From Maribacter dokdonensis DSW-8 (GTDB taxonomy: Bacteria; Bacteroidota; Bacteroidia; Flavobacteriales; Flavobacteriaceae): a stretch of 64,000 nucleotides of DNA. The stretch covers positions 1 to 64,000 of the forward strand of contig NZ_LDPE01000004.1 in assembly GCF_001447995.1 (NCBI RefSeq). Direction: 5' to 3'. The translations under genes and the position numbers were made by a program. Positions 1-64,000 of the stretch are shown here, one piece after another (position 1 is the stretch's first letter; every line of letters begins with the position of its first letter). The notes beneath the pieces are model-generated. The model saw nothing but the letters and a program-made list of their open reading frames with translations. It made no database searches and had not been told where the DNA came from.

Positions 1-464
1 AATGGGGCGGTGGCGCTCAGTACCCTATCGAGGCGGATGCGCTCCGGGTGCAGGTGTACAGTGACGGCGGCACGGATCTCGTGAGTATCCATTTGCGCGG
101 CCGTGGTGGCGTTTCGGGGTATGTGGACGACAGTTCCACCGCCACGAAGGCGACGCTGGTACAGTACCTTCCGGTATCGTCCATATCCTCCAAAACGAGT
201 GAGAGCCCTGGCAACGGTATGGTCGTTTACCCGAACCCTGCCGTTGATGAAACATCGGTAAGTTTCGATTTCCCGACCACTGTAGGTACCATTCGGATAT
301 TCGATGTAACGGGTAGGTTGGTTCAGACCATCAAAGGTGGGCCGATCGACGATAGGGGTTTACCTATAAGTGTAAGGGATATGCCGGAGGGGGTGTATTT
401 TGTAAAAACAACCGATACAGCAGGTGTTGAGTTCCAACAGAAAATGTTGATCCAACGGCAATAG
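1..464 (+). CDS. C-terminal end of a secreted protein with a T9SS type A sorting domain (partial)
   Basis: The reading frame is open from the left window edge (first full codon at base 3) to the TAA at 462..464, so the start lies outside the window. The last ~75 residues form a typical Por secretion C-terminal sorting domain: the YPNP motif, a beta-rich middle with FDVTGRLV, then GVYFVK and a basic end. This domain sends proteins through the type IX secretion system to the cell surface or medium. The visible part upstream is Gly/Ser-rich and matches no family I can name; it could be the end of a large adhesin or a carbohydrate-active enzyme. Base composition is clearly richer in GC than all neighbours (the first 60 bases are about 65% G+C). 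A hairpin terminator follows directly. Confidence 0.85.
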   Translation, partial: WGGGAQYPIEADALRVQVYSDGGTDLVSIHLRGRGGVSGYVDDSSTATKATLVQYLPVSSISSKTSESPGNGMVVYPNPAVDETSVSFDFPTTVGTIRIFDVTGRLVQTIKGGPIDDRGLPISVRDMPEGVYFVKTTDTAGVEFQQKMLIQRQ

Positions 465-490
465 GATTTATCGACTAACCTAAAAACAAA

Positions 491-520
491 AAAAGGAGAC
501 CTGACAAGGTCTCCTTTTTT
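491..520. terminator. Bidirectional intrinsic terminator
   Basis: An 11-bp perfect stem (491..501 pairs with 508..518, loop 502..507) is flanked by an A-run on the left and a T-run on the right. It sits between two convergent genes, so it can end both the T9SS protein transcript and the minus-strand yebC transcript. Confidence 0.9.
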
Positions 521-541
521 ATTTATTATAAACGATAAATA

Positions 542-1252
542 TTATTCTTCCATTGAATGATATACATTCTGTACATCATCATCCTCTTCTAGTTTTTCTA
601 AGAGCTTTTCTACGTCTGCAGCTTCTTCCTCGTTTAACTTTTTAGTGACTTGTGGAATTCTTTCAAATCCAGATGATAAAATTTCTATATCACGGTTTTC
701 CAATTCTTTTTGTAAAGCTCCAAAGCTTTCGAAAGGTCCGTAGATTAGAATTCCATCGTCATCAACAAAGACTTCTTCTGCTCCAAAATCGATCAATTCC
801 AGTTCCAATTCCTCTGGGTCAATACCTTCTGCAGGTATTCTAAAATTACAAGTATGGTCGAACATAAATTCAACAGAGCCAGAAGTACCTAAGTTACCAT
901 TACATTTATTAAAATAACTTCTAACATTGGCAACCGTTCTTGTATTATTATCAGTTGCGGTTTCTACTAAAACAGCAATGCCGTGAGGTGCATACCCTTC
1001 AAAAAGAACTTCCTTATAGTCACCAAGACTTTTGTCACTAGCTCTTTTTATAGCGCGTTCAACATTGTCTTTAGGCATGTTGACAGATTTCGCGTTTTGT
1101 ATGACGGCTCTTAGTCTGGAATTGGAGTCTGGATCTGGTCCACCTTCTTTTACGGCCATTACAATGTCTTTACCTATACGAGTAAAGGCTTTTGACATTG
1201 CCGACCATCTTTTCATTTTACGTGCTTTTCTAAATTCAAAAGCTCTTCCCAT
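542..1252 (-). CDS. yebC: YebC/PmpR family regulator (TACO1-like)
   Basis: The 236-residue protein has the full YebC/TACO1 architecture: a basic N-terminus with KARKMKRWSAMSKAFTRI, then the KEGGPDPDSNSRLR motif near residues 36-49, MPKDNVERAIKRA, and an acidic C-terminus. Family members were described as DNA-binding regulators, and more recent work links them to translation of proline-rich stretches; which role applies here cannot be seen. The length is normal for the family and the start has a conserved MGRAFE beginning. A TACATTTG sequence reading towards the gene at 1269..1276 fits the Bacteroidota -7 box, but no TTG at -33 was seen. The gene is separated by 82 bp from phhB upstream and ends at a bidirectional terminator. 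Confidence 0.95.
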   Translation of the reverse strand: MGRAFEFRKARKMKRWSAMSKAFTRIGKDIVMAVKEGGPDPDSNSRLRAVIQNAKSVNMPKDNVERAIKRASDKSLGDYKEVLFEGYAPHGIAVLVETATDNNTRTVANVRSYFNKCNGNLGTSGSVEFMFDHTCNFRIPAEGIDPEELELELIDFGAEEVFVDDDGILIYGPFESFGALQKELENRDIEILSSGFERIPQVTKKLNEEEAADVEKLLEKLEEDDDVQNVYHSMEE

Positions 1253-1334
1253 GGTAAATTATTTTAAACAAATGTACAAAAACGGGTAATGTTCAGAAAT
1301 CATTGAAATGAATTTCTTTAGTGCACCGTTTTAA

Positions 1335-1634
1335 TTAAAATTCACTTTCTATAATATCTTCTATAGTTCTAGCTAAAACAAAATCTTTTTCCGTGACACC
1401 ATTGGCATCATGGGTGTTTAAGCGAATGTTCAATGTGTTATAAACATTGCTCCAATCTGGGTGATGGCCTTGAGCCTCACATTCAAAAGCAATACGTGTC
1501 ATCACTGAAAACGCTTCTTTAAAATTTTTAAATTCAAAGGTGGTTTCTATGGCTCCATCCACATACTCCCATCCGTCAAGTTGACCTAAATAGTCTGCTA
1601 TTTGTTGATCTGTAAATTTTTCCATTTCTTTCAT
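1335..1634 (-). CDS. phhB: 4a-hydroxytetrahydrobiopterin dehydratase (pterin-4-alpha-carbinolamine dehydratase)
   Basis: A 99-residue protein of the PCD/DCoH family. The hallmark segment, a His-His-Pro-Asp-Trp run at about residues 57-61 (CEAQGHHPDWSNVYN), followed by LNTHDANGVTEKD, is complete. The enzyme dehydrates the carbinolamine formed by aromatic amino acid hydroxylases and so recycles the pterin cofactor in the cytosol; in bacteria without such hydroxylases it may serve molybdopterin metabolism. It starts 8 bp after the SDR gene and is probably co-transcribed with it. An internal Met four codons into the frame is an alternative start. Confidence 0.93.
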   Translation of the reverse strand: MKEMEKFTDQQIADYLGQLDGWEYVDGAIETTFEFKNFKEAFSVMTRIAFECEAQGHHPDWSNVYNTLNIRLNTHDANGVTEKDFVLARTIEDIIESEF

Positions 1635-1642
1635 AATTGTTT

Positions 1643-2470
1643 TTAATTTAAAACATGATGGTCAATAATATCTTGAAAAGTAAATTGTAAATTTTTGGGT
1701 AACTTATTTGTTTTTGGAAGTACGGCTAAATATCTATCCTCATTGGTAGTATAAACTCTTTTAATTATAGGGTTAAAATTGCCTACGCGTTCTAATATTT
1801 CTTTTATAAAATCTTCATGATGGGTAAGGTCATTACTGCCTAAGTGATAAATACCCGTTTTATTTCTATTAATAAGGTAGTGAATTTGTTGAGTAAGCTT
1901 ATCATCATTCGTCACATTTAATATCAAATTAGGAAAAACTTCTACCGATTCATTTTCTATAATAGATTTTTTCATTGCCTTGATTCTTGGCGATGCGTTA
2001 CCAAAAACCATAGGGACCCGTAGAATTGCCATTTTTTCTTTTGGCAATCTAAGAAGCATATTTTCAATCTTTATTTTTAGTCTGCCATATACACTCTCAG
2101 ATAATGTTTTGTCCATTTCATAAGAAGGGTATTTACTGTAGGCGTCAAATACATTCGCAGATGAAATAAAATAGAGCTTACACTTTTCTTCAGCGACATA
2201 CTTGACCATATGGTCATGGGCAATAACCAAGGCAGCAAAATTTCCTCTCAAGGCAGAAATTATAATTTGAGGCTTTATCTCTTCTAAAACTTCAACAATA
2301 TCATCTTCTTCAACATTGTATTGAACAAATTGTTTGTTAGATGAATATGAATTTGCCGCATGACAATAAGTGCCATAAGTATCGAAGTAATTACAAAGTT
2401 CTTTGTATATAGCATTACCTATGAAGCCACTTGCGCCAATAATCAGTATTTTCTTTGTATCTATTTTCAA
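1643..2470 (-). CDS. NAD(P)-dependent SDR / RmlD-like sugar nucleotide oxidoreductase
   Basis: 275 residues beginning with a beta strand and the nucleotide-binding motif GASGFIGNAIY (residues 12-22), which is the extended SDR (NAD-dependent epimerase/dehydratase) Rossmann fold. A Ser-Ser-Ala-Asn-Val-Phe stretch and a later Tyr-Gly-Arg-Leu-Lys (YxxxK) supply the usual catalytic Ser/Tyr/Lys. The substrate is unknown; RmlD-type dTDP-sugar reductases and atypical epimerases are the closest class. The ATG overlaps the stop of glsA by 4 bp (ATGA), so the pair is translationally coupled, but glutaminase gives no clear hint of function. Confidence 0.8.
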   Translation of the reverse strand: MKIDTKKILIIGASGFIGNAIYKELCNYFDTYGTYCHAANSYSSNKQFVQYNVEEDDIVEVLEEIKPQIIISALRGNFAALVIAHDHMVKYVAEEKCKLYFISSANVFDAYSKYPSYEMDKTLSESVYGRLKIKIENMLLRLPKEKMAILRVPMVFGNASPRIKAMKKSIIENESVEVFPNLILNVTNDDKLTQQIHYLINRNKTGIYHLGSNDLTHHEDFIKEILERVGNFNPIIKRVYTTNEDRYLAVLPKTNKLPKNLQFTFQDIIDHHVLN

Positions 2471-3381
2471 AAAATGGAAAGTTCTGTTTCTGTAGTCAAT
2501 TTTTCCAGCGCAAGCATACCTAATTTTGAATTCCCTTTAGGGTTTAGTCCCGGAGACCAAGTTGCTACGCAAAATTTGTTCGGTAGTAAGGCTACGATAC
2601 CGCCACCAACACCACTTTTACCTGGTAGCCCAACTTCAAATGCAAATTCACCGGCTTCATCATAAAAGCCACATGTAAGCATTATGGCATTAATACGTTT
2701 TACCTGAGATAAGGTTAAAAATGTTTTGTTTCTTCTGCATTTGCCATGATTCATGAATACATAAAAAACATGAGTTAGTTGTTCGCAATTCATGGCAAGG
2801 GAGCATTGATGAAAATAGAAGTCTAAAACAGCATCAACATCATTATTTAAATTTTTATATGACTTCAAAAGATTGGCGGCCGCAAAATTCCGGAATCCTG
2901 TTTTCTTTTCGGAAAGTGCCACGGTTTCATCATAATCTATGGTGTCGTCATTTGCAATTTGGCGTACGAAGGATAAAAAATCATCTTTAGGGTTCTTCAA
3001 TTGAGAAACTAGAATATCTGCAATAACGATTGCCCCAGGATTTATTAATGGATTTCTGGGGATACCATTTTCCAATTCCAATAGGGACAAATGATTGAAC
3101 GGATCGCCAGAAGGTTCAACATCTACACGTTTCCAAACATCTTCCCCAATAAGGCCTAAAGCCATTGAGAGTGTTAAAACTTTAGAAATACTCTGTATGG
3201 AAAAAAGTTCATTTGAATCTCCTGCAGAAAAATTATTTTGATGATTGTCAATTAGATGTATGCCAAAATTGTTAACATCAACTTTTGCCAATTCCGGTAT
3301 GTAATCTGCAATTTTTCCTCTTTCCTTTTCTTTGGATGCGGTTTCATTAATTGCATTTAGAACACTTTGGTAATCTATCAT
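2467..3381 (-). CDS. glsA: Glutaminase (serine-dependent beta-lactamase-like family)
   Basis: 304 residues, the usual size of bacterial glutaminase A. Family landmarks are present: the catalytic Ser-x-x-Lys in FSIQSISKVLTL, the EPSGDPFNHL segment, the NPLINPGAI block and the GLPGKSGVGGGI block near the C-terminus. The enzyme hydrolyses L-glutamine to glutamate and ammonia in the cytosol. It overlaps gcvT by 4 bp upstream and the SDR gene by 4 bp downstream, so gcvT-glsA-SDR-phhB behave as a tight operon. The link to the glycine cleavage gene may be nitrogen metabolism, an inference from position only. Confidence 0.95.
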   Translation of the reverse strand: MIDYQSVLNAINETASKEKERGKIADYIPELAKVDVNNFGIHLIDNHQNNFSAGDSNELFSIQSISKVLTLSMALGLIGEDVWKRVDVEPSGDPFNHLSLLELENGIPRNPLINPGAIVIADILVSQLKNPKDDFLSFVRQIANDDTIDYDETVALSEKKTGFRNFAAANLLKSYKNLNNDVDAVLDFYFHQCSLAMNCEQLTHVFYVFMNHGKCRRNKTFLTLSQVKRINAIMLTCGFYDEAGEFAFEVGLPGKSGVGGGIVALLPNKFCVATWSPGLNPKGNSKLGMLALEKLTTETELSIF

Positions 3382-4466
3382 TTACTTTTGTAAAATGGTA
3401 ATTTAACTATCGTGGCAGGTATTGCATTTTTTCTGATCTGTATGTTGATTTTACTGCCAATTTCGGAGAAAATAGGCGGTACATAGCCTAATCCAATTCC
3501 AGTTCCCATTGAAGGTGACATAGTGCCAGAGGTGACTTCACCTATGGTTTTACCGTTACCGTCAACAATGTCATAGCCTTGTCTGGGTATGCCACGTTCA
3601 TCTAATTCAAATGCGACTAATTTACGTTCAGGACCCTGTTGTTTCTCTTTTTGCAAAGCTTCAGAATTAACAAAGTCTTTCGTGAATTTGGTTATCCAGC
3701 CCAAACCAGCCTCAAAAGGAGAGGTAGTGTCGTTAATATCATTTCCATATAGACAATATCCCATTTCTAATCTTAAGGTATCTCTTGCGGCCAAGCCAAT
3801 TGGTTTTATTCCAAAATTGGCCCCAGCTTCAAAAACTTTGTCCCAAATTTGTTTTACTTCTTCATTTTTACAGTAAATTTCAAATCCGCCAGAACCTGTA
3901 TAGCCCGTTGCAGATATGATTACATTTTCTATTCCAGCAAAATCGGATACTTCAAAATGATAAAATTTAATATCGGATAAATTCACGGAGGTTAGGGACT
4001 GCATTGCCTCTACGGCTTTTGGACCCTGTATGGCCAAAAGCGAATAACCTTCAGATATGTCTCTCATATCTGCCTTAAATTCTGCATTATAAGAGGAAAT
4101 ATGCATCCAATCTTTTTCAATATTGGATGCATTTACGACTAAAAGATATTGTTCTTCTTTTATGCGATATACAATAAGGTCGTCAACAATACCGCCATTT
4201 TCATTTGGTAAGCAGCTATATTGAGCTCTGCCTATGGTTAACTTAGATGCATCATTTGAAGTTACTTTTTGTATTAAATCTAAGGCAGTAGGACCAGAGA
4301 TTAAAAATTCGCCCATATGTGATACATCGAAAACCCCAACACCGTTACGAACAGTTTCATGTTCAGCATTTACACCTTCGTAAGAAACAGGCATGTTGTA
4401 ACCGGCAAAAGGAACCATTTTGGCACCAAGAGATTCATGAGTTGAAGTAAGCGCAGTATTTTTCAT
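3378..4466 (-). CDS. gcvT: Glycine cleavage system aminomethyltransferase (T protein)
   Basis: 362 residues, matching GcvT length. Recognisable blocks are MVPFAGYNMPVSYEG near the N-terminus, VFDVSHMGEF, ATGYTGSGGFEIY, and the C-terminal barrel block VTSGTMSPSMGTGIGLGYV. The protein takes the aminomethyl group from lipoylated H protein and forms methylene-tetrahydrofolate plus ammonia. The other glycine cleavage genes are not in this window, as is common in Bacteroidota. A consensus promoter lies at 4488..4516, about 20 bp upstream, so this is the head of the gcvT-glsA-SDR-phhB transcript rather than a continuation of the thr operon. Confidence 0.96.
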   Translation of the reverse strand: MKNTALTSTHESLGAKMVPFAGYNMPVSYEGVNAEHETVRNGVGVFDVSHMGEFLISGPTALDLIQKVTSNDASKLTIGRAQYSCLPNENGGIVDDLIVYRIKEEQYLLVVNASNIEKDWMHISSYNAEFKADMRDISEGYSLLAIQGPKAVEAMQSLTSVNLSDIKFYHFEVSDFAGIENVIISATGYTGSGGFEIYCKNEEVKQIWDKVFEAGANFGIKPIGLAARDTLRLEMGYCLYGNDINDTTSPFEAGLGWITKFTKDFVNSEALQKEKQQGPERKLVAFELDERGIPRQGYDIVDGNGKTIGEVTSGTMSPSMGTGIGLGYVPPIFSEIGSKINIQIRKNAIPATIVKLPFYKSK

Positions 4467-4487
4467 CTTCTATATATATTGACGATG

Positions 4488-4516
4488 CAAATTTATCGAA
4501 AATAAATAGAAGCCAA
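4488..4516 (-). promoter_or_regulatory. Promoter of gcvT
   Basis: On the minus strand a TTG (4514..4516) is followed after 18 bp by TAAATTTG (4488..4495), a full match to the Bacteroidota primary sigma factor pattern TTG-N17..23-TAnnTTTG. The expected transcript start near 4481 leaves a leader of about 15 bases before the gcvT ATG. Confidence 0.6.
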
Positions 4517-4562
4517 TGTGGCTGACCAGGGAATTGAGAAAATAATATAACCTTGAAATTTT

Positions 4563-5858
4563 CTAAGTGCTTAAAAGAAAACTTTTAAGTTCCTCATAAC
4601 TAGCAATTTTAATGGATGCCTTGGTTTTATTCATTACTTTTTTAATTTGTGCAGGAATCTCCAGCTTTTCATCAAGGGTTTCCTCAACAATATCTAAAAA
4701 CTTGACCGGGTGAGCGGTTTCTAAGAAAATGCCATAAGTATTAGGATGTAGCTCTTGATATTTTTTTAGTCCTAAATAACCTACGGCACCATGTGGGTCG
4801 GCAACATAACCATTGATATCATTAATCTCTTTTAAGGCTTTCTTTGTTTCGTTATCTGTAAAAGAGTAGGCAGAAAGATTGTCCTTTAGCAAATCAAAAT
4901 TATCCTGAAACAAGTGTCTAATTCTAATGAAGTTACTTGGGTCTCCAACGTCCATAGCATTAGAGATAGTAGCTGTAGACGGCTTTGGTGAATATTCTTT
5001 GGTTTGCATAAATTGGGGCACGGTATCATTTACATTTGTAGCTGCGATAAAGTGTTTTACCGGCATGCCTAAACGTTGTGCCATTAGCCCTGCACAGATA
5101 TTCCCGAAATTGCCGGAAGGGACTGAGAATATGATTTCCTTACCTTGGGATTTAGCTTGTTTGTAGGCAAAAAGAAAATAGAACAACTGCGGTAACCAAC
5201 GTGCAACATTAATGGAGTTAGCAGAAGTTAATTTCATGTTGTCAAGGAGTTCCTTATCCAAAAATGCATTTTTTACCATAGCCTGGCAATCATCGAACAT
5301 ACCGTCTACCTCTAGTGCCGTAATATTTTGTCCTAAAGTAGTCAGTTGTCTTTCTTGAATGTCACTTACTTTACCGCTTGGGTACAGTATAACAACTTTT
5401 ACACCATCTACGCCTAGAAAACCATTAGCAACTGCGCCACCGGTATCGCCCGATGTAGCTACAAGTACGGTTACTTCATTTTTTGATGCTCTAGAAAAAT
5501 ATCCTAGGCACTGTGCCATAAAACGAGCGCCAACATCTTTAAAAGCCATGGTTGGACCATGAAAAAGTTCTAATGTACCAATGTTGGAAGTAATGTCAAT
5601 AACCGGAAAATCGAAGTCTAGCACCTCTTTTAGTATATCCTTCAATACATTATCTGTTATAACTTCTGTTACAAATTGACGAATAGCCGTAAAAGCGATT
5701 TCCTCATTGGTAAGATTTTCAATATGCTCAAAAAACGAAGCTGGTAGAGGAGTTATTTCTTCTGGAAAATATAAGCCTTTATCTGGTGCAATACCATTGA
5801 CAACGGCGGTATCAAAAGAAACTTTGGGTGCAGTATTGTTTAAACTATAGAATTTCAA
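4563..5858 (-). CDS. thrC: Threonine synthase
   Basis: 431 residues, the long PLP fold-type II threonine synthase. The PLP lysine lies in GPTMAFKDVGARFM (around residue 108), with ATSGDTGGAVANGF and SVPSGNFGNICAG as phosphate and cofactor binding segments. The enzyme converts O-phosphohomoserine to threonine. It is the last gene of thrA-thrB-thrC, 41 bp after thrB. The 96 bp downstream, before gcvT, contain the gcvT promoter; no strong terminator hairpin was seen there. Confidence 0.97.
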   Translation of the reverse strand: MKFYSLNNTAPKVSFDTAVVNGIAPDKGLYFPEEITPLPASFFEHIENLTNEEIAFTAIRQFVTEVITDNVLKDILKEVLDFDFPVIDITSNIGTLELFHGPTMAFKDVGARFMAQCLGYFSRASKNEVTVLVATSGDTGGAVANGFLGVDGVKVVILYPSGKVSDIQERQLTTLGQNITALEVDGMFDDCQAMVKNAFLDKELLDNMKLTSANSINVARWLPQLFYFLFAYKQAKSQGKEIIFSVPSGNFGNICAGLMAQRLGMPVKHFIAATNVNDTVPQFMQTKEYSPKPSTATISNAMDVGDPSNFIRIRHLFQDNFDLLKDNLSAYSFTDNETKKALKEINDINGYVADPHGAVGYLGLKKYQELHPNTYGIFLETAHPVKFLDIVEETLDEKLEIPAQIKKVMNKTKASIKIASYEELKSFLLST

Positions 5859-5899
5859 GATGAGTATGTTTAATGGTTAGTAGTAAACTACTTTTTTAT

Positions 5900-6826
5900 T
5901 TATAAAATTTTTACGCCTTCGGTGTTTATTTTAGAGACATGAATTTCGTAGTCTATTCCAATTTTATCATAGACTTTTTTCATGGACTCACCTACTTTTA
6001 AAGCGGTATCTTTTCCTTTGCTGAATGCAAAAATAGAAGGTCCTGATCCAGATATACCAGATCCTAATGCTCCGGCTTCCAAAGAAACCTTTTTAACTTC
6101 GTCAAACCCCGGAATTAAAATAGAACGTATTGGTTCAACAATATGATCTTCTAGGGAACGGCCGATTAAATCATAATCTTTTTTGAAAAGTCCGGCTACT
6201 AATCCACCTACATTTCCCCATTGTTTAATTCCTGTTTCCATAGAGATAGTTGTTTTCAAAATCTTTCTGGAATCTGAAGTTTTTATTTCTATCTGCGGAT
6301 GAATTATGGTCAAATATAATTCAGTTGGAGCCGGTATATCAATGATATCTAGCGGACTATAGCTGCGTACTAAAGTGAAACCGCCAAATAGGGCAGGAGC
6401 CACATTGTCTGCGTGGGCTACATCACTTGCCAAACGTTCACCTTCCATGGCAAATTTTACCAATTCAGTTTTGCTAAAGGGGTTGCCCAATAAGTGGTTC
6501 ATGGCCCAAACAGCACCTGCAGAACTAGCAGCGCTACTACCTATACCACTGCCAGGTTTTATTTTTTTGTCTATTTCGATTTCAAATCCGCCGTCATAAT
6601 CAGAGGCTAATAGAAATGCGTTACCAGCAACTCCTGCCACATTGTTCAATGTCTCTTTTGGTAAATCTTGTCCGGTAAGTTTTGTTATTTTAATACCTTT
6701 TTGAGGCACTTTTCTAACCACCATTTCATCACCGACCGAGTCTAGGGCGACACCAAGCACATCAAATCCGCATGAAACGTTGGCAACTGTTGCAGGGCAA
6801 AATACTTTAATTTCGTTTGTAGCCAT
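5900..6826 (-). CDS. thrB: Homoserine kinase (GHMP family)
   Basis: 308 residues with the GHMP kinase ATP-binding motif KPGSGIGSSAASSAGAV at about residues 90-106, an N-terminal FCPATVANVSCGFD substrate motif and a C-terminal GALGSGISGSGPSIFAF motif. It phosphorylates homoserine at the expense of ATP, the step between the two ThrA activities and ThrC. It lies 23 bp after thrA and 41 bp before thrC, and should share the leader-controlled transcript. Confidence 0.97.
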   Translation of the reverse strand: MATNEIKVFCPATVANVSCGFDVLGVALDSVGDEMVVRKVPQKGIKITKLTGQDLPKETLNNVAGVAGNAFLLASDYDGGFEIEIDKKIKPGSGIGSSAASSAGAVWAMNHLLGNPFSKTELVKFAMEGERLASDVAHADNVAPALFGGFTLVRSYSPLDIIDIPAPTELYLTIIHPQIEIKTSDSRKILKTTISMETGIKQWGNVGGLVAGLFKKDYDLIGRSLEDHIVEPIRSILIPGFDEVKKVSLEAGALGSGISGSGPSIFAFSKGKDTALKVGESMKKVYDKIGIDYEIHVSKINTEGVKIL

Positions 6827-6849
6827 AATGAAAGTTATAGTTATGAAAT

Positions 6850-9291
6850 TTAGAAATTACCTATTCGTATAATATCGGCGAATATTCCCGAGGCCGTTAC
6901 AGCAGCGCCCGCACCCGCACCTTTAATTATCATTGGCTGGTTAGGGTATCTTTCAGTGTAGAAAAGAACAATGTTATCACTACCTTCTAAATTATAGAAA
7001 TCATGACCTTTAGGTATTTCCTGTAATCCTACACTTGCTTTTCCATCATCGAACTGGGCCACATACTTAAGCTTGCTATCGGATTTTTTTGCACTTGAAA
7101 ACAAAGACTGAAAATGTGGCTCATGCTTAATTAAAGAGGCAAAAAAGTCTTCATTGTTGTCAGTATTTAAACTTTCTTCGGGTAAAAACGGATTGTTTTT
7201 TATATCGCTAATTTCTAGTTGATTACCACTTTCGCGCGCTAAAATCAAAATTTTGCGCATGACATCAACACCACTTAAATCAATTTTTGGATCAGGTTCT
7301 GTGTAACCCTCTTCCTGAGCCTGTTTCACCACATCATGAAAAGTAGTTTGATCATTGAAATTATTGAAAACAAAGTTTAAACTACCAGAAAGAACAGCTT
7401 GTATTTTCAATATTTTATCACCAGAAGCAATCAAATGTTTAAGAGTATCGATTATTGGTAAACCGGCACCAACATTGGTTTCAAATAAAAACGGAGCGTT
7501 ATATGTTCTGGCTAAGGATTTTAAATGTGAATAGTTCTCAAATTCAGATGAACATGCAATTTTATTACATGTAACTACAGATATGCTATTGCCCAGATAT
7601 TCACTGTAGGTTTTTGATACTTCTTCACTGGCTGTGTTATCTACGAAAATACTATTTCGGTAGTTTAGACTATTTACTAAGGCTAAGAATTTGACTTTAT
7701 CCGCTTTTTCTCCATTCGCAAGTTTGGTAGCCCAATCATTTAGGTCAATTCCTTTTTCATCAAAAAGCATTGTTCTAGAGTTGGACATTCCAATAACCCT
7801 AATGTTCAATTTTAAATTCTCTTTTAGGAATTTACGTTGCTCTCTAATTTGCTCTAAAAATTTAGCTCCAACATTACCAACACCCATTACAAATAGGTTC
7901 AATTGTTTAATGTTTTCTTCAAAAAACTCCTCGTGCAAAGCGTTTAATGCCTTTTTGACATCTTTTTCGTCAATAATGCAAGAAATATTCCTTTCAGAGG
8001 CACCTTGGGCAATTACTCTAATATTTACATTGTTTTTACCTAAAGTACTGAACATTTTACCGCTTAGACCTTGGTGACTTTTCATGTTATCACCCACTAA
8101 GGCAACAATGGCTAAATCACTTTCAGGAATAACCGTTTTAATGCGTCCCCTTTCAATTTCGTATTCAAAAGCTTCGTTTACGATACTAATTGCCTTTTCT
8201 ACATCATTGGCAGATATACCTACACAAATAGAATGTTCAGAAGATGCTTGTGTAATTAAAACAACACTTATATCAGCTTGAGAAAGTACTTCGAAAAAAC
8301 GTTTGGATATTCCTGGTATACCTACCATACCTGGACCTTCTAAAGATAATAGGGCAATGTTGCCAATATGGCTAATACCGCGTACCGTTTTACCTTTTTC
8401 GTTTTTAGATTTGGTTATTAAAGTTCCTTTTTCCTCTGGGCTAAAAGTGTTTTTTATAACTATGGATATTCCTTTAGATAGAACGGGCTGTATTGTTGGA
8501 GGATAAAGTACTTTTGCTCCAAAATGCGATAGTTCCATTGCTTCTTCATAAGAAATATGCGGAATGGCCTTCGCTTGTTTTACCATTTTTGGGTTAGCTG
8601 TGTACATACCACTCACATCTGTCCATATTTCCAATATATCGGCATCTACCGCAGCAGCATAAATAGCAGCGGTATAATCTGAACCACCACGGCCTAACGT
8701 AGTAGATATGCCTTCTTCTGATGTGGCTATAAAACCTGGGCAAACTGAAACCTGTTTTTTTGAAGAATTAAAAAATTCCTCGCAATTAGCGTTGGTTTTG
8801 GTGAAATTCACCACATTTTTACCGTTTAGTTTATGTGTGATTATTAATTCTCTACTATCCTTAAAAACGGCATCAAGCTTTTCATTAATTAGATATTCAC
8901 TAATGATATATGAAGAAAGAAGTTCACCGTAACTTACTATTTTGTCAGATAATTTAGGTGTTATTTCTCCAATAAAGTAAGCGCCCTCAAGTAGTGTTTC
9001 AAGCACATTGAATTCGCTTTTTACTTTGCTAAGCACCTTACTTTGAGTAGTAACGGGAATTAACTCTTTAACCGTAGCTAAATGTCTTTCTTCTAATGTA
9101 TGTAGTATTTCTTTGTATTTCTGATCTTGTGCAGATGCCAAAGAACCGGCTTGCAATAATAAATCTGTTACTCCTCCAAAAGCTGAAACAACCAAAATTA
9201 TAGGGTCGTTATATTTAGAGATTATATTTTTAATTTTAACTATATTTTCAGGCTTGGCTACAGATGAACCACCGAATTTTAGAACTTTCAT
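6850..9291 (-). CDS. thrA: Bifunctional aspartate kinase / homoserine dehydrogenase I
   Basis: 813 residues. The N-terminal half is aspartokinase (MKVLKFGGSSVAKPENI, then TLGRGGSDYTAA around residue 200), followed by ACT regulatory segments (about residues 310-460) and a C-terminal homoserine dehydrogenase with the Rossmann motif VMGVGNVGAKFLEQI near residue 468 and a late EEGYTEPDPKIDLSGVDVMRK catalytic block. It catalyses the first and third steps from aspartate to threonine, methionine and isoleucine and is typically inhibited by threonine through the ACT region. It is preceded by a Thr-rich leader ORF (9361..9453), which suggests attenuation of the whole thrABC operon. Confidence 0.97.
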   Translation of the reverse strand: MKVLKFGGSSVAKPENIVKIKNIISKYNDPIILVVSAFGGVTDLLLQAGSLASAQDQKYKEILHTLEERHLATVKELIPVTTQSKVLSKVKSEFNVLETLLEGAYFIGEITPKLSDKIVSYGELLSSYIISEYLINEKLDAVFKDSRELIITHKLNGKNVVNFTKTNANCEEFFNSSKKQVSVCPGFIATSEEGISTTLGRGGSDYTAAIYAAAVDADILEIWTDVSGMYTANPKMVKQAKAIPHISYEEAMELSHFGAKVLYPPTIQPVLSKGISIVIKNTFSPEEKGTLITKSKNEKGKTVRGISHIGNIALLSLEGPGMVGIPGISKRFFEVLSQADISVVLITQASSEHSICVGISANDVEKAISIVNEAFEYEIERGRIKTVIPESDLAIVALVGDNMKSHQGLSGKMFSTLGKNNVNIRVIAQGASERNISCIIDEKDVKKALNALHEEFFEENIKQLNLFVMGVGNVGAKFLEQIREQRKFLKENLKLNIRVIGMSNSRTMLFDEKGIDLNDWATKLANGEKADKVKFLALVNSLNYRNSIFVDNTASEEVSKTYSEYLGNSISVVTCNKIACSSEFENYSHLKSLARTYNAPFLFETNVGAGLPIIDTLKHLIASGDKILKIQAVLSGSLNFVFNNFNDQTTFHDVVKQAQEEGYTEPDPKIDLSGVDVMRKILILARESGNQLEISDIKNNPFLPEESLNTDNNEDFFASLIKHEPHFQSLFSSAKKSDSKLKYVAQFDDGKASVGLQEIPKGHDFYNLEGSDNIVLFYTERYPNQPMIIKGAGAGAAVTASGIFADIIRIGNF

Positions 9292-9453
9292 GATGTGTAA
9301 TGTTGACTTTGTAATTTAAGATATGGTGTAATTAAACACGGGTACGGAGATATATAGTTTTTAACCCCAAAGGGTGAAACGTGCCGTAGCTGTACCATAA
9401 GTAATAGTAGCTGAAGTGAAATCTAATGTTATGTCTGTTATATAGCAGTCCAT
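9292..9453 (-). promoter_or_regulatory. Candidate threonine attenuator (leader ORF plus spacer)
   Basis: The spacer between the leader stop and thrA holds CCGTACC (transcript sense, near 9340). This can pair either with GGTAC or with TACGG, both of which lie close together inside the late part of the leader ORF, so alternative pairings depending on ribosome position are possible. A small ACCC/GGGT stem overlaps the leader stop codon. I see no strong GC-rich hairpin followed by a U-run, so a classic intrinsic terminator is not evident; Rho-dependent termination or control of thrA translation would be alternatives. Confidence 0.45.
9361..9453 (-). CDS. Threonine operon leader peptide (30 residues)
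   Basis: A short minus-strand ORF from ATG at 9451..9453 to TAA at 9361..9363. It starts about 20 bp after a consensus -7 box and ends 69 bp before thrA. Of its 30 residues, eight are Thr (positions 6, 9, 13, 16, 18, 21, 23, 27) and three are Ile (5, 8, 17). It begins MDCYITDIT and ends RFTLWG. Thr is the end product of the downstream operon and Ile derives from Thr, the same codon logic as E. coli thrL. Too short for standard gene callers. A regulatory rather than enzymatic role is inferred; translation itself is not shown by the sequence. Confidence 0.8.
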   Translation of the reverse strand: MDCYITDITLDFTSATITYGTATARFTLWG

Positions 9454-9473
9454 AAATACTAATGGTTGAAAGT

Positions 9474-9503
9474 CAAAAGTAGTACATTTGATAACTTAAA
9501 CAA
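9474..9503 (-). promoter_or_regulatory. Promoter of the thr leader and thrABC
   Basis: On the minus strand TTG (9501..9503) is followed after 19 bp by TACTTTTG (9474..9481), a perfect match to TTG-N19-TAnnTTTG of Bacteroidota. The predicted transcript start, about 9467, lies only some 14 bases before the leader peptide ATG. Confidence 0.7.
9483..9490 (+). promoter_or_regulatory. Candidate -7 box for nnr, back to back with the thr promoter
   Basis: TACATTTG on the plus strand matches TAnnTTTG and is separated by one base from the minus-strand -7 box of the thr promoter (CAAAAGTA-g-TACATTTG). The nearest TTG upstream (9466..9468) is only 14 bp away, shorter than the usual spacer, so this is a weaker call. 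It would give a leader of about 60 bases before nnr. Confidence 0.35.
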
Positions 9504-9559
9504 ATCATTCCACAATTTTTTACGGAATAGTTATTTTTTAGATATAAATACAATAAAGA

Positions 9560-11110
9560 ATGAAATTATATAGCGCAAAACAAATTTATAAAGCAGATCA
9601 GATTTCTATAAAAAAGGAGGAAATTGGTAGTAATGAATTAATGGAACGTGCTGCTTTGCAACTTTTTAATTGGATGCATTTGCGTATGCAAGGAGCTCCA
9701 GTGAAAATTCATTTATTCTGTGGAATAGGTAATAACGGGGGCGATGGTATTGCGCTGGCCAGACATCTTGTGGATCATGGTTATAATTTAGAAGTATATG
9801 TTATCAATTATAGTGAAAAGAGGTCAAAAGACTTTTTAATTAACCTAGATCGATTAAAAGATCGAAAAGTTTGGCCGCATTTTATGAATTCTGATGATGA
9901 ACTACCGGCAATAGGTAGGGAAGATATCATTGTGGACGGCATTTTTGGAATAGGTTTAAATAGAACACCTGATGATTGGGTGATAAAAGTTATTCAGCAC
10001 TTAAATAATTCTCAGGCATTTATTCTTTCAATTGATATTCCTTCAGGATTGTTCACTGATCAAGGACCTGAAAATTTTGATGCTATTATAAAATCTAATT
10101 ATGTATTGAGTTTTCAAACTCCTAAACTAGTTTTCTTTTTGCCGGAAACTGGTGGTTTCATTGAACAATGGGAGGTATTGGATATAGGCTTAGATCCTGA
10201 GTATTTAATGCAAACCGAAACGGAATATGAGTTAATAGGGAAGAATGAAGTATTGACATTGTATAAGCCTAGGGAAAAATTTGGACATAAGGGTACCTAT
10301 GGCCATTCATTAATTGTTGGAGGAAGTTATGGGAAAATAGGTTCCGTTTGTCTTTCGTCTAAGGCTGCTCTTTGTGCCGGTAGCGGGTTGGTCACATCCT
10401 ATGTCCCCAGAATTGGTTATACTATACTGCAGACCGCATTACCCGAAATAATGGTGTTGACAGATCTTGAAGAAAAAGAACTTACTGAAATTAAGTTTGA
10501 TATTGAGCCAAGCGTGGTAGGGATAGGAATGGGGATGGGTACAAGCGATGTGTCTATTAAGGCATTTGCAAGTTTCTTAGAGCAAAATAAATTTCCCTTG
10601 GTAATTGATGCAGATGCACTTAATATACTTTCTAAAAAGAAAGAACTGTTAAAAGAGCTTCCTGAAAAAACTATTTTAACGCCTCATCCAAAAGAGTTGG
10701 AGCGATTGATCGGCAGTTGGAAAGATGACTTTGAAAAGTTGAAAAAAGTAAAGGAGTTTTCAAAAAAATATAATTGTATTGTAGTTGTAAAGGGTGCACA
10801 CACTATTGTGGTTTATAATGACAAGGGATATGTAAATACCACTGGTAATCCTGGTATGGCTACAGCAGGAACAGGTGATGTGTTAACAGGTGTAATTACA
10901 GGGTTGTTGGCGCAAGGTTACCCGGCACTGGATGCTTCAATCTTTGGGGTCTATTTACATGGCAGATCTGGAGATATAGCCGTAGAGTCTACTGGTTTTC
11001 AGTCCTTAACCGCTTCAGATGTTATAGATAATTTGGCAAATGCATATTTGGATTTGTTTAAATTGCCAGAACAACCCGTTACGGAAGAAGAAAATCAGTC
11101 CAATCAATAA
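9560..11110 (+). CDS. nnr: Bifunctional NAD(P)H-hydrate epimerase / ADP-dependent NAD(P)H-hydrate dehydratase
   Basis: 516 residues, a two-domain fusion. The N-terminal ~220 residues are the YjeF_N epimerase domain with CGIGNNGGDGIALARHL (residues ~55-71) and DGIFGIGLNR. The C-terminal ~280 residues are the ribokinase-like dehydratase (carbohydrate kinase, YjeF_C) with HKGTYGHSLIVGGS, LTPHPKELERL and the ATP/ADP site GNPGMATAGTGDVLTG. The protein repairs hydrated NADH and NADPH: the epimerase interconverts R and S forms and the dehydratase restores the cofactor. It is divergent from thrA and convergent with the next minus-strand gene, 3 bp away. Confidence 0.96.
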   Translation: MKLYSAKQIYKADQISIKKEEIGSNELMERAALQLFNWMHLRMQGAPVKIHLFCGIGNNGGDGIALARHLVDHGYNLEVYVINYSEKRSKDFLINLDRLKDRKVWPHFMNSDDELPAIGREDIIVDGIFGIGLNRTPDDWVIKVIQHLNNSQAFILSIDIPSGLFTDQGPENFDAIIKSNYVLSFQTPKLVFFLPETGGFIEQWEVLDIGLDPEYLMQTETEYELIGKNEVLTLYKPREKFGHKGTYGHSLIVGGSYGKIGSVCLSSKAALCAGSGLVTSYVPRIGYTILQTALPEIMVLTDLEEKELTEIKFDIEPSVVGIGMGMGTSDVSIKAFASFLEQNKFPLVIDADALNILSKKKELLKELPEKTILTPHPKELERLIGSWKDDFEKLKKVKEFSKKYNCIVVVKGAHTIVVYNDKGYVNTTGNPGMATAGTGDVLTGVITGLLAQGYPALDASIFGVYLHGRSGDIAVESTGFQSLTASDVIDNLANAYLDLFKLPEQPVTEEENQSNQ

Positions 11111-11113
11111 TTC

Positions 11114-11512
11114 TTAAGAATTTACCCTTCTTTTAACCCATTTTAATGCGTTATCAAATTCTATGAAGAATTTCATAGGCTTTTTGTAAAACAGTTTTTC
11201 GATCTTAAAGTTATGCATGTCGATTTCTTTTACCGAAACGATTGCAAAAGCTTTAAGATTGTCTAGTTGTTTTAAGTAGTTGTAAATGGTTGGGTCAATG
11301 GCAAATGAGTGCCTACGTAGACTAATGAACCCAAAATTCTTATCTCTAAAATGAATTTCAGCTATACCAATAATTTGGTAAGCTCTTTCTAATGTTAATG
11401 TAGCGCCCTCGTCAAAGATGGATACCATGTAATTCTCATAAACCTGAATTTTGCCTGTTTCTAATTCGTACTCTCGCACAATTACTTTTTTCTTGGTAGA
11501 TCCAACTTTCAT
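11114..11512 (-). CDS. Conserved hypothetical protein, SpoIIAA/STAS-like size and pattern
   Basis: 132 residues, no signal peptide or membrane segment. The pattern (a strand-rich N-terminus, LERAYQIIGIAEIHFRDKNFGFISLRRHSFAIDP, then alternating helix and strand, ending FFIEFDNALKWVK) resembles the small STAS/SEC14-like proteins of Flavobacteriia that have no known job; this assignment is weak. It ends 3 bp from the convergent nnr gene, with no hairpin between them, so the two transcripts may overlap. It is separated from clpC by the clpC terminator. Confidence 0.6.
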   Translation of the reverse strand: MKVGSTKKKVIVREYELETGKIQVYENYMVSIFDEGATLTLERAYQIIGIAEIHFRDKNFGFISLRRHSFAIDPTIYNYLKQLDNLKAFAIVSVKEIDMHNFKIEKLFYKKPMKFFIEFDNALKWVKRRVNS

Positions 11513-11670
11513 TCTTTCAGTATTAATATAGTGTGTCTTGAGCGAAAGTAAAGTGAACTACAATCTTTGTGCAAAATTTTAGTTTAAACGCGAAAATATC
11601 GTTCGTACTGCGTATAGCTATGAATGGCTGTATTTCTATTCTTACGACTTAAAAAGTATTGTACGAAAAA

Positions 11671-11696
11671 AGAGCCCTAACAAGGGCTCTTTTTTT
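11671..11696 (-). terminator. Intrinsic terminator of clpC
   Basis: An 8-bp GC-rich stem (11671..11678 with 11683..11690, loop of 4) is flanked by A-runs and T-runs on both sides. It lies about 20 bp after the clpC stop; the A-run before 11671 becomes the U-run of the minus-strand RNA. There is no plus-strand gene that would need it. Confidence 0.9.
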
Positions 11697-11717
11697 ATAC
11701 TGTAAAAGTGAGAAAAT

Positions 11718-14270
11718 CTACGTTTTAGGAGACTCTTCCTCGGCTTTTTCAATCTTAATGGTCAATTCTTCGCTCTTTTTGTCAAGATCAATATAAATAC
11801 TGTCACCTTCCTTAAGCTTGGAATTCACTATTTCTTCCGCTAAGGCATCTTCAATGTATTTTTGAATTGCTCTTTTTAACGGTCTTGCACCATACTGCTT
11901 ATCAAAACCTTTCTCAGCGATATAGTCTTTTGCTTCATCGGTAAGATTCAAGTGGTAACCAATATCCTTGATTCTCTTGAACAATTTAGCTAGTTCTATA
12001 TCAATGATCTTATGAATGTCCTCTCTTTCCAGGGCATTAAATACAATAACATCATCAATTCTATTTAAAAACTCTGGGGCAAAAGCTTTCTTTAAGGCAT
12101 TTTCAATAACACCTTTCTGGTGAGCATCTTCCTGAGATTTTTTTGCAGCTGTACCAAAACCTACACCTTGTCCAAAATCTTTTAATTGTCTAGCTCCAAT
12201 ATTGGAGGTCATAATAATGATAGTATTTCTAAAGTCGATCTTACGACCCAAACTATCTGTTAAGAAACCATCATCCAATACCTGTAAAAGCATATTGAAA
12301 ACATCTGGGTGTGCCTTTTCAACCTCATCCAATAGTATTACCGAATACGGTTTTCTTCTAACTTTTTCTGTTAGTTGACCACCTTCTTCATAACCTACAT
12401 ATCCTGGAGGGGCACCTACCAATCTAGAGATGGCAAACTTCTCCATATACTCACTCATATCAATACGTATAAGAGCGTCTTCAGAATCAAAAAGTTCTTT
12501 TGCCAATACTTTGGCAAGTTGGGTTTTACCAACACCGGTCTGACCTAAGAATATAAATGAGCCAATTGGCTTGTTGGGATCTTTAAGTCCCGCTCTATTA
12601 CGCTGAATAGCTTTGGAAACCTTTGCAACGGCATCGTTTTGACCAATTACATTAGATTTGATCAATTCCGGTAGACCAGCTAATTTATTACTTTCTGTTT
12701 GCGCTATTCTATTAACAGGTATACCGCTCATCATTGAAACAACATCGGCAACATTTTCTTCGCTAACGGTCTCTTTGTTCAGTTTACTGTCATCTTCCCA
12801 TCGCTCTTGGGCTATGGCAAGTTCTTTTTCCAGACTCTTTTCGTCATCACGTAATTTAGCAGCTTCTTCGTATTTCTGCTTTTTTACCACACTGTTTTTA
12901 AGTTCACGAACATCTTCCAATTTCTTTTCTAATTCAAGAATTTGCTTTGGAACATCCATATTAACAATGTGTACTCTAGAGCCAGCCTCATCTAAAGCAT
13001 CGATAGCCTTGTCCGGTAAAAAACGATCGGTCATGTACCTATTTGTAAGTTTTACGCAAGCTTCAATAGCTTCGTCAGTATAGGTTACATTATGGTGGTC
13101 TTCGTATTTACCTTTAATATTATGTAGAATCTCCACTGTTTCTTCAACAGAAGTAGGTTCTACAATAACCTTTTGAAAACGTCTTTCTAGGGCACCATCT
13201 TTTTCAATATATTGTCTGTATTCATCTAAAGTAGTTGCACCAATACATTGAATTTCGCCTCTTGCCAATGCAGGTTTAAACATATTTGAAGCATCTAAAC
13301 TTCCAGTTGCGCCACCGGCACCAACAATAGTATGAATTTCATCTATGAATAAAATGACATCTTCATTCTTTTCAAGTTCGTTCATGACCGCTTTCATGCG
13401 TTCTTCAAACTGTCCTCTGTATTTAGTCCCGGCAACCAAAGAAGCAAGGTCAAGTGTTACCACTCTTTTATTGTACAGAATTCTTGAAACTTTTTTATTG
13501 ATTATTCGAAGGGCAAGACCCTCTGCAATGGCACTTTTACCAACACCTGGCTCACCAATTAACAGTGGATTGTTCTTTTTTCTTCGGCTAAGAATTTGCG
13601 AAACCCTTTCAATTTCTTTTTCTCTACCAACAACAGGGTCCAGTTTGTTTTCCTCTGCCATCTGTGTAAGGTCCCTACCAAAATTATCCAGAACTGGAGT
13701 TTTAGATTTTTTGGCACCTTTTTGATTAGAAGCAGAGCCAAAGGTGCTTTCTTTTCCTTCATTGGACTCTTCAGAGTCACTTGGGAAAGATTCGGCCGTT
13801 GGGCCATCTACCATATCGTCATCACTTGTAATCATAAATTTAAACTGTTCTTTAACACCGTCGTAATCGACCTTAAGTTTATGTAAAAGTTTTGTTGTAG
13901 GATCGTTTTCATTTCTAAGGATACAAAGTAGAAGGTGCGCAGTATTTATAGAAGAACTTTGAAAAAGTTTAGCTTCTAAAAAAGTTGTTTTTAAAGCACG
14001 TTCAGCTTGTCTTGTCAAATGCAAGTTCTTTTTGTCTTTTTGTACGCCACTCGCGTTAGGGTTAGAAGGACTTAGAATTTCTACCTTTCTACGTAAGTGT
14101 TCTAAATCGACTTCTAAAGCATCTAAAATGCTAATGGCCTTCCCGTTTCCATCTCTAAGAAGCCCAAGCATGAGGTGCTCGGTACCGATAAAATCGTGAC
14201 CAAGTCGTAATGCTTCCTCTTTGCTATAAGCAATAACATCCTTTACTCTTGGGGAAAAATTATCATCCAT
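11718..14270 (-). CDS. clpC: ClpC-type AAA+ unfoldase, ATP-binding subunit of Clp protease
   Basis: 850 residues with the ClpC layout: two Clp-N repeats (residues ~1-145), first AAA+ module with GEPGVGKSAIAEG, a UVR-like coiled middle domain (about residues 430-470), second AAA+ module with GQTGVGKTQLAKVLA and LLDEVEKAHPDVFN, and a C-terminal ClpB_D2-small domain. A VGF tripeptide in QGVGFGTAAKK corresponds to the ClpP-docking loop, so the protein is expected to work with ClpP in regulated proteolysis rather than as a ClpB-type disaggregase. It is transcribed alone, divergent from gyrA, and ends at a strong terminator. Confidence 0.96.
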   Translation of the reverse strand: MDDNFSPRVKDVIAYSKEEALRLGHDFIGTEHLMLGLLRDGNGKAISILDALEVDLEHLRRKVEILSPSNPNASGVQKDKKNLHLTRQAERALKTTFLEAKLFQSSSINTAHLLLCILRNENDPTTKLLHKLKVDYDGVKEQFKFMITSDDDMVDGPTAESFPSDSEESNEGKESTFGSASNQKGAKKSKTPVLDNFGRDLTQMAEENKLDPVVGREKEIERVSQILSRRKKNNPLLIGEPGVGKSAIAEGLALRIINKKVSRILYNKRVVTLDLASLVAGTKYRGQFEERMKAVMNELEKNEDVILFIDEIHTIVGAGGATGSLDASNMFKPALARGEIQCIGATTLDEYRQYIEKDGALERRFQKVIVEPTSVEETVEILHNIKGKYEDHHNVTYTDEAIEACVKLTNRYMTDRFLPDKAIDALDEAGSRVHIVNMDVPKQILELEKKLEDVRELKNSVVKKQKYEEAAKLRDDEKSLEKELAIAQERWEDDSKLNKETVSEENVADVVSMMSGIPVNRIAQTESNKLAGLPELIKSNVIGQNDAVAKVSKAIQRNRAGLKDPNKPIGSFIFLGQTGVGKTQLAKVLAKELFDSEDALIRIDMSEYMEKFAISRLVGAPPGYVGYEEGGQLTEKVRRKPYSVILLDEVEKAHPDVFNMLLQVLDDGFLTDSLGRKIDFRNTIIIMTSNIGARQLKDFGQGVGFGTAAKKSQEDAHQKGVIENALKKAFAPEFLNRIDDVIVFNALEREDIHKIIDIELAKLFKRIKDIGYHLNLTDEAKDYIAEKGFDKQYGARPLKRAIQKYIEDALAEEIVNSKLKEGDSIYIDLDKKSEELTIKIEKAEEESPKT

Positions 14271-14462
14271 ATACTATATTATCTTCTATAAAATTACTAA
14301 ATCTCATCCAATCATTGGCAAATACCGTACCTATAATCGTTAAAGTTATTGTAAAAGCCATTAAAACCCGCTTTAATAAGTACGAAATTAGCGGATAAAG
14401 TAAAAATTAACATAACTCTGCCAAGTGTTAATAAAAATTAATATTATTGAATCCACATATTC

Positions 14463-14491
14463 TTGAAACGCCTAGGATTTAAGTATATTGG
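14463..14491 (+). promoter_or_regulatory. Candidate promoter of gyrA
   Basis: TTG (14463..14465) is followed after 18 bp by TATATTGG (14484..14491), one mismatch from TAnnTTTG. The expected transcript start is about 30 bases before the gyrA ATG. It lies in the 259-bp gap between the divergent clpC and gyrA genes; nothing else was recognised in that gap. Confidence 0.45.
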
Positions 14492-14529
14492 CATGCTTTT
14501 TTACTAATTAAAAAACAGAAGATTTTAAA

Positions 14530-17088
14530 ATGGCTGACGGTGAAAAATTGATTCCCATAAATATTGAAGAGGAAATGAAATCTGCCTACATTGATTACTC
14601 AATGTCGGTCATTGTGTCACGTGCCCTGCCAGATGTTAGGGACGGATTAAAACCCGTACACAGAAGAGTTCTTTTCGGAATGCATGAATTAGGAGTTAGA
14701 AGTAATAGCTCACATAAGAAATCTGCACGTATTGTAGGGGAAGTTTTAGGTAAGTACCACCCACATGGTGATACTTCTGTATATGATACCATGGTGCGTA
14801 TGGCTCAAGAATGGAGTTTACGCTACATGCTTGTAGATGGTCAAGGTAACTTTGGATCAATAGATGGTGATAGTCCTGCAGCAATGCGTTATACGGAAGC
14901 CCGTATGCGTAAAATTGCAGATGACATGTTGGCTGATATTGATAAAGAAACGGTTGATCATCAATTGAATTTTGACGATTCTTTAAAAGAACCTACGGTT
15001 TTGCCAACAAGGGTGCCAAACCTTTTAGTGAACGGTGCGTCTGGTATTGCGGTAGGTATGGCTACCAATATGCCTCCTCACAATTTATCTGAAGTAGTAG
15101 ATGGTACGGTAGCTTATATTGATAATAATGATATTGAGATAGACGAGCTGATCACCCATATTAAAGCACCAGATTTTCCAACCGGTGGTATTATATATGG
15201 TTATGATGGAGTTAAAGAGGCTTTTCATACAGGTAGAGGTCGTGTAAAAATACGTGCAAAGGCTAGCTTTGAAGAGGTTCAGGGAAGGGAGTGTATTGTG
15301 GTTACAGAGATTCCTTATCAGGTGAACAAGGCAGATATGATCAAGAAAACTGCCGATCTTGTTAATGATAAAAAGATAGAGGGTATCTCTAACATTAGAG
15401 ACGAATCTGACCGTAACGGTATGCGTATCGTTTACATTTTAAAGAGAGATGCTATTCCTAATATAGTATTGAACATGTTGTACAAGTATACGGCATTGCA
15501 ATCCTCATTTAGTGTAAATAATATTGCATTGGTAAATGGTAGGCCGCAGTTGTTGAATGTCAAGGAAATGATACATCATTTTGTTGAGCATAGACATGAA
15601 GTAGTGGTTAGGCGTACTCAGTTCGAGTTGAAAAAAGCTGAAGATCGTGCCCATATACTAGAAGGTTTAATAATTGCTTCTGATAATATAGATGAGGTAA
15701 TTGCAATAATTAGAGCTTCCAATAATGCTGATGAGGCAAGGAACAACTTAATTGAACGCTTTAAATTAAGTGAGATTCAAGCCAAGGCCATTGTTGAAAT
15801 GCGTTTACGTCAGTTGACAGGTCTGGAGCAAGATAAGCTTAGAACCGAGTATGATGAAATTATGCTTCTTATTGCCGATTTAAAAGATATTCTTGATAAA
15901 AAGGAGCGAAGAATGCAAATCATCAAAGATGAGCTTCTTGAGGTTAAGGAAAAGTATGGCGATGAAAGAAGGTCTGTAATCAATGTAGCAGGTGGAGATC
16001 TTAGCATGGAAGATATGATTCCAGATGAGCAAGTGGTAATTACCATTTCTCACGCAGGTTATATCAAGAGAACTCCTTTGACCGAGTACAAAACGCAAAA
16101 TAGAGGTGGTGTAGGTCAAAAAGCATCCTCAACCAGAAATGAAGATTTCTTAGAGCATTTGTTCGTTGGTACCAACCACCAATATATGTTGTTCTTTACG
16201 CAAAAAGGAAAATGTTTCTGGATGCGTGTGTTTGAAATACCTGAAGGTAGTAGAACGTCTAAAGGTAGGGCAATTCAGAACCTGATCAATATAGAACAGG
16301 ATGATAGCGTAAAGGCGTTCATTTGTACGCAAGATTTAAAGGATGAAGATTACATAAATGCACATTATGTGATTATGGCTACTAAAAAAGGTGTGGTTAA
16401 GAAAACATCTTTAGAGCAATATTCAAGACCACGTCAAAATGGTATCAATGCCATTACCGTTCGAGATGGTGATGAGTTGCTAGAAGCTAAGTTGACTACG
16501 GGAACAAGTCAAATATTCCTTGGACTTAAATCTGGTAAGGCAATTAGGTTTGAAGAAAGTAAAACTAGACCAATGGGTAGAAATGCTTCTGGTGTTAGAG
16601 GTGTAACTTTGGCAAATGATGAAGACGAAGTAATCGGTATGGTGTCGGTTCATAATTTTGAGGAAGAAATTTTAGTTGTTTCTGAAAAAGGTTATGGAAA
16701 AAGATCTAGTATAGAAGATTATAGGGTTACCAATAGAGGAGGTAAAGGGGTTAAGACTATTAGTGTTACTGATAAAACGGGCGGACTTGTAGCTATTAAA
16801 AACGTTACCGACTCTGATGATTTAATGATTATCAACAAATCTGGAATAGCAATTCGTATGAGCGTAGAGGATTTACGTGTTATGGGAAGAGCTACACAAG
16901 GTGTTAGGTTGATCAATATTAAAGGTAACGACTCTATTGCTGCAGTTGCTAAGGTTATGAAGGATGAAGATGATCTTGAAGAATCTGAAATCCTTGATAT
17001 TGAAGTGAATACTGAGGGTGCAACTGAAGTAGATGATACTGAAGAAAAAGATGGCACAGAGATTGATAATCCTGATACCGAAGAATAA
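14530..17088 (+). CDS. gyrA: DNA gyrase subunit A
   Basis: 852 residues. The N-terminal winged-helix/tower breakage-reunion domain begins [39 protein letters not shown] in conserved order, and the active-site Tyr is Y121 in [10 protein letters not shown]. The quinolone-resistance region reads [10 protein letters not shown]: Thr82 and Asp86 stand at the E. coli Ser83 and Asp87 positions. The C-terminal beta-pinwheel (from about residue 500) includes the GyrA-box-like NRGGVGQKA and repeated pinwheel blades. A ~45-residue acidic Asp/Glu/Thr tail ends the protein. With GyrB it introduces negative supercoils. The TPR gene follows after 37 bp and may be co-transcribed. Confidence 0.98.
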
Positions 17089-17125
17089 ACTTAAATAATA
17101 AACACTAATAATTAATATATTAAAA

Positions 17126-18388
17126 ATGAAAAATAGGTTATTACTTGTAGCGGCGCTGACATTTACTATGGTCGGTTTTGCTCAAAAGAATGAAATAAAG
17201 TCTGCGGAAAAGGCATTAAAATCTGGCGATGCTACAGCAGCCAAAACTGCTATAGAAGCTGCTTCAGGTACTATTGCTGCAGCTGATGAGAAAACTCAGG
17301 CGCAATATTACTTTACAAGAGGTAAAATTTATAGCGATTTAGCCAAAAAAGGAGATAATGATGCATTTGAAAAATCTGCGAATTCTTTTAAAAAGGTTAT
17401 TGAGATAGAAGAAGCTTCTGGTAAACAAAAATATTCTTCTGAGACTAACCAGTATATGGCAGCATTGACTGCAGATTTGGTTAACTCTGCGGTTAGCGAT
17501 AACAGTAACAATAAGTTTAAAGAAGCGGCTGAGAAGTTGTATATGAGCTATACATTGAGTCCTAAGGATACATCTTACTTGTACTATGCTGCAGGTAGTG
17601 CTGTAAACGGTGGTCATTATGAAATGGCGTTAGATTATTATAACAAATTACAAGAAGTAGGTTATGATGGTAGCGGTGTTGTGTATAAGGCTACGAATGC
17701 GGCTTCAGGTGAAGTTGAGGAGATGGATAAAGTTCAACGTGACCTTATGGTGAAATCTGGTACTTATACCAATCCTGTGGATGAAAAAACGCCATCTAAA
17801 AAAGCTGAAATTGTTAAGAATACAGCATTGATCTACACTCAATTAGGGCAAGATGAAAAAGCTTTAGAAGCATATCAGGCAGCTAGAAAAAATGATCCAG
17901 AAGATGTAAATCTTATTTTAAACGAAGCAAACCTTTATTTCAATCAAGGAAATAAAGATAAGTTTAAAGAATTAATGGCTCAGGCAATAGCACTTGCACC
18001 AGATAATCCAGATTTACATTACAACGTTGGTGTAATTAGCATGGAGCAAGACAATTATGAAGATGCTCGTGTATCTTACAAAAAAGCGATAGAGCTTGAT
18101 CCTAAATATACCAATGCATATTTAAATCTTTCTACAACCTATGTAAATGAAGGTAACAACCTTATTGATGAAATGAACTCGTTAGGTAATAGTAGAGCGG
18201 ATATTGCCAAGTATGATGAATTGAAAGAGAAAAAGGATAGCTTGTTCAAGCAAGGTGCAGATGTTTTGGAAGATGCATTGAAGAACAACCCTGGTAATGA
18301 AAATATCATGACACAGCTTAAGAATATTTATGGAGCTATGGGTGATACTGAAAACTTTACTAGAATAAAGAAGTTGTTAGGAGAGTAA
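17126..18388 (+). CDS. Exported tetratricopeptide repeat protein
   Basis: 420 residues with a cleavable signal peptide (hydrophobic LLLVAALTFTMVGFAQ, cut near residue 20). The rest is helical TPR repeats: clear units include QLGQDEKALEAYQAARKNDPEDV, then PDNPDLHYNVGVISMEQ and NYEDARVSYKKAIELDPKYTNAYLNL at about residues 285-340. TPR proteins act as protein-binding scaffolds; the partner is unknown. The place is periplasm or outer membrane. It sits 37 bp after gyrA and ends with a strong bidirectional terminator 20 bp after its stop. Confidence 0.88.
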   Translation: MKNRLLLVAALTFTMVGFAQKNEIKSAEKALKSGDATAAKTAIEAASGTIAAADEKTQAQYYFTRGKIYSDLAKKGDNDAFEKSANSFKKVIEIEEASGKQKYSSETNQYMAALTADLVNSAVSDNSNNKFKEAAEKLYMSYTLSPKDTSYLYYAAGSAVNGGHYEMALDYYNKLQEVGYDGSGVVYKATNAASGEVEEMDKVQRDLMVKSGTYTNPVDEKTPSKKAEIVKNTALIYTQLGQDEKALEAYQAARKNDPEDVNLILNEANLYFNQGNKDKFKELMAQAIALAPDNPDLHYNVGVISMEQDNYEDARVSYKKAIELDPKYTNAYLNLSTTYVNEGNNLIDEMNSLGNSRADIAKYDELKEKKDSLFKQGADVLEDALKNNPGNENIMTQLKNIYGAMGDTENFTRIKKLLGE

Positions 18389-18410
18389 TTCTAACTTACA
18401 GCAAAATGAA

Positions 18411-18436
18411 AAAGGCCCTAATTAGGGCCTTTTTTT
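18411..18436. terminator. Bidirectional intrinsic terminator
   Basis: A perfect 9-bp stem (18411..18419 with 18424..18432) around AATT is followed by a T-run, with an A-rich stretch to the left. It lies between the convergent TPR gene and the C40-like gene and serves both. Confidence 0.92.
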
Positions 18437-19187
18437 ATACAACTTTTTTAATGACTCTTAATTGATGCGTATATGTTCTAAGGTCATTATTGAAAATACC
18501 GGTATGGTCTAAGCGATCTACTCTTACTTTACCATTTACATGAATTACATAATTATCCTCCATTATGATGCCTACATGGTCAATATCCCCATTAGCGTTA
18601 TCAAATAATGCTAAGTCTCCAGCCTCACTTTCTTCAACAAAACTTAATGCGGAACCTTGTTTAGATTGGCTTTCTGCCGTTCTTAGAAGATGGTAGCCGT
18701 TTATTCTATATACCATTTGGGCAAAGCCGGCACTGTCTATACCAAAAGGGGTTTTTCCACCTTTAAGTTCGGGTGAGTTTAGGTATAACAATGCGGTTTT
18801 TATCAGCTTTTCCTTTGGTTGTTCTGTATTTGTAAATGTTCCATTGAATGTAATGGGTAAAGAAGCAATTTCTGGTATGCATGACCCTATTAGAATTGGT
18901 GTTAAAACTTTATTATGGTCTTCAACAAAAGAAATTAAATCTGAGACATATTTCAATTCCTTTCTAGTTTGAATATCATTGAATTCATCTTCAGGTATAA
19001 ACATAAGTTGGCTATTCATGATCCAACCTTCACATTTGTCAAAGACAGTTTTTATCCTAGACCAGTTTTTTCTGCATTCTAAAACCTTGTAATGTTCCCC
19101 GAACAAAAGTTGTGTTACCAGTTCAGATGCCTCATCGGGCATGCTTCGTACAGGTAGAATACTTAAAAAACAAATTCCGTATTGCAT
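18435..19187 (-). CDS. SH3 - NlpC/P60 (C40-like) protein with Ser in place of the catalytic Cys
   Basis: 250 residues: a bacterial SH3-like domain (residues ~1-65), a linker, and an NlpC/P60 domain (about residues 125-250). NlpC/P60 enzymes are cysteine endopeptidases that cut peptidoglycan stem peptides and normally carry Asp-Cys-Ser-Gly-Phe. Here the segment reads GIDSAGFAQMV, so the nucleophile position is Ser152 (codon AGT). The second catalytic residue, His204 in DHVGIIM, and the third position, His216, are kept, as is the GDLALF turn. No signal peptide is seen (MQYGICFLSILPVRS begins directly with the SH3 fold). It lies 16 bp after the thiolase gene and probably shares its transcript. 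It may be a binding protein rather than a hydrolase. Confidence 0.85.
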   Translation of the reverse strand: MQYGICFLSILPVRSMPDEASELVTQLLFGEHYKVLECRKNWSRIKTVFDKCEGWIMNSQLMFIPEDEFNDIQTRKELKYVSDLISFVEDHNKVLTPILIGSCIPEIASLPITFNGTFTNTEQPKEKLIKTALLYLNSPELKGGKTPFGIDSAGFAQMVYRINGYHLLRTAESQSKQGSALSFVEESEAGDLALFDNANGDIDHVGIIMEDNYVIHVNGKVRVDRLDHTGIFNNDLRTYTHQLRVIKKVV

Positions 19188-19203
19188 GAATATTATTTAA
19201 AGC

Positions 19204-20379
19204 TTAAGCTCTTTCGACAATGATTGCCGATGCGCCTCCACCGCCATTACAAATGGCTGCAGCACCTAGTTTTGCGTTATTTTGCTCCAATACATTTAGC
19301 AATGTAATCAATATACGTGCGCCAGAACATCCTAATGGGTGCCCTAGAGAAACGGCACCGCCATTTACATTGACGTTTTTATCGTTCAAGCCTAATATTT
19401 TCATATTTGCGAGTCCAACTACGGAGAATGCTTCATTAAATTCAAAGAAATCTATTTCTTCCAATTTTAAATTAGCCTTCGCTAGCGCTTTCGGTAATGC
19501 TTTTGCCGGTGCTGTAGTAAACCATTCTGGTTCATGCGCTGCATCTGCATAGCTTTTTATTGTTGCTAAAGGTGTAAGATTTAGCTCAATGGCTTTTTCT
19601 TTGCTCATTAAGACTAATGCAGCGGCACCGTCATTAATGGTAGAGGCATTGGCAGCGGTAACTGTGCCTTCTTTGGAAAATGCCGGTCTTAAATTGGGTA
19701 TTTTGTCAATAAATACGTTTGAGTATTCTTCATCTTTAGTAACCATTTTTGGTTCACCACGTCTTTGCGGAACAGCTACGGGAATAACCTCATTATCGAA
19801 TTTACCGTTTTCCCAAGCTTCTGAAGATCTTTTGTATGATTGAATGGCGTAGGCATCTTGATCTTCTCTGCTAAATTCATATTTAGTGGCGCAAGCATCT
19901 GCACACACGCCCATTGCATTTTGGTCATATGCATCAACTAAGCCATCTTTTTGCATTCCGTCTATTAACGTAGAAGGACCAAATTTTGTTCCGGTTCTCA
20001 TATGTACGTAATGCGGTATAAGACTCATATTTTCCATTCCGCCCGCAACTACAATATCGGCATCACCCAAAGCAATTGCTTGAGCCCCTTGCATTACGGC
20101 CTTCATGCCCGAAGCACAAACTTTATTTATGGTTGTACAAGGAACGTTATTTGGTATGCCGGCGAATATTGCAGCTTGTCTGGCCGGTGCTTGTCCAGTA
20201 CCGGCCTGAACTACATTGCCCATTAATACTTCGTCTACTACATCTGGACTAAGATCAATTTTTTTTAAAGCACCTTCAATAGCTATGGCTCCTAATTTTG
20301 GAGCTGGTATTGTGGATAATCCGCCCATAAAACTACCTATAGGGGTTCTTACGGCTGAAACAATAACTACCTCTTTCAT
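19204..20379 (-). CDS. Acetyl-CoA C-acyltransferase (thiolase)
   Basis: 391 residues, typical thiolase length. The acylated Cys lies in INKVCASGMKAV (about residue 88), the GGMENMS motif follows, and the C-terminal signatures NVNGGAVSLGHPLGCSGARI and CNGGGGASA carry the catalytic His and second Cys. It forms or cleaves acetoacetyl-CoA or longer 3-ketoacyl-CoA. Without other fatty-acid genes nearby, biosynthetic (acetoacetyl-CoA for isoprenoids) and degradative roles cannot be separated. The C40-like gene follows 16 bp downstream. The promoter region is the 120-bp gap shared with the divergent PgpH-like gene. Confidence 0.95.
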   Translation of the reverse strand: MKEVVIVSAVRTPIGSFMGGLSTIPAPKLGAIAIEGALKKIDLSPDVVDEVLMGNVVQAGTGQAPARQAAIFAGIPNNVPCTTINKVCASGMKAVMQGAQAIALGDADIVVAGGMENMSLIPHYVHMRTGTKFGPSTLIDGMQKDGLVDAYDQNAMGVCADACATKYEFSREDQDAYAIQSYKRSSEAWENGKFDNEVIPVAVPQRRGEPKMVTKDEEYSNVFIDKIPNLRPAFSKEGTVTAANASTINDGAAALVLMSKEKAIELNLTPLATIKSYADAAHEPEWFTTAPAKALPKALAKANLKLEEIDFFEFNEAFSVVGLANMKILGLNDKNVNVNGGAVSLGHPLGCSGARILITLLNVLEQNNAKLGAAAICNGGGGASAIIVERA

Positions 20380-20499
20380 GTTTTTAAATTTAGATGAAAC
20401 GAAATTACTAAATTCTAAAGCAACCCAAGTGATATCATCTCAATTACTAGTTATCAGTTTATTATTTTCTATTTTTGAAGAACCTAATACAATTTTCTT

Positions 20500-22536
20500 T
20501 TGGATAATCTTTACAAACAGCAATCGCTCATTTTCAAATATATACTCTATGTAGTTGCGGTTGCATTTATAGTATTCTTCTTGCCCAAAGGAGGTAAATT
20601 TAAATATGAGTTTCAAAAAGGAAAACCGTGGCAGTTTGAAAACCTGTATGCCCCTTTTGATTTTTCTATTCAAAAGACCGATGCTGAAATAGCTAAGGAA
20701 AAGCAAATTATAGAAAATAATCAATTACCGTACTATAGTTATGATGAGGGTATAGTAGAAAAAGTTAGAGAGTCGTTTGATGATAAATTTGAGTCTCAAT
20801 GGGGAAATACAGAACTGACTAGAAACCAAAAAAGCCGATTAAAATATTTTGCCCAAGTCATTTTAGATTCTGTTTATGCAAAGGGAATATTACAGAATAA
20901 TGGCAAACAGGTACAACGTAATTTCATTTATTTGGTAAAGGGAAATGAGGCAAGTAAAGTACGCGTTTCAGATTTTTTAAAGGTAAGTGAAATCAATAAC
21001 CTGGTTAGCGCTATACTTGATGATAATAATTTCAGCGCATTTGAAAAGGAAATACAAGCCTTATTTTTTGATATTATTGAGCCTAATGTAAGTTTTGATA
21101 ATAATCTCACCCAAAAAGCTAGGGCAGAGGCGTTGTCAAAACTTTCTTATACGCGTGGTACCGTTGATCAAGGCCGTTTGATCATAGCCAAAGGAGAAGT
21201 GGTAGAGCCAGAAAATTTAAAGATTTTAGAGTCTTTAAAGTCAGAGTATGAGTCTGAATTGTGGACTGCCAATAATTATTACTTTATTTTAATAGGTTAT
21301 ACCGTTCTAGTGGCATTGGTATTGATCATGCTATTTTTATTCTTAAAAAAGTATAGAAGAACCGTTTATGAAAACAACGTAAAAGTCACTTTTATATTTT
21401 TCAATATTTTATTAATGGTATTTGTAACCACAATGGTTATAAAGTATAATGATCAATTGGTTTTTGTTGTCCCGTTATGTATTCTACCGTTAATCCTAAA
21501 AACTTTTTTTGACGCAAGATTAGGGTTATTTGTACATGTCTTGACCATTCTTATTCTTGGTTTTGTTGTGCCTAATAGTTTTGAATATATATTTCTTCAG
21601 ATTATTACGGGAATAGTTACCATTCTAACGGTGTCGGAATTATACAAAAGGGCTAACCTTTTTGTTAGCGTAGGGCAGATTACATTAATATATATTATAG
21701 GTTATTTGGCTTTTCATACCATTCATGAGGGAGACTTAAGTGATATTGAATGGTATACTTTGGGTCTTTTTCTTCTAAATGGAATGATTACGCTGTTTGT
21801 TCAGCCTTTGATCTATATCTACGAGAAAGTTTTTGGATTGGTGTCCGATGTGTCCTTATTAGAGCTTTCCGATACCAATTCCAAACTATTAAAAGAATTA
21901 AGTAATAAGGCTCCGGGAACATTTCATCACTCTTTACAGGTAGCTAATTTGGCCGAGGCTGCGGCTAATGAAATTGGTGCCAATGCCATGCTGGTAAGGG
22001 TAGGGGCATTGTATCACGATATTGGTAAGATGAACGACCCTACTTATTTTACTGAAAACCAAGTAACCAATGTAAACCCGCACGATGAACTTAGTCCAAA
22101 AGACAGTGCTAGAATTATCGTGGATCATGTAATAAAAGGCATTGAAATCGCCAGAAAGAATAATATTCCCGATCGAGTTATAGATTTTATACGTTCTCAC
22201 CATGGTACTACTTTGGTATATTATTTCTATAAGAAGCAAAAAGAAATTGATGAAAATGTAAACGAAGAGGATTTTAGATATCCAGGGCCTTTACCTTTTT
22301 CAAGGGAGACTGCAATTCTTATGATGGCAGATTCAGTAGAAGCAGCATCAAAAAGTTTAAAGAATCCAACATTTTTAATTATAGATGAGTTTGTCGACAA
22401 AATAATTTCTGGTCAAATGAAGGCAAATCAGTTTTTGAATGCTGACATTACGTTCAAAGAAATAGAGACAATCAAGAAAATCTTCAAACAGAAGCTTATA
22501 AATATTTATCATTTGCGTGTGGAATATCCTGAGTAA
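20500..22536 (+). CDS. 7TM-HD (PgpH-like) membrane phosphohydrolase
   Basis: 678 residues: an N-terminal TM (residues ~10-28), an extracytoplasmic 7TMR-HDED domain (to about 255), a block of seven TM helices (about 260-450) and a cytosolic HD domain. The HD motif is visible as HHSLQVANLAEAAANEIGA ... LYHDIGKMNDPTYF, with later RSHHGTT and LMMADSVEAASKS metal-binding residues. Family members such as Listeria PgpH hydrolyse cyclic di-AMP to pApA, so a role in c-di-AMP turnover is likely. The only reasonable start is TTG at 20500: an in-frame stop stands at 20485..20487 and no ATG precedes the first TM segment. Confidence 0.9.
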   Translation: MDNLYKQQSLIFKYILYVVAVAFIVFFLPKGGKFKYEFQKGKPWQFENLYAPFDFSIQKTDAEIAKEKQIIENNQLPYYSYDEGIVEKVRESFDDKFESQWGNTELTRNQKSRLKYFAQVILDSVYAKGILQNNGKQVQRNFIYLVKGNEASKVRVSDFLKVSEINNLVSAILDDNNFSAFEKEIQALFFDIIEPNVSFDNNLTQKARAEALSKLSYTRGTVDQGRLIIAKGEVVEPENLKILESLKSEYESELWTANNYYFILIGYTVLVALVLIMLFLFLKKYRRTVYENNVKVTFIFFNILLMVFVTTMVIKYNDQLVFVVPLCILPLILKTFFDARLGLFVHVLTILILGFVVPNSFEYIFLQIITGIVTILTVSELYKRANLFVSVGQITLIYIIGYLAFHTIHEGDLSDIEWYTLGLFLLNGMITLFVQPLIYIYEKVFGLVSDVSLLELSDTNSKLLKELSNKAPGTFHHSLQVANLAEAAANEIGANAMLVRVGALYHDIGKMNDPTYFTENQVTNVNPHDELSPKDSARIIVDHVIKGIEIARKNNIPDRVIDFIRSHHGTTLVYYFYKKQKEIDENVNEEDFRYPGPLPFSRETAILMMADSVEAASKSLKNPTFLIIDEFVDKIISGQMKANQFLNADITFKEIETIKKIFKQKLINIYHLRVEYPE

Positions 22537-22647
22537 CAGCAAGATATTTTTTTATTAAAAAAAAACGTAAAAATTGTTGTGTATAATCAGTTATACTTAC
22601 TACATTTGCATCCGCTATTTAGAGCAACAGTTCATTGAAGAATTACT

Positions 22648-22736
22648 GGAGAGGTGCCTGAGTGGCCGAAAGGAGCGGTTTGCTAAATCGTCGTAGGTGG
22701 AAACACTTACCCAGGGTTCGAATCCCTGTCTCTCCG
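22648..22736 (+). tRNA. tRNA-Ser (anticodon GCT)
   Basis: 89 nt with a 7-bp acceptor stem (last pair G-U), D arm, anticodon loop TTGCTAA, the long variable arm expected for serine tRNAs, and a GGTTCGAATCC T arm. CCA is not encoded. Confidence 0.97.
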
Positions 22737-22775
22737 CAACAGTATGTTGAGAGACATATTTTTTGATAACCAATT

Positions 22776-22850
22776 CGGGGTGTAGCGTAGCCCGGTTATC
22801 GCGCCGCGTTTGGGACGCGGAGGTCGCAGGTTCGAATCCTGCCACCCCGA
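22776..22850 (+). tRNA. tRNA-Pro (anticodon TGG)
   Basis: 75 nt, acceptor stem CGGGGTG/CACCCCG, anticodon stem CCGCG/CGCGG closing the loop TTTGGGA, and T arm GGTTCGAATCC. CCA is not encoded. It lies 39 bp after tRNA-Ser and is followed by a terminator, so the two are one transcript. Confidence 0.97.
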
Positions 22851-22854
22851 CAAG

Positions 22855-22883
22855 AAGCCACTGAGAAATCAGTGGCTTTTTTT
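22855..22883 (+). terminator. Intrinsic terminator of the tRNA pair
   Basis: A perfect 10-bp stem (22855..22864 with 22869..22878) with GAAA tetraloop is followed by seven T residues. The next 250 bp up to the HTCS gene are AT-rich and contain no other gene. Confidence 0.93.
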
Positions 22884-23130
22884 GTTTTTATACGTTCAAA
22901 AAGCGGTATTGCCTTTTAGATATAATTACATCTAGAACCTTCAATTGTAATCTATCACAATTAAAAAAATACTGTTTTCTCCATAATTTGTTAAACGCCA
23001 ATAAACTCTTATTTTAATTGATAATTCGGCAATAATTAGCTAAAATTTTGCTATTTTGATTGTTAAATATTCTTTACTGCTATAGGATAAGCTATAAAGT
23101 TCTAAAGGATGATATTTTAATCGGATTATA

Positions 23131-26100
23131 ATGAAAAGGAAGATACTTTTATTAATTTTTTGTGGCTTACTTAGCTATGTTACCAATGCTCAATTCAACA
23201 ATTTTAAGTTTGAAAACTTAGATACCGTTGATGGTTTATCGAGCAGTACTTGCTTAACTATTTTTCAAGACTCAGAAGGTTTTATGTGGTTTGGTACTAT
23301 TGACGGCCTTAATAAGTATAATGGGTATGAGTTTGAAGTGTACAAGTCAATATTAAATGATCAGAATTCAATTAGTAATAATAGAATTAATGCCATTGTA
23401 GAAGGAGCAGACGGTAATTTATGGATAGGTACTAACAATGGCTTAAATTACTTTAATAAAAAAACGAATAGTTTTCTTAGGGTAGATCTGTACAAGCAAC
23501 TTTCCTTATCTAACAATCCACGTAAATTTATAAATGCTTTACTTTTTGATGAAGAAAAGAATGCCTTGTGGGTAGCTACCAATAATGGTGTCATAAAAAT
23601 ATTACTGGAAGAGTTTAATGCAGATGTATCTAAATTAAAATTTTACTATTATCTAAATGATGATTCTAACTTAAATTCGTTGGATAATAATATTGTTAAT
23701 GTAATTCTTAAAGATCAAAATAATGAAATTTGGTTAGGAACCAATGGCGAATATTTAAATAGATATAATGCTGAGCAAGATAATTTTGATCGTGTATTCA
23801 TTGAGAACACTTCTAATTACGAATTAAACCATATACCTAAGAATATATTTGTTGATGCTGACAATGATTTTTGGATAGGAAATAACCTCTCTAACATTAT
23901 TCATTGGAATAGGTCCAAGAACACCTTTTCCCATATATCATTTACAGATGAAACGGATATTGCTATTCGTGATATGCATTTAGATAAAGATGGTAATATC
24001 TGGGCATCAACAGATGGTTATGGCTTGTTCATTTTAAATAAGACCGAAGAAAAAGTAATTCAGAATTTAGTCAATAACTTTTCCGATTCATTTTCATTAC
24101 CTAATAATAAACCGTCAAAAATTTATGAAGATTTTAATGGTATTTATTGGATAGGTAGCTATGATAAAGGGATAAGTAAATTGGATCCTTCGCAATACGC
24201 TTTTGGTCATTATTACTATCAACCTGGAAACCCAAACGGACTAAACGAAAAAATTGTTCAATCTGTTCTCCAAGATTCTAAGGAGCGCCTATGGATAAGC
24301 GCCTATAATGGTGGTTTAAATCTATTAAATCAAGAAAACAATACCTTTCAGCATTTTCCACATGACCCCAATAATCGTAACAGTATAAGTTCTAATAGAA
24401 TTTTGTACACTTTTGAGTCTAAGAATGGGCAAATCTGGGTATGTACTTTAGATGGGGGGGTAAATAGATTTGATCCAGAAAGTTATAATGTTCAACGTTA
24501 CTTGCACAATGAATCTAACCCCAATACCATAGGTCAAAATTCCGTTTGGTCAGGGGTAGAAGATAATGATAATAGAATATGGCTTGGGTTAAGAACAGAA
24601 GGTTTAAGTCTCTTTGATCCTGTAACCAATAAGTTCCATAACTTTAAAAATGTAGCCGGTAAGGAAAATGGACTTGCCAGTAACTTTATATTTTATTTAT
24701 TCGTTGATTCTAGAAATAGGTTATTTGTTGGCACTTCATTAGGGTTAAACTATATTGATTTAAACCAGTTCAAAGAAAGAATACCTGAAACATTGACCTT
24801 TAATGAGATTAAAAAACCGGGTATTGAAGACAACCTTATCAATCATATTTCTGAGGATCATTTAGGAAATATTTGGTTGGGTGCAGATACGGGTATTTAT
24901 AAATTAGATTCAGATTTTAATGTTCTTAAATCATATACCTCAAAAGAAGGTTTGCCCAATAATTTGGTGGTTGGTGTACAAGAAGATGATAATCACAATT
25001 TTTGGATTACAACAAAAAGCGGACTCTCATTTTTAAATACGGAAACAGATCAATTAAAGAACTTTAATATTCATGATGGGTTGCAAGGACCAGAATATCA
25101 AAGTAAATCTATTGAGAAAACCAGTGACGGTAGAATTATAATAGGAGGCATAAACGGATTTAATATTTTTCACCCAGATGATATTACATTAAAACCCTCA
25201 TCACCACTAAAACCTAAGATTACCCAGTTTACATTGAACAATATGCCAGTGGTTGTTGGTGATACGGTCAATGAAAGAATTTTATTAGAAGATAGGGTAG
25301 AAGAGTTGGAAAATTTAAAATTGAACTATGATGAAAATTATGTTGCGTTCGATTTTTTGGCACTTCATTTTGAAAACCCGGAAAGGGTACAATATGCCTA
25401 TAAGTTGCAAGGTCTTGATAACGATTTTGAAACCATTGGCACAAAAAGAGAGGTGAGCTATGCCAACCTAAGTCCGGGGAAATATGGCTTTGAGGTAAAA
25501 GCATCTCTAGATGGCAATTGGGAGCAAGCTAAGGCAACCATCGTAAATTTTGAAGTTCTTTCGCCACCTTGGAAAACCTGGTGGGCTTATCTACTTTATT
25601 CATTGTTTGGTGTGTTACTGTTTTATTTGATAATGAGATACTACACACAAAAAGTACAAGAAGCACAAGAACATGAACTGGATCAGTTGAAACTTCAATT
25701 CTTTGTCAATGTTTCCCATGAATTTAGAACACCGTTGACCTTAATAATGAATCCGGTCGATAAAATATTATCCAATTATTCCTATAATCCGGACGAGGTG
25801 AAGTCTTCAGCTATTTCAATACAGCGTAGTGCCCGTAGATTATTGCATTTAGTGAATCAATTATTGGATTATAGAAAAATGGATGTCGGTATGGCACCCC
25901 TTCAGCTCGAAAAAGGAAACATTGTTAAATTTAGTGAAGACATATTTTCACTGTTTGTAGGTCTTGCCAATAAAAAGGAAATTGAATATAGATTTATATC
26001 AGAGTCTGACAGTATCGACTTATTGTTCGATTTAGATAAGGTTGAAAAAATTATAACCAACCTTATTTCAAATGCCATAAAATTTACCAATGCAGGTGGC

Positions 26101-27324
26101 GAAATCACCTTTTCAATAAAAAAGGTATCCCAGAAAAAAAGCTCGTCCAAACTATTATTTCTTAAAAAGGAAATGACAGGGGATTTTGTTGAAATAACCG
26201 TAACAGATTCGGGAATAGGCTTAGATAAAGAGCAAATTAAAAACATCTTTTCAAGATTTTACCATATAGATGTAACTAAGTCCGGTACGGGAATAGGGCT
26301 GAATTTTACGCAGGCTCTGGTGGAAAAACATGGTGGAGAAATTTTTGTGGAAAGTGAATATGGTGTAGGTAGTAAATTTGTGGTGAGATTACCTTTGGAT
26401 AATAAGTCTACCCCGGTTGAAGTAGAGAATGTAAAAAATGAATTCCTGATCAATTCCATGAAATCTGTAGAATATGAAATGTATATCGCGGATGATGAAA
26501 ATCTAATTTTGCCAAATCCTAATACAGAAAGTGAAATTGAAAAACCAACTATTTTATTGGTTGAGGATAACAAAGAGCTTCGTCAACACTTAAAGAACGA
26601 TTTGCAAGACAAATACAAGGTTCTGCAGGCAAAGAATGGGGAAGAGGGCTTAGAAATGGTTAAAAAACGTTATCCAGATTTGGTCATTAGTGATGTTATG
26701 ATGCCAAAAATGGATGGTTTTGAAATGTGCAGGTTGATGAAGACCGAGTTCGAAACTTGTCATATACCTGTCATACTCCTTACGGCTAGAAGTTTAGAAG
26801 TAGACAGGGTTAGTGGTTATGATAATGGTGCAGATGCTTATTTATCCAAACCATTTGTTACCAGTGTGCTAAAATCAAGAATTAGAAACCTAATTGAAGC
26901 GAAAAAGAGACTTAGAAAACGCTTTTCTGAAATTGGCGGTATTTTCCCATCAAGTGAGGTTACTACCAATAATATGGATGAGGTGTTCTTAGATAAGGCA
27001 ACAAAGGTAGTATTGGATAATGTTGATGATGAGGATTTTAAGCAAGATGATATATTAAAGGAACTCGGTATTGGTAGGTCTCAATTTTATAGAAAGATAA
27101 ATACCTTAACAGGTAATAATCCTAGTCATTTTATAAGGACAATAAGATTAAGGTATGCTGCAGAACTGTTAGAGAAAAATTGCTATTCTATAAAAGAAGT
27201 TACCCATATGTGTGGCTTCAACTCAACGGCTTATTTTAGTAAAACCTTTAGAGAATTATTCAATGTAACCCCAACGGAATATATGGAGGGTAATAAAGGT
27301 GAGCCCGTAAAAGAGGACAATTAA
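23131..27324 (+). CDS. Hybrid two-component system regulator (HTCS) of the PUL
   Basis: 1397 residues in one chain. Order: signal peptide (to ~20); a periplasmic double beta-propeller made of Reg_prop repeats such as DGLNKYNGYEF and GNIWLGADTGIYKL (about 25-690); a Y_Y_Y domain (~745-810); one TM (~825-842); HisKA with phospho-acceptor His863 in NVSHEFRTPLTL; HATPase with NLISNAIKFTNAGG and DSGIGLD; receiver domain with Asp1188 in VISDVMMPKMDG; and a C-terminal AraC-type HTH (GRSQFYRKI ... CGFNSTAYFSKTFRELF). Such proteins sense an oligosaccharide in the periplasm and activate the adjacent PUL through AraC binding to direct repeats. It stands alone, ends at a strong terminator, and faces the convergent susCD operon. 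TATAAATTAT repeats upstream of susC and the other units are candidate targets. Confidence 0.96.
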   Translation: MKRKILLLIFCGLLSYVTNAQFNNFKFENLDTVDGLSSSTCLTIFQDSEGFMWFGTIDGLNKYNGYEFEVYKSILNDQNSISNNRINAIVEGADGNLWIGTNNGLNYFNKKTNSFLRVDLYKQLSLSNNPRKFINALLFDEEKNALWVATNNGVIKILLEEFNADVSKLKFYYYLNDDSNLNSLDNNIVNVILKDQNNEIWLGTNGEYLNRYNAEQDNFDRVFIENTSNYELNHIPKNIFVDADNDFWIGNNLSNIIHWNRSKNTFSHISFTDETDIAIRDMHLDKDGNIWASTDGYGLFILNKTEEKVIQNLVNNFSDSFSLPNNKPSKIYEDFNGIYWIGSYDKGISKLDPSQYAFGHYYYQPGNPNGLNEKIVQSVLQDSKERLWISAYNGGLNLLNQENNTFQHFPHDPNNRNSISSNRILYTFESKNGQIWVCTLDGGVNRFDPESYNVQRYLHNESNPNTIGQNSVWSGVEDNDNRIWLGLRTEGLSLFDPVTNKFHNFKNVAGKENGLASNFIFYLFVDSRNRLFVGTSLGLNYIDLNQFKERIPETLTFNEIKKPGIEDNLINHISEDHLGNIWLGADTGIYKLDSDFNVLKSYTSKEGLPNNLVVGVQEDDNHNFWITTKSGLSFLNTETDQLKNFNIHDGLQGPEYQSKSIEKTSDGRIIIGGINGFNIFHPDDITLKPSSPLKPKITQFTLNNMPVVVGDTVNERILLEDRVEELENLKLNYDENYVAFDFLALHFENPERVQYAYKLQGLDNDFETIGTKREVSYANLSPGKYGFEVKASLDGNWEQAKATIVNFEVLSPPWKTWWAYLLYSLFGVLLFYLIMRYYTQKVQEAQEHELDQLKLQFFVNVSHEFRTPLTLIMNPVDKILSNYSYNPDEVKSSAISIQRSARRLLHLVNQLLDYRKMDVGMAPLQLEKGNIVKFSEDIFSLFVGLANKKEIEYRFISESDSIDLLFDLDKVEKIITNLISNAIKFTNAGGEITFSIKKVSQKKSSSKLLFLKKEMTGDFVEITVTDSGIGLDKEQIKNIFSRFYHIDVTKSGTGIGLNFTQALVEKHGGEIFVESEYGVGSKFVVRLPLDNKSTPVEVENVKNEFLINSMKSVEYEMYIADDENLILPNPNTESEIEKPTILLVEDNKELRQHLKNDLQDKYKVLQAKNGEEGLEMVKKRYPDLVISDVMMPKMDGFEMCRLMKTEFETCHIPVILLTARSLEVDRVSGYDNGADAYLSKPFVTSVLKSRIRNLIEAKKRLRKRFSEIGGIFPSSEVTTNNMDEVFLDKATKVVLDNVDDEDFKQDDILKELGIGRSQFYRKINTLTGNNPSHFIRTIRLRYAAELLEKNCYSIKEVTHMCGFNSTAYFSKTFRELFNVTPTEYMEGNKGEPVKEDN

Positions 27325-27355
27325 TGTATGATCATCTAAGTTGAAATAGGTCAAT

Positions 27356-27401
27356 AAAAAAGAATGCAATTGTACATATAACATAATTGCATTCTTTTTT
27401 T
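27356..27401 (+). terminator. Intrinsic terminator of the HTCS gene
   Basis: A 16-bp stem (27356..27371 with 27385..27400) with a 13-nt loop, A-rich on the left and ending in a T-run, lies 30 bp after the HTCS stop codon. Confidence 0.88.
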
Positions 27402-27566
27402 AGCATGCCTATTGACCAGGTAACTAATTTGTTCATGTGCTATTGATTCAAAAATACTGACAGCGTATAACGGCAATCAATAAATGAATTGTATGCTTTT
27501 CCATTTCCATAAACCGATTCATGTTTACTTTTTATACTTTATTCAAAGGAAAGTTTCTGCATAAAA

Positions 27567-27600
27567 AAAGGCAGCAATACATTACGTATTACTGCCTTTA
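27567..27600 (-). terminator. Intrinsic terminator of susCD
   Basis: A 14-position stem with one mismatch (27567..27580 with 27586..27599/27600) has an A-run at 27563..27569 that becomes a U-run in minus-strand RNA. It lies about 20 bp after the susD stop codon. Confidence 0.85.
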
Positions 27601-27621
27601 AACTAACTCAACACAATTATC

Positions 27622-29409
27622 TTAGTAACCAGGATTCTGGTTTAGGTTTTCATTTAAACTTGTTTGCGATGTAGGTATAGGAAATAAATAGTTATCTCTT
27701 GTAAAATTACGTGTAGCAGAAGGTTGAACGATCAACGCTCTTCTTTCGCCCACGCCTGTTTCGGTAACTCCTTCTCCAAAGCCATATCCGCCTGGCGTGT
27801 ATAGGTCTGGGTTGTTTTCATAAACTGTACCTTCTATAACTGCACCATAAATAGTTTCACCTAGTTCTTCCTCGGCAATACCCCATCTTTTAAGATCATT
27901 AAATCTCGTTGCACCTTCGGCATAAAGCTCTATAGTGCGCTCTCTTCTAATTTCGGTTTCAATATCCATATTATTGGTAGCCAAAAAGGAATTTGTTAAT
28001 GGTGGTAAACCAGCTCTAGCTTTGACCAAGTTGATAGATTCATCCATTTGGGCATCGGTTAGGCTTCCATTCAATTCATACAAAGCTTCTGCGTACATTA
28101 AATAAACTTCTGCTAAACGAATAAACGGCATGTCATAAGCTTCAGTTTTTGTAGCTCTGTAGGCTTCATCCGTACCCCATTTCCAACTCATGAATTTAGA
28201 GTTGAAATAGCCAAAATTGTTGGTGCCGTTTAATAATACATCTCCGTTTTGAGGAATTTCACCAAGGGTTTTATGGTACGTGAAATAAGCTCTCATTCTG
28301 TAATCCCTATTTTGAAATTCATCTGGTGTATTTTCATAACCTTGAAATAATGGAGATTGGTCAATTGGCAATCCATCTGAACTTAAGAAAAGGTCCATCA
28401 TTTTTCTACTAGGCTTAACTCTACCTTCATAAACATGGCTTAAAAGGTCACCGGCCTGTCTAAAGGTGAAATCATATTTGTTATAAAATATGAACTCCTT
28501 ATTCGTAGCCTTGTCTAAACCTGCAGGGTTAGAACCACCATCTTCTAAGTTGAATAGGAAGTTGGAACTTAAGTTGTCTAACTCATCATTGTAATCCCAT
28601 AGTTCAAAGCCACCTTGGTCCATTACGGTTTTGGTAAGTGTAACTACTTCTTGTAAATAAACATCTATGTTAGAAGCATTAAAACCTTCACTACCGGCAC
28701 CTGTACTTGTACCATCGCCATCGGTAGAAGTACCTACGTATTTCATCCAAGTAGCTTCGTGTAATAAAACATCTGCTTTAAAAGCCATTGCGGCCCATTT
28801 ACTGATCTTGCCTTTATCTTCAGAGGCTATTTCTTGCTCCGTAGGTAAACCTGCGATAGCATCATCTAAATCCGCTAAAATTTGGGCAACAACTTGGTAT
28901 CTGCTACTGCGAGGAGCGTTTAATTCTTCATCACCAACATCTAAAGGTCTGGTAACCAAAGGAACACCGCCAAAACGCTGTACTAAATTAAAATACTGGT
29001 ATGCTCTGTGAAACTTAGAGGCAGCCACATAAGGAACAATACTTTCTTCACCTTCGTAAGTCTCCGCTCTTTGTAATAAAAGATTGATATCTCTAATAGT
29101 AGAGTATGGGGTAGAGTAGTATCCGTCAGATTCAGGAGCTCTAGTATCACCTCTACTATATATTTGCATATCACTATCTTCGGTATATCCTACCAAATCA
29201 GAACCGTGATCAGCATAAATTCCTTGATCATACCTCCACGTCATTAGGTCTGTATAGAATTGGTTAGAGCCGGTTAAAAAATGATCAGCTTCAGTATAGT
29301 AAACCTGGTCTGTAATAGATGCAGGTGGATCAAGGTCAATGAATTCGTCCTCACAAGATGTAAAGAAGACCATTAAACATGGTATTATTATATATTTTAT
29401 TTTTTTCAT
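27622..29409 (-). CDS. SusD/RagB-family glycan-binding lipoprotein
   Basis: 595 residues. The N-terminus is a lipoprotein signal ending FFTSC (Cys19), followed by acidic residues, which fits surface export in Bacteroidota. SusD features are the N-terminal TPR-like helices (SAYQYFNLVQRFGGVPL-type segment around residue 140), KWAAMAFKADVLLHEA, a C-terminal segment FIRLAEVYLMYAEALYELNG and IRRERTIELYAEGATRFNDLKRW, and a final FPIPTSQTSLNENLNQNPGY. It caps the SusC barrel and delivers oligosaccharide from the cell surface. It lies 43 bp downstream of susC and completes the operon. Confidence 0.96.
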   Translation of the reverse strand: MKKIKYIIIPCLMVFFTSCEDEFIDLDPPASITDQVYYTEADHFLTGSNQFYTDLMTWRYDQGIYADHGSDLVGYTEDSDMQIYSRGDTRAPESDGYYSTPYSTIRDINLLLQRAETYEGEESIVPYVAASKFHRAYQYFNLVQRFGGVPLVTRPLDVGDEELNAPRSSRYQVVAQILADLDDAIAGLPTEQEIASEDKGKISKWAAMAFKADVLLHEATWMKYVGTSTDGDGTSTGAGSEGFNASNIDVYLQEVVTLTKTVMDQGGFELWDYNDELDNLSSNFLFNLEDGGSNPAGLDKATNKEFIFYNKYDFTFRQAGDLLSHVYEGRVKPSRKMMDLFLSSDGLPIDQSPLFQGYENTPDEFQNRDYRMRAYFTYHKTLGEIPQNGDVLLNGTNNFGYFNSKFMSWKWGTDEAYRATKTEAYDMPFIRLAEVYLMYAEALYELNGSLTDAQMDESINLVKARAGLPPLTNSFLATNNMDIETEIRRERTIELYAEGATRFNDLKRWGIAEEELGETIYGAVIEGTVYENNPDLYTPGGYGFGEGVTETGVGERRALIVQPSATRNFTRDNYLFPIPTSQTSLNENLNQNPGY

Positions 29410-29452
29410 CTGTATATGATTTTATGATGTATAATCTACTTTTATAATTGTA

Positions 29453-32400
29453 TTAGAGCGATACTTTTAAACCTAATGCCCAAGTACGCATAAAAGGGTA
29501 TGCACTATTGTTAGAGCTCGCTTGAAACTCTGGATCGTAACCATCTTTAACGCTAGTTAACTCGAACAAATCGTTTCCTGAAAAATAGATACGTAAGTTA
29601 TTAATAGGTGTATTTCCAATGCTTAAATCTCTAAAGGTATACCCTATGATAAGCGACTTTAATCTCATATATCTATTATTCTGTAAGATATGATCTTTAG
29701 AACGGTAGTTCCAAGCAGATAATCCACGTTGAGTGGTCAACCTAGGAAATTCAGCATCTCTATTATCTTCGGTCCAAGTTCTACCTAACCATGTGTTAGA
29801 TTGATTTTGCCATTCAGCTTGAAAAGGTTGCGCAAAATATCCTGTTCTATAAATGTTATGCTCAAGAGCTCCTTGAAAGAAGGCACTAAGATCAAAGTTC
29901 TTATACTTTAAGTCAAAATTGAATCCGTACACATAATGTGGAGCGGCATCTCCACTATAGGTTAAATCTTCGTTATCTAATGTACCATCTCCGTTAGAAT
30001 CTACAACACGCATATCTCCTGGCCTTAAAGCGTCATTAGATGTTTGTAGCGGTAAAATTCCACCTTCATTTAAGCTAGCATAATAAGCATCAACTTCTGC
30101 TTGAGAATCAAAATAACCATCCGTTTCCCATAAGAAGAAAGAGTTGATAGGTCTATTTAAAATATTTCTTCCGCTTTCAGCATCGTTTAAGTTCTCAAAA
30201 ATTGTTTGAGCACCGTCGTATTGGGTAATCTCATTTCTGGTATCACTCATATTAGCACTAACTGTGAATTCTAAATCGCCAATATTCCCTTGGTATCCTA
30301 ACATGGCTTCCCAACCATCGGTTTCCAATGTTCCAATATTGGTAAATGGTGTTGCCGTACCTAATACAGATGTTTCAATACCTCTAACCAACATACCTAC
30401 ATTTTCTTTTTGGTACAAATCAAAAGAACCAAAAACCTTACTGTTGAACAGTCTAAAGTCAACTCCAATTTCTTTGGTAACTATTCTCTCCCAAGTAGTA
30501 CTACTACTAAATAAGCTACTAGCAACAGAAGTTGCCTGTTGACCGGCATTTGTTTCTCCAAATACGGTATTGCCAAAACCTACGGTAGATAAGTAACTAA
30601 AATCACCAATACCAGAAGTACTACCCAATTCACCGTAACCACCTCTAAGCTTTAAAAAGGAAATTAAGTTGCTTTCTTTTAAAAAGTCTTCTGAACTAAT
30701 TACCCAACCACCGGAAACACTACCGTAGTTAGACCATTTAGAGCCTTCGGCAAATCTAGAAGATCCATCTCGTCTACCTTGAACCTCTAATAAGTACTTG
30801 CTTTTGTAATCATAGTTAATACGGCCAATGTAACCAAAGAAACCCCAAGATGTACCGCCACCAGAAGTGGTCACCAATTGATCTGTAGCTCCTAAATTAA
30901 TATCATAAACGCCATAATCAACAAAACCGTTTCTTTTAATGAAGTATTCGTTTACATCGTTTTTTTCAGCTTCAATAGCTAAAAGTCCAGATATATTGTG
31001 ATCACCAAATTGGTTTGCGTAGTTTAAGGTACCCTTGTAGTTCTTATAAGTAATGTTACCATCATTTCTGTCAGGACCGGTACCTTCTTGAATAGAGGTA
31101 GTGTTATTTATATTGTTAGAGAATTTTCCGCCCCAACTGTAAAGAGGTACGGATACAAAGTAAGATTGATATTCACTATTTTGTCTACTAATGGCATAAG
31201 ACCCGGTAAAATCTAAATGGTCCGTAAATTTGTATTTTGCCAGTGCAGATATTTTAAATTGCTCTACGGTTTTGTTTTCACGACCACCATCTATTACTTG
31301 AGCTACACCATTTCTGTCACCTGTAATAAGATCACCACCAAAGTTGGCGTAATATTGACCATCTGCATTATAAGTTGGGAAAAGTGGTGCATCCCAGGTA
31401 GCGGCCTCTCTTCCTAAACCTCCTGAAGGTCCAGAGAATTTGTTGTTGAAATATGTAATATTGGTGTTTACACTAAGTCTATCGCTAATATCAGCGCTAT
31501 AGTTCATGGAGAAGTTATATCTATCAGAACTATCATCTGCAACTTTTAAACCACCTACGTTGTTATCATAACCAGCGGAAATACGAAAGTTACTCGTCTC
31601 GGTACCACCAGAGATACTAATGTTATGTTGGCTAGAATAAGAGTTACCGAACATTTCATCAAATCTAGGGGCGTTACCTAACCAAATATTACCGTTAATG
31701 GGTAGGTCATAATATCCTTCATCACCAGAAGCGATTCTATCAACAGTTTCAAGGTCGTTCCAGAAGAAATATCTTGGTGGCTTACCAGATGCAATATCTT
31801 CACGGGCCGCTGCAGCATATAACTGTCCGTACTGTGACATGGTTGGTGTTGGTGGGCGTATACCTATGGTACCTACTCTGGACACCGTGCTGATATCTAC
31901 AGAAATCTTGCCCTTACCTTTTTTGGTAGTTACCAATATAACACCACCAGCAGCACGAGAACCATATACAGAAGCAGATCCACCTTTTAGTACACTGATA
32001 CTTTCAATGTCATTAGGGTTCATATCATTAAATGATGATGAGTTTATAGAAGGAATACCGTCAATAACAATTAAAGGTTCTATTCCATTAATAGATGAAG
32101 CACCTCTAATTAAGAAGTTGACACCTTCGTCACCTGGTCTAGATGAAGTACGGGTAACAACAAGACCGGGAGTTCTACCTTGAAGGGCAAGAGCGGGACT
32201 ACCAACAGCCAAATCTTCAAAAGCCTCTGCCTTTACCTGTTCTACAGAACCGGTTAGGGTTTCTTTTTTGGCAGTACCATAACCAACAACAACTACTTCA
32301 TCTAATGCAGTAGTGTCTGGTTCTAGAGATACGTTGATTACAGTTTTGGAACCTACGGTAATCTCTTGCTTTAAGAATCCTAAATAGGAAACAACAAGAA

Positions 32401-32695
32401 TGGCATCTGTAGAAGGTACGTTGATAGAATAATTTCCATCAAAATCGGTAACGGTACCTGTTGTTGTGCCTTTAACGACAACGGCAACACCAGGTAGACC
32501 CATGCCGTCATCACTACTTACTATAGTACCCGTTATTGTAAGTTGTTGTTCTGAGTTCAACAGGTCAACACCACTATTCAAAGTATTACTAGCCGTAATC
32601 GCGAACGCGTGGTTTGTGCACAAAACTACAAACCCAACCAATAAAGGTATCATGGTCTGTAATTTCCATTTAGAAAGTTTGATTAGTTTAATCAT
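29453..32695 (-). CDS. SusC/RagA-family TonB-dependent outer membrane transporter
   Basis: 1080 residues. After a signal peptide (to about residue 32) there is a carboxypeptidase-D-like extension (about 50-130, VSSDDGMGLPGVAVVVKGT), a plug domain with the SusC hallmarks TALDEVVVVGYGTAKKETLTGSV, and GLVVTRTSSRPGDEGVNFLIRGASSING plus VLKGGSASVYGSRAAGGVILVTTKKGK, then a long beta-barrel rich in aromatic strands and ending in the YPFMRTWALGLKVSL motif. It imports glycan fragments across the outer membrane with SusD. It is divergent from GH88; the 716-bp gap holds candidate HTCS operator repeats about 110 bp upstream of the start. Confidence 0.97.
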   Translation of the reverse strand: MIKLIKLSKWKLQTMIPLLVGFVVLCTNHAFAITASNTLNSGVDLLNSEQQLTITGTIVSSDDGMGLPGVAVVVKGTTTGTVTDFDGNYSINVPSTDAILVVSYLGFLKQEITVGSKTVINVSLEPDTTALDEVVVVGYGTAKKETLTGSVEQVKAEAFEDLAVGSPALALQGRTPGLVVTRTSSRPGDEGVNFLIRGASSINGIEPLIVIDGIPSINSSSFNDMNPNDIESISVLKGGSASVYGSRAAGGVILVTTKKGKGKISVDISTVSRVGTIGIRPPTPTMSQYGQLYAAAAREDIASGKPPRYFFWNDLETVDRIASGDEGYYDLPINGNIWLGNAPRFDEMFGNSYSSQHNISISGGTETSNFRISAGYDNNVGGLKVADDSSDRYNFSMNYSADISDRLSVNTNITYFNNKFSGPSGGLGREAATWDAPLFPTYNADGQYYANFGGDLITGDRNGVAQVIDGGRENKTVEQFKISALAKYKFTDHLDFTGSYAISRQNSEYQSYFVSVPLYSWGGKFSNNINNTTSIQEGTGPDRNDGNITYKNYKGTLNYANQFGDHNISGLLAIEAEKNDVNEYFIKRNGFVDYGVYDINLGATDQLVTTSGGGTSWGFFGYIGRINYDYKSKYLLEVQGRRDGSSRFAEGSKWSNYGSVSGGWVISSEDFLKESNLISFLKLRGGYGELGSTSGIGDFSYLSTVGFGNTVFGETNAGQQATSVASSLFSSSTTWERIVTKEIGVDFRLFNSKVFGSFDLYQKENVGMLVRGIETSVLGTATPFTNIGTLETDGWEAMLGYQGNIGDLEFTVSANMSDTRNEITQYDGAQTIFENLNDAESGRNILNRPINSFFLWETDGYFDSQAEVDAYYASLNEGGILPLQTSNDALRPGDMRVVDSNGDGTLDNEDLTYSGDAAPHYVYGFNFDLKYKNFDLSAFFQGALEHNIYRTGYFAQPFQAEWQNQSNTWLGRTWTEDNRDAEFPRLTTQRGLSAWNYRSKDHILQNNRYMRLKSLIIGYTFRDLSIGNTPINNLRIYFSGNDLFELTSVKDGYDPEFQASSNNSAYPFMRTWALGLKVSL

Positions 32696-32803
32696 AAGAT
32701 TGTTAATTTAATTAGTTAATTAATGTCGTTTCATCAGTTTCCCGATACAGTAATTATCATATTGATATTTGTTAAGCCAATGTTAATTATAATTGGAGCA
32801 AAG

Positions 32804-32837
32804 GGTTATAAATTATTACTCAATGGTTATAAATTAT
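32804..32837 (+). promoter_or_regulatory. Direct repeat, candidate HTCS operator of susC
   Basis: GGTTATAAATTAT occurs twice, at 32804..32816 and 32825..32837, exactly 21 bp apart (two helical turns). It lies about 110-140 bp upstream of the susC start. The 10-bp core TATAAATTAT also stands before four other transcription-unit starts of this PUL. AraC-type domains of HTCS regulators bind direct repeats; assignment to this HTCS is inference. Confidence 0.6.
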
Positions 32838-32963
32838 ATTCCTTTTTACTGAAACAGGGGTTAAATCCGTTTTTTGGGCAGGCACAAATTGTCTGAAACA
32901 CATTTTTTTAACAGTTTTTTTGTTGGTTGTTGATTCAACAGTACAAGCTAAAATTTTTGCATA

Positions 32964-32973
32964 ATAATTTATA
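32964..32973 (-). promoter_or_regulatory. Candidate HTCS operator on the GH88 side
   Basis: ATAATTTATA on the plus strand (TATAAATTAT on the minus strand), preceded by GCATA and followed by CC. It agrees in 15 of 16 positions with the site at 50150..50165. The distance to the GH88 start is about 440 bp, larger than for other sites, so it might instead belong to susC. Confidence 0.5.
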
Positions 32974-33411
32974 CCTATTATATAAGTACATATATTAAAT
33001 TATTAACACTATTGTATAATAATTTGATTTACAGTATCTTATGTGGTATTTTAACGTATCTGATTGTACGGTTTTAGGCTTGTTTCAAATTTCACTTCAC
33101 TGTGCGGTAATATGTGCGAATTCACTTTTATGAAGTACAAAGTTGATTTATGGGAATTGCAGAAGGTTTTTATGGAAAAACATAAGGGCTATATGTAAAA
33201 AGCCAAATATTCTATGATTTATGGGTCATTTTGAACGCTATTTTATAGTGATTGAATGATAGTTTATCTACTTCAAAAGACATTCTTAATAAACTTGTTT
33301 AACAGTAATTCATCAGCATTTTTATCAGTGGAATTTTCCATTTCCGAATCATTTCTACTGAATTAAACATTTACAAACTAAGGCTGTTTTTGCCTCATTA
33401 TTAAGAAAAAT

Positions 33412-34611
33412 ATGAATCGATTATTCCTATTACTTTTTGTCTTAACGCTGACTAATTGTTCTAACCAAGAGAAGAATAGCGTTGTTGATACTAAAAAAAT
33501 ATTGTCTCAAAATGTAGAAAAAACAAAAGAAACATTAAAGGTGTTGACTCCAGATCAAGGGTTTGCCAGAAATATACCCAAGGAACAGACCAATTGGGAA
33601 TTGGTTGGGGTTAAAGATTGGTGTAGCGGATTTTGGCCAGGAGTAATTTGGTATGCTTACGAGGCTTCAGGTGATGAAGAGCTTCGTGAACAAGCAGAGA
33701 AATTTACCGCTCCACTTAAAAGTATAGCATATAGCCCGGCAGAAAATCATGATATTGGTTTTATGTTGTATACCAGTTACGGTAATGGTTATAGATTGAC
33801 CAATAATGAGGAGTATAAGAATGTACTGCTAGCCGCGGCAGACACTTTAGCTACCCTTTATAACCCTAATGTAGGTTCTATATTATCATGGCCCTCGCAA
33901 ACACAGTTTAGGCACAATACCATCATAGATAATATGATGAATTTAGAACTATTGTTCTGGGCAGCAAAAAACGGGGGAAAACAAGAACTTTATAATGTAG
34001 CGGAAAGCCATGCTTTGGTAACAATGAAAAACCTGGTGAGAAAGGATAGTGCTATTTATCATGTAGGATCTTTTGATGAAACTACGGGCGATTTCTTAAA
34101 AGGGCAGACCCATCAGGGTTATGCGGATGAATCTATGTGGGCAAGAGGTCAGGCATGGGGTATTTATGGTTTTAGTGTTGCTTATAGAGAAACACACAGA
34201 AAAGAATTTTTAGACACGGCAATAAAGGTATCTGAGCACTATTTAAATAGATTGCCCCAAGATGGTATTCCATATTGGGATTTTGATGATGTAAATATAC
34301 CAGATGCTCCAAAAGATGCTTCCGCAGCCGCAATTGCTGCATGTGGTTTGTTAGAATTGTCAAAGTATGTACCTAGTGAAGAACTTTCTAAAAAATATAT
34401 AACAGCGGCAAGAAAAACAATTAACCTGTTATCAGAAGCGCCTTATTATAGCGGTGAAACCAATCAAGCCCTATTATTGCATTCAACAGGTCATTTACCT
34501 CATGATTCTGAAATAGATATTCCTATTATTTATGCTGATTATTATTTTATGGAGGCATTGCTAAGGTTGCAGAAAATGGATGAAAATTCATCGCAATTGG
34601 CAAAATCATAA
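33412..34611 (+). CDS. GH88 unsaturated glucuronyl hydrolase (lipoprotein)
   Basis: 399 residues with a lipoprotein signal (Cys16 in LTLTNCSNQ). The (alpha/alpha)6-barrel family GH88 is recognised by DWCSGFWPGVIWYAYE, the two catalytic aspartates Asp114 in NHDIGFM and Asp173 in IIDNMMN, and ADESMWARGQAWGIYGF. The spacing of the two Asp residues agrees with characterised unsaturated glucuronyl hydrolases. These enzymes hydrate the 4,5-unsaturated uronic acid left at the non-reducing end by polysaccharide lyases, so this gene fits the three lyases in the locus. First gene of the plus-strand train; a 10-bp inverted repeat separates it from the MFS gene. Confidence 0.93.
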   Translation: MNRLFLLLFVLTLTNCSNQEKNSVVDTKKILSQNVEKTKETLKVLTPDQGFARNIPKEQTNWELVGVKDWCSGFWPGVIWYAYEASGDEELREQAEKFTAPLKSIAYSPAENHDIGFMLYTSYGNGYRLTNNEEYKNVLLAAADTLATLYNPNVGSILSWPSQTQFRHNTIIDNMMNLELLFWAAKNGGKQELYNVAESHALVTMKNLVRKDSAIYHVGSFDETTGDFLKGQTHQGYADESMWARGQAWGIYGFSVAYRETHRKEFLDTAIKVSEHYLNRLPQDGIPYWDFDDVNIPDAPKDASAAAIAACGLLELSKYVPSEELSKKYITAARKTINLLSEAPYYSGETNQALLLHSTGHLPHDSEIDIPIIYADYYFMEALLRLQKMDENSSQLAKS

Positions 34612-34640
34612 GAACTGATCTCTACGATTATCTAGGGTTA

Positions 34641-34671
34641 TACCTCAATATGAATAAATACTATTGAGGTA
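34641..34671. repeat. Hairpin between GH88 and the sugar porter
   Basis: A perfect 10-bp inverted repeat (34641..34650 with 34662..34671, 11-nt loop) in the 107-bp gap. There is no T-run directly behind it, so it is not a standard terminator; it could be an mRNA-stabilising structure or an operator. Confidence 0.6.
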
Positions 34672-34718
34672 ATACTTGTATTAAAGTCTTTCTTTTTTGA
34701 ATTAAGAAATAAACGAAC

Positions 34719-36044
34719 ATGAATAAAAAAATACTTTTATGGTCCATTACCGCTGCCTTGGCCGGGTTTTTATTTGGCTTTGATGTAGTGGTCATTTCCG
34801 GTGCGGATAAAAAATTACAGGAGCTATGGCAATCGTCAGATTCTTTTCATGGTTGGGTGGTTATGGGTATGGCACTTTGGGGTACTGTAATTGGAGCTAT
34901 TTTTGGTGGTAAACCAACAAATAAGTATGGTAGAAAAAAAACCTTGATTGTTATTGGCGTCCTTTTTGCCTTTTCCGCAATTGGGTCTGCATTGGCCAAC
35001 GACCCTTATATATTTGCACTTTTTAGGTTCATAGGCGGTATTGGTGTAGGCGCTTCTACCATTGCGGCACCTGCGTATATATCTGAAATTGCACCGGCAA
35101 ATGAAAGGGGAAAATTGGTAGCTATGTACCAATTTAATATTGTATTTGGAATATTAATAGCCTTTTTATCAAATTACCTATTAAGTGGTAGTGGTGAAAA
35201 TGATTGGCGATGGATGCTTGGTGTAGAAGCTATACCGGCCATATTGTACATCTTGTTCGCAATGAAATTGCCTAAAAGTCCTAGATGGTTATTATCAAAA
35301 TCTAGGTTAGAGGAAGCAAAAGAGGTGTTGGCAATAATCAATCCTACTATTAACGTCGATGAGCAGTTAAAAGCTATCGAAGGCGCTGATGAAAAGCCAG
35401 ATGCTTCTGAAACCATTTTTATCAAAAAATATCGTTTTCCGCTTACTTTAGCCTTTTTAATTGCATTTTTTAATCAATTTTCGGGAATAAATGCCTTTTT
35501 ATATTATGCGCCAAGAATTTTTGAAGAAGCGGGTTTAGGAGAAAGTACAGCTTTATTAAGCAGTGTAGGTATAGGGGTAACCAATCTTGTTTTTACGCTT
35601 TTAGGAGTGTTCTTGATAGATAAATTGGGGAGAAAAACCCTTATGTATTTTGGTTCTGTAGGTTATATAGTTTCTTTGAGCTTGGTGGCTATGGCATTTT
35701 TCTTTAACTGGACAGGTATGGCCGTACCCATATTCTTATTCATTTTTATAGCAGCACATGCCGTAGGGCAGGGTGCGGTAATTTGGGTATTCATTTCTGA
35801 AATATTTCCAGATCATTTAAGGGCATCCGGTCAATCTTTTGGTAGTGCCACGCATTGGGTTTTGGCTGCATTGATACCCTCATTAATACCCTATTTATTT
35901 AGTCACCCATCAATTGGGGCTGGGGCGGTGTTTTTATTTTTTACAGCAATGATGGTTTTACAGTTATTGTTTGTTGCTTTTATGATGCCGGAAACCAAGG
36001 GAAAAACTTTAGAGGAACTTCAGAAAATACTATTGAAGAAATAA
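34719..36044 (+). CDS. MFS sugar porter
   Basis: 441 residues with 12 predicted TM segments. Sugar-porter signatures are complete: GFLFGFDVVVISGA in TM1, a basic GRKKT loop after TM2, the central LPKSPRWLLSKSRLEEA, a second KLGRKTLM loop after TM8, and the C-terminal PETKGKTLEELQ. It carries a monosaccharide across the inner membrane, probably by proton symport. As the only cytoplasmic-membrane transporter in the PUL, it should take up the released neutral sugar (fucose, galactose and glucose are candidates). It begins 11 bp before the esterase gene. Confidence 0.94.
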   Translation: MNKKILLWSITAALAGFLFGFDVVVISGADKKLQELWQSSDSFHGWVVMGMALWGTVIGAIFGGKPTNKYGRKKTLIVIGVLFAFSAIGSALANDPYIFALFRFIGGIGVGASTIAAPAYISEIAPANERGKLVAMYQFNIVFGILIAFLSNYLLSGSGENDWRWMLGVEAIPAILYILFAMKLPKSPRWLLSKSRLEEAKEVLAIINPTINVDEQLKAIEGADEKPDASETIFIKKYRFPLTLAFLIAFFNQFSGINAFLYYAPRIFEEAGLGESTALLSSVGIGVTNLVFTLLGVFLIDKLGRKTLMYFGSVGYIVSLSLVAMAFFFNWTGMAVPIFLFIFIAAHAVGQGAVIWVFISEIFPDHLRASGQSFGSATHWVLAALIPSLIPYLFSHPSIGAGAVFLFFTAMMVLQLLFVAFMMPETKGKTLEELQKILLKK

Positions 36045-36055
36045 ATTGTAGAAGA

Positions 36056-36889
36056 ATGGGAAACAAGAAATATTTTTTATTGGCATTGCTGTTTCATATG
36101 GCCTTAATGGTTACGGCTTCAAGTGTTGATACATTGATCGTACACAGTAAGGCAATGAACAAGGACATTAAAAATGTAGTCATCACTCCCAATGGATATG
36201 GAAAAAAGAATACTACCTATAAAGTGGTTTATTTATTACATGGTGCTGGCGGTGACTATAAAGCTTGGCTAAAAGTAGCACCAAAGTTAACGGCGTATGC
36301 TGATCAATATAATATCATTATTGTTTGCCCAGATGGAGATGTAAAAAGTTGGTATTTGGACAGCCCTATAGACCCTACTTTCAAATATGAGACCTATGTG
36401 TCAAAAGAACTGGTCGCTGAAATTGATGATAAATACAACACTGTTAAAAATGCAAATGCAAGAGCTATAACGGGCTACAGTATGGGTGGTCATGGTGCCT
36501 TATACCTAGCTTTTAAACACTATGACGTTTGGGGAGTTGCCGCTAGTATGAGTGGTGGTGTAGATATTAGACCTTACGCCTTAAAATGGGGAATACCAGA
36601 TCGTTTGGGCAGTTTTGCCGAAAACCCTGAGCATTGGGAGAACAATAGTGTAATCAATTTAGTGCATTTGATCAGTGATAAGAAGTTGGTTTTTCAAGTA
36701 GATTGCGGTACTGAAGATTTCTTCTACGAGGATAATAAGAGGTTACACGAAAAATTAATGGAAAGAAAAATTCCGCATGAATATATAGAACGCCCAGGAA
36801 AACATAATCCGGACTATTGGAGAAATTCAATTAAGTATCAATTGTTGTTTTTCAACGAGTTTTTTAATAATCATACAACCGACCAATAA
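36056..36889 (+). CDS. Alpha/beta-hydrolase esterase, CE1/esterase D-like
   Basis: 277 residues, signal peptide to about residue 22. The fold is alpha/beta hydrolase of the esterase D / CE1 type: oxyanion region YLLHGAGGDYKAW, nucleophile Ser142 in TGYSMGGHGALY, Asp221 in CGTEDFFYED and His250 in PGKHNPDYW. CE1 members remove acetyl or hydroxycinnamoyl groups from polysaccharides, so deacylation of the target glycan is likely, while the acyl group is unknown. The stop overlaps the GH97 ATG by one base, showing a coupled operon. Confidence 0.85.
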   Translation: MGNKKYFLLALLFHMALMVTASSVDTLIVHSKAMNKDIKNVVITPNGYGKKNTTYKVVYLLHGAGGDYKAWLKVAPKLTAYADQYNIIIVCPDGDVKSWYLDSPIDPTFKYETYVSKELVAEIDDKYNTVKNANARAITGYSMGGHGALYLAFKHYDVWGVAASMSGGVDIRPYALKWGIPDRLGSFAENPEHWENNSVINLVHLISDKKLVFQVDCGTEDFFYEDNKRLHEKLMERKIPHEYIERPGKHNPDYWRNSIKYQLLFFNEFFNNHTTDQ

Positions 36890-38895
36890 TGCATTTATAC
36901 TCAATTATAATAAATAGAACTTCAATATGCTTACTGCTGGTTTTTGCATTGATTTTGTCATGCTCAAAGGTTCCGGAATATACCGTAACATCACCAAATG
37001 GTAAAAATGTATTTACGGTTTTCCCCGGTTATCATAGTGACCATTCTAACGGATTGGGATTTGATATTATGTATGAAGGTAAGCCAGTCTTGCTTCCTTC
37101 CGTATTGGAAATTTCTACCAACCATTTTGATTTGAAAGGAGATTGGTCCGTATTGAGAGTCGATGAAAATAATGTTGAAAATAGCTGGACAACAAGGTTT
37201 GGAGAATTGAGCGAAGTGCCAGATAATTACCGAGAAATAAAAATCCATCTAAAGAAAGGTAAAACACTTGTCAATTTCATTGCTAGGGCGTATGATGAGG
37301 GTGTGGCCTTTGCTTATGAAATTCCTGTACAAGCTGACATCAAGACCCTGGAATTAGATGAAAATATTTATTATAATTTTGAGAAAGACCATATGATGTG
37401 GTCTACTCCAAAGCGAGAAAAAGGAGTTTTAACAGCACAAGGCGAGTATAAAAAAATTCCGTTATCAGAGATAGAAACGGGTATTGAAAGACCTTTGTTA
37501 ATTGAAATTGATGAAAACCTCAAAATAGCTCTTGCCGAAGCAAATTTGGTAGATTATGCCCGTTTAAGTTTTTCTAAAGGTGCTTCCAATAACAGTGTGC
37601 TATCAACTTTAGATGGTAAAATGGAAGAAGAAATTCAGGATACCATCACGGGGGCTTTAATTTCGGAACGTAAGAATGATGTGTTTAAAGTAAAGAAGCA
37701 CCTACCATTTCAATCGCCATGGCGTGTGGTAATGATGGCAAAAAATGAAGGTGAATTATTAGAAAACAATTATATACTTCAAAACTTAAGTGAGCCTAAT
37801 CAACTAAAAGATGATTCTTGGGTAACCCCGGGAAAGGCATTGAGAGAAGCCACGCTAACAACAGAAGGAGGTATGACGGCGATCGATTTTGTTGCGGAAC
37901 ACAATATGCAATACGTGTTGTTCGATGCTGGTTGGTACGGTAATGAAATGTATGAAGAATCAGACGCTACGACCATAACCTTGGATCCTAAAAGATCCAA
38001 AGGTCCGTTCAATATTGAAGCCATCACCAAGTATGCCGATGAGAAAGGAATTGGTATAATCTTATATGTCAATAGAAGGGCTTTAGAAAAGCAATTGGAT
38101 GATATACTGCCCCTGTATAAAAAATGGGGTATTTCAGGAATTAAATTTGGCTTTGTCCGTGTTGGGGATCAAGAAGCTACCGCTTGGTTGCATAATGCTA
38201 TCAAAAAGGCATCTGAATATGGATTTATTGTAGATGTACATGATGAATACAGACCTACAGGTTTCTCAAGAACATATCCTAATTTATTGACACAGGAAGG
38301 TATTGAGGGTGATGAGGAAAGTCCTACCAATGAGCAGACACTTAACACCATGTTTACAAGAATGTTGGCAGGCGCAGCGGATAATACGGTTTGCTATTAT
38401 AATAGCAGAGTAAATAAAATGGGCTCGCATGCATCTCAGTTGGCAAAAACTGTTTGTCTATTTAGTCCGCTGCAATTGCTTTATTGGTATGACAAGCCTG
38501 CTTCTTCTTTAGAGAAAAATGATGGTCTATGGGGAGATACCAAGCATATAGGCAATGAACCCGAACTGGAATTTTTTGATAATGTACCCACAACGTGGGA
38601 TGAAACAAAAGTGTTGCATGCCAAGGTAGGGGAGATTGGAGTATTGGCAAGAAGAAAAGGCTTGGAATGGTTTGTAGGCGGAATCAATGGAACGGCTCCT
38701 CAGCAATTGGAAATCGATTTCAGTTTTTTAAAGGAAGGGGATACCTATAAGGCAAAATTATATACTGATGATGAAACGGTTGAAACCCGTACAAAAGTAA
38801 AAATTGAAGAATTGCAGCTTTCAAGTACAGAAACTTTAGATTTAGAGATAAAACCTAATAACGGATTTACCATGCATATAATTCCGGTTAAGTAA
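36889..38895 (+). CDS. GH97 glycosidase, inverting-type pattern (lipoprotein)
   Basis: 668 residues, lipoprotein signal ending LILSCS (Cys25). The N-terminal beta-sandwich typical of GH97 begins YTVTSPNGKNVFTV; the TIM barrel contains FVLFDAGWYG-type and GIKFGFVRVGDQE segments, then VDVHDEYRPTG and RTYPNLLTQEGIEG. Retaining GH97 galactosidases have a nucleophilic Asp in the first of these (KIDF); here it is Gly421, and Glu453 stands in HDEYRPTG, the pattern known from inverting SusB-like alpha-glucosidases. The linkage cleaved is thus probably an alpha-glucoside or related alpha-glycoside, but family GH97 is mixed. Seven bases separate it from the first lyase. Confidence 0.92.
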   Translation: MHLYSIIINRTSICLLLVFALILSCSKVPEYTVTSPNGKNVFTVFPGYHSDHSNGLGFDIMYEGKPVLLPSVLEISTNHFDLKGDWSVLRVDENNVENSWTTRFGELSEVPDNYREIKIHLKKGKTLVNFIARAYDEGVAFAYEIPVQADIKTLELDENIYYNFEKDHMMWSTPKREKGVLTAQGEYKKIPLSEIETGIERPLLIEIDENLKIALAEANLVDYARLSFSKGASNNSVLSTLDGKMEEEIQDTITGALISERKNDVFKVKKHLPFQSPWRVVMMAKNEGELLENNYILQNLSEPNQLKDDSWVTPGKALREATLTTEGGMTAIDFVAEHNMQYVLFDAGWYGNEMYEESDATTITLDPKRSKGPFNIEAITKYADEKGIGIILYVNRRALEKQLDDILPLYKKWGISGIKFGFVRVGDQEATAWLHNAIKKASEYGFIVDVHDEYRPTGFSRTYPNLLTQEGIEGDEESPTNEQTLNTMFTRMLAGAADNTVCYYNSRVNKMGSHASQLAKTVCLFSPLQLLYWYDKPASSLEKNDGLWGDTKHIGNEPELEFFDNVPTTWDETKVLHAKVGEIGVLARRKGLEWFVGGINGTAPQQLEIDFSFLKEGDTYKAKLYTDDETVETRTKVKIEELQLSSTETLDLEIKPNNGFTMHIIPVK

Positions 38896-38902
38896 AACGA
38901 AA

Positions 38903-41731
38903 ATGAAATTAGGCATACAGAACATATTCCAAAGTATATGGTTGACAATAGCATTTGTTATAGTTGGGGGTGTAATGGTATATGGTCAAAAAAGTGTTCA
39001 TCCTAGAATTTATACAACCTATCAAAACAAAGCCGTTTTTCTTCAAACCATTGAAAATGTTCCATGGAAAAAGGAATTGGTAGCACGTAAAAAAGAACGG
39101 TTACAAAAATATATAGCCCTTTGGAAAAATGATAAGGAATGGTTGGTGTCCCGTTTACAAATGAACTGGAAAACCAAGCATGATAAAGTGTATTTAGAAG
39201 GCGGTGATTTTGCTCATTCAGAAGGTAAGGCACCTGTGCCCACTGTTCGTTTTTCTGGTACAAGAGATTGGGCAACAGAATATAGATCTCCTTCGTTAGA
39301 AAATATAACTCCGTATACGGACAACCCTAAGGGACTGTATTTAGAACATAAAAAGACGGGTAAAAGGGAATGGGTAGTACCTAAAGAATCTGGTCATATC
39401 ATTGAAGGTATTAACCGCAAGATCATGTCTTTAGTAGAAGATGCAGCCTTTTTATATTGGTTAACGGGCGATAGGGTATATGCAGATTTTGCTACCCCCG
39501 TCTTTGCTACTTACATTGAGGGTATGTACTACAGAGATGCCCCAATAGACTTGGCAAATACCAATCAACAATTTCTTTCTGGGCTGGCAACTTTTGAGGT
39601 TATCCATGAAAAAATACTGATACATCTCATTACCACGTACGACTTTTTATATGATCATTTAAAGGCACAGAAAATAAACCTTTCAAATGCAGAAGCTGTG
39701 TTTCAAAAATGGGGTGATCAAATTATTAAGAATGGTGTGCCCAATAATAACTGGAATCTTTTTCAAGCACGTTTTCTTACTTATGTGGCCTTGGTTTTAG
39801 AACCAAATAGTAATTATAAAAATGGTAAGGGTAGGGAGTATTACTTAGATCATACTTTTAATACATCAACCGAAAGACAAATTTCCATAAAGGAATCATT
39901 GTTGGTTTACGATCAAGAAAACGGTATATGGCCAGAGTCTGCATCTTATTCAGTGCATGTAATTACTACCTTATTAAATATAATAACCCTTTTGGACCAT
40001 TTTACCAATGCCAATGAGTTATCTAATTTTCCTATAGTTGAAAAAGCAGCTTTGGCATCTTTTCAGTATTTGTTTCCTTCTGGGCATACCATTGGATTTG
40101 GAGATTCTTCACATAAAAAATTACCTGCTGAAAATTTTGAGTTATTGATTACCAACTATCAGAAATACGGTGCGAACGAAAAACGGAACATAATTGCCAA
40201 TTTACTGAACGATATGATTGACGAGGGCGATTATAAAAGGGAAGCTAAAGACTTGTTTCAATTATTTTTCTATGTTAATAATGTGGTGCCAAATGAGGAG
40301 GAAAATGAATTTGATCTTCCATTGGTTTCGCCTACATTTTATGCACCAAATGTAAGTTGGTTCAACCAAAGACTAGGTAGTGAAGCAAATGCTATGATGG
40401 TTGCCACAACAGGATCTTATGGTAACCATGCGCATAGTAACGGTATATCTATAGAGCTGTTTGCCAAGGGGTCAGTACTTGCACCAGATATGGGAAAAGG
40501 GTCAAGTTATTGGCACAAAGATCATACAGAATACTATTCCAGAATGCCGGCACATAATACGGTGGTAGTCAATGGTATTTCGGATTATGAACCTATGAGA
40601 AGCCATCATCCATTTCATTTGGAAAATAGCTTCCCCAAAACTGGTGAAACCCCAATTTTTGATCAAGTTACTTTTTCTAATGTTTCATTTGTTGAACCTA
40701 AAACCAAGGCTCGGCAATTACGATTTACATCGTTGATAAAAGGTCCTTCAGGAGCCGGTTATGTCGTTGATGTTTTTAGGTCTAGAAAACCAGGTAGTGA
40801 TGGGCAAAGGCATGATTATTTTTATCACAACCTTGGAGCTGAATTAAAGATCAGTTCAAATGAAGAGGTTTTGAAATTGGAAGATACCGAAGATTTAGGG
40901 AGTCATCAAGGTGATTTAAAGGCATATGATTATCTCATAGAAAAAAAGAAGTTGACAACCGCCAAAGCGGTTAGGGCTAATTTCAGTTTTACATCAGAAG
41001 CTGGTACCTCAGATTTAATGGAAGTTTGGGTAAAGGGCAGTGCCGATCAAACACTTTATTCAGCAATGGCGCCCAAGTCTAAAGCGATAACAAGTGGTAC
41101 TTCTCCAAAAGAATTATTGAACAAACCAATACCAACATTGATCGTTCAACGAAATGCCGAAGCATGGGAGAATCCGTTTGCCATGGTATTTAACCCTTTA
41201 GGTAAAGATGAAGATAATCCTATTTTAGAAGTTGAATATGCTGAAAAAATAGAAAATAGCACTGCTCAACAGATACAAGTAAAATTTAAAGATGAGGCTA
41301 CGCAAGATAACATTGTACTAAATGAAAATGAAAGTGTTATTTATGATCAAGGTGATCTGTATCAAAAAGGATTGTTGTCCATAACGAGAACCGAAGAAAA
41401 CAAAGCGCAACCTTCTTTTATTTTTCTTTCAGGTATGTACAGGTATGAACATAACAATTGGGGAATTCAGGCATCTGGTGCCCCAGTGACTTTTTCATTC
41501 GACATTAAAGAAAATGAAATAATACTGCAGAACGATCAGCCTGTTGTTTTGAATATACCTAAACCTAAAAACAGTAGTGAGGCAATATTATATATCTATG
41601 AAGATAATGAGTTAATTGACACACGTAAAGGATTGAAAAGCTGGGTCAATGATGAGCAATTAGAATTTAGATTATCAAAAGGTTACGCAAAAGCTGTTAT
41701 CAAATTTCAAAGTAGTAATAATGAAAAATAA
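38903..41731 (+). CDS. Heparinase II/III-type polysaccharide lyase, paralogue 1
   Basis: 942 residues with an N-terminal signal/TM (to ~28). An N-terminal alpha-toroid (about 30-450) is followed by a Heparinase II/III beta-sandwich domain. The sandwich shows the metal-binding GNHAHSNGISIELFAKG (His509, His511) and the aromatic YYSRMPAHNTVVVNG segment. N-terminal block SRLQMNWKTK ... EGKAPVPTVRF is shared with the lyase at 54745..57516, so the two are paralogues. Enzymes of this fold cut uronic-acid polysaccharides by beta-elimination and leave unsaturated ends for GH88. The PL family number and substrate cannot be fixed by eye. The next gene starts 11 bp before its stop. Confidence 0.88.
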   Translation: MKLGIQNIFQSIWLTIAFVIVGGVMVYGQKSVHPRIYTTYQNKAVFLQTIENVPWKKELVARKKERLQKYIALWKNDKEWLVSRLQMNWKTKHDKVYLEGGDFAHSEGKAPVPTVRFSGTRDWATEYRSPSLENITPYTDNPKGLYLEHKKTGKREWVVPKESGHIIEGINRKIMSLVEDAAFLYWLTGDRVYADFATPVFATYIEGMYYRDAPIDLANTNQQFLSGLATFEVIHEKILIHLITTYDFLYDHLKAQKINLSNAEAVFQKWGDQIIKNGVPNNNWNLFQARFLTYVALVLEPNSNYKNGKGREYYLDHTFNTSTERQISIKESLLVYDQENGIWPESASYSVHVITTLLNIITLLDHFTNANELSNFPIVEKAALASFQYLFPSGHTIGFGDSSHKKLPAENFELLITNYQKYGANEKRNIIANLLNDMIDEGDYKREAKDLFQLFFYVNNVVPNEEENEFDLPLVSPTFYAPNVSWFNQRLGSEANAMMVATTGSYGNHAHSNGISIELFAKGSVLAPDMGKGSSYWHKDHTEYYSRMPAHNTVVVNGISDYEPMRSHHPFHLENSFPKTGETPIFDQVTFSNVSFVEPKTKARQLRFTSLIKGPSGAGYVVDVFRSRKPGSDGQRHDYFYHNLGAELKISSNEEVLKLEDTEDLGSHQGDLKAYDYLIEKKKLTTAKAVRANFSFTSEAGTSDLMEVWVKGSADQTLYSAMAPKSKAITSGTSPKELLNKPIPTLIVQRNAEAWENPFAMVFNPLGKDEDNPILEVEYAEKIENSTAQQIQVKFKDEATQDNIVLNENESVIYDQGDLYQKGLLSITRTEENKAQPSFIFLSGMYRYEHNNWGIQASGAPVTFSFDIKENEIILQNDQPVVLNIPKPKNSSEAILYIYEDNELIDTRKGLKSWVNDEQLEFRLSKGYAKAVIKFQSSNNEK

Positions 41732-42623
41732 AAAGGCATATCATATTTTGACTCGCAGCCTCATCGTATTGGTCATTTTAATTGGTGGTCCTTTAACGGC
41801 ACAGAACAATTGGAGTACAACCATACCTGGTAAGGACTTAAAAGAGTTAGTGTATAAGGTAGTAGATGGCGATACGTTAAAAATGCAGTTATACTCTCCG
41901 GATAATTGGAGTACCGCAAAAGCATATCCAACAATTGTATTCTATTTTGGAGGAGGTTGGAATGGTGGTAGCTTAGACCAGTTTAGGGCACAAGCTGGGT
42001 ATTTTGCTTCAAGGGGCATGGTAACGGTATTGGCAGATTACAGGGTAAAAAGTAGACATGGTACCACACCATATGAATCCGTAAAAGATGCAAAATCTGC
42101 AGTTAGGTATTTAAAGAAGAATGCGGCTAATTTACAAGTAGATACTACAAGAATGGTTACGGCAGGTGGTTCTGCTGGCGGACATTTAGCCGCGGCAGTA
42201 GCTTTATTGCCAGGTGTTAATGAAAGCACGGACAATTTAAAAATAGATACCAAGGTAAGCGCAGTAATATTGTACAATGCCGTAGTGGACAATGGTCCGG
42301 GTGAAGGTGGTTTTCAGCATGAGAGAATGGGTGAAAACTATCTAGATATTTCGCCTATACATCATATAGAAAAAGGTGCTCCGCCTACATTACTGTTTTT
42401 AGGTGCTCAAGACCATCTAATTCCGGTTTCTGTGGCAGAAGAGTATAAGTCAAAAATGGATGCGGTAGGTAGTAGATGTGATGTTTTTATTTATGAAGGG
42501 CAAGGTCATGGATTCTTTAATCCTAAAGTAAAAACAGATGAGTATTATAAAAAGACAACTTACGAAGCAGACAAGTTTTTAAATTCTTTAGGTCATATTA
42601 AAGGAAAACCAACAATAGAATAA
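41721..42623 (+). CDS. Alpha/beta-hydrolase carbohydrate esterase (BD-FAE-like)
   Basis: 300 residues, signal peptide to about residue 28. Esterase/lipase pattern: VFYFGGGWNGGS oxyanion loop, nucleophile Ser151 in TAGGSAGGHLAAA, Asp231 in LGAQDHLIP and His263 in EGQGHGFFNP. Similar proteins in PULs are bifunctional acetyl/feruloyl esterases or xylan-type deacetylases. It starts inside the lyase gene (11-bp overlap) and lies 10 bp before the GH141-like gene, so it is translated from the same transcript. It is the second esterase of the locus and not closely related to the first. Confidence 0.85.
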   Translation: MKNKKAYHILTRSLIVLVILIGGPLTAQNNWSTTIPGKDLKELVYKVVDGDTLKMQLYSPDNWSTAKAYPTIVFYFGGGWNGGSLDQFRAQAGYFASRGMVTVLADYRVKSRHGTTPYESVKDAKSAVRYLKKNAANLQVDTTRMVTAGGSAGGHLAAAVALLPGVNESTDNLKIDTKVSAVILYNAVVDNGPGEGGFQHERMGENYLDISPIHHIEKGAPPTLLFLGAQDHLIPVSVAEEYKSKMDAVGSRCDVFIYEGQGHGFFNPKVKTDEYYKKTTYEADKFLNSLGHIKGKPTIE

Positions 42624-42633
42624 CATAAAATTT

Positions 42634-44997
42634 ATGAGAAAATATTGTCTTTTGATTTTAACTTTTGTGTATTCATGTACCACAGAGCAAAAAACCGTTG
42701 ATTTATATGTAGATGTCAATGTAAATGCTTCCGGTGACGGCAGTATGGACAGTCCTTTCACAACAATTTCAAATGCTTTGACAAAAGCGAAAGAAATTAA
42801 ATCAACTTCATTGAATACGCATGTAAACGTTAATCTTTTAGAAGGTGAATATTATTTGGATAAGCCTATAGTGATAGATAGCTCTTTAAACGGACTTTCC
42901 ATAATTGGAGCTCATCCGGCTAAGGTTATACTTAAGGGATCTAGAAAACTAGTGGCACAATGGCAGAAGTTCAATGAAAATATCTACGTAACACAAGTGC
43001 CCCAAAATTTAAGTTTTGATCAATTGATCATTGATAGCGAACCACAAATATTGGCGAGATACCCAAATTATGATGAGAATGGAGGGTACTGGCAAGGGCA
43101 TGCTGCAGATGCTATTGGTAAAGAGAAAGTAGCTACGTGGAAAAATCCCATTGGTGCGTATTTTCATGTATTACATAATGGCAGATGGGGCGGGTTTCAT
43201 TATAAAATCATAGGGTTGAACGAAGATGGTACACCAAAATTGGAGGGCGGGCATCAAAATAACAGACCATCAAGGCCACATGAAGAATACCGTATGGTGG
43301 AGAATGTATTTGAAGAGTTAGATGCACCAGGCGAATGGTTTTTAGATAAGGCGAATGCTAAGTTATATTATTATCCTACTACTAAGATCAATTTGGAAAA
43401 TGCCAAGGTTGAGGTCTCTACCCTAAAAAGTTTGATTCAGGTTATTGGTACGACCAAAAATCCGGTTAAAAATGTTACTATATCAAACATTGGTTTACAG
43501 CATACGGAACGCACTTTTATGGAAAAGTATGAGCCATTATTGCGAAGCGATTGGACTATTTATCGCGGAGGAGTAGTGTTCTTTGAAGGCACTGAAAATT
43601 GTACCATAACAAATAGTATTCTTAAAGATTTAGGCGGTAATGCCATTCTGGCCAGTAAGTATAATGCTAACTTGAGAATAACCGAAAATCATATCTATGA
43701 TTGCGGTGGCAGTGCCATTAGTTTTATAGGTGATCCTTCTGCCGTTAGGTCACCGGCTTTTCAATATGGTGAAATTGTTCCATATTCGGAGATGGATACT
43801 TTACCCGGTCCAATAAATGAACTATACCCAAGAAATAGCTTGGTAGAGAATAATTTAATTCATCGTATCGGTAGAACCGAAAAGCAAACAGCGGGTGTAC
43901 AAATTGCCATGGCTATGGATATCACCATACGTTCCAATAGTATTTATGACGTACCACGGGCAGGTATAAACATTGGTGATGGCACGTGGGGCGGTCACTT
44001 AATTGAAAAAAATGATGTTTTCAATACCGTACTGGAGACCAGTGACCATGGGTCTTTTAATTCGTGGGGGCGCGATCGTTTTTGGCACCCTAATAGAAAA
44101 GTGATGGATAGCATGACCTTAGAGCACCCCAAAATGTATACTTGGGATGCCATAAAAACAACGACCATTCGCCAAAATAGATTTAGATGTGATCACGGTT
44201 GGGACATTGATCTGGACGATGGATCTTCTAATTATCATATTTACAATAATCTCTGTTTAAATAATGGTATTAAGCTCAGAGAGGGTTTTGAGCGAGTTGT
44301 AGAGAACAATATTCTGGTGAACAACTCACTGCATCCGCATGTATGGTTTGCCAATAGTTTAGATGTATTTAAACACAACATTGTTGCCAAAGCATATCAA
44401 GATGTAGGTTTAAAGGGCTGGGGAGATGATTTGGACTATAATTTATTTTCTAATGAAGAAAGTATGATGAAATCTCAAATTTATAGTAGGGATATTCATA
44501 GTACTTATGGTGATCCACAATTTAAAGATCCCTCAATCTTGGATTTTACCGTAACTGCGGATTCTTTAGCATCGACAATAGGGTTTAAAAATTTTCCAAT
44601 GAATGAGTTTGGAGTACAAATTCCCGCATTAAAGAAACAGGCGAAGACTCCTACAGTTCCTGTTCTTAATTCCAATAACACGTTGGTGGAAGATAAGAGT
44701 CCTACTGTAGAATGGCTTCGTAACAGCTTAAAAAGTGTAGATTCTGAACAAGAGCAATCTGCATATGGATTAAATTCTGCGGCAGGAGTGATCGTTTTAG
44801 GGGTTTGGAACAAGAGTCCCGCGGTACAGAATAAAGGACTCAAAAAAGGCGACGTGATCATTGCGGTAGAGGGGCAACATATTTCAACCGTAAAAGATTT
44901 TTTCACCATGAACCAAAACCATCAAAATAAAGGCAGATTAGAGGTAGTGGTCATGCGTAATCAATCAGAGAAAAAACTAACAATTCAAACAAAATAA
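42634..44997 (+). CDS. GH141-like parallel beta-helix glycosidase with C-terminal PDZ domain (lipoprotein)
   Basis: 787 residues, short lipoprotein signal (Cys15 in FVYSCTT). Residues ~20-680 form a right-handed parallel beta-helix (DVNVNASGDGSMDSPFTTISNAL at the start, many NxI/NxL turns later), with ETSDHGSFNSWGRDRFW as the most conserved segment, a pattern I associate with GH141 (alpha-L-fucosidase or xylanase activity reported). Residues ~700-787 are a PDZ domain (NKGLKKGDVIIAVEGQHIST). The PDZ may hold partner proteins or a substrate tail. Fucosidase would fit GH29 and GH95 nearby; the assignment to GH141 is moderate. Confidence 0.75.
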   Translation: MRKYCLLILTFVYSCTTEQKTVDLYVDVNVNASGDGSMDSPFTTISNALTKAKEIKSTSLNTHVNVNLLEGEYYLDKPIVIDSSLNGLSIIGAHPAKVILKGSRKLVAQWQKFNENIYVTQVPQNLSFDQLIIDSEPQILARYPNYDENGGYWQGHAADAIGKEKVATWKNPIGAYFHVLHNGRWGGFHYKIIGLNEDGTPKLEGGHQNNRPSRPHEEYRMVENVFEELDAPGEWFLDKANAKLYYYPTTKINLENAKVEVSTLKSLIQVIGTTKNPVKNVTISNIGLQHTERTFMEKYEPLLRSDWTIYRGGVVFFEGTENCTITNSILKDLGGNAILASKYNANLRITENHIYDCGGSAISFIGDPSAVRSPAFQYGEIVPYSEMDTLPGPINELYPRNSLVENNLIHRIGRTEKQTAGVQIAMAMDITIRSNSIYDVPRAGINIGDGTWGGHLIEKNDVFNTVLETSDHGSFNSWGRDRFWHPNRKVMDSMTLEHPKMYTWDAIKTTTIRQNRFRCDHGWDIDLDDGSSNYHIYNNLCLNNGIKLREGFERVVENNILVNNSLHPHVWFANSLDVFKHNIVAKAYQDVGLKGWGDDLDYNLFSNEESMMKSQIYSRDIHSTYGDPQFKDPSILDFTVTADSLASTIGFKNFPMNEFGVQIPALKKQAKTPTVPVLNSNNTLVEDKSPTVEWLRNSLKSVDSEQEQSAYGLNSAAGVIVLGVWNKSPAVQNKGLKKGDVIIAVEGQHISTVKDFFTMNQNHQNKGRLEVVVMRNQSEKKLTIQTK

Positions 44998-45024
44998 TAA
45001 TCAAATTAAGTAAACAACAACGAC

Positions 45025-46374
45025 ATGAAGAAATTAACTAAAATACTAACGGCATTTGTACTGGTAGCTAGTATGAATACGGGTTGTGCACAAACCAAAA
45101 AAGTGGTGCAATTATCTGATGATGAACGAATGGAATGGTGGCGTGATGCCAAATTCGGTATGTTCATACATTGGGGTGCATACTCAATAATTGGAGGGGA
45201 AAGAGGAGAGAAAATTGCAGGCGGTGGCGCAGAATGGGCCATGGATAAATTAGATTATACCATAGAAGAGTATGAGAAGTTTCCGGCAATGTTCAACCCA
45301 GAATTGTTTAATGCCGATGACTGGGTGAAAATGGCGAAAGATGCCGGTATGAAATACATTGTCATCACTTCTAAACATCATGATGGTTTTGGTCTGTGGG
45401 ATTCAAAAGTATCGGATTATGATATTATGGATGCCTCACCATTTAAACGTGATATTATTAGGGAATTAGCGGAAGCTTCAAGAAAGCAAGGCATTAGATT
45501 TGGTGTATATCATTCCATAGTAGATTGGCATCATCCTCAAGCACAAGGCAATTTATTTCCAAACTATAATGCAGGCCAAAAAGACCAAACCGTGGTTAAT
45601 CCAGAGTTTCCTCAATACTATAAAAATTACCTAAAGCCACAGGTAAAGGAATTGCTTACCAATTACGGCGATATTGATATTGTTTGGTTTGATGGTGATT
45701 GGATCGCAGATTATACCACGGAAATGGGTAAGGATATGTACGGATTTATTCGTGAAATGCAACCCAATACCATTATAAACAATAGAGTGGACAAAGGACG
45801 AAAAGGTATGGAAGGCATGGATCGTGAAGGTAATTTTGCAGGCGATTTTGGTACACCTGAACAAGAGATACCAGCAACCGGTATTGCTGAAGATTGGGAA
45901 GCTTGTATGACCATGAACGGTACATGGGGCTACAAACCAGACGATACTAAATGGAAAAGTAGTGAAGATCTTATTCAAAAATTAGTAGATATCGTATCAA
46001 AAGGGGGGAACTTCTTATTAAATATTGGTCCTGATGGTTACGGTAGGTTTCCATCACAAAGTATTAGAAGGTTAAAAGCATTGGGTGAGTGGACAGATGC
46101 CAATGGCGAGGCAGTTTATGGGGCAAAAGCTAGTCCGTTTGATATGCCGGAGTGGGGTAGGTATACCTCAAAAGATGGCGTTATTTACGCACACATTTTC
46201 AATTGGCCAGAAGATGGAAAGTTGAAGTTGAACAAAGCAATTAAGCTTAAGAACGCTTCTATGTTGACGAATGCGGCAACATTAAAGACTCAATCTGCCG
46301 CAGATGGTATTGTTGTAGAGTTGCCAACAGAAAAACCTGATTCAGAGGTAATTGTTTTAAAACTAGAGATATAG
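45025..46374 (+). CDS. GH29 alpha-L-fucosidase (lipoprotein)
   Basis: 449 residues, lipoprotein signal with Cys21 (MNTGCAQTKK). The GH29 barrel is clear: WWRDAKFGMFIHWGAYSI, TSKHHDGFGLWDSK, RFGVYHSIVDWHHP and the nucleophile Asp223 in DIVWFDGDW. GDFGTPEQEIP and NIGPDGYGRFP complete the family pattern. It releases alpha-L-fucose with retention; the position of the acid/base Glu is not obvious by eye, as usual in this family. It is the fucosidase in the middle of the train, 27 bp after the GH141-like gene. Confidence 0.95.
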   Translation: MKKLTKILTAFVLVASMNTGCAQTKKVVQLSDDERMEWWRDAKFGMFIHWGAYSIIGGERGEKIAGGGAEWAMDKLDYTIEEYEKFPAMFNPELFNADDWVKMAKDAGMKYIVITSKHHDGFGLWDSKVSDYDIMDASPFKRDIIRELAEASRKQGIRFGVYHSIVDWHHPQAQGNLFPNYNAGQKDQTVVNPEFPQYYKNYLKPQVKELLTNYGDIDIVWFDGDWIADYTTEMGKDMYGFIREMQPNTIINNRVDKGRKGMEGMDREGNFAGDFGTPEQEIPATGIAEDWEACMTMNGTWGYKPDDTKWKSSEDLIQKLVDIVSKGGNFLLNIGPDGYGRFPSQSIRRLKALGEWTDANGEAVYGAKASPFDMPEWGRYTSKDGVIYAHIFNWPEDGKLKLNKAIKLKNASMLTNAATLKTQSAADGIVVELPTEKPDSEVIVLKLEI

Positions 46375-46451
46375 GTAATTTATTTAAACGGATCATTGAC
46401 CTAAATGGTGTTTTAAAAGCTAGGATTAGATGACATAAGGGTTATGTTAAG

Positions 46452-47594
46452 ATGAAATCAAGAATTGTATTTGGGGTTAGTCTAATTATCCTGTTTTTAG
46501 GATGTACTAACCCTACAACACCAGAATTTGATATAAAAAATGGACTTATGTCCGTTGAGGCATTTGTATCCAATTTTGAGAAATCATCTTATGCCAAAAT
46601 TTACAGGTTAAATGAGTTTAATGCCGGTTTAAATAGTTATGTAAATGTCTTTGAAGAAAAAGCAGAGGTAAGGTTCATTAACAGTAGCACCAATGAAGAA
46701 GTAGTTTTAGTTGAAGATGTAAAAAATGAAATTTACTTGCCACCGCTAGATTTTGTTGCGTTAGAAGGTGAAACTTGGCAGTTATACGTAAGGTTGCAAA
46801 ATGGTACAGAATATATATCTACACCAGAAACAATGTCCAATGTTGTACCTATTGTAAACTCAACCGTAGCATATGATAAAGAGCTTGAGTTTGTGGCTAG
46901 TGAAGGCAAATTTGTGCCCGGCCATCAAATTACTGTGAACGCAACTGATCCTTCAATAAAAGGTAATTATTACTATTGGACATATAGAACCTTTGAAAAG
47001 AATACTATTTGTGTTTTTTGTCCAGAGTATAATTTTTTTAGGGATGGTATGTGTGTTGAATATACAGATCCGGAGAGGGCACAAAATGTTCCGCCATATT
47101 TTACCTATTTCTGTGAATCTGATTGTTGGCAAATACGCTATAATAATCGGGTCAATATCTTGGCAGATGAATTTATAAACGGTAGTACATTTGAGTTACC
47201 GGTAGCAAATTTGCTTTTATATAATAAGAGTAAGATTTTAATAGAGCTTCAACAGTATTCAATTTCTGCTTCAGCCTATAAATACTTTTCGGTTTTAAAG
47301 GATATTGTTGATGACAGTAATGGGTTAAATGCTCCACCTCCAGCGGCATTATTAGGAAACATCATTAACCCAAACGATGAAGAAGAGGTTGTTTTAGGAA
47401 GGTTTACGGTTGCGGCAGCATCGTTGAATAGAATTCTTTTGAGTCGTGACGGAATTGAAGAAAACGAATTGGAACCTTCAATTATTCCTTTACCCGAAAG
47501 CGCTCCAATACCGAAGGATCGTAGGGTATATGAAGCACCTTGTTATGAAGAGTCTCGTTATTTGACCTATACGGAACCAGAAGGATGGAATTAG
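46452..47594 (+). CDS. DUF4249 lipoprotein (partner of TonB receptor)
   Basis: 380 residues, lipoprotein signal ending LFLGCT (Cys18). The rest is beta-rich with a Cys cluster (NTICVFCPEYNFF ... MCVEY ... FCESDCW) typical of DUF4249. Genes of this family lie directly before TonB-dependent receptors in Bacteroidota and probably act like SusD as a surface partner; function is not proven. The 31-bp gap to the following TonB receptor supports a pair. Confidence 0.85.
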   Translation: MKSRIVFGVSLIILFLGCTNPTTPEFDIKNGLMSVEAFVSNFEKSSYAKIYRLNEFNAGLNSYVNVFEEKAEVRFINSSTNEEVVLVEDVKNEIYLPPLDFVALEGETWQLYVRLQNGTEYISTPETMSNVVPIVNSTVAYDKELEFVASEGKFVPGHQITVNATDPSIKGNYYYWTYRTFEKNTICVFCPEYNFFRDGMCVEYTDPERAQNVPPYFTYFCESDCWQIRYNNRVNILADEFINGSTFELPVANLLLYNKSKILIELQQYSISASAYKYFSVLKDIVDDSNGLNAPPPAALLGNIINPNDEEEVVLGRFTVAAASLNRILLSRDGIEENELEPSIIPLPESAPIPKDRRVYEAPCYEESRYLTYTEPEGWN

Positions 47595-47625
47595 ATTCTA
47601 AAATCTATTTAAAAATAACTGAAGT

Positions 47626-50037
47626 ATGAAAATAACTTTTTCATATCTACTGTTTTTAGCACTGTACATCACAAGTATGAATGTGTATGGTCAAGATTTT
47701 GACCTAACAATAAAATTAAAGAACAGCCTTACCAATGAACCTTTGCCTAATGCAAATATTTTTATCATGCCCTGTTCTTGCGGAGGAGCATCAAACGAAA
47801 ATGGTGAGTTAACCATCAAATTAAAACAAGGTGAATATACGGTAAGAATCTCTTATGTAGGCTTTAATGAAAACTTACAGAATATAGTACTGGAAGAAGA
47901 TACGATCTTGGAAGTCTTTCTTGAAGAAGAAAATGAAGTATTGTCGGAAGTTGTGGTAAGGGCGAAAAAAAGAAACGAATTATTGGAATCACCACAAATG
48001 GGTGTATTGCAGTTAAACGCTCAAGAGATAAAAAAAATGCCTGCGGCTTTAGGTGAATTTGATGTTTTAAGAAGCGTAACCCTAATGCCGGGAGTAAATA
48101 ATTCAGGGGAAATAAGTAATGGAATTTCGGTGAGAGGAGGGTCTTTAGATCAAAATTTATTGTTGTATGACTATGCACCGGTATTTAATCCTACTCATTT
48201 ATTCGGTCTGTTTTCTGTTTTCACGCCCGATGCTCTTTCCTCTGTGGATATTTACAGAGCTAATATTCCTGCAAGATATGGCGGTAGGTCAACGTCCGTA
48301 TTGGATATAAAAGTGAGAAATCCGTATGTAGATAAGTTTAAATTATCTGGAGGGGTAGGTTTGGTATCTAGTAGACTAACCGTTGAAACACCACTAGTTA
48401 AAGATAAATTAATGGTCATGGCTGGCATACGTGCCGGATTATCGGATTTTTTACTGCCCATATTCTCAGAACGCTTAAAGAATACAAAAGCTAGGTTTTA
48501 TGATAGTACCATAAAGCTTTTGTACCTACCTTCAGAAAAAGATCAAATTTCATTCACGGGATTCTACAGTAAAGATTTTTATCAACTTGATTTAATTACG
48601 AAGGTGGAAAACATCAATGCTGAAAATAATCAGTATGATTTTAAAACGTTGAACGGTACACTTAATTGGTCACATACCTTCAATGAAAAGGTAAGTTTAA
48701 AAACCATTTTTGTTGCAAGTAATTATTCGCCAAAAAACATTTTTCCAGAATTGGAGAACACCAATGAAATAGAATATAAATCTGGAATACATTATTTAAG
48801 CCTAATTTCTGAAGTATCAAAAAAGGTCTCTGATAAGCTGGATTATTATACGGGTGTACAACTAAATAATTATAAGATTAATCCAGGAGAATTGGATCCT
48901 GGTTTATCAAACGGCGTATTACCCGTAAATCTTCTTGAAGAAAACAGTTATGAACTATCGGGCTATGCTAATGCGAATTGGAAACCTAAACGTAATTTGA
49001 CATTATCTGCAGGATTACGCTACAACTATTTTCAGTTTAATGGACCGTATGTTCTTAATAATTACGATGAAGCAGGGGAAGTGGTCATAGAAAGTAATTT
49101 AATTGAGAAAGGTAAAAAAGTAAAGTCATACAATAATCTAGAACCTAGATTGGGTGTTAATTTTAAGATTGATGAAAGTACTTCTGTCAAAGCAAGCTAC
49201 GCAAATGCAAATCAGTATTTACAGAATGTGTACAACAGTACAACGCCCTTACCAACATCTAGATGGAAAACTTCAGATAGTTTTATAAAACCACAAAGTA
49301 GTAATGCTTATGGACTTGGAGTATATAAAGACCTAAAAAATAATGAAATTGAGGTAGGTGTAGAAGGTTATTTTCGAAGTTCTAAAAACAATTTGACCTA
49401 TAGGCCAGGAGCAGATTTCTTTTTGGCAGAATCTATAGAGCAAAGTGTAGCCCAAGTAGAAGGAAAAGCATATGGTGTAGAACTGAGTTTTAAAAAAAAG
49501 GTGGGCAATGTAAACGGATGGTTAAATTATACATGGTCTAGAAGTTTGTTAAGGTCAGATGAGGAGAATCTTTCAAACAGGATCAATAATAATAATTGGT
49601 TTAGTTCAGATTTTGATAGACCTCATATAATTAATGCTTCGGTCAATATCATTGCTGACAAGTATAATACAGTAAGTTTTAATTTTACGGGACAGACCGG
49701 TAGGCCATATACCATTGCAAATGGGGTCTTTGAGTTTGAAAATATTAATGTTCCTATATTTTTGGAACGTAATAATAATCGGTTGCCAACGTACCATCGT
49801 TTAGATTTTTCATGGAAGGTAACTTATAGTAAAAAGAAGAATCCGCGCTGGGTGGGAGATTGGACGTTTACCGTTTATAATGTCTACGGAAGGAAAAACG
49901 CGTATAGTAGATTCTACTCACAGCGAGATGGTAATTTAGATAAGGATTTTTTCGGGGGATTCCCTTTAGGCTCTTACCAGTTAGAAGTATCCAACAGTCC
50001 AATTTTGGCACTTACCTATAACTTTACTTTTCAGTAG
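47626..50037 (+). CDS. TonB-dependent receptor of the DUF4249-associated type
   Basis: 803 residues: signal peptide (to ~22), a carboxypeptidase regulatory-like domain (about 25-105, NSLTNEPLPNANIFI), a plug with SPQMGVLQLNAQEIKKMPAALGEFDVLRSVTLMPGV in order, and a barrel ending ILALTYNFTFQ. It is shorter than SusC and lacks its ~250 extra residues. With the DUF4249 protein it forms a second outer-membrane import pair within the PUL. No gene with TonB/ExbB function is nearby, as usual. A 246-bp gap with an operator candidate follows. Confidence 0.93.
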   Translation: MKITFSYLLFLALYITSMNVYGQDFDLTIKLKNSLTNEPLPNANIFIMPCSCGGASNENGELTIKLKQGEYTVRISYVGFNENLQNIVLEEDTILEVFLEEENEVLSEVVVRAKKRNELLESPQMGVLQLNAQEIKKMPAALGEFDVLRSVTLMPGVNNSGEISNGISVRGGSLDQNLLLYDYAPVFNPTHLFGLFSVFTPDALSSVDIYRANIPARYGGRSTSVLDIKVRNPYVDKFKLSGGVGLVSSRLTVETPLVKDKLMVMAGIRAGLSDFLLPIFSERLKNTKARFYDSTIKLLYLPSEKDQISFTGFYSKDFYQLDLITKVENINAENNQYDFKTLNGTLNWSHTFNEKVSLKTIFVASNYSPKNIFPELENTNEIEYKSGIHYLSLISEVSKKVSDKLDYYTGVQLNNYKINPGELDPGLSNGVLPVNLLEENSYELSGYANANWKPKRNLTLSAGLRYNYFQFNGPYVLNNYDEAGEVVIESNLIEKGKKVKSYNNLEPRLGVNFKIDESTSVKASYANANQYLQNVYNSTTPLPTSRWKTSDSFIKPQSSNAYGLGVYKDLKNNEIEVGVEGYFRSSKNNLTYRPGADFFLAESIEQSVAQVEGKAYGVELSFKKKVGNVNGWLNYTWSRSLLRSDEENLSNRINNNNWFSSDFDRPHIINASVNIIADKYNTVSFNFTGQTGRPYTIANGVFEFENINVPIFLERNNNRLPTYHRLDFSWKVTYSKKKNPRWVGDWTFTVYNVYGRKNAYSRFYSQRDGNLDKDFFGGFPLGSYQLEVSNSPILALTYNFTFQ

Positions 50038-50111
50038 AAAATAGCATGTAATTTGACGGTACTTCTATGACGTACCCTATCTATTTGTTTACAATTAAAT
50101 ATATCTCCGGT

Positions 50112-50134
50112 TTGCAATACTCCCAGAATTGCAA
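50112..50134. repeat. Inverted repeat TTGCAAT ... ATTGCAA
   Basis: A perfect 7-bp inverted repeat (50112..50118 and 50128..50134) with a 9-bp centre in the gap between the TonB receptor and the second lyase. No T-run follows, so it looks more like a protein-binding site than a terminator. Confidence 0.45.
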
Positions 50135-50154
50135 TGAATTAAAGGTTGCGCATC

Positions 50155-50164
50155 ATAATTTATA
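50155..50164 (-). promoter_or_regulatory. Candidate HTCS operator before the lyase/GH43-like unit
   Basis: ATAATTTATA on the plus strand, preceded by GCATC and followed by CAC, 120 bp upstream of the lyase start at 50284. It shares GCAT[A/C]ATAATTTATAC with the site at 32959..32974. Confidence 0.55.
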
Positions 50165-50283
50165 CACATTGAACTATGATTTAAGCCATTTTTAAGTAAA
50201 AAAAGTAACATTGCTAATGCTATAAGAACAGGGCTTGTAGTTCAGCGTAAGCAGCAAGATTATATGAATTTTTTAATGCGAAT

Positions 50284-52236
50284 ATGGAAGAACGTAAACG
50301 ACACATAGTATATGCACTTATTTTGGTTTTATCACTTATCATTTTAAATTCCTGTACGGGTCAAGAAAAGACAAAAGTTAAAAAGTTGGATATCAAAGCT
50401 TATTTGGATCTTGCAGATAAAGACACTATTTATCCTACTGACAAGCAATTGGCAATGCTTAAAGAAATAATGCCAAGAGAAGCATTTCAGCCAGCGCCTA
50501 AAATATCGAATAGGGCGTATTGGAAAAGTATTGCAGAAACGAGCTCAGGTAAAGAATACTTGACGAAGGCATTGGAGCTTTTAGATAAAAAACCCGAAGT
50601 ACCCATTACGGACAGTATTTATAGACTTGCCAATAAAGAAGGTAACCGGGGTATTTACAAACCAAGGTATTACAGAACTATGGATCGTTTAGAACGCTTT
50701 ATTCTTGCAGAATGTCTGGAGAACGAAGGACGTTTTTTACCACAGATCAAGACGTATAGCAAAGCTATAATGAGTATGAAATCATGGTTGCACCCTAATC
50801 ATGATGATGATGAAAACGGAGTTTTAGAAGGTAGGCGAATATCCATTGACTTGGGTGCACGAAAATTTGGGGGTGTACTGGCATTGGCTGAAAATTTGTT
50901 GGAAGATAAATTGCCTAAGTCATTACAAGATGAAATTCATAAACAGTTGCAAAGACGTATTACGGATTCTTATTTAAAAAGTACAAAGTATTTAGATGAG
51001 AATAATAAGTGGATAAAGAGTACCAGTAATTGGAATTCCGTTTGTACCAGTGGCACGGTGTTGACCACGATCACCAGTTCAGAAAGTTATGAGAAGCGTT
51101 TGGCAACTGTAGGTGCTGCGCTTAATAGCATGGCGTATTATTTAAGCGGTTTTGGTGATGATGGGTATTGTTCAGAAGGTTTGGGATATTGGGGTTATGG
51201 CTTTGGGCATTATTTGTATTTGGCTCAAATATTACATGATTATACCAATGGAAGTATAGATTTATTTATTTTCAATAATGCGAAAAAAATGGAGAATGTT
51301 GGCAATTTTCCCGAAGGATTTGAAATTCAGAAAAATGTTTGTTCTCCGTTTTCAGATGGGGTTTCATCCATCTCAAGAAAGGGTAGTAATTTCGCCGATG
51401 TTTTATCTGCAAAGCATTATGGTGCCATTCCACCGACCGAAATAAGAATGGAGGAAGCAGCAGAGCAATTGATCGCTTGGCAATACCCGGAAATGTTTCA
51501 AGTTGTTGAAAAATCGAAACCATCGAAATTACCTGATCATACATACTTCAATGATTTTGGAATGGTCATTTCAAGGGGAAAACAGGAAATTCCATTTTCA
51601 ATTGCCCTAAAAGCAGGTCATAATGCCGAAAATCACAATCATAGTGATGTGGGTACATATAGCCTGGTATTGAACGATGAAATTATAGCAGGAGACATAG
51701 GTGCGCCATCATATAGGGCAGGATCTTTTTCTCCGGATAATAAAGCCAGAAGTTCTTGGGGGCATCCCGTACCCATGGTCAACAACACCTTACAGTCTAA
51801 CGGAATTGAATTTAAGGGAATTATTACGGAAACAGATTTCAGTGATCAAATAGATAAGGTGGTTATGGATATTTTACCTGCCTATGAATTACCAATGTTA
51901 AAAACCTTGGAAAGGACGGTAACAAATAATAAGTCTGGTAAAGGCACCATTATTATTGAAGATCATTTTGTAGCAACGGAGCCTGTTAGTTTTGGATCGG
52001 CAATAATGACTTTAAACGAGTATGAAATTTTAGATGGTAAAACCGTTATTTTAAAGACGGCCAACCAGCAAGTAAAAGCCGAGATTAAGGGCAAAGGTTT
52101 TGAATTTCACATTAAAGATGAAAAAGTACCAGTGGAACATTTAAGGGAAGGTGGTCCTGCTTATAAAATTGGAATAGAGTTTACTGAACCTAGTGTTGAG
52201 GGAATTCTGACCATCAAATTTACACCAATATCATAA
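50284..52236 (+). CDS. Heparinase II/III-like polysaccharide lyase (lipoprotein), distinct from the two long paralogues
   Basis: 650 residues, lipoprotein signal with Cys24 (LIILNSCTG). Helical toroid (about 60-380, e.g. SNWNSVCTSGTVLTT and GLGYWGYGFGHYLYL) followed by the Heparinase II/III sandwich with KAGHNAENHNHSDVGTYSL (His451, His453) and SWGHPVPMVNNTLQSNG. It is about 280 residues shorter than the other two lyases and belongs to another branch. It heads the second gene block behind a candidate operator. Its stop and the ATG of the next gene overlap by one base. Confidence 0.88.
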   Translation: MEERKRHIVYALILVLSLIILNSCTGQEKTKVKKLDIKAYLDLADKDTIYPTDKQLAMLKEIMPREAFQPAPKISNRAYWKSIAETSSGKEYLTKALELLDKKPEVPITDSIYRLANKEGNRGIYKPRYYRTMDRLERFILAECLENEGRFLPQIKTYSKAIMSMKSWLHPNHDDDENGVLEGRRISIDLGARKFGGVLALAENLLEDKLPKSLQDEIHKQLQRRITDSYLKSTKYLDENNKWIKSTSNWNSVCTSGTVLTTITSSESYEKRLATVGAALNSMAYYLSGFGDDGYCSEGLGYWGYGFGHYLYLAQILHDYTNGSIDLFIFNNAKKMENVGNFPEGFEIQKNVCSPFSDGVSSISRKGSNFADVLSAKHYGAIPPTEIRMEEAAEQLIAWQYPEMFQVVEKSKPSKLPDHTYFNDFGMVISRGKQEIPFSIALKAGHNAENHNHSDVGTYSLVLNDEIIAGDIGAPSYRAGSFSPDNKARSSWGHPVPMVNNTLQSNGIEFKGIITETDFSDQIDKVVMDILPAYELPMLKTLERTVTNNKSGKGTIIIEDHFVATEPVSFGSAIMTLNEYEILDGKTVILKTANQQVKAEIKGKGFEFHIKDEKVPVEHLREGGPAYKIGIEFTEPSVEGILTIKFTPIS

Positions 52237-53333
52237 TGCGAAATAGACTTTTAGTAATATGCTGTTTACTCGTTTCTATAGTTCATAGCCAAAACAATAT
52301 TTTAGATAAATTGGGTGTAGCACCAGTTGAAGGCGGACTCATTATGGAAGATTATTGGGTTTGGGGAAGTTCTGTGATAAAGGGAGAAGATGGAAAATAT
52401 CATATGTATGCTTCAAGATGGCCAAAATATTTAAAGTTTCATCCTGGGTGGATGATCGCTTCTGAAATTGTACATGCCGTTTCAGATTCAGCTGAAGGTC
52501 CTTATGAATTTAAAGATGTTGCGCTTGGAGCTAGGGGTGCACAGTATTGGGATGGTAGGTCTTGTCATAATCCAAAGATTGTGAAATATAAAGAGAATTA
52601 TTTGCTTTATTATATGGGATCTACACATCCGTTTGAAGAGTTGACAGAAGAAAATTCAGATGCGCTAACATTAGATAGCAAATGGTGCATAGCCGGTAGA
52701 TGGGGTAAAAGGGTAGGTTTAGCCACTTCTAAGAGTCCAAATGGACCATGGAAACGGTTAGACACTCCAATTTTAGATGTAAAACCAGATTCTTTTTACA
52801 GCTATATTACTTCAAATCCTTCGCCATTGATTAAAAAAGATGGTTCTGTGGTATTGTTATTTAAAGGTCGAAGCTATAGAGAAGATAAAATTACGCACAC
52901 TGACCAGTTTATAGGTGTGGCTACGGCAGATTCTTTTGATGAAAAATATAGCGTTGTTGGTAATGAACCACTTTTCTCGGCATATAAATTTGGGGAAGTG
53001 GAAGACCCACATGTATGGAGCGATGATAATGGTTTTCATATGATAGCGAAAGATATGACGGGTGCAATTACAGATGGGTATCATGGTGGGGTGCTAGCAC
53101 ATTCTAAAGATGGAATTCAATGGGCATTGGATAAAAATCCCTTGGCATATACCAGAGAAGTAACTTGGAATAACGGACAAACTATTGAGCAAGGTCAGTT
53201 GGAAAGACCGTTTGTTTTAGTTGAAGATGGCGAGCCAACCCATATTTTCTTTGCCACAATGGATGGTCCAGGAGGATTTGGTAATGGCACAAAAACATGG
53301 AATATGGTAATACCACTAACAGATAATAAATAA
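52236..53333 (+). CDS. Five-bladed beta-propeller glycosidase-like protein (GH43/GH117-like)
   Basis: 365 residues, signal peptide to about residue 18. Repeated propeller strands are seen: WVWGSSVIKGEDGKYHMYASRW, CHNPKIVKYKENYLLYYMGS, NPSPLIKKDGSVVLLFKGR, VEDPHVWSDDNGFHMIAKDM and QLERPFVLVEDGEPTHIFFA. This is the fold of clans GH-F/GH-J and of GH117 and GH130; the Glu in VEDPHVW is a candidate acid. I cannot place it in a numbered family. It overlaps the lyase by one base and precedes the beta-helix gene by 7 bp. Confidence 0.7.
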   Translation: MRNRLLVICCLLVSIVHSQNNILDKLGVAPVEGGLIMEDYWVWGSSVIKGEDGKYHMYASRWPKYLKFHPGWMIASEIVHAVSDSAEGPYEFKDVALGARGAQYWDGRSCHNPKIVKYKENYLLYYMGSTHPFEELTEENSDALTLDSKWCIAGRWGKRVGLATSKSPNGPWKRLDTPILDVKPDSFYSYITSNPSPLIKKDGSVVLLFKGRSYREDKITHTDQFIGVATADSFDEKYSVVGNEPLFSAYKFGEVEDPHVWSDDNGFHMIAKDMTGAITDGYHGGVLAHSKDGIQWALDKNPLAYTREVTWNNGQTIEQGQLERPFVLVEDGEPTHIFFATMDGPGGFGNGTKTWNMVIPLTDNK

Positions 53334-53340
53334 TACACAC

Positions 53341-54738
53341 ATGAAATTAATAGGTAAGGTTCTATTTCTATTATCGGTTTTTGCGATAACAACATCGTTT
53401 ATGATCTATGTTGTAGATAACCAACAGGAGATCATAGAAGTACAAACACTTTCTGAATTCAAAAAGTACTTGAATAAGGACAATGTAAAGGTAAAACTGG
53501 CAGCAGGCAATTATCAGATAGATGATGCTAAGAAAATTAGGTTTATGGAGTTTACAGGTAATAACAGCTACTTTGACCTTACCGGGGCAAGATTTATGGT
53601 CGATACAAAATTGTTTAGTCGTAATGATCTAGAATCTAGTAATGATGGTAATGACATGTATTGTGCCATTGAGGTTTCTGGTAAAAATGTCACGCTTGAA
53701 GGTTTGTATATTGAAACCTATGGAGATACACCAGGTAAGCAGAGCAAGAATAAAATATTCAATGTAGTTGGTGATGATGTTACCCTTAAAGATATAGAAA
53801 TCCGTACGGCAGGATCTAGTCCATGGGGCTATGGAAGTTTATATGGTTTAGGTGGGGGTGATGTTCGAAAAATGAACGGTATTCGTGTAGGTTATCCCGC
53901 AAAAAATGCAAAATTAATAGGTTGTACAGTCCATATGAGAGCCATGGGGCATGCCATCTTTTTACAAGGTGCAGAGAATACGTTGATAGAAGATTGCCAT
54001 GTAGACGGTTTACTTAGAACAACAAATGCCATTCTTAAGGAAACTTCAGGTTATCTTTTTGATAGGGATTTTTACGCATTAAAGCCAAAACATGAACATA
54101 AACCCGGTTATGTTGAAGGAACAATTATAGGTAGAGATGGCAAAATTCTGCCAAATGAGATTATTTCTTTAAGCGAAGACGGAATCCGAATGTATCCGGA
54201 ATACAACGGTCATAAAACCTTGAATACAACAGTAAAAAATTGTACGGTTACGCAAATGCGAAGAGGTATTTGCACGGGTTTAAGCACATCTGGCGATAAA
54301 ATTATTGATTGTGTAGTACGCAATTGCGTAGCTACCGGATATAACATAGGTAATGCAGATACAGTAATTAATTGCAGTGCAGATGCAAAATATGCAGAAG
54401 CATTTTGCGTACCCTATACAGATGCCAAAGGGGCATATGTAGAAATGAATATTTTAGATAGCAGAAATGGCTTGGCCAATAATCTATTGGCGAAAATTAA
54501 TGGTACGGGGCATGAAGTAATAATTAAAACGGCAGACCCAGCTTACATACCAGAAAATTTAGAGATAAAATTATCGGTTTGGGAGGGCTATGGCAACTTC
54601 AATAAAAATGCGGTCATGCATGCCACTGATATCAAATTAGAGAATGAAACTGCAGCGAAAGTACTTTTATTTCCTGGTACCAAAAATCCCGAAATAAAAA
54701 GTGAAGGTGAAGTGGTTAAGGTTTCAAAATCCAAATAA
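53341..54738 (+). CDS. Secreted right-handed beta-helix protein of unknown activity
   Basis: 465 residues, with an N-terminal hydrophobic segment (about 7-26) that is a signal peptide or anchor. The rest is a parallel beta-helix: coils such as NVTLEGLYIETYGD, DDVTLKDIEIRTAG, AENTLIEDCHVDGLL and TTVKNCTVTQMRRGI. Polysaccharide lyases (PL6-like), epimerases and glycosidases share this fold; I see no diagnostic active site. Tight spacing (7 bp before, 6 bp after) puts it between the GH43-like gene and the third lyase, so action on the same glycan is expected. Confidence 0.7.
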   Translation: MKLIGKVLFLLSVFAITTSFMIYVVDNQQEIIEVQTLSEFKKYLNKDNVKVKLAAGNYQIDDAKKIRFMEFTGNNSYFDLTGARFMVDTKLFSRNDLESSNDGNDMYCAIEVSGKNVTLEGLYIETYGDTPGKQSKNKIFNVVGDDVTLKDIEIRTAGSSPWGYGSLYGLGGGDVRKMNGIRVGYPAKNAKLIGCTVHMRAMGHAIFLQGAENTLIEDCHVDGLLRTTNAILKETSGYLFDRDFYALKPKHEHKPGYVEGTIIGRDGKILPNEIISLSEDGIRMYPEYNGHKTLNTTVKNCTVTQMRRGICTGLSTSGDKIIDCVVRNCVATGYNIGNADTVINCSADAKYAEAFCVPYTDAKGAYVEMNILDSRNGLANNLLAKINGTGHEVIIKTADPAYIPENLEIKLSVWEGYGNFNKNAVMHATDIKLENETAAKVLLFPGTKNPEIKSEGEVVKVSKSK

Positions 54739-54744
54739 AATCCA

Positions 54745-57516
54745 ATGATGTTTACAATTATAAAAAGGCTGAAAATTAAAAGTAGAGCAGTAATATGTAC
54801 CAATGTTCTAATAGGATGTATCTCAATATCTTTTGCCCAGAGTACTGAAAAGATACCACTACCGACCAATTTAGAACAAGGCTATCCAAGGTTGTATATT
54901 ACTCAAGACGAGAAAAAAGACCTTCAAAAAACCATTAAAAAAGAAACCTGGGCAAAAGAGGTGTTACAGGGCATTCATAATCGAATTGATACTCATGTAA
55001 AGCGCCATCAATCAGATCCGGAGTGGATGGTTTCAAGACTGCAAATGCATTGGAAAACCAAGGCGACCAACATTTATGTAAACGGGGTAAATTATTCACA
55101 TGCCGATGGTGAAGCACCAGTGCCTACGGTTCGTTTTGTAGGAGCAAGAGATTATACCACTCCCTATGGTAAACCTAATTTAGAAGATATTTTGCCTTAT
55201 ATGGATGACCCAAGGGGATTGTATTTGCCCAATAGAAGTAAAGAGGGCAAACCATTTGAGTGGGTACACCCTGCTAAGACCGGTAGAATTATCTACTCGA
55301 TAAACGAAGAAATAATAGGTCTTGCACGTGATGCCGCCTTCATCAATTGGTTAGAAAATGAAGAGGAGTATGCTAAATTCTCCTTCGATGTTTTTCATAA
55401 ATATATGGAGGGCATGTCATATAGAAGTGAGCCCATAGATTTGTTGAACGGTCACATACAGACCCTTGTAGGTTTTACTAATTTTCAGGTGATACATGAA
55501 AATGTTCTGATTGAAATAGCTGAACTCTATGATTTTTTACATCCGTATATAGAAGCAAAATATCCGCAGCATATTGCCATGTACGATAAAACCATAAAAC
55601 GTTGGACAGACCAGATCATTAAGAACGGTGTACCGCAGAATAATTGGAATTTACACCAAGCAAAAATCATATTGAAAGCTGCAATGGTTTTGCAAGATGA
55701 CCGGTTCTATGAAGACAAAAAAGGCAGGGAATATTACATAGATTATATATTGAACGTAACCTCTGCTCGTCAATGGTCGTTGATCAAATTTATGGATTAT
55801 GGTTATGATAAGGAAAATGGAGTTTGGGCAGAGTGTCCTGGGTATTCTATGGGTGTCACCAAAGATTTAACCCACTTTGTAGAAGACTTCAATAATACCT
55901 TTGATCATAATATTTTACCATACATGCCCATAATGGAAGATGCGGTAAAAATGCTGCCACAGTATCTATTTCCTAATGGGCAAACGGTTGCCTTTGGTGA
56001 TAGTTATTATGGTCCGCTGAGTTCAGAACCAATGAACGATATGATCCGTATTGCCCAGAAGAATAATAATGTAGAGCTAGAAGAGGAATTTACCGCAATG
56101 TACCGCCTATTTGCGGATAATGAAGCAGGGCAAAAGAAAAAGCAAAGAGCCGATATAAGTTCGTTCTTTGCCAGTAAACCGTTAGAAATCAATCCGAAAT
56201 ACAAAAAAGGAAATTTGGACGATTATATTACCCAAACCTTTTATGCTCCTAATGTAAGTTGGCACGTACAGCGCATGGGTAAGGGCAAAAACGGAATGAT
56301 GGTTTCTTTAAATGCATCACTGGGAAATCACATGCATGCAAATGGAATTAACATGGAATTGTACGGAAAAGGATTGGTACAAGGTTCTGATCCAGGTAAA
56401 GGAGCTGGCTATTTACAACCGGTGTATTTGGAGTTTTATTCTCAATTTCCGGCACACAATACGGTCATGGTAGATGGTGTATCATCCTATACCGAAATGC
56501 TCAGCTATCATGCATTTGATTTGATGGGACAATACCCAATTTCAGGACAGAAAGAGGGGTATTACAAAGATATTACCTATTCTGATGTCTATTTCTTGGA
56601 GCCCGAAACGCAAAGCGACCAATCACGTTTGGTAAGTATTGTAAAAACAGGTGAGGAAACAGGATATTACGTTGATATTTTTCGCTCGAAGAAGCAACGC
56701 AAGGGTGATAAATTTCATGACTATTACTACCATAATTTGGGTCAGACCATGAAGGTGATGGATGCGGATGGAAACCCCTTAACACTTTTACCCAGTGAGG
56801 AAATGGGCTTTGCGGGCGGACATTTGTACGCGCTAGATTATATGTGGGATAAAAAATCCGTAAAGTTAGAAGACGACTATCAAGCCGAATGGAAAATAGA
56901 TATGCCAGATAGTGAAGATGATATTTTCATGAACCTTTGGATGAAAGGTACAGAAGGTCGTGAGGTATTCTCCATTAAATCACCACCTAATAAAGGATTT
57001 AAGGGTAACCACGGTTTACCATATGATGTAGATAAAGCCCCTTATTTAACGTTGACGGCAAGACAACATGGCGAGGCTTGGGAGCATCCATTTGTGTCGG
57101 TATATGAACCTTTTACATCTTCCAAAGGAAAAAGTATAGAGAAGATTTCAAGTTTTGAAGACCAAAATAACAGTAAAGGTTTTGTTGGATTAAATATTAC
57201 ACATACCTCTGGAAGAAAAGATTTGGTGTTCTCTACGGTCAATAATCAAACAGCAACTTATGGTGAAGTAAGTACAAATGCTACGTATGCATTGATTGGT
57301 ACAGAGAAAAATGAGAATGTAGTCCTATTTATGGGCAATGGTACACAATTGAAAACAAAAGATTTAGTGATTGCTTCAGTTGAAAAAGGTAATGTGGTTT
57401 TAGAACTGAAAGATGGTAAACTGTATTTACATAATGAAGTTCCTGTAAGTATTACCCAAAATGGCAAGAGTCAACAGTTCAAAGTTGGTGGTTTTAGGGC
57501 GGTTGGTATTGAATAG
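54745..57516 (+). CDS. Heparinase II/III-type polysaccharide lyase, paralogue 2
   Basis: 923 residues, signal peptide in the first ~32. Same layout as the lyase at 38903..41731: N-terminal DPEWMVSRLQMHWKTK and GEAPVPTVRFVGARDYTTPYG, a toroid with GVPQNNWNLHQAK and the sandwich block GNHMHANGINMELYGKG (His529, His531) with SQFPAHNTVMVDG. The two proteins are parallel throughout, so they come from duplication, yet their surface loops differ and they sit in separate blocks. This suggests cleavage of two related uronate linkages or differently substituted regions. Followed after 36 bp by GH95. Confidence 0.88.
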   Translation: MMFTIIKRLKIKSRAVICTNVLIGCISISFAQSTEKIPLPTNLEQGYPRLYITQDEKKDLQKTIKKETWAKEVLQGIHNRIDTHVKRHQSDPEWMVSRLQMHWKTKATNIYVNGVNYSHADGEAPVPTVRFVGARDYTTPYGKPNLEDILPYMDDPRGLYLPNRSKEGKPFEWVHPAKTGRIIYSINEEIIGLARDAAFINWLENEEEYAKFSFDVFHKYMEGMSYRSEPIDLLNGHIQTLVGFTNFQVIHENVLIEIAELYDFLHPYIEAKYPQHIAMYDKTIKRWTDQIIKNGVPQNNWNLHQAKIILKAAMVLQDDRFYEDKKGREYYIDYILNVTSARQWSLIKFMDYGYDKENGVWAECPGYSMGVTKDLTHFVEDFNNTFDHNILPYMPIMEDAVKMLPQYLFPNGQTVAFGDSYYGPLSSEPMNDMIRIAQKNNNVELEEEFTAMYRLFADNEAGQKKKQRADISSFFASKPLEINPKYKKGNLDDYITQTFYAPNVSWHVQRMGKGKNGMMVSLNASLGNHMHANGINMELYGKGLVQGSDPGKGAGYLQPVYLEFYSQFPAHNTVMVDGVSSYTEMLSYHAFDLMGQYPISGQKEGYYKDITYSDVYFLEPETQSDQSRLVSIVKTGEETGYYVDIFRSKKQRKGDKFHDYYYHNLGQTMKVMDADGNPLTLLPSEEMGFAGGHLYALDYMWDKKSVKLEDDYQAEWKIDMPDSEDDIFMNLWMKGTEGREVFSIKSPPNKGFKGNHGLPYDVDKAPYLTLTARQHGEAWEHPFVSVYEPFTSSKGKSIEKISSFEDQNNSKGFVGLNITHTSGRKDLVFSTVNNQTATYGEVSTNATYALIGTEKNENVVLFMGNGTQLKTKDLVIASVEKGNVVLELKDGKLYLHNEVPVSITQNGKSQQFKVGGFRAVGIE

Positions 57517-57552
57517 TATAAAAATTGTAGTGTAGATATTTAAAGAAGTCAA

Positions 57553-60075
57553 ATGAAAAACCAACCAGAATCCTTGAAATTAATGTCGTTATGTTTTTTA
57601 ATGGCATTTTGGACGGTAGCTTTAATGCAGGCTCAAAAAACTGAATCTGACCTTAAACTATGGTATACGGCACCAGCGGCAGATTGGAATGAAGCTTTGC
57701 CAATTGGTAACGGTCGTTTGGCGGCTATGGTTTTTGGGAATCCCATTAACGAGAATATTCAATTGAACGAAAGTACCTTATGGGCTGGCGGTCCGCACCG
57801 TAATGATAATCCAAGGGCAAAAGAATCTTTGTCCAATATACGACAACTCATTTTTGAAGAAGACTATGATCAAGCTCACGGTATCGCTAATCGCGATTTT
57901 ATTTCAAAAACCTCTCATGGCATGCCCTATGAAACGGTGGGGAATTTAAGGTTGAATTTTAAAGACCAAAAAAATTACACCAATTACTACAGGGAATTGG
58001 ATATTGAAAATGCAGTGAATACCACCATGTATTCGGTCAATGGTGTGGAATTTAAAAGAGAGGTTTTTACCTCTTTTACGGATGAGGTCATTGTAATGAG
58101 GTTAACAGCCAATAAAGAAGCTCAAATTAGTTTTACGGCAACTATGGATCGCCCAGAACCGGCTAAAGTTAGGTTGTTTACTGAAAACAGTGATGTTTTG
58201 GTCATGACAGGTTTTGGTAGTGATAATAAGAACAAGCGTTTGCCAGAAGAGTCTGAGCCGGTTAAAGGTGAAGTAGAATTTGATACCAGAATAAAAATTG
58301 TTCCGGAAGGCGGAAAAATAGTTTCAACGGCAAGTGAATTAAAGGTAACAAATGCAAATAGTGTGATGCTGTACATTTCAATAGCTACAAGTTTTGTGGA
58401 CTACAATGATGTAAGTGCAGATGCTCATAAAAAGGCAACAGATTATTTGGCTAAAGTATCCTCTAAAAAATATGATCAATTGTTAAGCCGTCATTCAAAT
58501 TTTTACCAAAAGTATTTTAATAGGGTCTCATTACATTTAGGTAGTACAGATGCGGCAAAAAATCCTACTGATGTTAGAATAAAAGAATTTAGTACCGGTA
58601 TAGATCCATCGCTAGTTGCCCTGTATTTTCAATTTGGCAGGTATTTATTGATTTCATCTTCGCAACCAGGTGGTCAGCCGGCCAACTTACAGGGCTTATG
58701 GAACAACCTATTGGTACCACCTTGGAAAAGTGCCTATACCGTAAATATCAATACAGAAATGAATTACTGGCCTGCTGAGGTTACCAATTTATCTGAAATG
58801 CATGAGCCATTAATTGATATGGTAAAAGATCTTGCAGTAACGGGAAAAGAAACCGCAAAGGTTATGTACGGTGCAGATGGGTGGGTAACCCATCACAATA
58901 CAGATTTATGGAGAATTACCGGTCCTGTAGATGGGGCAACTTGGGGAATGTGGCCAACTGGCGGAACATGGTTAAGTCAGCATTTATTCGATAAATATGA
59001 ATTTAGTGGTGATGTAGCGTATTTAAAAACGGTTTATCCAGCTATGAAAGGTGCCGCTGAGTTTTGTTTGAGTATGTTAACTCCAGAACCTGAAAATGGT
59101 TGGTTGGTAATTTCACCTTCGATATCCCCTGAACATGGACCCAAAAACCGTTCTAAAAATGTATTTATCGCGGCAGGTACTACCATGGATAATCAATTGG
59201 TGTTCGATATGTTGACAAAAACAATAAGAGCGGCAAAATTACTAAGGGTAGATGATAAAATGGTATCTAAAATGCAGTGGGCTTTAGCGAAACTACCTCC
59301 AATGAAAATAGGTCAACATCATCAGCTTCAAGAATGGATGCAAGATTTAGATGACCCCATCGATGATCACCGTCACGTATCTCATTTGTACGGTTTATAT
59401 CCTTCAAATCAAATATCGCCCTATAGAAATCCGGAGTTATTTCAAGGTGCCAAAAATACTTTGATTCAAAGGGGAGACCCATCTACCGGGTGGTCAATGA
59501 ATTGGAAAATTAATTTGTGGGCTAGAATGTTAGATGGCAACCATGCCTATAAATTAATGGGCGATCAAATAAAATTAGTTGGCAGACCAGACTCGCCTAA
59601 AGGCGGAGGTACTTATGCCAATATGCTAGATGCTCACCCGCCATTTCAAATTGATGGTAATTTTGGGTTCACCTCTGGTGTAGCGGAGATGTTGGTTCAA
59701 AGTCATGATGGGGCAATTCACTTATTACCTGCATTACCAGATATATGGGGAAAGGGCAAGGTAATGGGTCTTCGGGCTAGGGGAGGTTTTGAAATCAAGG
59801 AGTTAGAATGGAAAGATGGTAGAGTTGTAAAAGCTATAATCCGATCTAATCTAGGCGGAAACCTTCGTGTAAGAGGGTATGACAAATTGCAGGATCAAAA
59901 CGGTAATGAATTTAAAGTTGCAACCACGGAAAACGTGAATCCGTTTTATCAAGTGCCACAAATTAAAAAGCCCGTCATATCAATAACAAATCCTGAAGAG
60001 CTTATTTTAAAACCTACATTCTTATATGACTTAGCTACAAAAGTTGGGCAAGAAGTTATGCTATTTGCCAAGTAG
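57553..60075 (+). CDS. GH95 alpha-L-fucosidase / alpha-L-galactosidase
   Basis: 840 residues, signal peptide to about residue 27. GH95 blocks are complete: [19 protein letters not shown] and [15 protein letters not shown] at the N-terminal sandwich, then the (alpha/alpha)6 barrel with [50 protein letters not shown], and [18 protein letters not shown], the last carrying the catalytic Asp region. These are inverting enzymes that remove terminal alpha-1,2-linked fucose or L-galactose. Together with GH29 and the GH141-like protein it makes fucose a likely part of the substrate. Last gene before a 167-bp gap. Confidence 0.95.
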
Positions 60076-60142
60076 TTTTATGAATTAAAATCAGGTTTGC
60101 TTTGCAATTACTTAAAAACCTTATTTCTAGGCATAATAGGCA

Positions 60143-60152
60143 ATAATTTATA
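60143..60152 (-). promoter_or_regulatory. Candidate HTCS operator before the FAD oxidoreductase unit
   Basis: ATAATTTATA on the plus strand, preceded by GGCA, 91 bp upstream of the start at 60243 and in one of only four large gaps of the plus-strand cluster. Same orientation relative to the downstream gene as the sites before the second lyase and GH88. Confidence 0.5.
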
Positions 60153-60242
60153 GAAGTTGAATAATAAGAGATACATGTTTTATTCAATAAAGAATAAACT
60201 TGTATAGATCAATAATCAACAACTTTTAATTCATTCTTACCT

Positions 60243-61931
60243 ATGTGGAATTTTTTATCGAACACTTCAATTTTCAAGTCCATTGTTTGTGCATTTTTGC
60301 TGATCCAAATAGCATGCGCACCAAATAATGAAAAGAATATAGATGCAGAAGTGGTTATTTATGGTGGCACATCTGCAGCAATTGCTACAGCGGTACAATT
60401 GGCAAGAATGAATAAATCGGTCATTATTGTATGTCCGGAAACCCATATAGGCGGTCTCTCATCTAGCGGACTAGGATTTACCGATCTGGGAAATAAGGAA
60501 GTCATTGGGGGTATTTCAAAAGAGTTTTATCAAGAAGTATACAAACACTACCAGAATAAAGAAGCTTGGAACTGGCAACCAAGAGAGGAATATGGTAATG
60601 AAGGGCAAGGCACCACCGCCATAGATGATGAGCTCAAGACCATGTGGACATTTGAGCCCCATGTTGCTGAACAAATTTTTGAGCAATTTGTAAGGGAGCA
60701 TAACATTACCATACATCGCAATAAATGGCTAGATAGGGAAAAAGGTGTAGAAGTCGAGAACGGAGTGATCAAATCTATTACCATGCTGAACGGGGAGAAT
60801 TATAAAGCCAAGATTTTTGTTGATGCCACTTATGAAGGAGATTTAATGGCTGCCGCAGGTGTAAATTACCACGTTGGTAGAGAAGCTAATAGTGTTTATG
60901 GTGAGGAATGGAACGGTGTACAAAAAGGAATTTACCACCACAGCCACAACTTTCAACAGTTGAATATTAGTCCGTATGTAATACCCGGCGATTCTACTAG
61001 TGGAGTACTTCCTAGGATATCAACAGCACCACCGGGTGAAAATGGTTCAGGAGATGAAGGGGTGCAGGCTTATAATTATAGATTATGCACTACTAACGCA
61101 GAAGGCAATGTGGTTCCTTTTGAGAAGCCTGAGAATTATGATCCAGCACAATATGAATTGCTGAGAAGAGTATTTGAAGGTGGTAGATATTCCATGTTCG
61201 GAGGGGGCAAGATTCCCAATAAAAAGCGCGATGTTAATAACGTAGGACCGTTCAGCTCTGATAATATTGGAATGAATTATGACTATCCGGAAGCATCTTA
61301 TGAAAGGAGAAAGGAAATTTTACAAGAGCATATAGACTATCACAAAGGTTTGCTTTATTTCTGGGGTCATGATGAAAGTGTGCCAGAACGGTTTAGGACA
61401 AGCATAAAAAAGTGGGGTCTTGCCAAAGATGAGTTTGTGGACAACGGTCATTGGCCCTACCAAATTTACGTTCGCGAAGCAAGGAGGATGATCGGGGAAT
61501 TTGTCATGACGGATAATGAGATACTTGGAAAAAAGAAAGTATTAAAACCTATAGGTATGGGCTCCTATGCCATGGATTCACATAACGTTCAACGCTATAT
61601 AACCAAAGAAGGCTATGTGCAAAACGAAGGTGATTTGGGTATAGAGCCAGACGCTCCCTATCAAATACATTTAGGTACAATATTGCCAAAGCAGAAAGAA
61701 TGTAAAAATTTATTGGTTCCTGCTGCAGTCTCTAGTTCGCATATTGCCTTTGGGTCCATAAGAATGGAGCCTGTATTTATGATTTTAGGTCAGAGTGCCG
61801 GTACCTTGGCAGGAATGGCCATAGATGGGGAGAAAAATATTCATGATGTTGCATATTCTGCTTTAAAGCAGCAATTGATTAAAGACGGCCAGGTGTTGGA
61901 ATATCACGGACCAGATGATGAAGCTAAATGA
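60243..61931 (+). CDS. FAD-dependent oxidoreductase (PF12831-like, lipoprotein)
   Basis: 562 residues, lipoprotein signal ending IQIACAP (Cys26). The FAD-binding fold begins DAEVVIYGGTSAAIATAVQLARM (shown here in two parts: EVVIYGGTSAA and IATAVQLARM), then CPETHIGGLSSSGLGFTDLG, and a late IHLGTILPKQKECKNLL ... LGQSAGTLAG block. Such proteins are often annotated as xanthan-lyase-associated oxidoreductases and occur in many PULs; the substrate is unknown but is probably a sugar or uronate in the periplasm. The 4-bp overlap with the SGNH gene and the following DUF1080 gene form a three-gene unit. Confidence 0.85.
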   Translation: MWNFLSNTSIFKSIVCAFLLIQIACAPNNEKNIDAEVVIYGGTSAAIATAVQLARMNKSVIIVCPETHIGGLSSSGLGFTDLGNKEVIGGISKEFYQEVYKHYQNKEAWNWQPREEYGNEGQGTTAIDDELKTMWTFEPHVAEQIFEQFVREHNITIHRNKWLDREKGVEVENGVIKSITMLNGENYKAKIFVDATYEGDLMAAAGVNYHVGREANSVYGEEWNGVQKGIYHHSHNFQQLNISPYVIPGDSTSGVLPRISTAPPGENGSGDEGVQAYNYRLCTTNAEGNVVPFEKPENYDPAQYELLRRVFEGGRYSMFGGGKIPNKKRDVNNVGPFSSDNIGMNYDYPEASYERRKEILQEHIDYHKGLLYFWGHDESVPERFRTSIKKWGLAKDEFVDNGHWPYQIYVREARRMIGEFVMTDNEILGKKKVLKPIGMGSYAMDSHNVQRYITKEGYVQNEGDLGIEPDAPYQIHLGTILPKQKECKNLLVPAAVSSSHIAFGSIRMEPVFMILGQSAGTLAGMAIDGEKNIHDVAYSALKQQLIKDGQVLEYHGPDDEAK

Positions 61932-62677
61932 GAATAAGTACAGGACATATTGTTTTCATCATATTGTTAATTACATCTTCAATATCAACCTATGCTCAAG
62001 TAATAAATGCAGGAGTGAGAGGTAATACTGCAGTAGATCTTTTAGAAAGATTAAATGATGATGTATTGATTAAATCTCCAGATTTGGTGATAGTAATGGT
62101 TGGTACAAATGATATGCTGAATTCTAAAAAGTTGGTTTCATATCACGCGTATGAGGATTATTTAGAGCGCATTGTCATACGCATAAAGCAAATGAAAAGT
62201 AACGTTGTGCTTATGACATCTCCACCGGCAGATTCTGTCTATTTATTTAAAAGACATGATAAGAAGTTGTTTAAAGAATCGCCTAATGTGAAGTTGGATA
62301 GTGCACGAAATAGGGTTCATCATGTGGCAAAAAAATTATCGGTGCATTATTTGGATTTATTTCAGGTTTTTAATGATATGAATTTGCCCAAGCATAACAG
62401 CGATTTATTTTTTAAGAATAGTAGCAATAGTGGAGCTGCGGACGGCGTGCATCCTACGGCATTGGGCTATCGGTTTATTGGAGAATTTGTATTTCGATAT
62501 TTAAAGGAAAACCTGTTATTGAAAAATCCACAAAAGATTATTTGTTTAGGCGATTCTATTACCTATGGCAGCGGAATGGTTGGTAGAGGAACAGCTATGG
62601 GAGATACGTATCCTGCAGTCCTTCAGGATTTTATAAATAATGAATACAACAGTATAAATAGACCAAGTAAAAACTGA
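61928..62677 (+). CDS. Circularly permuted SGNH/GDSL hydrolase
   Basis: 249 residues, signal peptide to about residue 24. All SGNH blocks are present but rotated. Directly after the signal peptide comes block II (NAGVRGNTAVDLL, Gly32), then block III (MVGTNDM, Asn61) and block V (DGVHPTALGYRFIG, Asp172 and His175). Block I with the nucleophile, IICLGDSITYGSG (Ser210) followed by TAMGDTYPAVLQDF, is at the C-terminus, whereas it is N-terminal in normal members. The frame is intact with no room for another block I. Likely an esterase that deacetylates the glycan. It overlaps the FAD oxidoreductase by 4 bp and lies 4 bp before DUF1080. Confidence 0.88.
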   Translation: MRISTGHIVFIILLITSSISTYAQVINAGVRGNTAVDLLERLNDDVLIKSPDLVIVMVGTNDMLNSKKLVSYHAYEDYLERIVIRIKQMKSNVVLMTSPPADSVYLFKRHDKKLFKESPNVKLDSARNRVHHVAKKLSVHYLDLFQVFNDMNLPKHNSDLFFKNSSNSGAADGVHPTALGYRFIGEFVFRYLKENLLLKNPQKIICLGDSITYGSGMVGRGTAMGDTYPAVLQDFINNEYNSINRPSKN

Positions 62678-62681
62678 TAAA

Positions 62682-63506
62682 ATGAAAAAAAGGAGAATGC
62701 GCCAATTACTACTTGTTTTGCTCATATTAATGGTAAATGTGAATTTCATCAATGGGCAATATCACAAGAAATTAGAGGAAGGTTTTGTACAACTGTTCAA
62801 TGGTAAAAATTTTGATGGCTGGCATCTCAAATTAAAAAAAGGTGATAGTATCATGGCAAAAGAAGTATACGCTATAGAAGATGGTATGGTACATGTTTTT
62901 AAGGATATGCCAGATAGTTTAAATCTAAACACGGGAGAAAATGCCACTCATGGTTTATTCTATACTAATAAGAAGTATAGTAAGTACATACTTAGGTTTG
63001 AATATAAATGGGGAGAGAAAATCACCAATAATTTTGATGAATGGCAGTATGATGCGGGCTGCTATTACCATGTTTTTGATGATAAAGTGTGGCCTAAGGG
63101 TTTGGAATATCAGGTTCGATATAACCATATTACCGAAAGAAACCATACAGGCGATTTTTGGGGTGCTGGTGTAAGTTTAGATTGGACAGCTACTGAAGAT
63201 GGCAAAACATTTTTATTGCCCAAAGATGGAGGTAAGGAAATGCGTAATATGAAAAATGAAATTTATGGGTATGCATCTCCCAAATATAATGCCTTGAACG
63301 GAAAATGGAATCAGTGCGAAATTATTGTAATGGGCAATGTATATACCATTCACAAGTTAAATGGTAAAATTGTGAATATGGGCACTAACCTTTCGGTGGA
63401 GGAAGGTATCATCGGTTTTCAATCGGAAACGGCAGAAATATTTTATCGAAACATAGAAATCAAAGAATTCGATAAGGTTATTCCAATTGAAAAATTTCTA
63501 AATTAA
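62682..63506 (+). CDS. DUF1080 / 3-keto-disaccharide hydrolase domain protein
   Basis: 274 residues, signal peptide to about residue 25. The concanavalin-like DUF1080 fold shows GFVQLFNGKNFDGWHL at the start, RFEYKWGEK, an NHxTGDFWG segment and FQSETAEIFYRNIEIKEF at the end. DUF1080 proteins include 3-keto-glycoside hydrolases/lyases that cut glycosides after oxidation at C3. Here the gene is cotranscribed with an FAD oxidoreductase, which may, but need not, be the oxidising partner. Last gene of the three-gene unit. Confidence 0.85.
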   Translation: MKKRRMRQLLLVLLILMVNVNFINGQYHKKLEEGFVQLFNGKNFDGWHLKLKKGDSIMAKEVYAIEDGMVHVFKDMPDSLNLNTGENATHGLFYTNKKYSKYILRFEYKWGEKITNNFDEWQYDAGCYYHVFDDKVWPKGLEYQVRYNHITERNHTGDFWGAGVSLDWTATEDGKTFLLPKDGGKEMRNMKNEIYGYASPKYNALNGKWNQCEIIVMGNVYTIHKLNGKIVNMGTNLSVEEGIIGFQSETAEIFYRNIEIKEFDKVIPIEKFLN

Positions 63507-63525
63507 AAGTAACTCATAAATGCTT

Positions 63526-63555
63526 ATAATTTATATGGAATGAACTATAAATTAT
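63526..63555. promoter_or_regulatory. Inverted pair of candidate HTCS operators before the sulfatase
   Basis: ATAATTTATA (63526..63535) and TATAAATTAT (63546..63555) are mirror copies with centres 20 bp apart, 117-147 bp before the sulfatase start. This is the only place where the two copies face each other; upstream of susC they are in direct repeat. Confidence 0.55.
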
Positions 63556-63671
63556 ATCGCATAGCTATATTAAAAATTACGTCGATATAAGATCCATAAT
63601 TCAGCAGTTCTATTGTTGTTGGTAAGTTGAACTAGGGGACAGATCTTGATGAAATTAAATGAAATCAAAGA

Positions 63672-64000
63672 ATGAATAAAGACAGAGTTTTGAGCAAGGT
63701 AATCGTAGTTTTTTTAATAGCTATAGTTGGTCTTGGTTGTAAGGGTAAAGAGAAGAATAAACCGGTTGAGGTAAAAAAGAAACCTAACTTTTTATTTGTT
63801 CTGGTAGATGATCAATCTCCTTTCGATTTTAAATTTTACGATTCTACTTCAACTTTAGATGCCCCAACGATAACCAAATTGGCAAAAGATGGTTTAATAG
63901 TAGATGATGCCAGACACATGGGGGCTATGGTGGGTGCGGTTTGTACCCCATCTAGACATATGATCATGAGTGGGAGAACGGTTTGGAGCTTACCATCTAT
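63672..64000 (+). CDS. Formylglycine-dependent sulfatase, N-terminal part (lipoprotein, cut by window end)
   Basis: The frame is open from ATG 63672 to the right edge (109 full codons visible). Lipoprotein signal with Cys24 (IVGLGCKG), then NFLFVLVDDQSPFDF with the two metal-binding Asp residues, and CTPSRHMIMSGR, the CxPSR sulfatase signature whose Cys is converted to formylglycine. It removes sulfate esters from the glycan, so the substrate is probably sulfated. It lies 165 bp after DUF1080 with an operator pair between, and so begins another transcription unit. Subfamily cannot be given from the N-terminus. Confidence 0.93.
   Translation, partial: MNKDRVLSKVIVVFLIAIVGLGCKGKEKNKPVEVKKKPNFLFVLVDDQSPFDFKFYDSTSTLDAPTITKLAKDGLIVDDARHMGAMVGAVCTPSRHMIMSGRTVWSLPS

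Follow-up and report, generated by a model that had tools for sequence, protein, structure and literature searches.

The gene at positions 61,928 to 62,677 of the window, the 64,000-nucleotide stretch of Maribacter dokdonensis DSW-8 DNA analysed here, very probably encodes a circularly permuted SGNH (GDSL) hydrolase whose chain is cut between blocks I and II, which leaves the strand and helix of the nucleophile at the C-terminus. Its blocks occur in a rotated order and are conserved among homologues, the re-rotated sequence is collinear with profiles of normal-order proteins, a confident structure prediction has an SGNH-like fold, and the gene lies in a PUL. Its most likely role, by prediction, is that of a secreted esterase removing O-acetyl groups from carbohydrate; acetyl is favoured as the substituent removed because the closest solved relatives include acetyl xylan esterases.

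An intact gene with a rotated block order

The open reading frame is intact, with an ATG start, 249 codons plus stop and no internal stops (Table 1), and the circular permutation proposed in the initial annotation can be read directly from it: the blocks run II-III-V-I, where the normal SGNH order is I-II-III-V, and the normal order appears only once the protein is rotated. All of the superfamily's signature residues are present (Gly-Asp-Ser of block I, Gly of block II, Asn of block III and Asp-x-x-His of block V). That annotation was also right that every catalytic residue is kept, as G32, N61, D172 and H175 occur in each of the 121 aligned rows and S210 in 120; G214 of block I is likewise conserved in 120. 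The motif IICLGDSITYGSG spans residues 204-216, one residue earlier than the 205-217 first given for it, while the earlier numbering of Asn61, His175 and Ser210 was correct.

From these positions, a catalytic triad of Ser210, His175 and Asp172 would be expected, with an oxyanion hole formed by the backbone NH of Ser210 together with Gly32 and Asn61; Gly32 is presumably the oxyanion glycine, by analogy with E. coli thioesterase I. The strand at 203-208 would refill the place of the fold's first strand, and the helix at 228-244, which is the first helix of the fold in normal SGNH proteins, is the C-terminal one here. To judge from their conservation, R109 and H110 of the RHD motif possibly have a role in substrate binding.

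Table 1. Coordinates of the permuted gene, its sequence features and its surroundings in the window
Feature	Position	Strand	Evidence
Permuted SGNH hydrolase	61928..62677	+	Intact ORF; PF13472 5.7e-22, PF00657 6.9e-22; AF2 pLDDT 96.1, pTM 0.90
Likely signal peptide, residues 1-23	61928..61996	+	By eye: hydrophobic run ending TYA-Q
Block II, NAGVRGN, residues 27-33	62006..62026	+	N27, G29, G32 in 121/121 aligned rows
Block III, GTND, residues 59-62, putative oxyanion Asn61	62102..62113	+	G59, N61, D62 in 121/121 rows
RHD, residues 109-111	62252..62260	+	R109, H110 in 121/121 rows
Block V, DGVH, residues 172-175, putative triad Asp172 and His175	62441..62452	+	D172, G173, H175 in 121/121 rows
Junction, residues 197-202, old C-terminal helix to block I	62516..62533	+	Best ring-opening cuts 197-199 of 217
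Block I, GDSIT, residues 208-212, putative nucleophile Ser210	62549..62563	+	G208, D209, S210, T212 in 120/121 rows; predicted strand 203-208, then helix 210-213
Helix after block I, residues 228-244	62609..62659	+	Predicted helix; Y228, P229 in 119/121 rows; pair 189-236 coupling rank 6 of 22155
Upstream FAD-dependent oxidoreductase, PF12831	60243..61931	+	PF12831 1.1e-104; 4-nt (ATGA) overlap with permuted gene
Downstream PF06439 (3-keto-disaccharide hydrolase)	62682..63506	+	PF06439 1.7e-29
PUL around permuted gene	27622..63998		SusD, SusC-like, GH88, transporter, alpha/beta esterases, GH97, heparinase II/III-like, GH29, GH95

Rotation restores collinearity with normal-order proteins

The native protein scores 79.5 bits against PF13472 (curated cut-off 32.9) and 79 bits against PF00657 (cut-off 23.6), with matches that begin only at profile positions 33 and 38, respectively, past the profile's serine-bearing front; the missing front is found at the protein's C-terminus. 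There, a 42-aa piece containing block I, taken alone, matches positions 1-27 of PF13472 (16.9 bits) and 1-32 of PF00657 (18.2 bits), both under the curated cut-offs. The body alone yields 65.4 and 62.5 bits, and the rotated protein 90.5 and 87.9 bits, covering positions 1-177 of 178 and 1-206 of 208. When the sequence is doubled, the highest-scoring stretch crosses the join.

A profile of 57 normal-order proteins (26 found via the rotated profile, 27 via PF13472 and four via the normal-order protein L021) raised the score from 98.7 bits for the body to 123.7 for the rotated protein, a gain of 25, while 200 shuffles of the segment averaged 99.7 bits (sd 1.2) and reached at most 105.6, gains of about 1 and 7. 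Of 217 cut positions scored on this profile, the top ones were residues 197-199, at the junction. Divided by source, the 26 proteins that came from the rotated profile, L021 excluded, gave 104.1 bits rising to 117.6, a gain of 13.5 that none of the 200 shuffles reached (maximum 110.6); five L021-type proteins gave 33.7 rising to 56.4, a gain of 22.7, again reached by none (maximum 38.9); and the 28 found with PF13472 showed a weak gain of 3.7, from 63.1 to 66.8, reached by eight of 200 shuffles (maximum 74.7). The best cut was 196-197 in each of the three subsets.

Further, 1yzf, the best solved match, improved on rotation (2.4e-12 before, 1.7e-13 after), and its chain coverage grew from 40-191 to 2-190; several other solved matches barely improve, and 4q9a worsens. 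The rotated profile A2 aligns normal-order proteins collinearly across the join (for example, over positions 1-212 of 217), and in the 27 normal-order loci kept from its search block I comes first, except for a few with no clear block I. Taken with the conservation data, the Pfam rotation and the shuffles led us to reject block I as a chance motif, the gain in the subset found with PF13472 alone being weak.

A family sharing the permuted order

Three homologue searches were pooled, the first with 186 matches at E up to 1e-3 and the second and third with 1612 and 1319 at 1e-10 (8000 scored candidates each); the best 120 of each were taken, giving 213 proteins for inspection, and the remaining matches may include normal-order proteins. 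Block I follows block V in 212 of the 213, and the search for homologues with the same block order that had been proposed as a check found the strict pattern II-III-V-I in 210. The two others, P0118 and P0155, were missed by the pattern and recognised by eye. Because the 213 were retrieved by permuted queries, their uniform order is partly a matter of selection.

Had the gene been a truncated two-domain tandem, or had a sequencing error deleted a first block I, the order would be an artefact, and P0112 (194 aa, Saccharicrinis sp.), whose chain ends before block I and lacks it wholly, could be taken in that sense. We consider this reading ruled out, with next to no probability left to it, as block I precedes block II in none of the 213 homologues, whose median length is 241 aa, and an order shared by so many sequences excludes an assembly error.

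A second alternative, that the protein keeps only the fold and is catalytically dead or a binding protein, appears highly unlikely. The SGNH superfamily does hold a non-enzymatic family, OSK, listed as RNA-binding in the available part of PMC9487903; in P0155 the block V Asp is replaced by Gly; and we encountered no family member with a reported activity. However, G32, N61, D172, H175 and S210 are invariant across the 91 aligned members of alignment A1, which would be unexpected for a relic. P0112 and P0155 themselves may be decayed or inactive.

The organisms named among the homologues, such as Maribacter, Zobellia, Draconibacterium, Chitinophaga, Pedobacter and Pontibacter, we take to be all Bacteroidota. 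Their spread is patchy: with E up to 1e-30 as the limit, three genomes out of 296 in the phylum and 12 out of 397 in the family have a homologue, counts that both include the window's own genome. No NCBIfam model matched the window protein or three relatives at its cut-off.

Several relatives carry additional regions. In L052 (160-2166) and L057 (minus strand), some 450 residues, matching Pfam Beta_helix in L052 (4.6e-6), precede the permuted SGNH domain as an N-terminal fusion, and similar N-terminal fusions were seen by eye in P0092 and P0108. In L058 (minus strand) the permuted SGNH domain is divergent and is followed by a long C-terminal extension whose end resembles, by eye, a type IX sorting tail.

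Predicted structure

AlphaFold2 predicts the three-layer alpha/beta/alpha fold characteristic of SGNH/GDSL proteins at high confidence (Table 1). The body is matched best, in sequence and in structure, by the acetyl xylan esterase AlAXEase (PDB 7ddy) and the lipase/acylhydrolase 1yzf. The structural alignment gives first and last residues only, from which the placement of block I is not readable; in 1yzf and a few other rows the alignment runs to model residue 243 or 249, so that some of the C-terminal helix is aligned there in some way, and in a few the starting residue is an early one (8zbc at 2, 9hi6 at 24).

The coupling analysis, shallow at Neff 173, is partly supportive. Pair 189-236 is among its leading couplings (Table 1); at this depth no enrichment was seen for strand 203-208 with 24-29 or with 53-58, and some of the leading inter-segment pairs, such as 155-204, 49-203 and 119-216, do not correspond to evident contacts.

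Since contacts within a chain and between chains look alike to both AF2 prediction and couplings, and since a short junction with a terminal block I would permit swapping, the C-terminal block I of one chain could complete the active site of another in a segment-swapped dimer. We give this arrangement only a slim chance, as the model of a single chain has high confidence over the junction (pLDDT blocks of 97 and 98) and a high pTM, and a self-contained permuted monomer is the simpler reading.

Genomic context

The initial annotation had assigned the gene to a PUL, and SusC/SusD-like, glycoside hydrolase and sulfatase genes do surround it. From 63672 on, and beyond the end of the window, the locus continues with five sulfatases, GH97, GH28, KduI and an SDR gene; a second heparinase II/III-like gene in the PUL falls under the Pfam cut-off. 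This gene content, rich in sulfatases and fucosidases, points to a substrate that is sulfated and contains fucose and uronate, so that the target of the PUL is probably an algal polysaccharide of this kind. On such a substrate, the secreted enzyme would strip O-acetyl groups, and deacetylation would open the polysaccharide to the PUL's lyases, fucosidases and sulfatases.

We also compared 23 related loci, which are not independent (three share one genome). In all 23 the nearest upstream gene is co-directional with the permuted gene. Fifteen have a counterpart of the window's FAD oxidoreductase (a homologue with 45% identity or more) no further than two genes away, and in nine it is the gene immediately upstream. 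The PF12831 oxidoreductase gene is a recurring operon partner of the permuted gene, and a 4-nt overlap between the two was seen in the window, L003, L004, L005, L059 and L060. In a Pfam tally of the 45 nearest and 45 next co-directional neighbours, one opposite-strand gene having been removed from each, PF12831 occurred 10 and 8 times, GH95 2 and 6 times and sulfatase 1 and 3 times; SASA acetylesterase was counted 6 times and CstA and GMC 5 times each. The order FAD oxidoreductase, CstA, permuted SGNH, SASA acetylesterase, GMC oxidoreductase was observed in L064, L067, L068, L069 and L070, with Pfam names taken from L067 and the other loci matched by gene lengths and neighbour tallies. As a whole, the PUL, these neighbourhoods and the N-terminal fusions are consistent with a secreted carbohydrate esterase.

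Three proteins have no Pfam match at 1e-5: two PUL proteins encoded at 50284-52236 (650 aa) and 52236-53333 (365 aa) of the window, homologues of which occur near other permuted genes at 57-76% identity, and a 480-aa protein between sulfatase genes downstream of the window (L014, 13431-14873).

Comparison with known permuted SGNH proteins

Other SGNH-like proteins have been described as circularly permuted, namely AlgJ, AlgX, WssI and BcPatB1; the available sections of these reports give, where an order is stated, H-S-G-N/Y/D, equivalent to a cut between blocks III and V, and for AlgJ and AlgX the altered motifs GTSYS and DxH and a Tyr in place of Asn (PMC9487903, PMC4148444, PMC10302187, PMC5697884). 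In these sections, the proteins of the AlgX/AlgJ and DHHW families are permuted and SGNH-like, as the window protein is, and act on polysaccharide acetylation. AlgJ, AlgX, WssI and BcPatB1, however, are described there as O-acetyltransferases, with the order H-S-G-N/Y/D where one is given, whereas the window family has the order G-N-H-S and the canonical motifs GDSIT, GTND and DGVH; neither the H-S-G-N order nor the motif changes of AlgJ and AlgX are found in the window protein. The AlgX and DHHW Pfam profiles gave no match to the native protein at E up to 0.01, and none to its rotated or doubled forms up to E 10, a range in which HMMER filters drop most matches above about 0.1.

AlAXEase and 1yzf share the SGNH fold with the window protein and agree with it in how blocks II, III and V follow one another, but their block I is N-terminal where that of the window protein is C-terminal. 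The CE20 acetylesterase XacXaeA offers another unusual SGNH architecture from a polysaccharide-degrading system: in the available sections of the report its catalytic domain is divided into two halves by a domain insertion, and the main text never uses the string 'permut' (PMC8245568). The available sections of PMC3779223, PMC5408684, PMC12419801 and PMC5863359 contained nothing bearing on the permuted family. The initial annotation knew of no described permuted SGNH esterase of this kind; AlgJ, AlgX, WssI and PatB1 qualify that statement, being permuted, with the cut elsewhere. In the open literature, a scope that places most subscription papers and all preprints outside it, we found no description of a G-N-H-S permuted SGNH family or of a permuted PUL esterase.

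Origin of the permutation

Tandem duplication of a single SGNH gene, the origin first suggested, is not established, because block I and the body score best on, and so resemble, different normal-order subfamilies. The most similar block I was found among the L021-type proteins, a normal-order SGNH group from Bacteroidota, in which the two highest scorers of 12 reached 31.5 (L021 itself) and 30.6 bits; 54 other normal-order proteins scored at most 13.3 bits, a value that only seven of the 12 L021-type proteins exceed. The body of L021 scores 48.8 bits, against 83.4 for the best normal-order protein. Median scores for block I and body were 17.2 and 8.0 bits in the 12 L021-type proteins, whose bodies are thus dissimilar to that of the window protein, and 2.4 and 58.2 bits in the 54 others. 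In this comparison the two sets were assembled differently, the block I segment has about 38 residues, and two of the 12 L021-type proteins, having no block I in the cut reading frame, were scored 0.

Judged from these sequence scores, block I and the body may trace back to separate SGNH genes, though the pattern would be no different if one ancestor, not sampled here, had combined the two traits. We tentatively propose, as a possibility short of an even chance, that an AlAXEase-like body acquired an L021-like block I from a neighbouring gene and then lost its own, the permutation becoming fixed in a clade that is spread across Bacteroidota. No intermediate with two blocks I occurs in the 213 proteins, and in the 23 related loci each permuted protein over the threshold has a single GDS motif.

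A tree was built from 25 permuted proteins in rotated form and 27 with the normal order, omitting L058, which would have been the 26th permuted row. In it the permuted group forms one side of a weakly supported branch (69/74; 66% of 200 bootstrap trees), suggesting that the family likely had one origin. L021 stands beside the permuted group on a very long branch (4.52).

Significance

With this family, a very large enzyme superfamily would have a second naturally occurring site of permutation, one that places the nucleophile at the chain end and keeps the canonical motifs. Since domain annotation of such enzymes reports a partial GDSL domain beginning past the serine, they may be overlooked as broken, a risk that applies to surveys of PULs and of carbohydrate esterases. 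If the mosaic origin is true, the active site was rebuilt out of two different genes, and whatever the origin, the family offers a natural setting for studying the emergence and maintenance of circular permutation.
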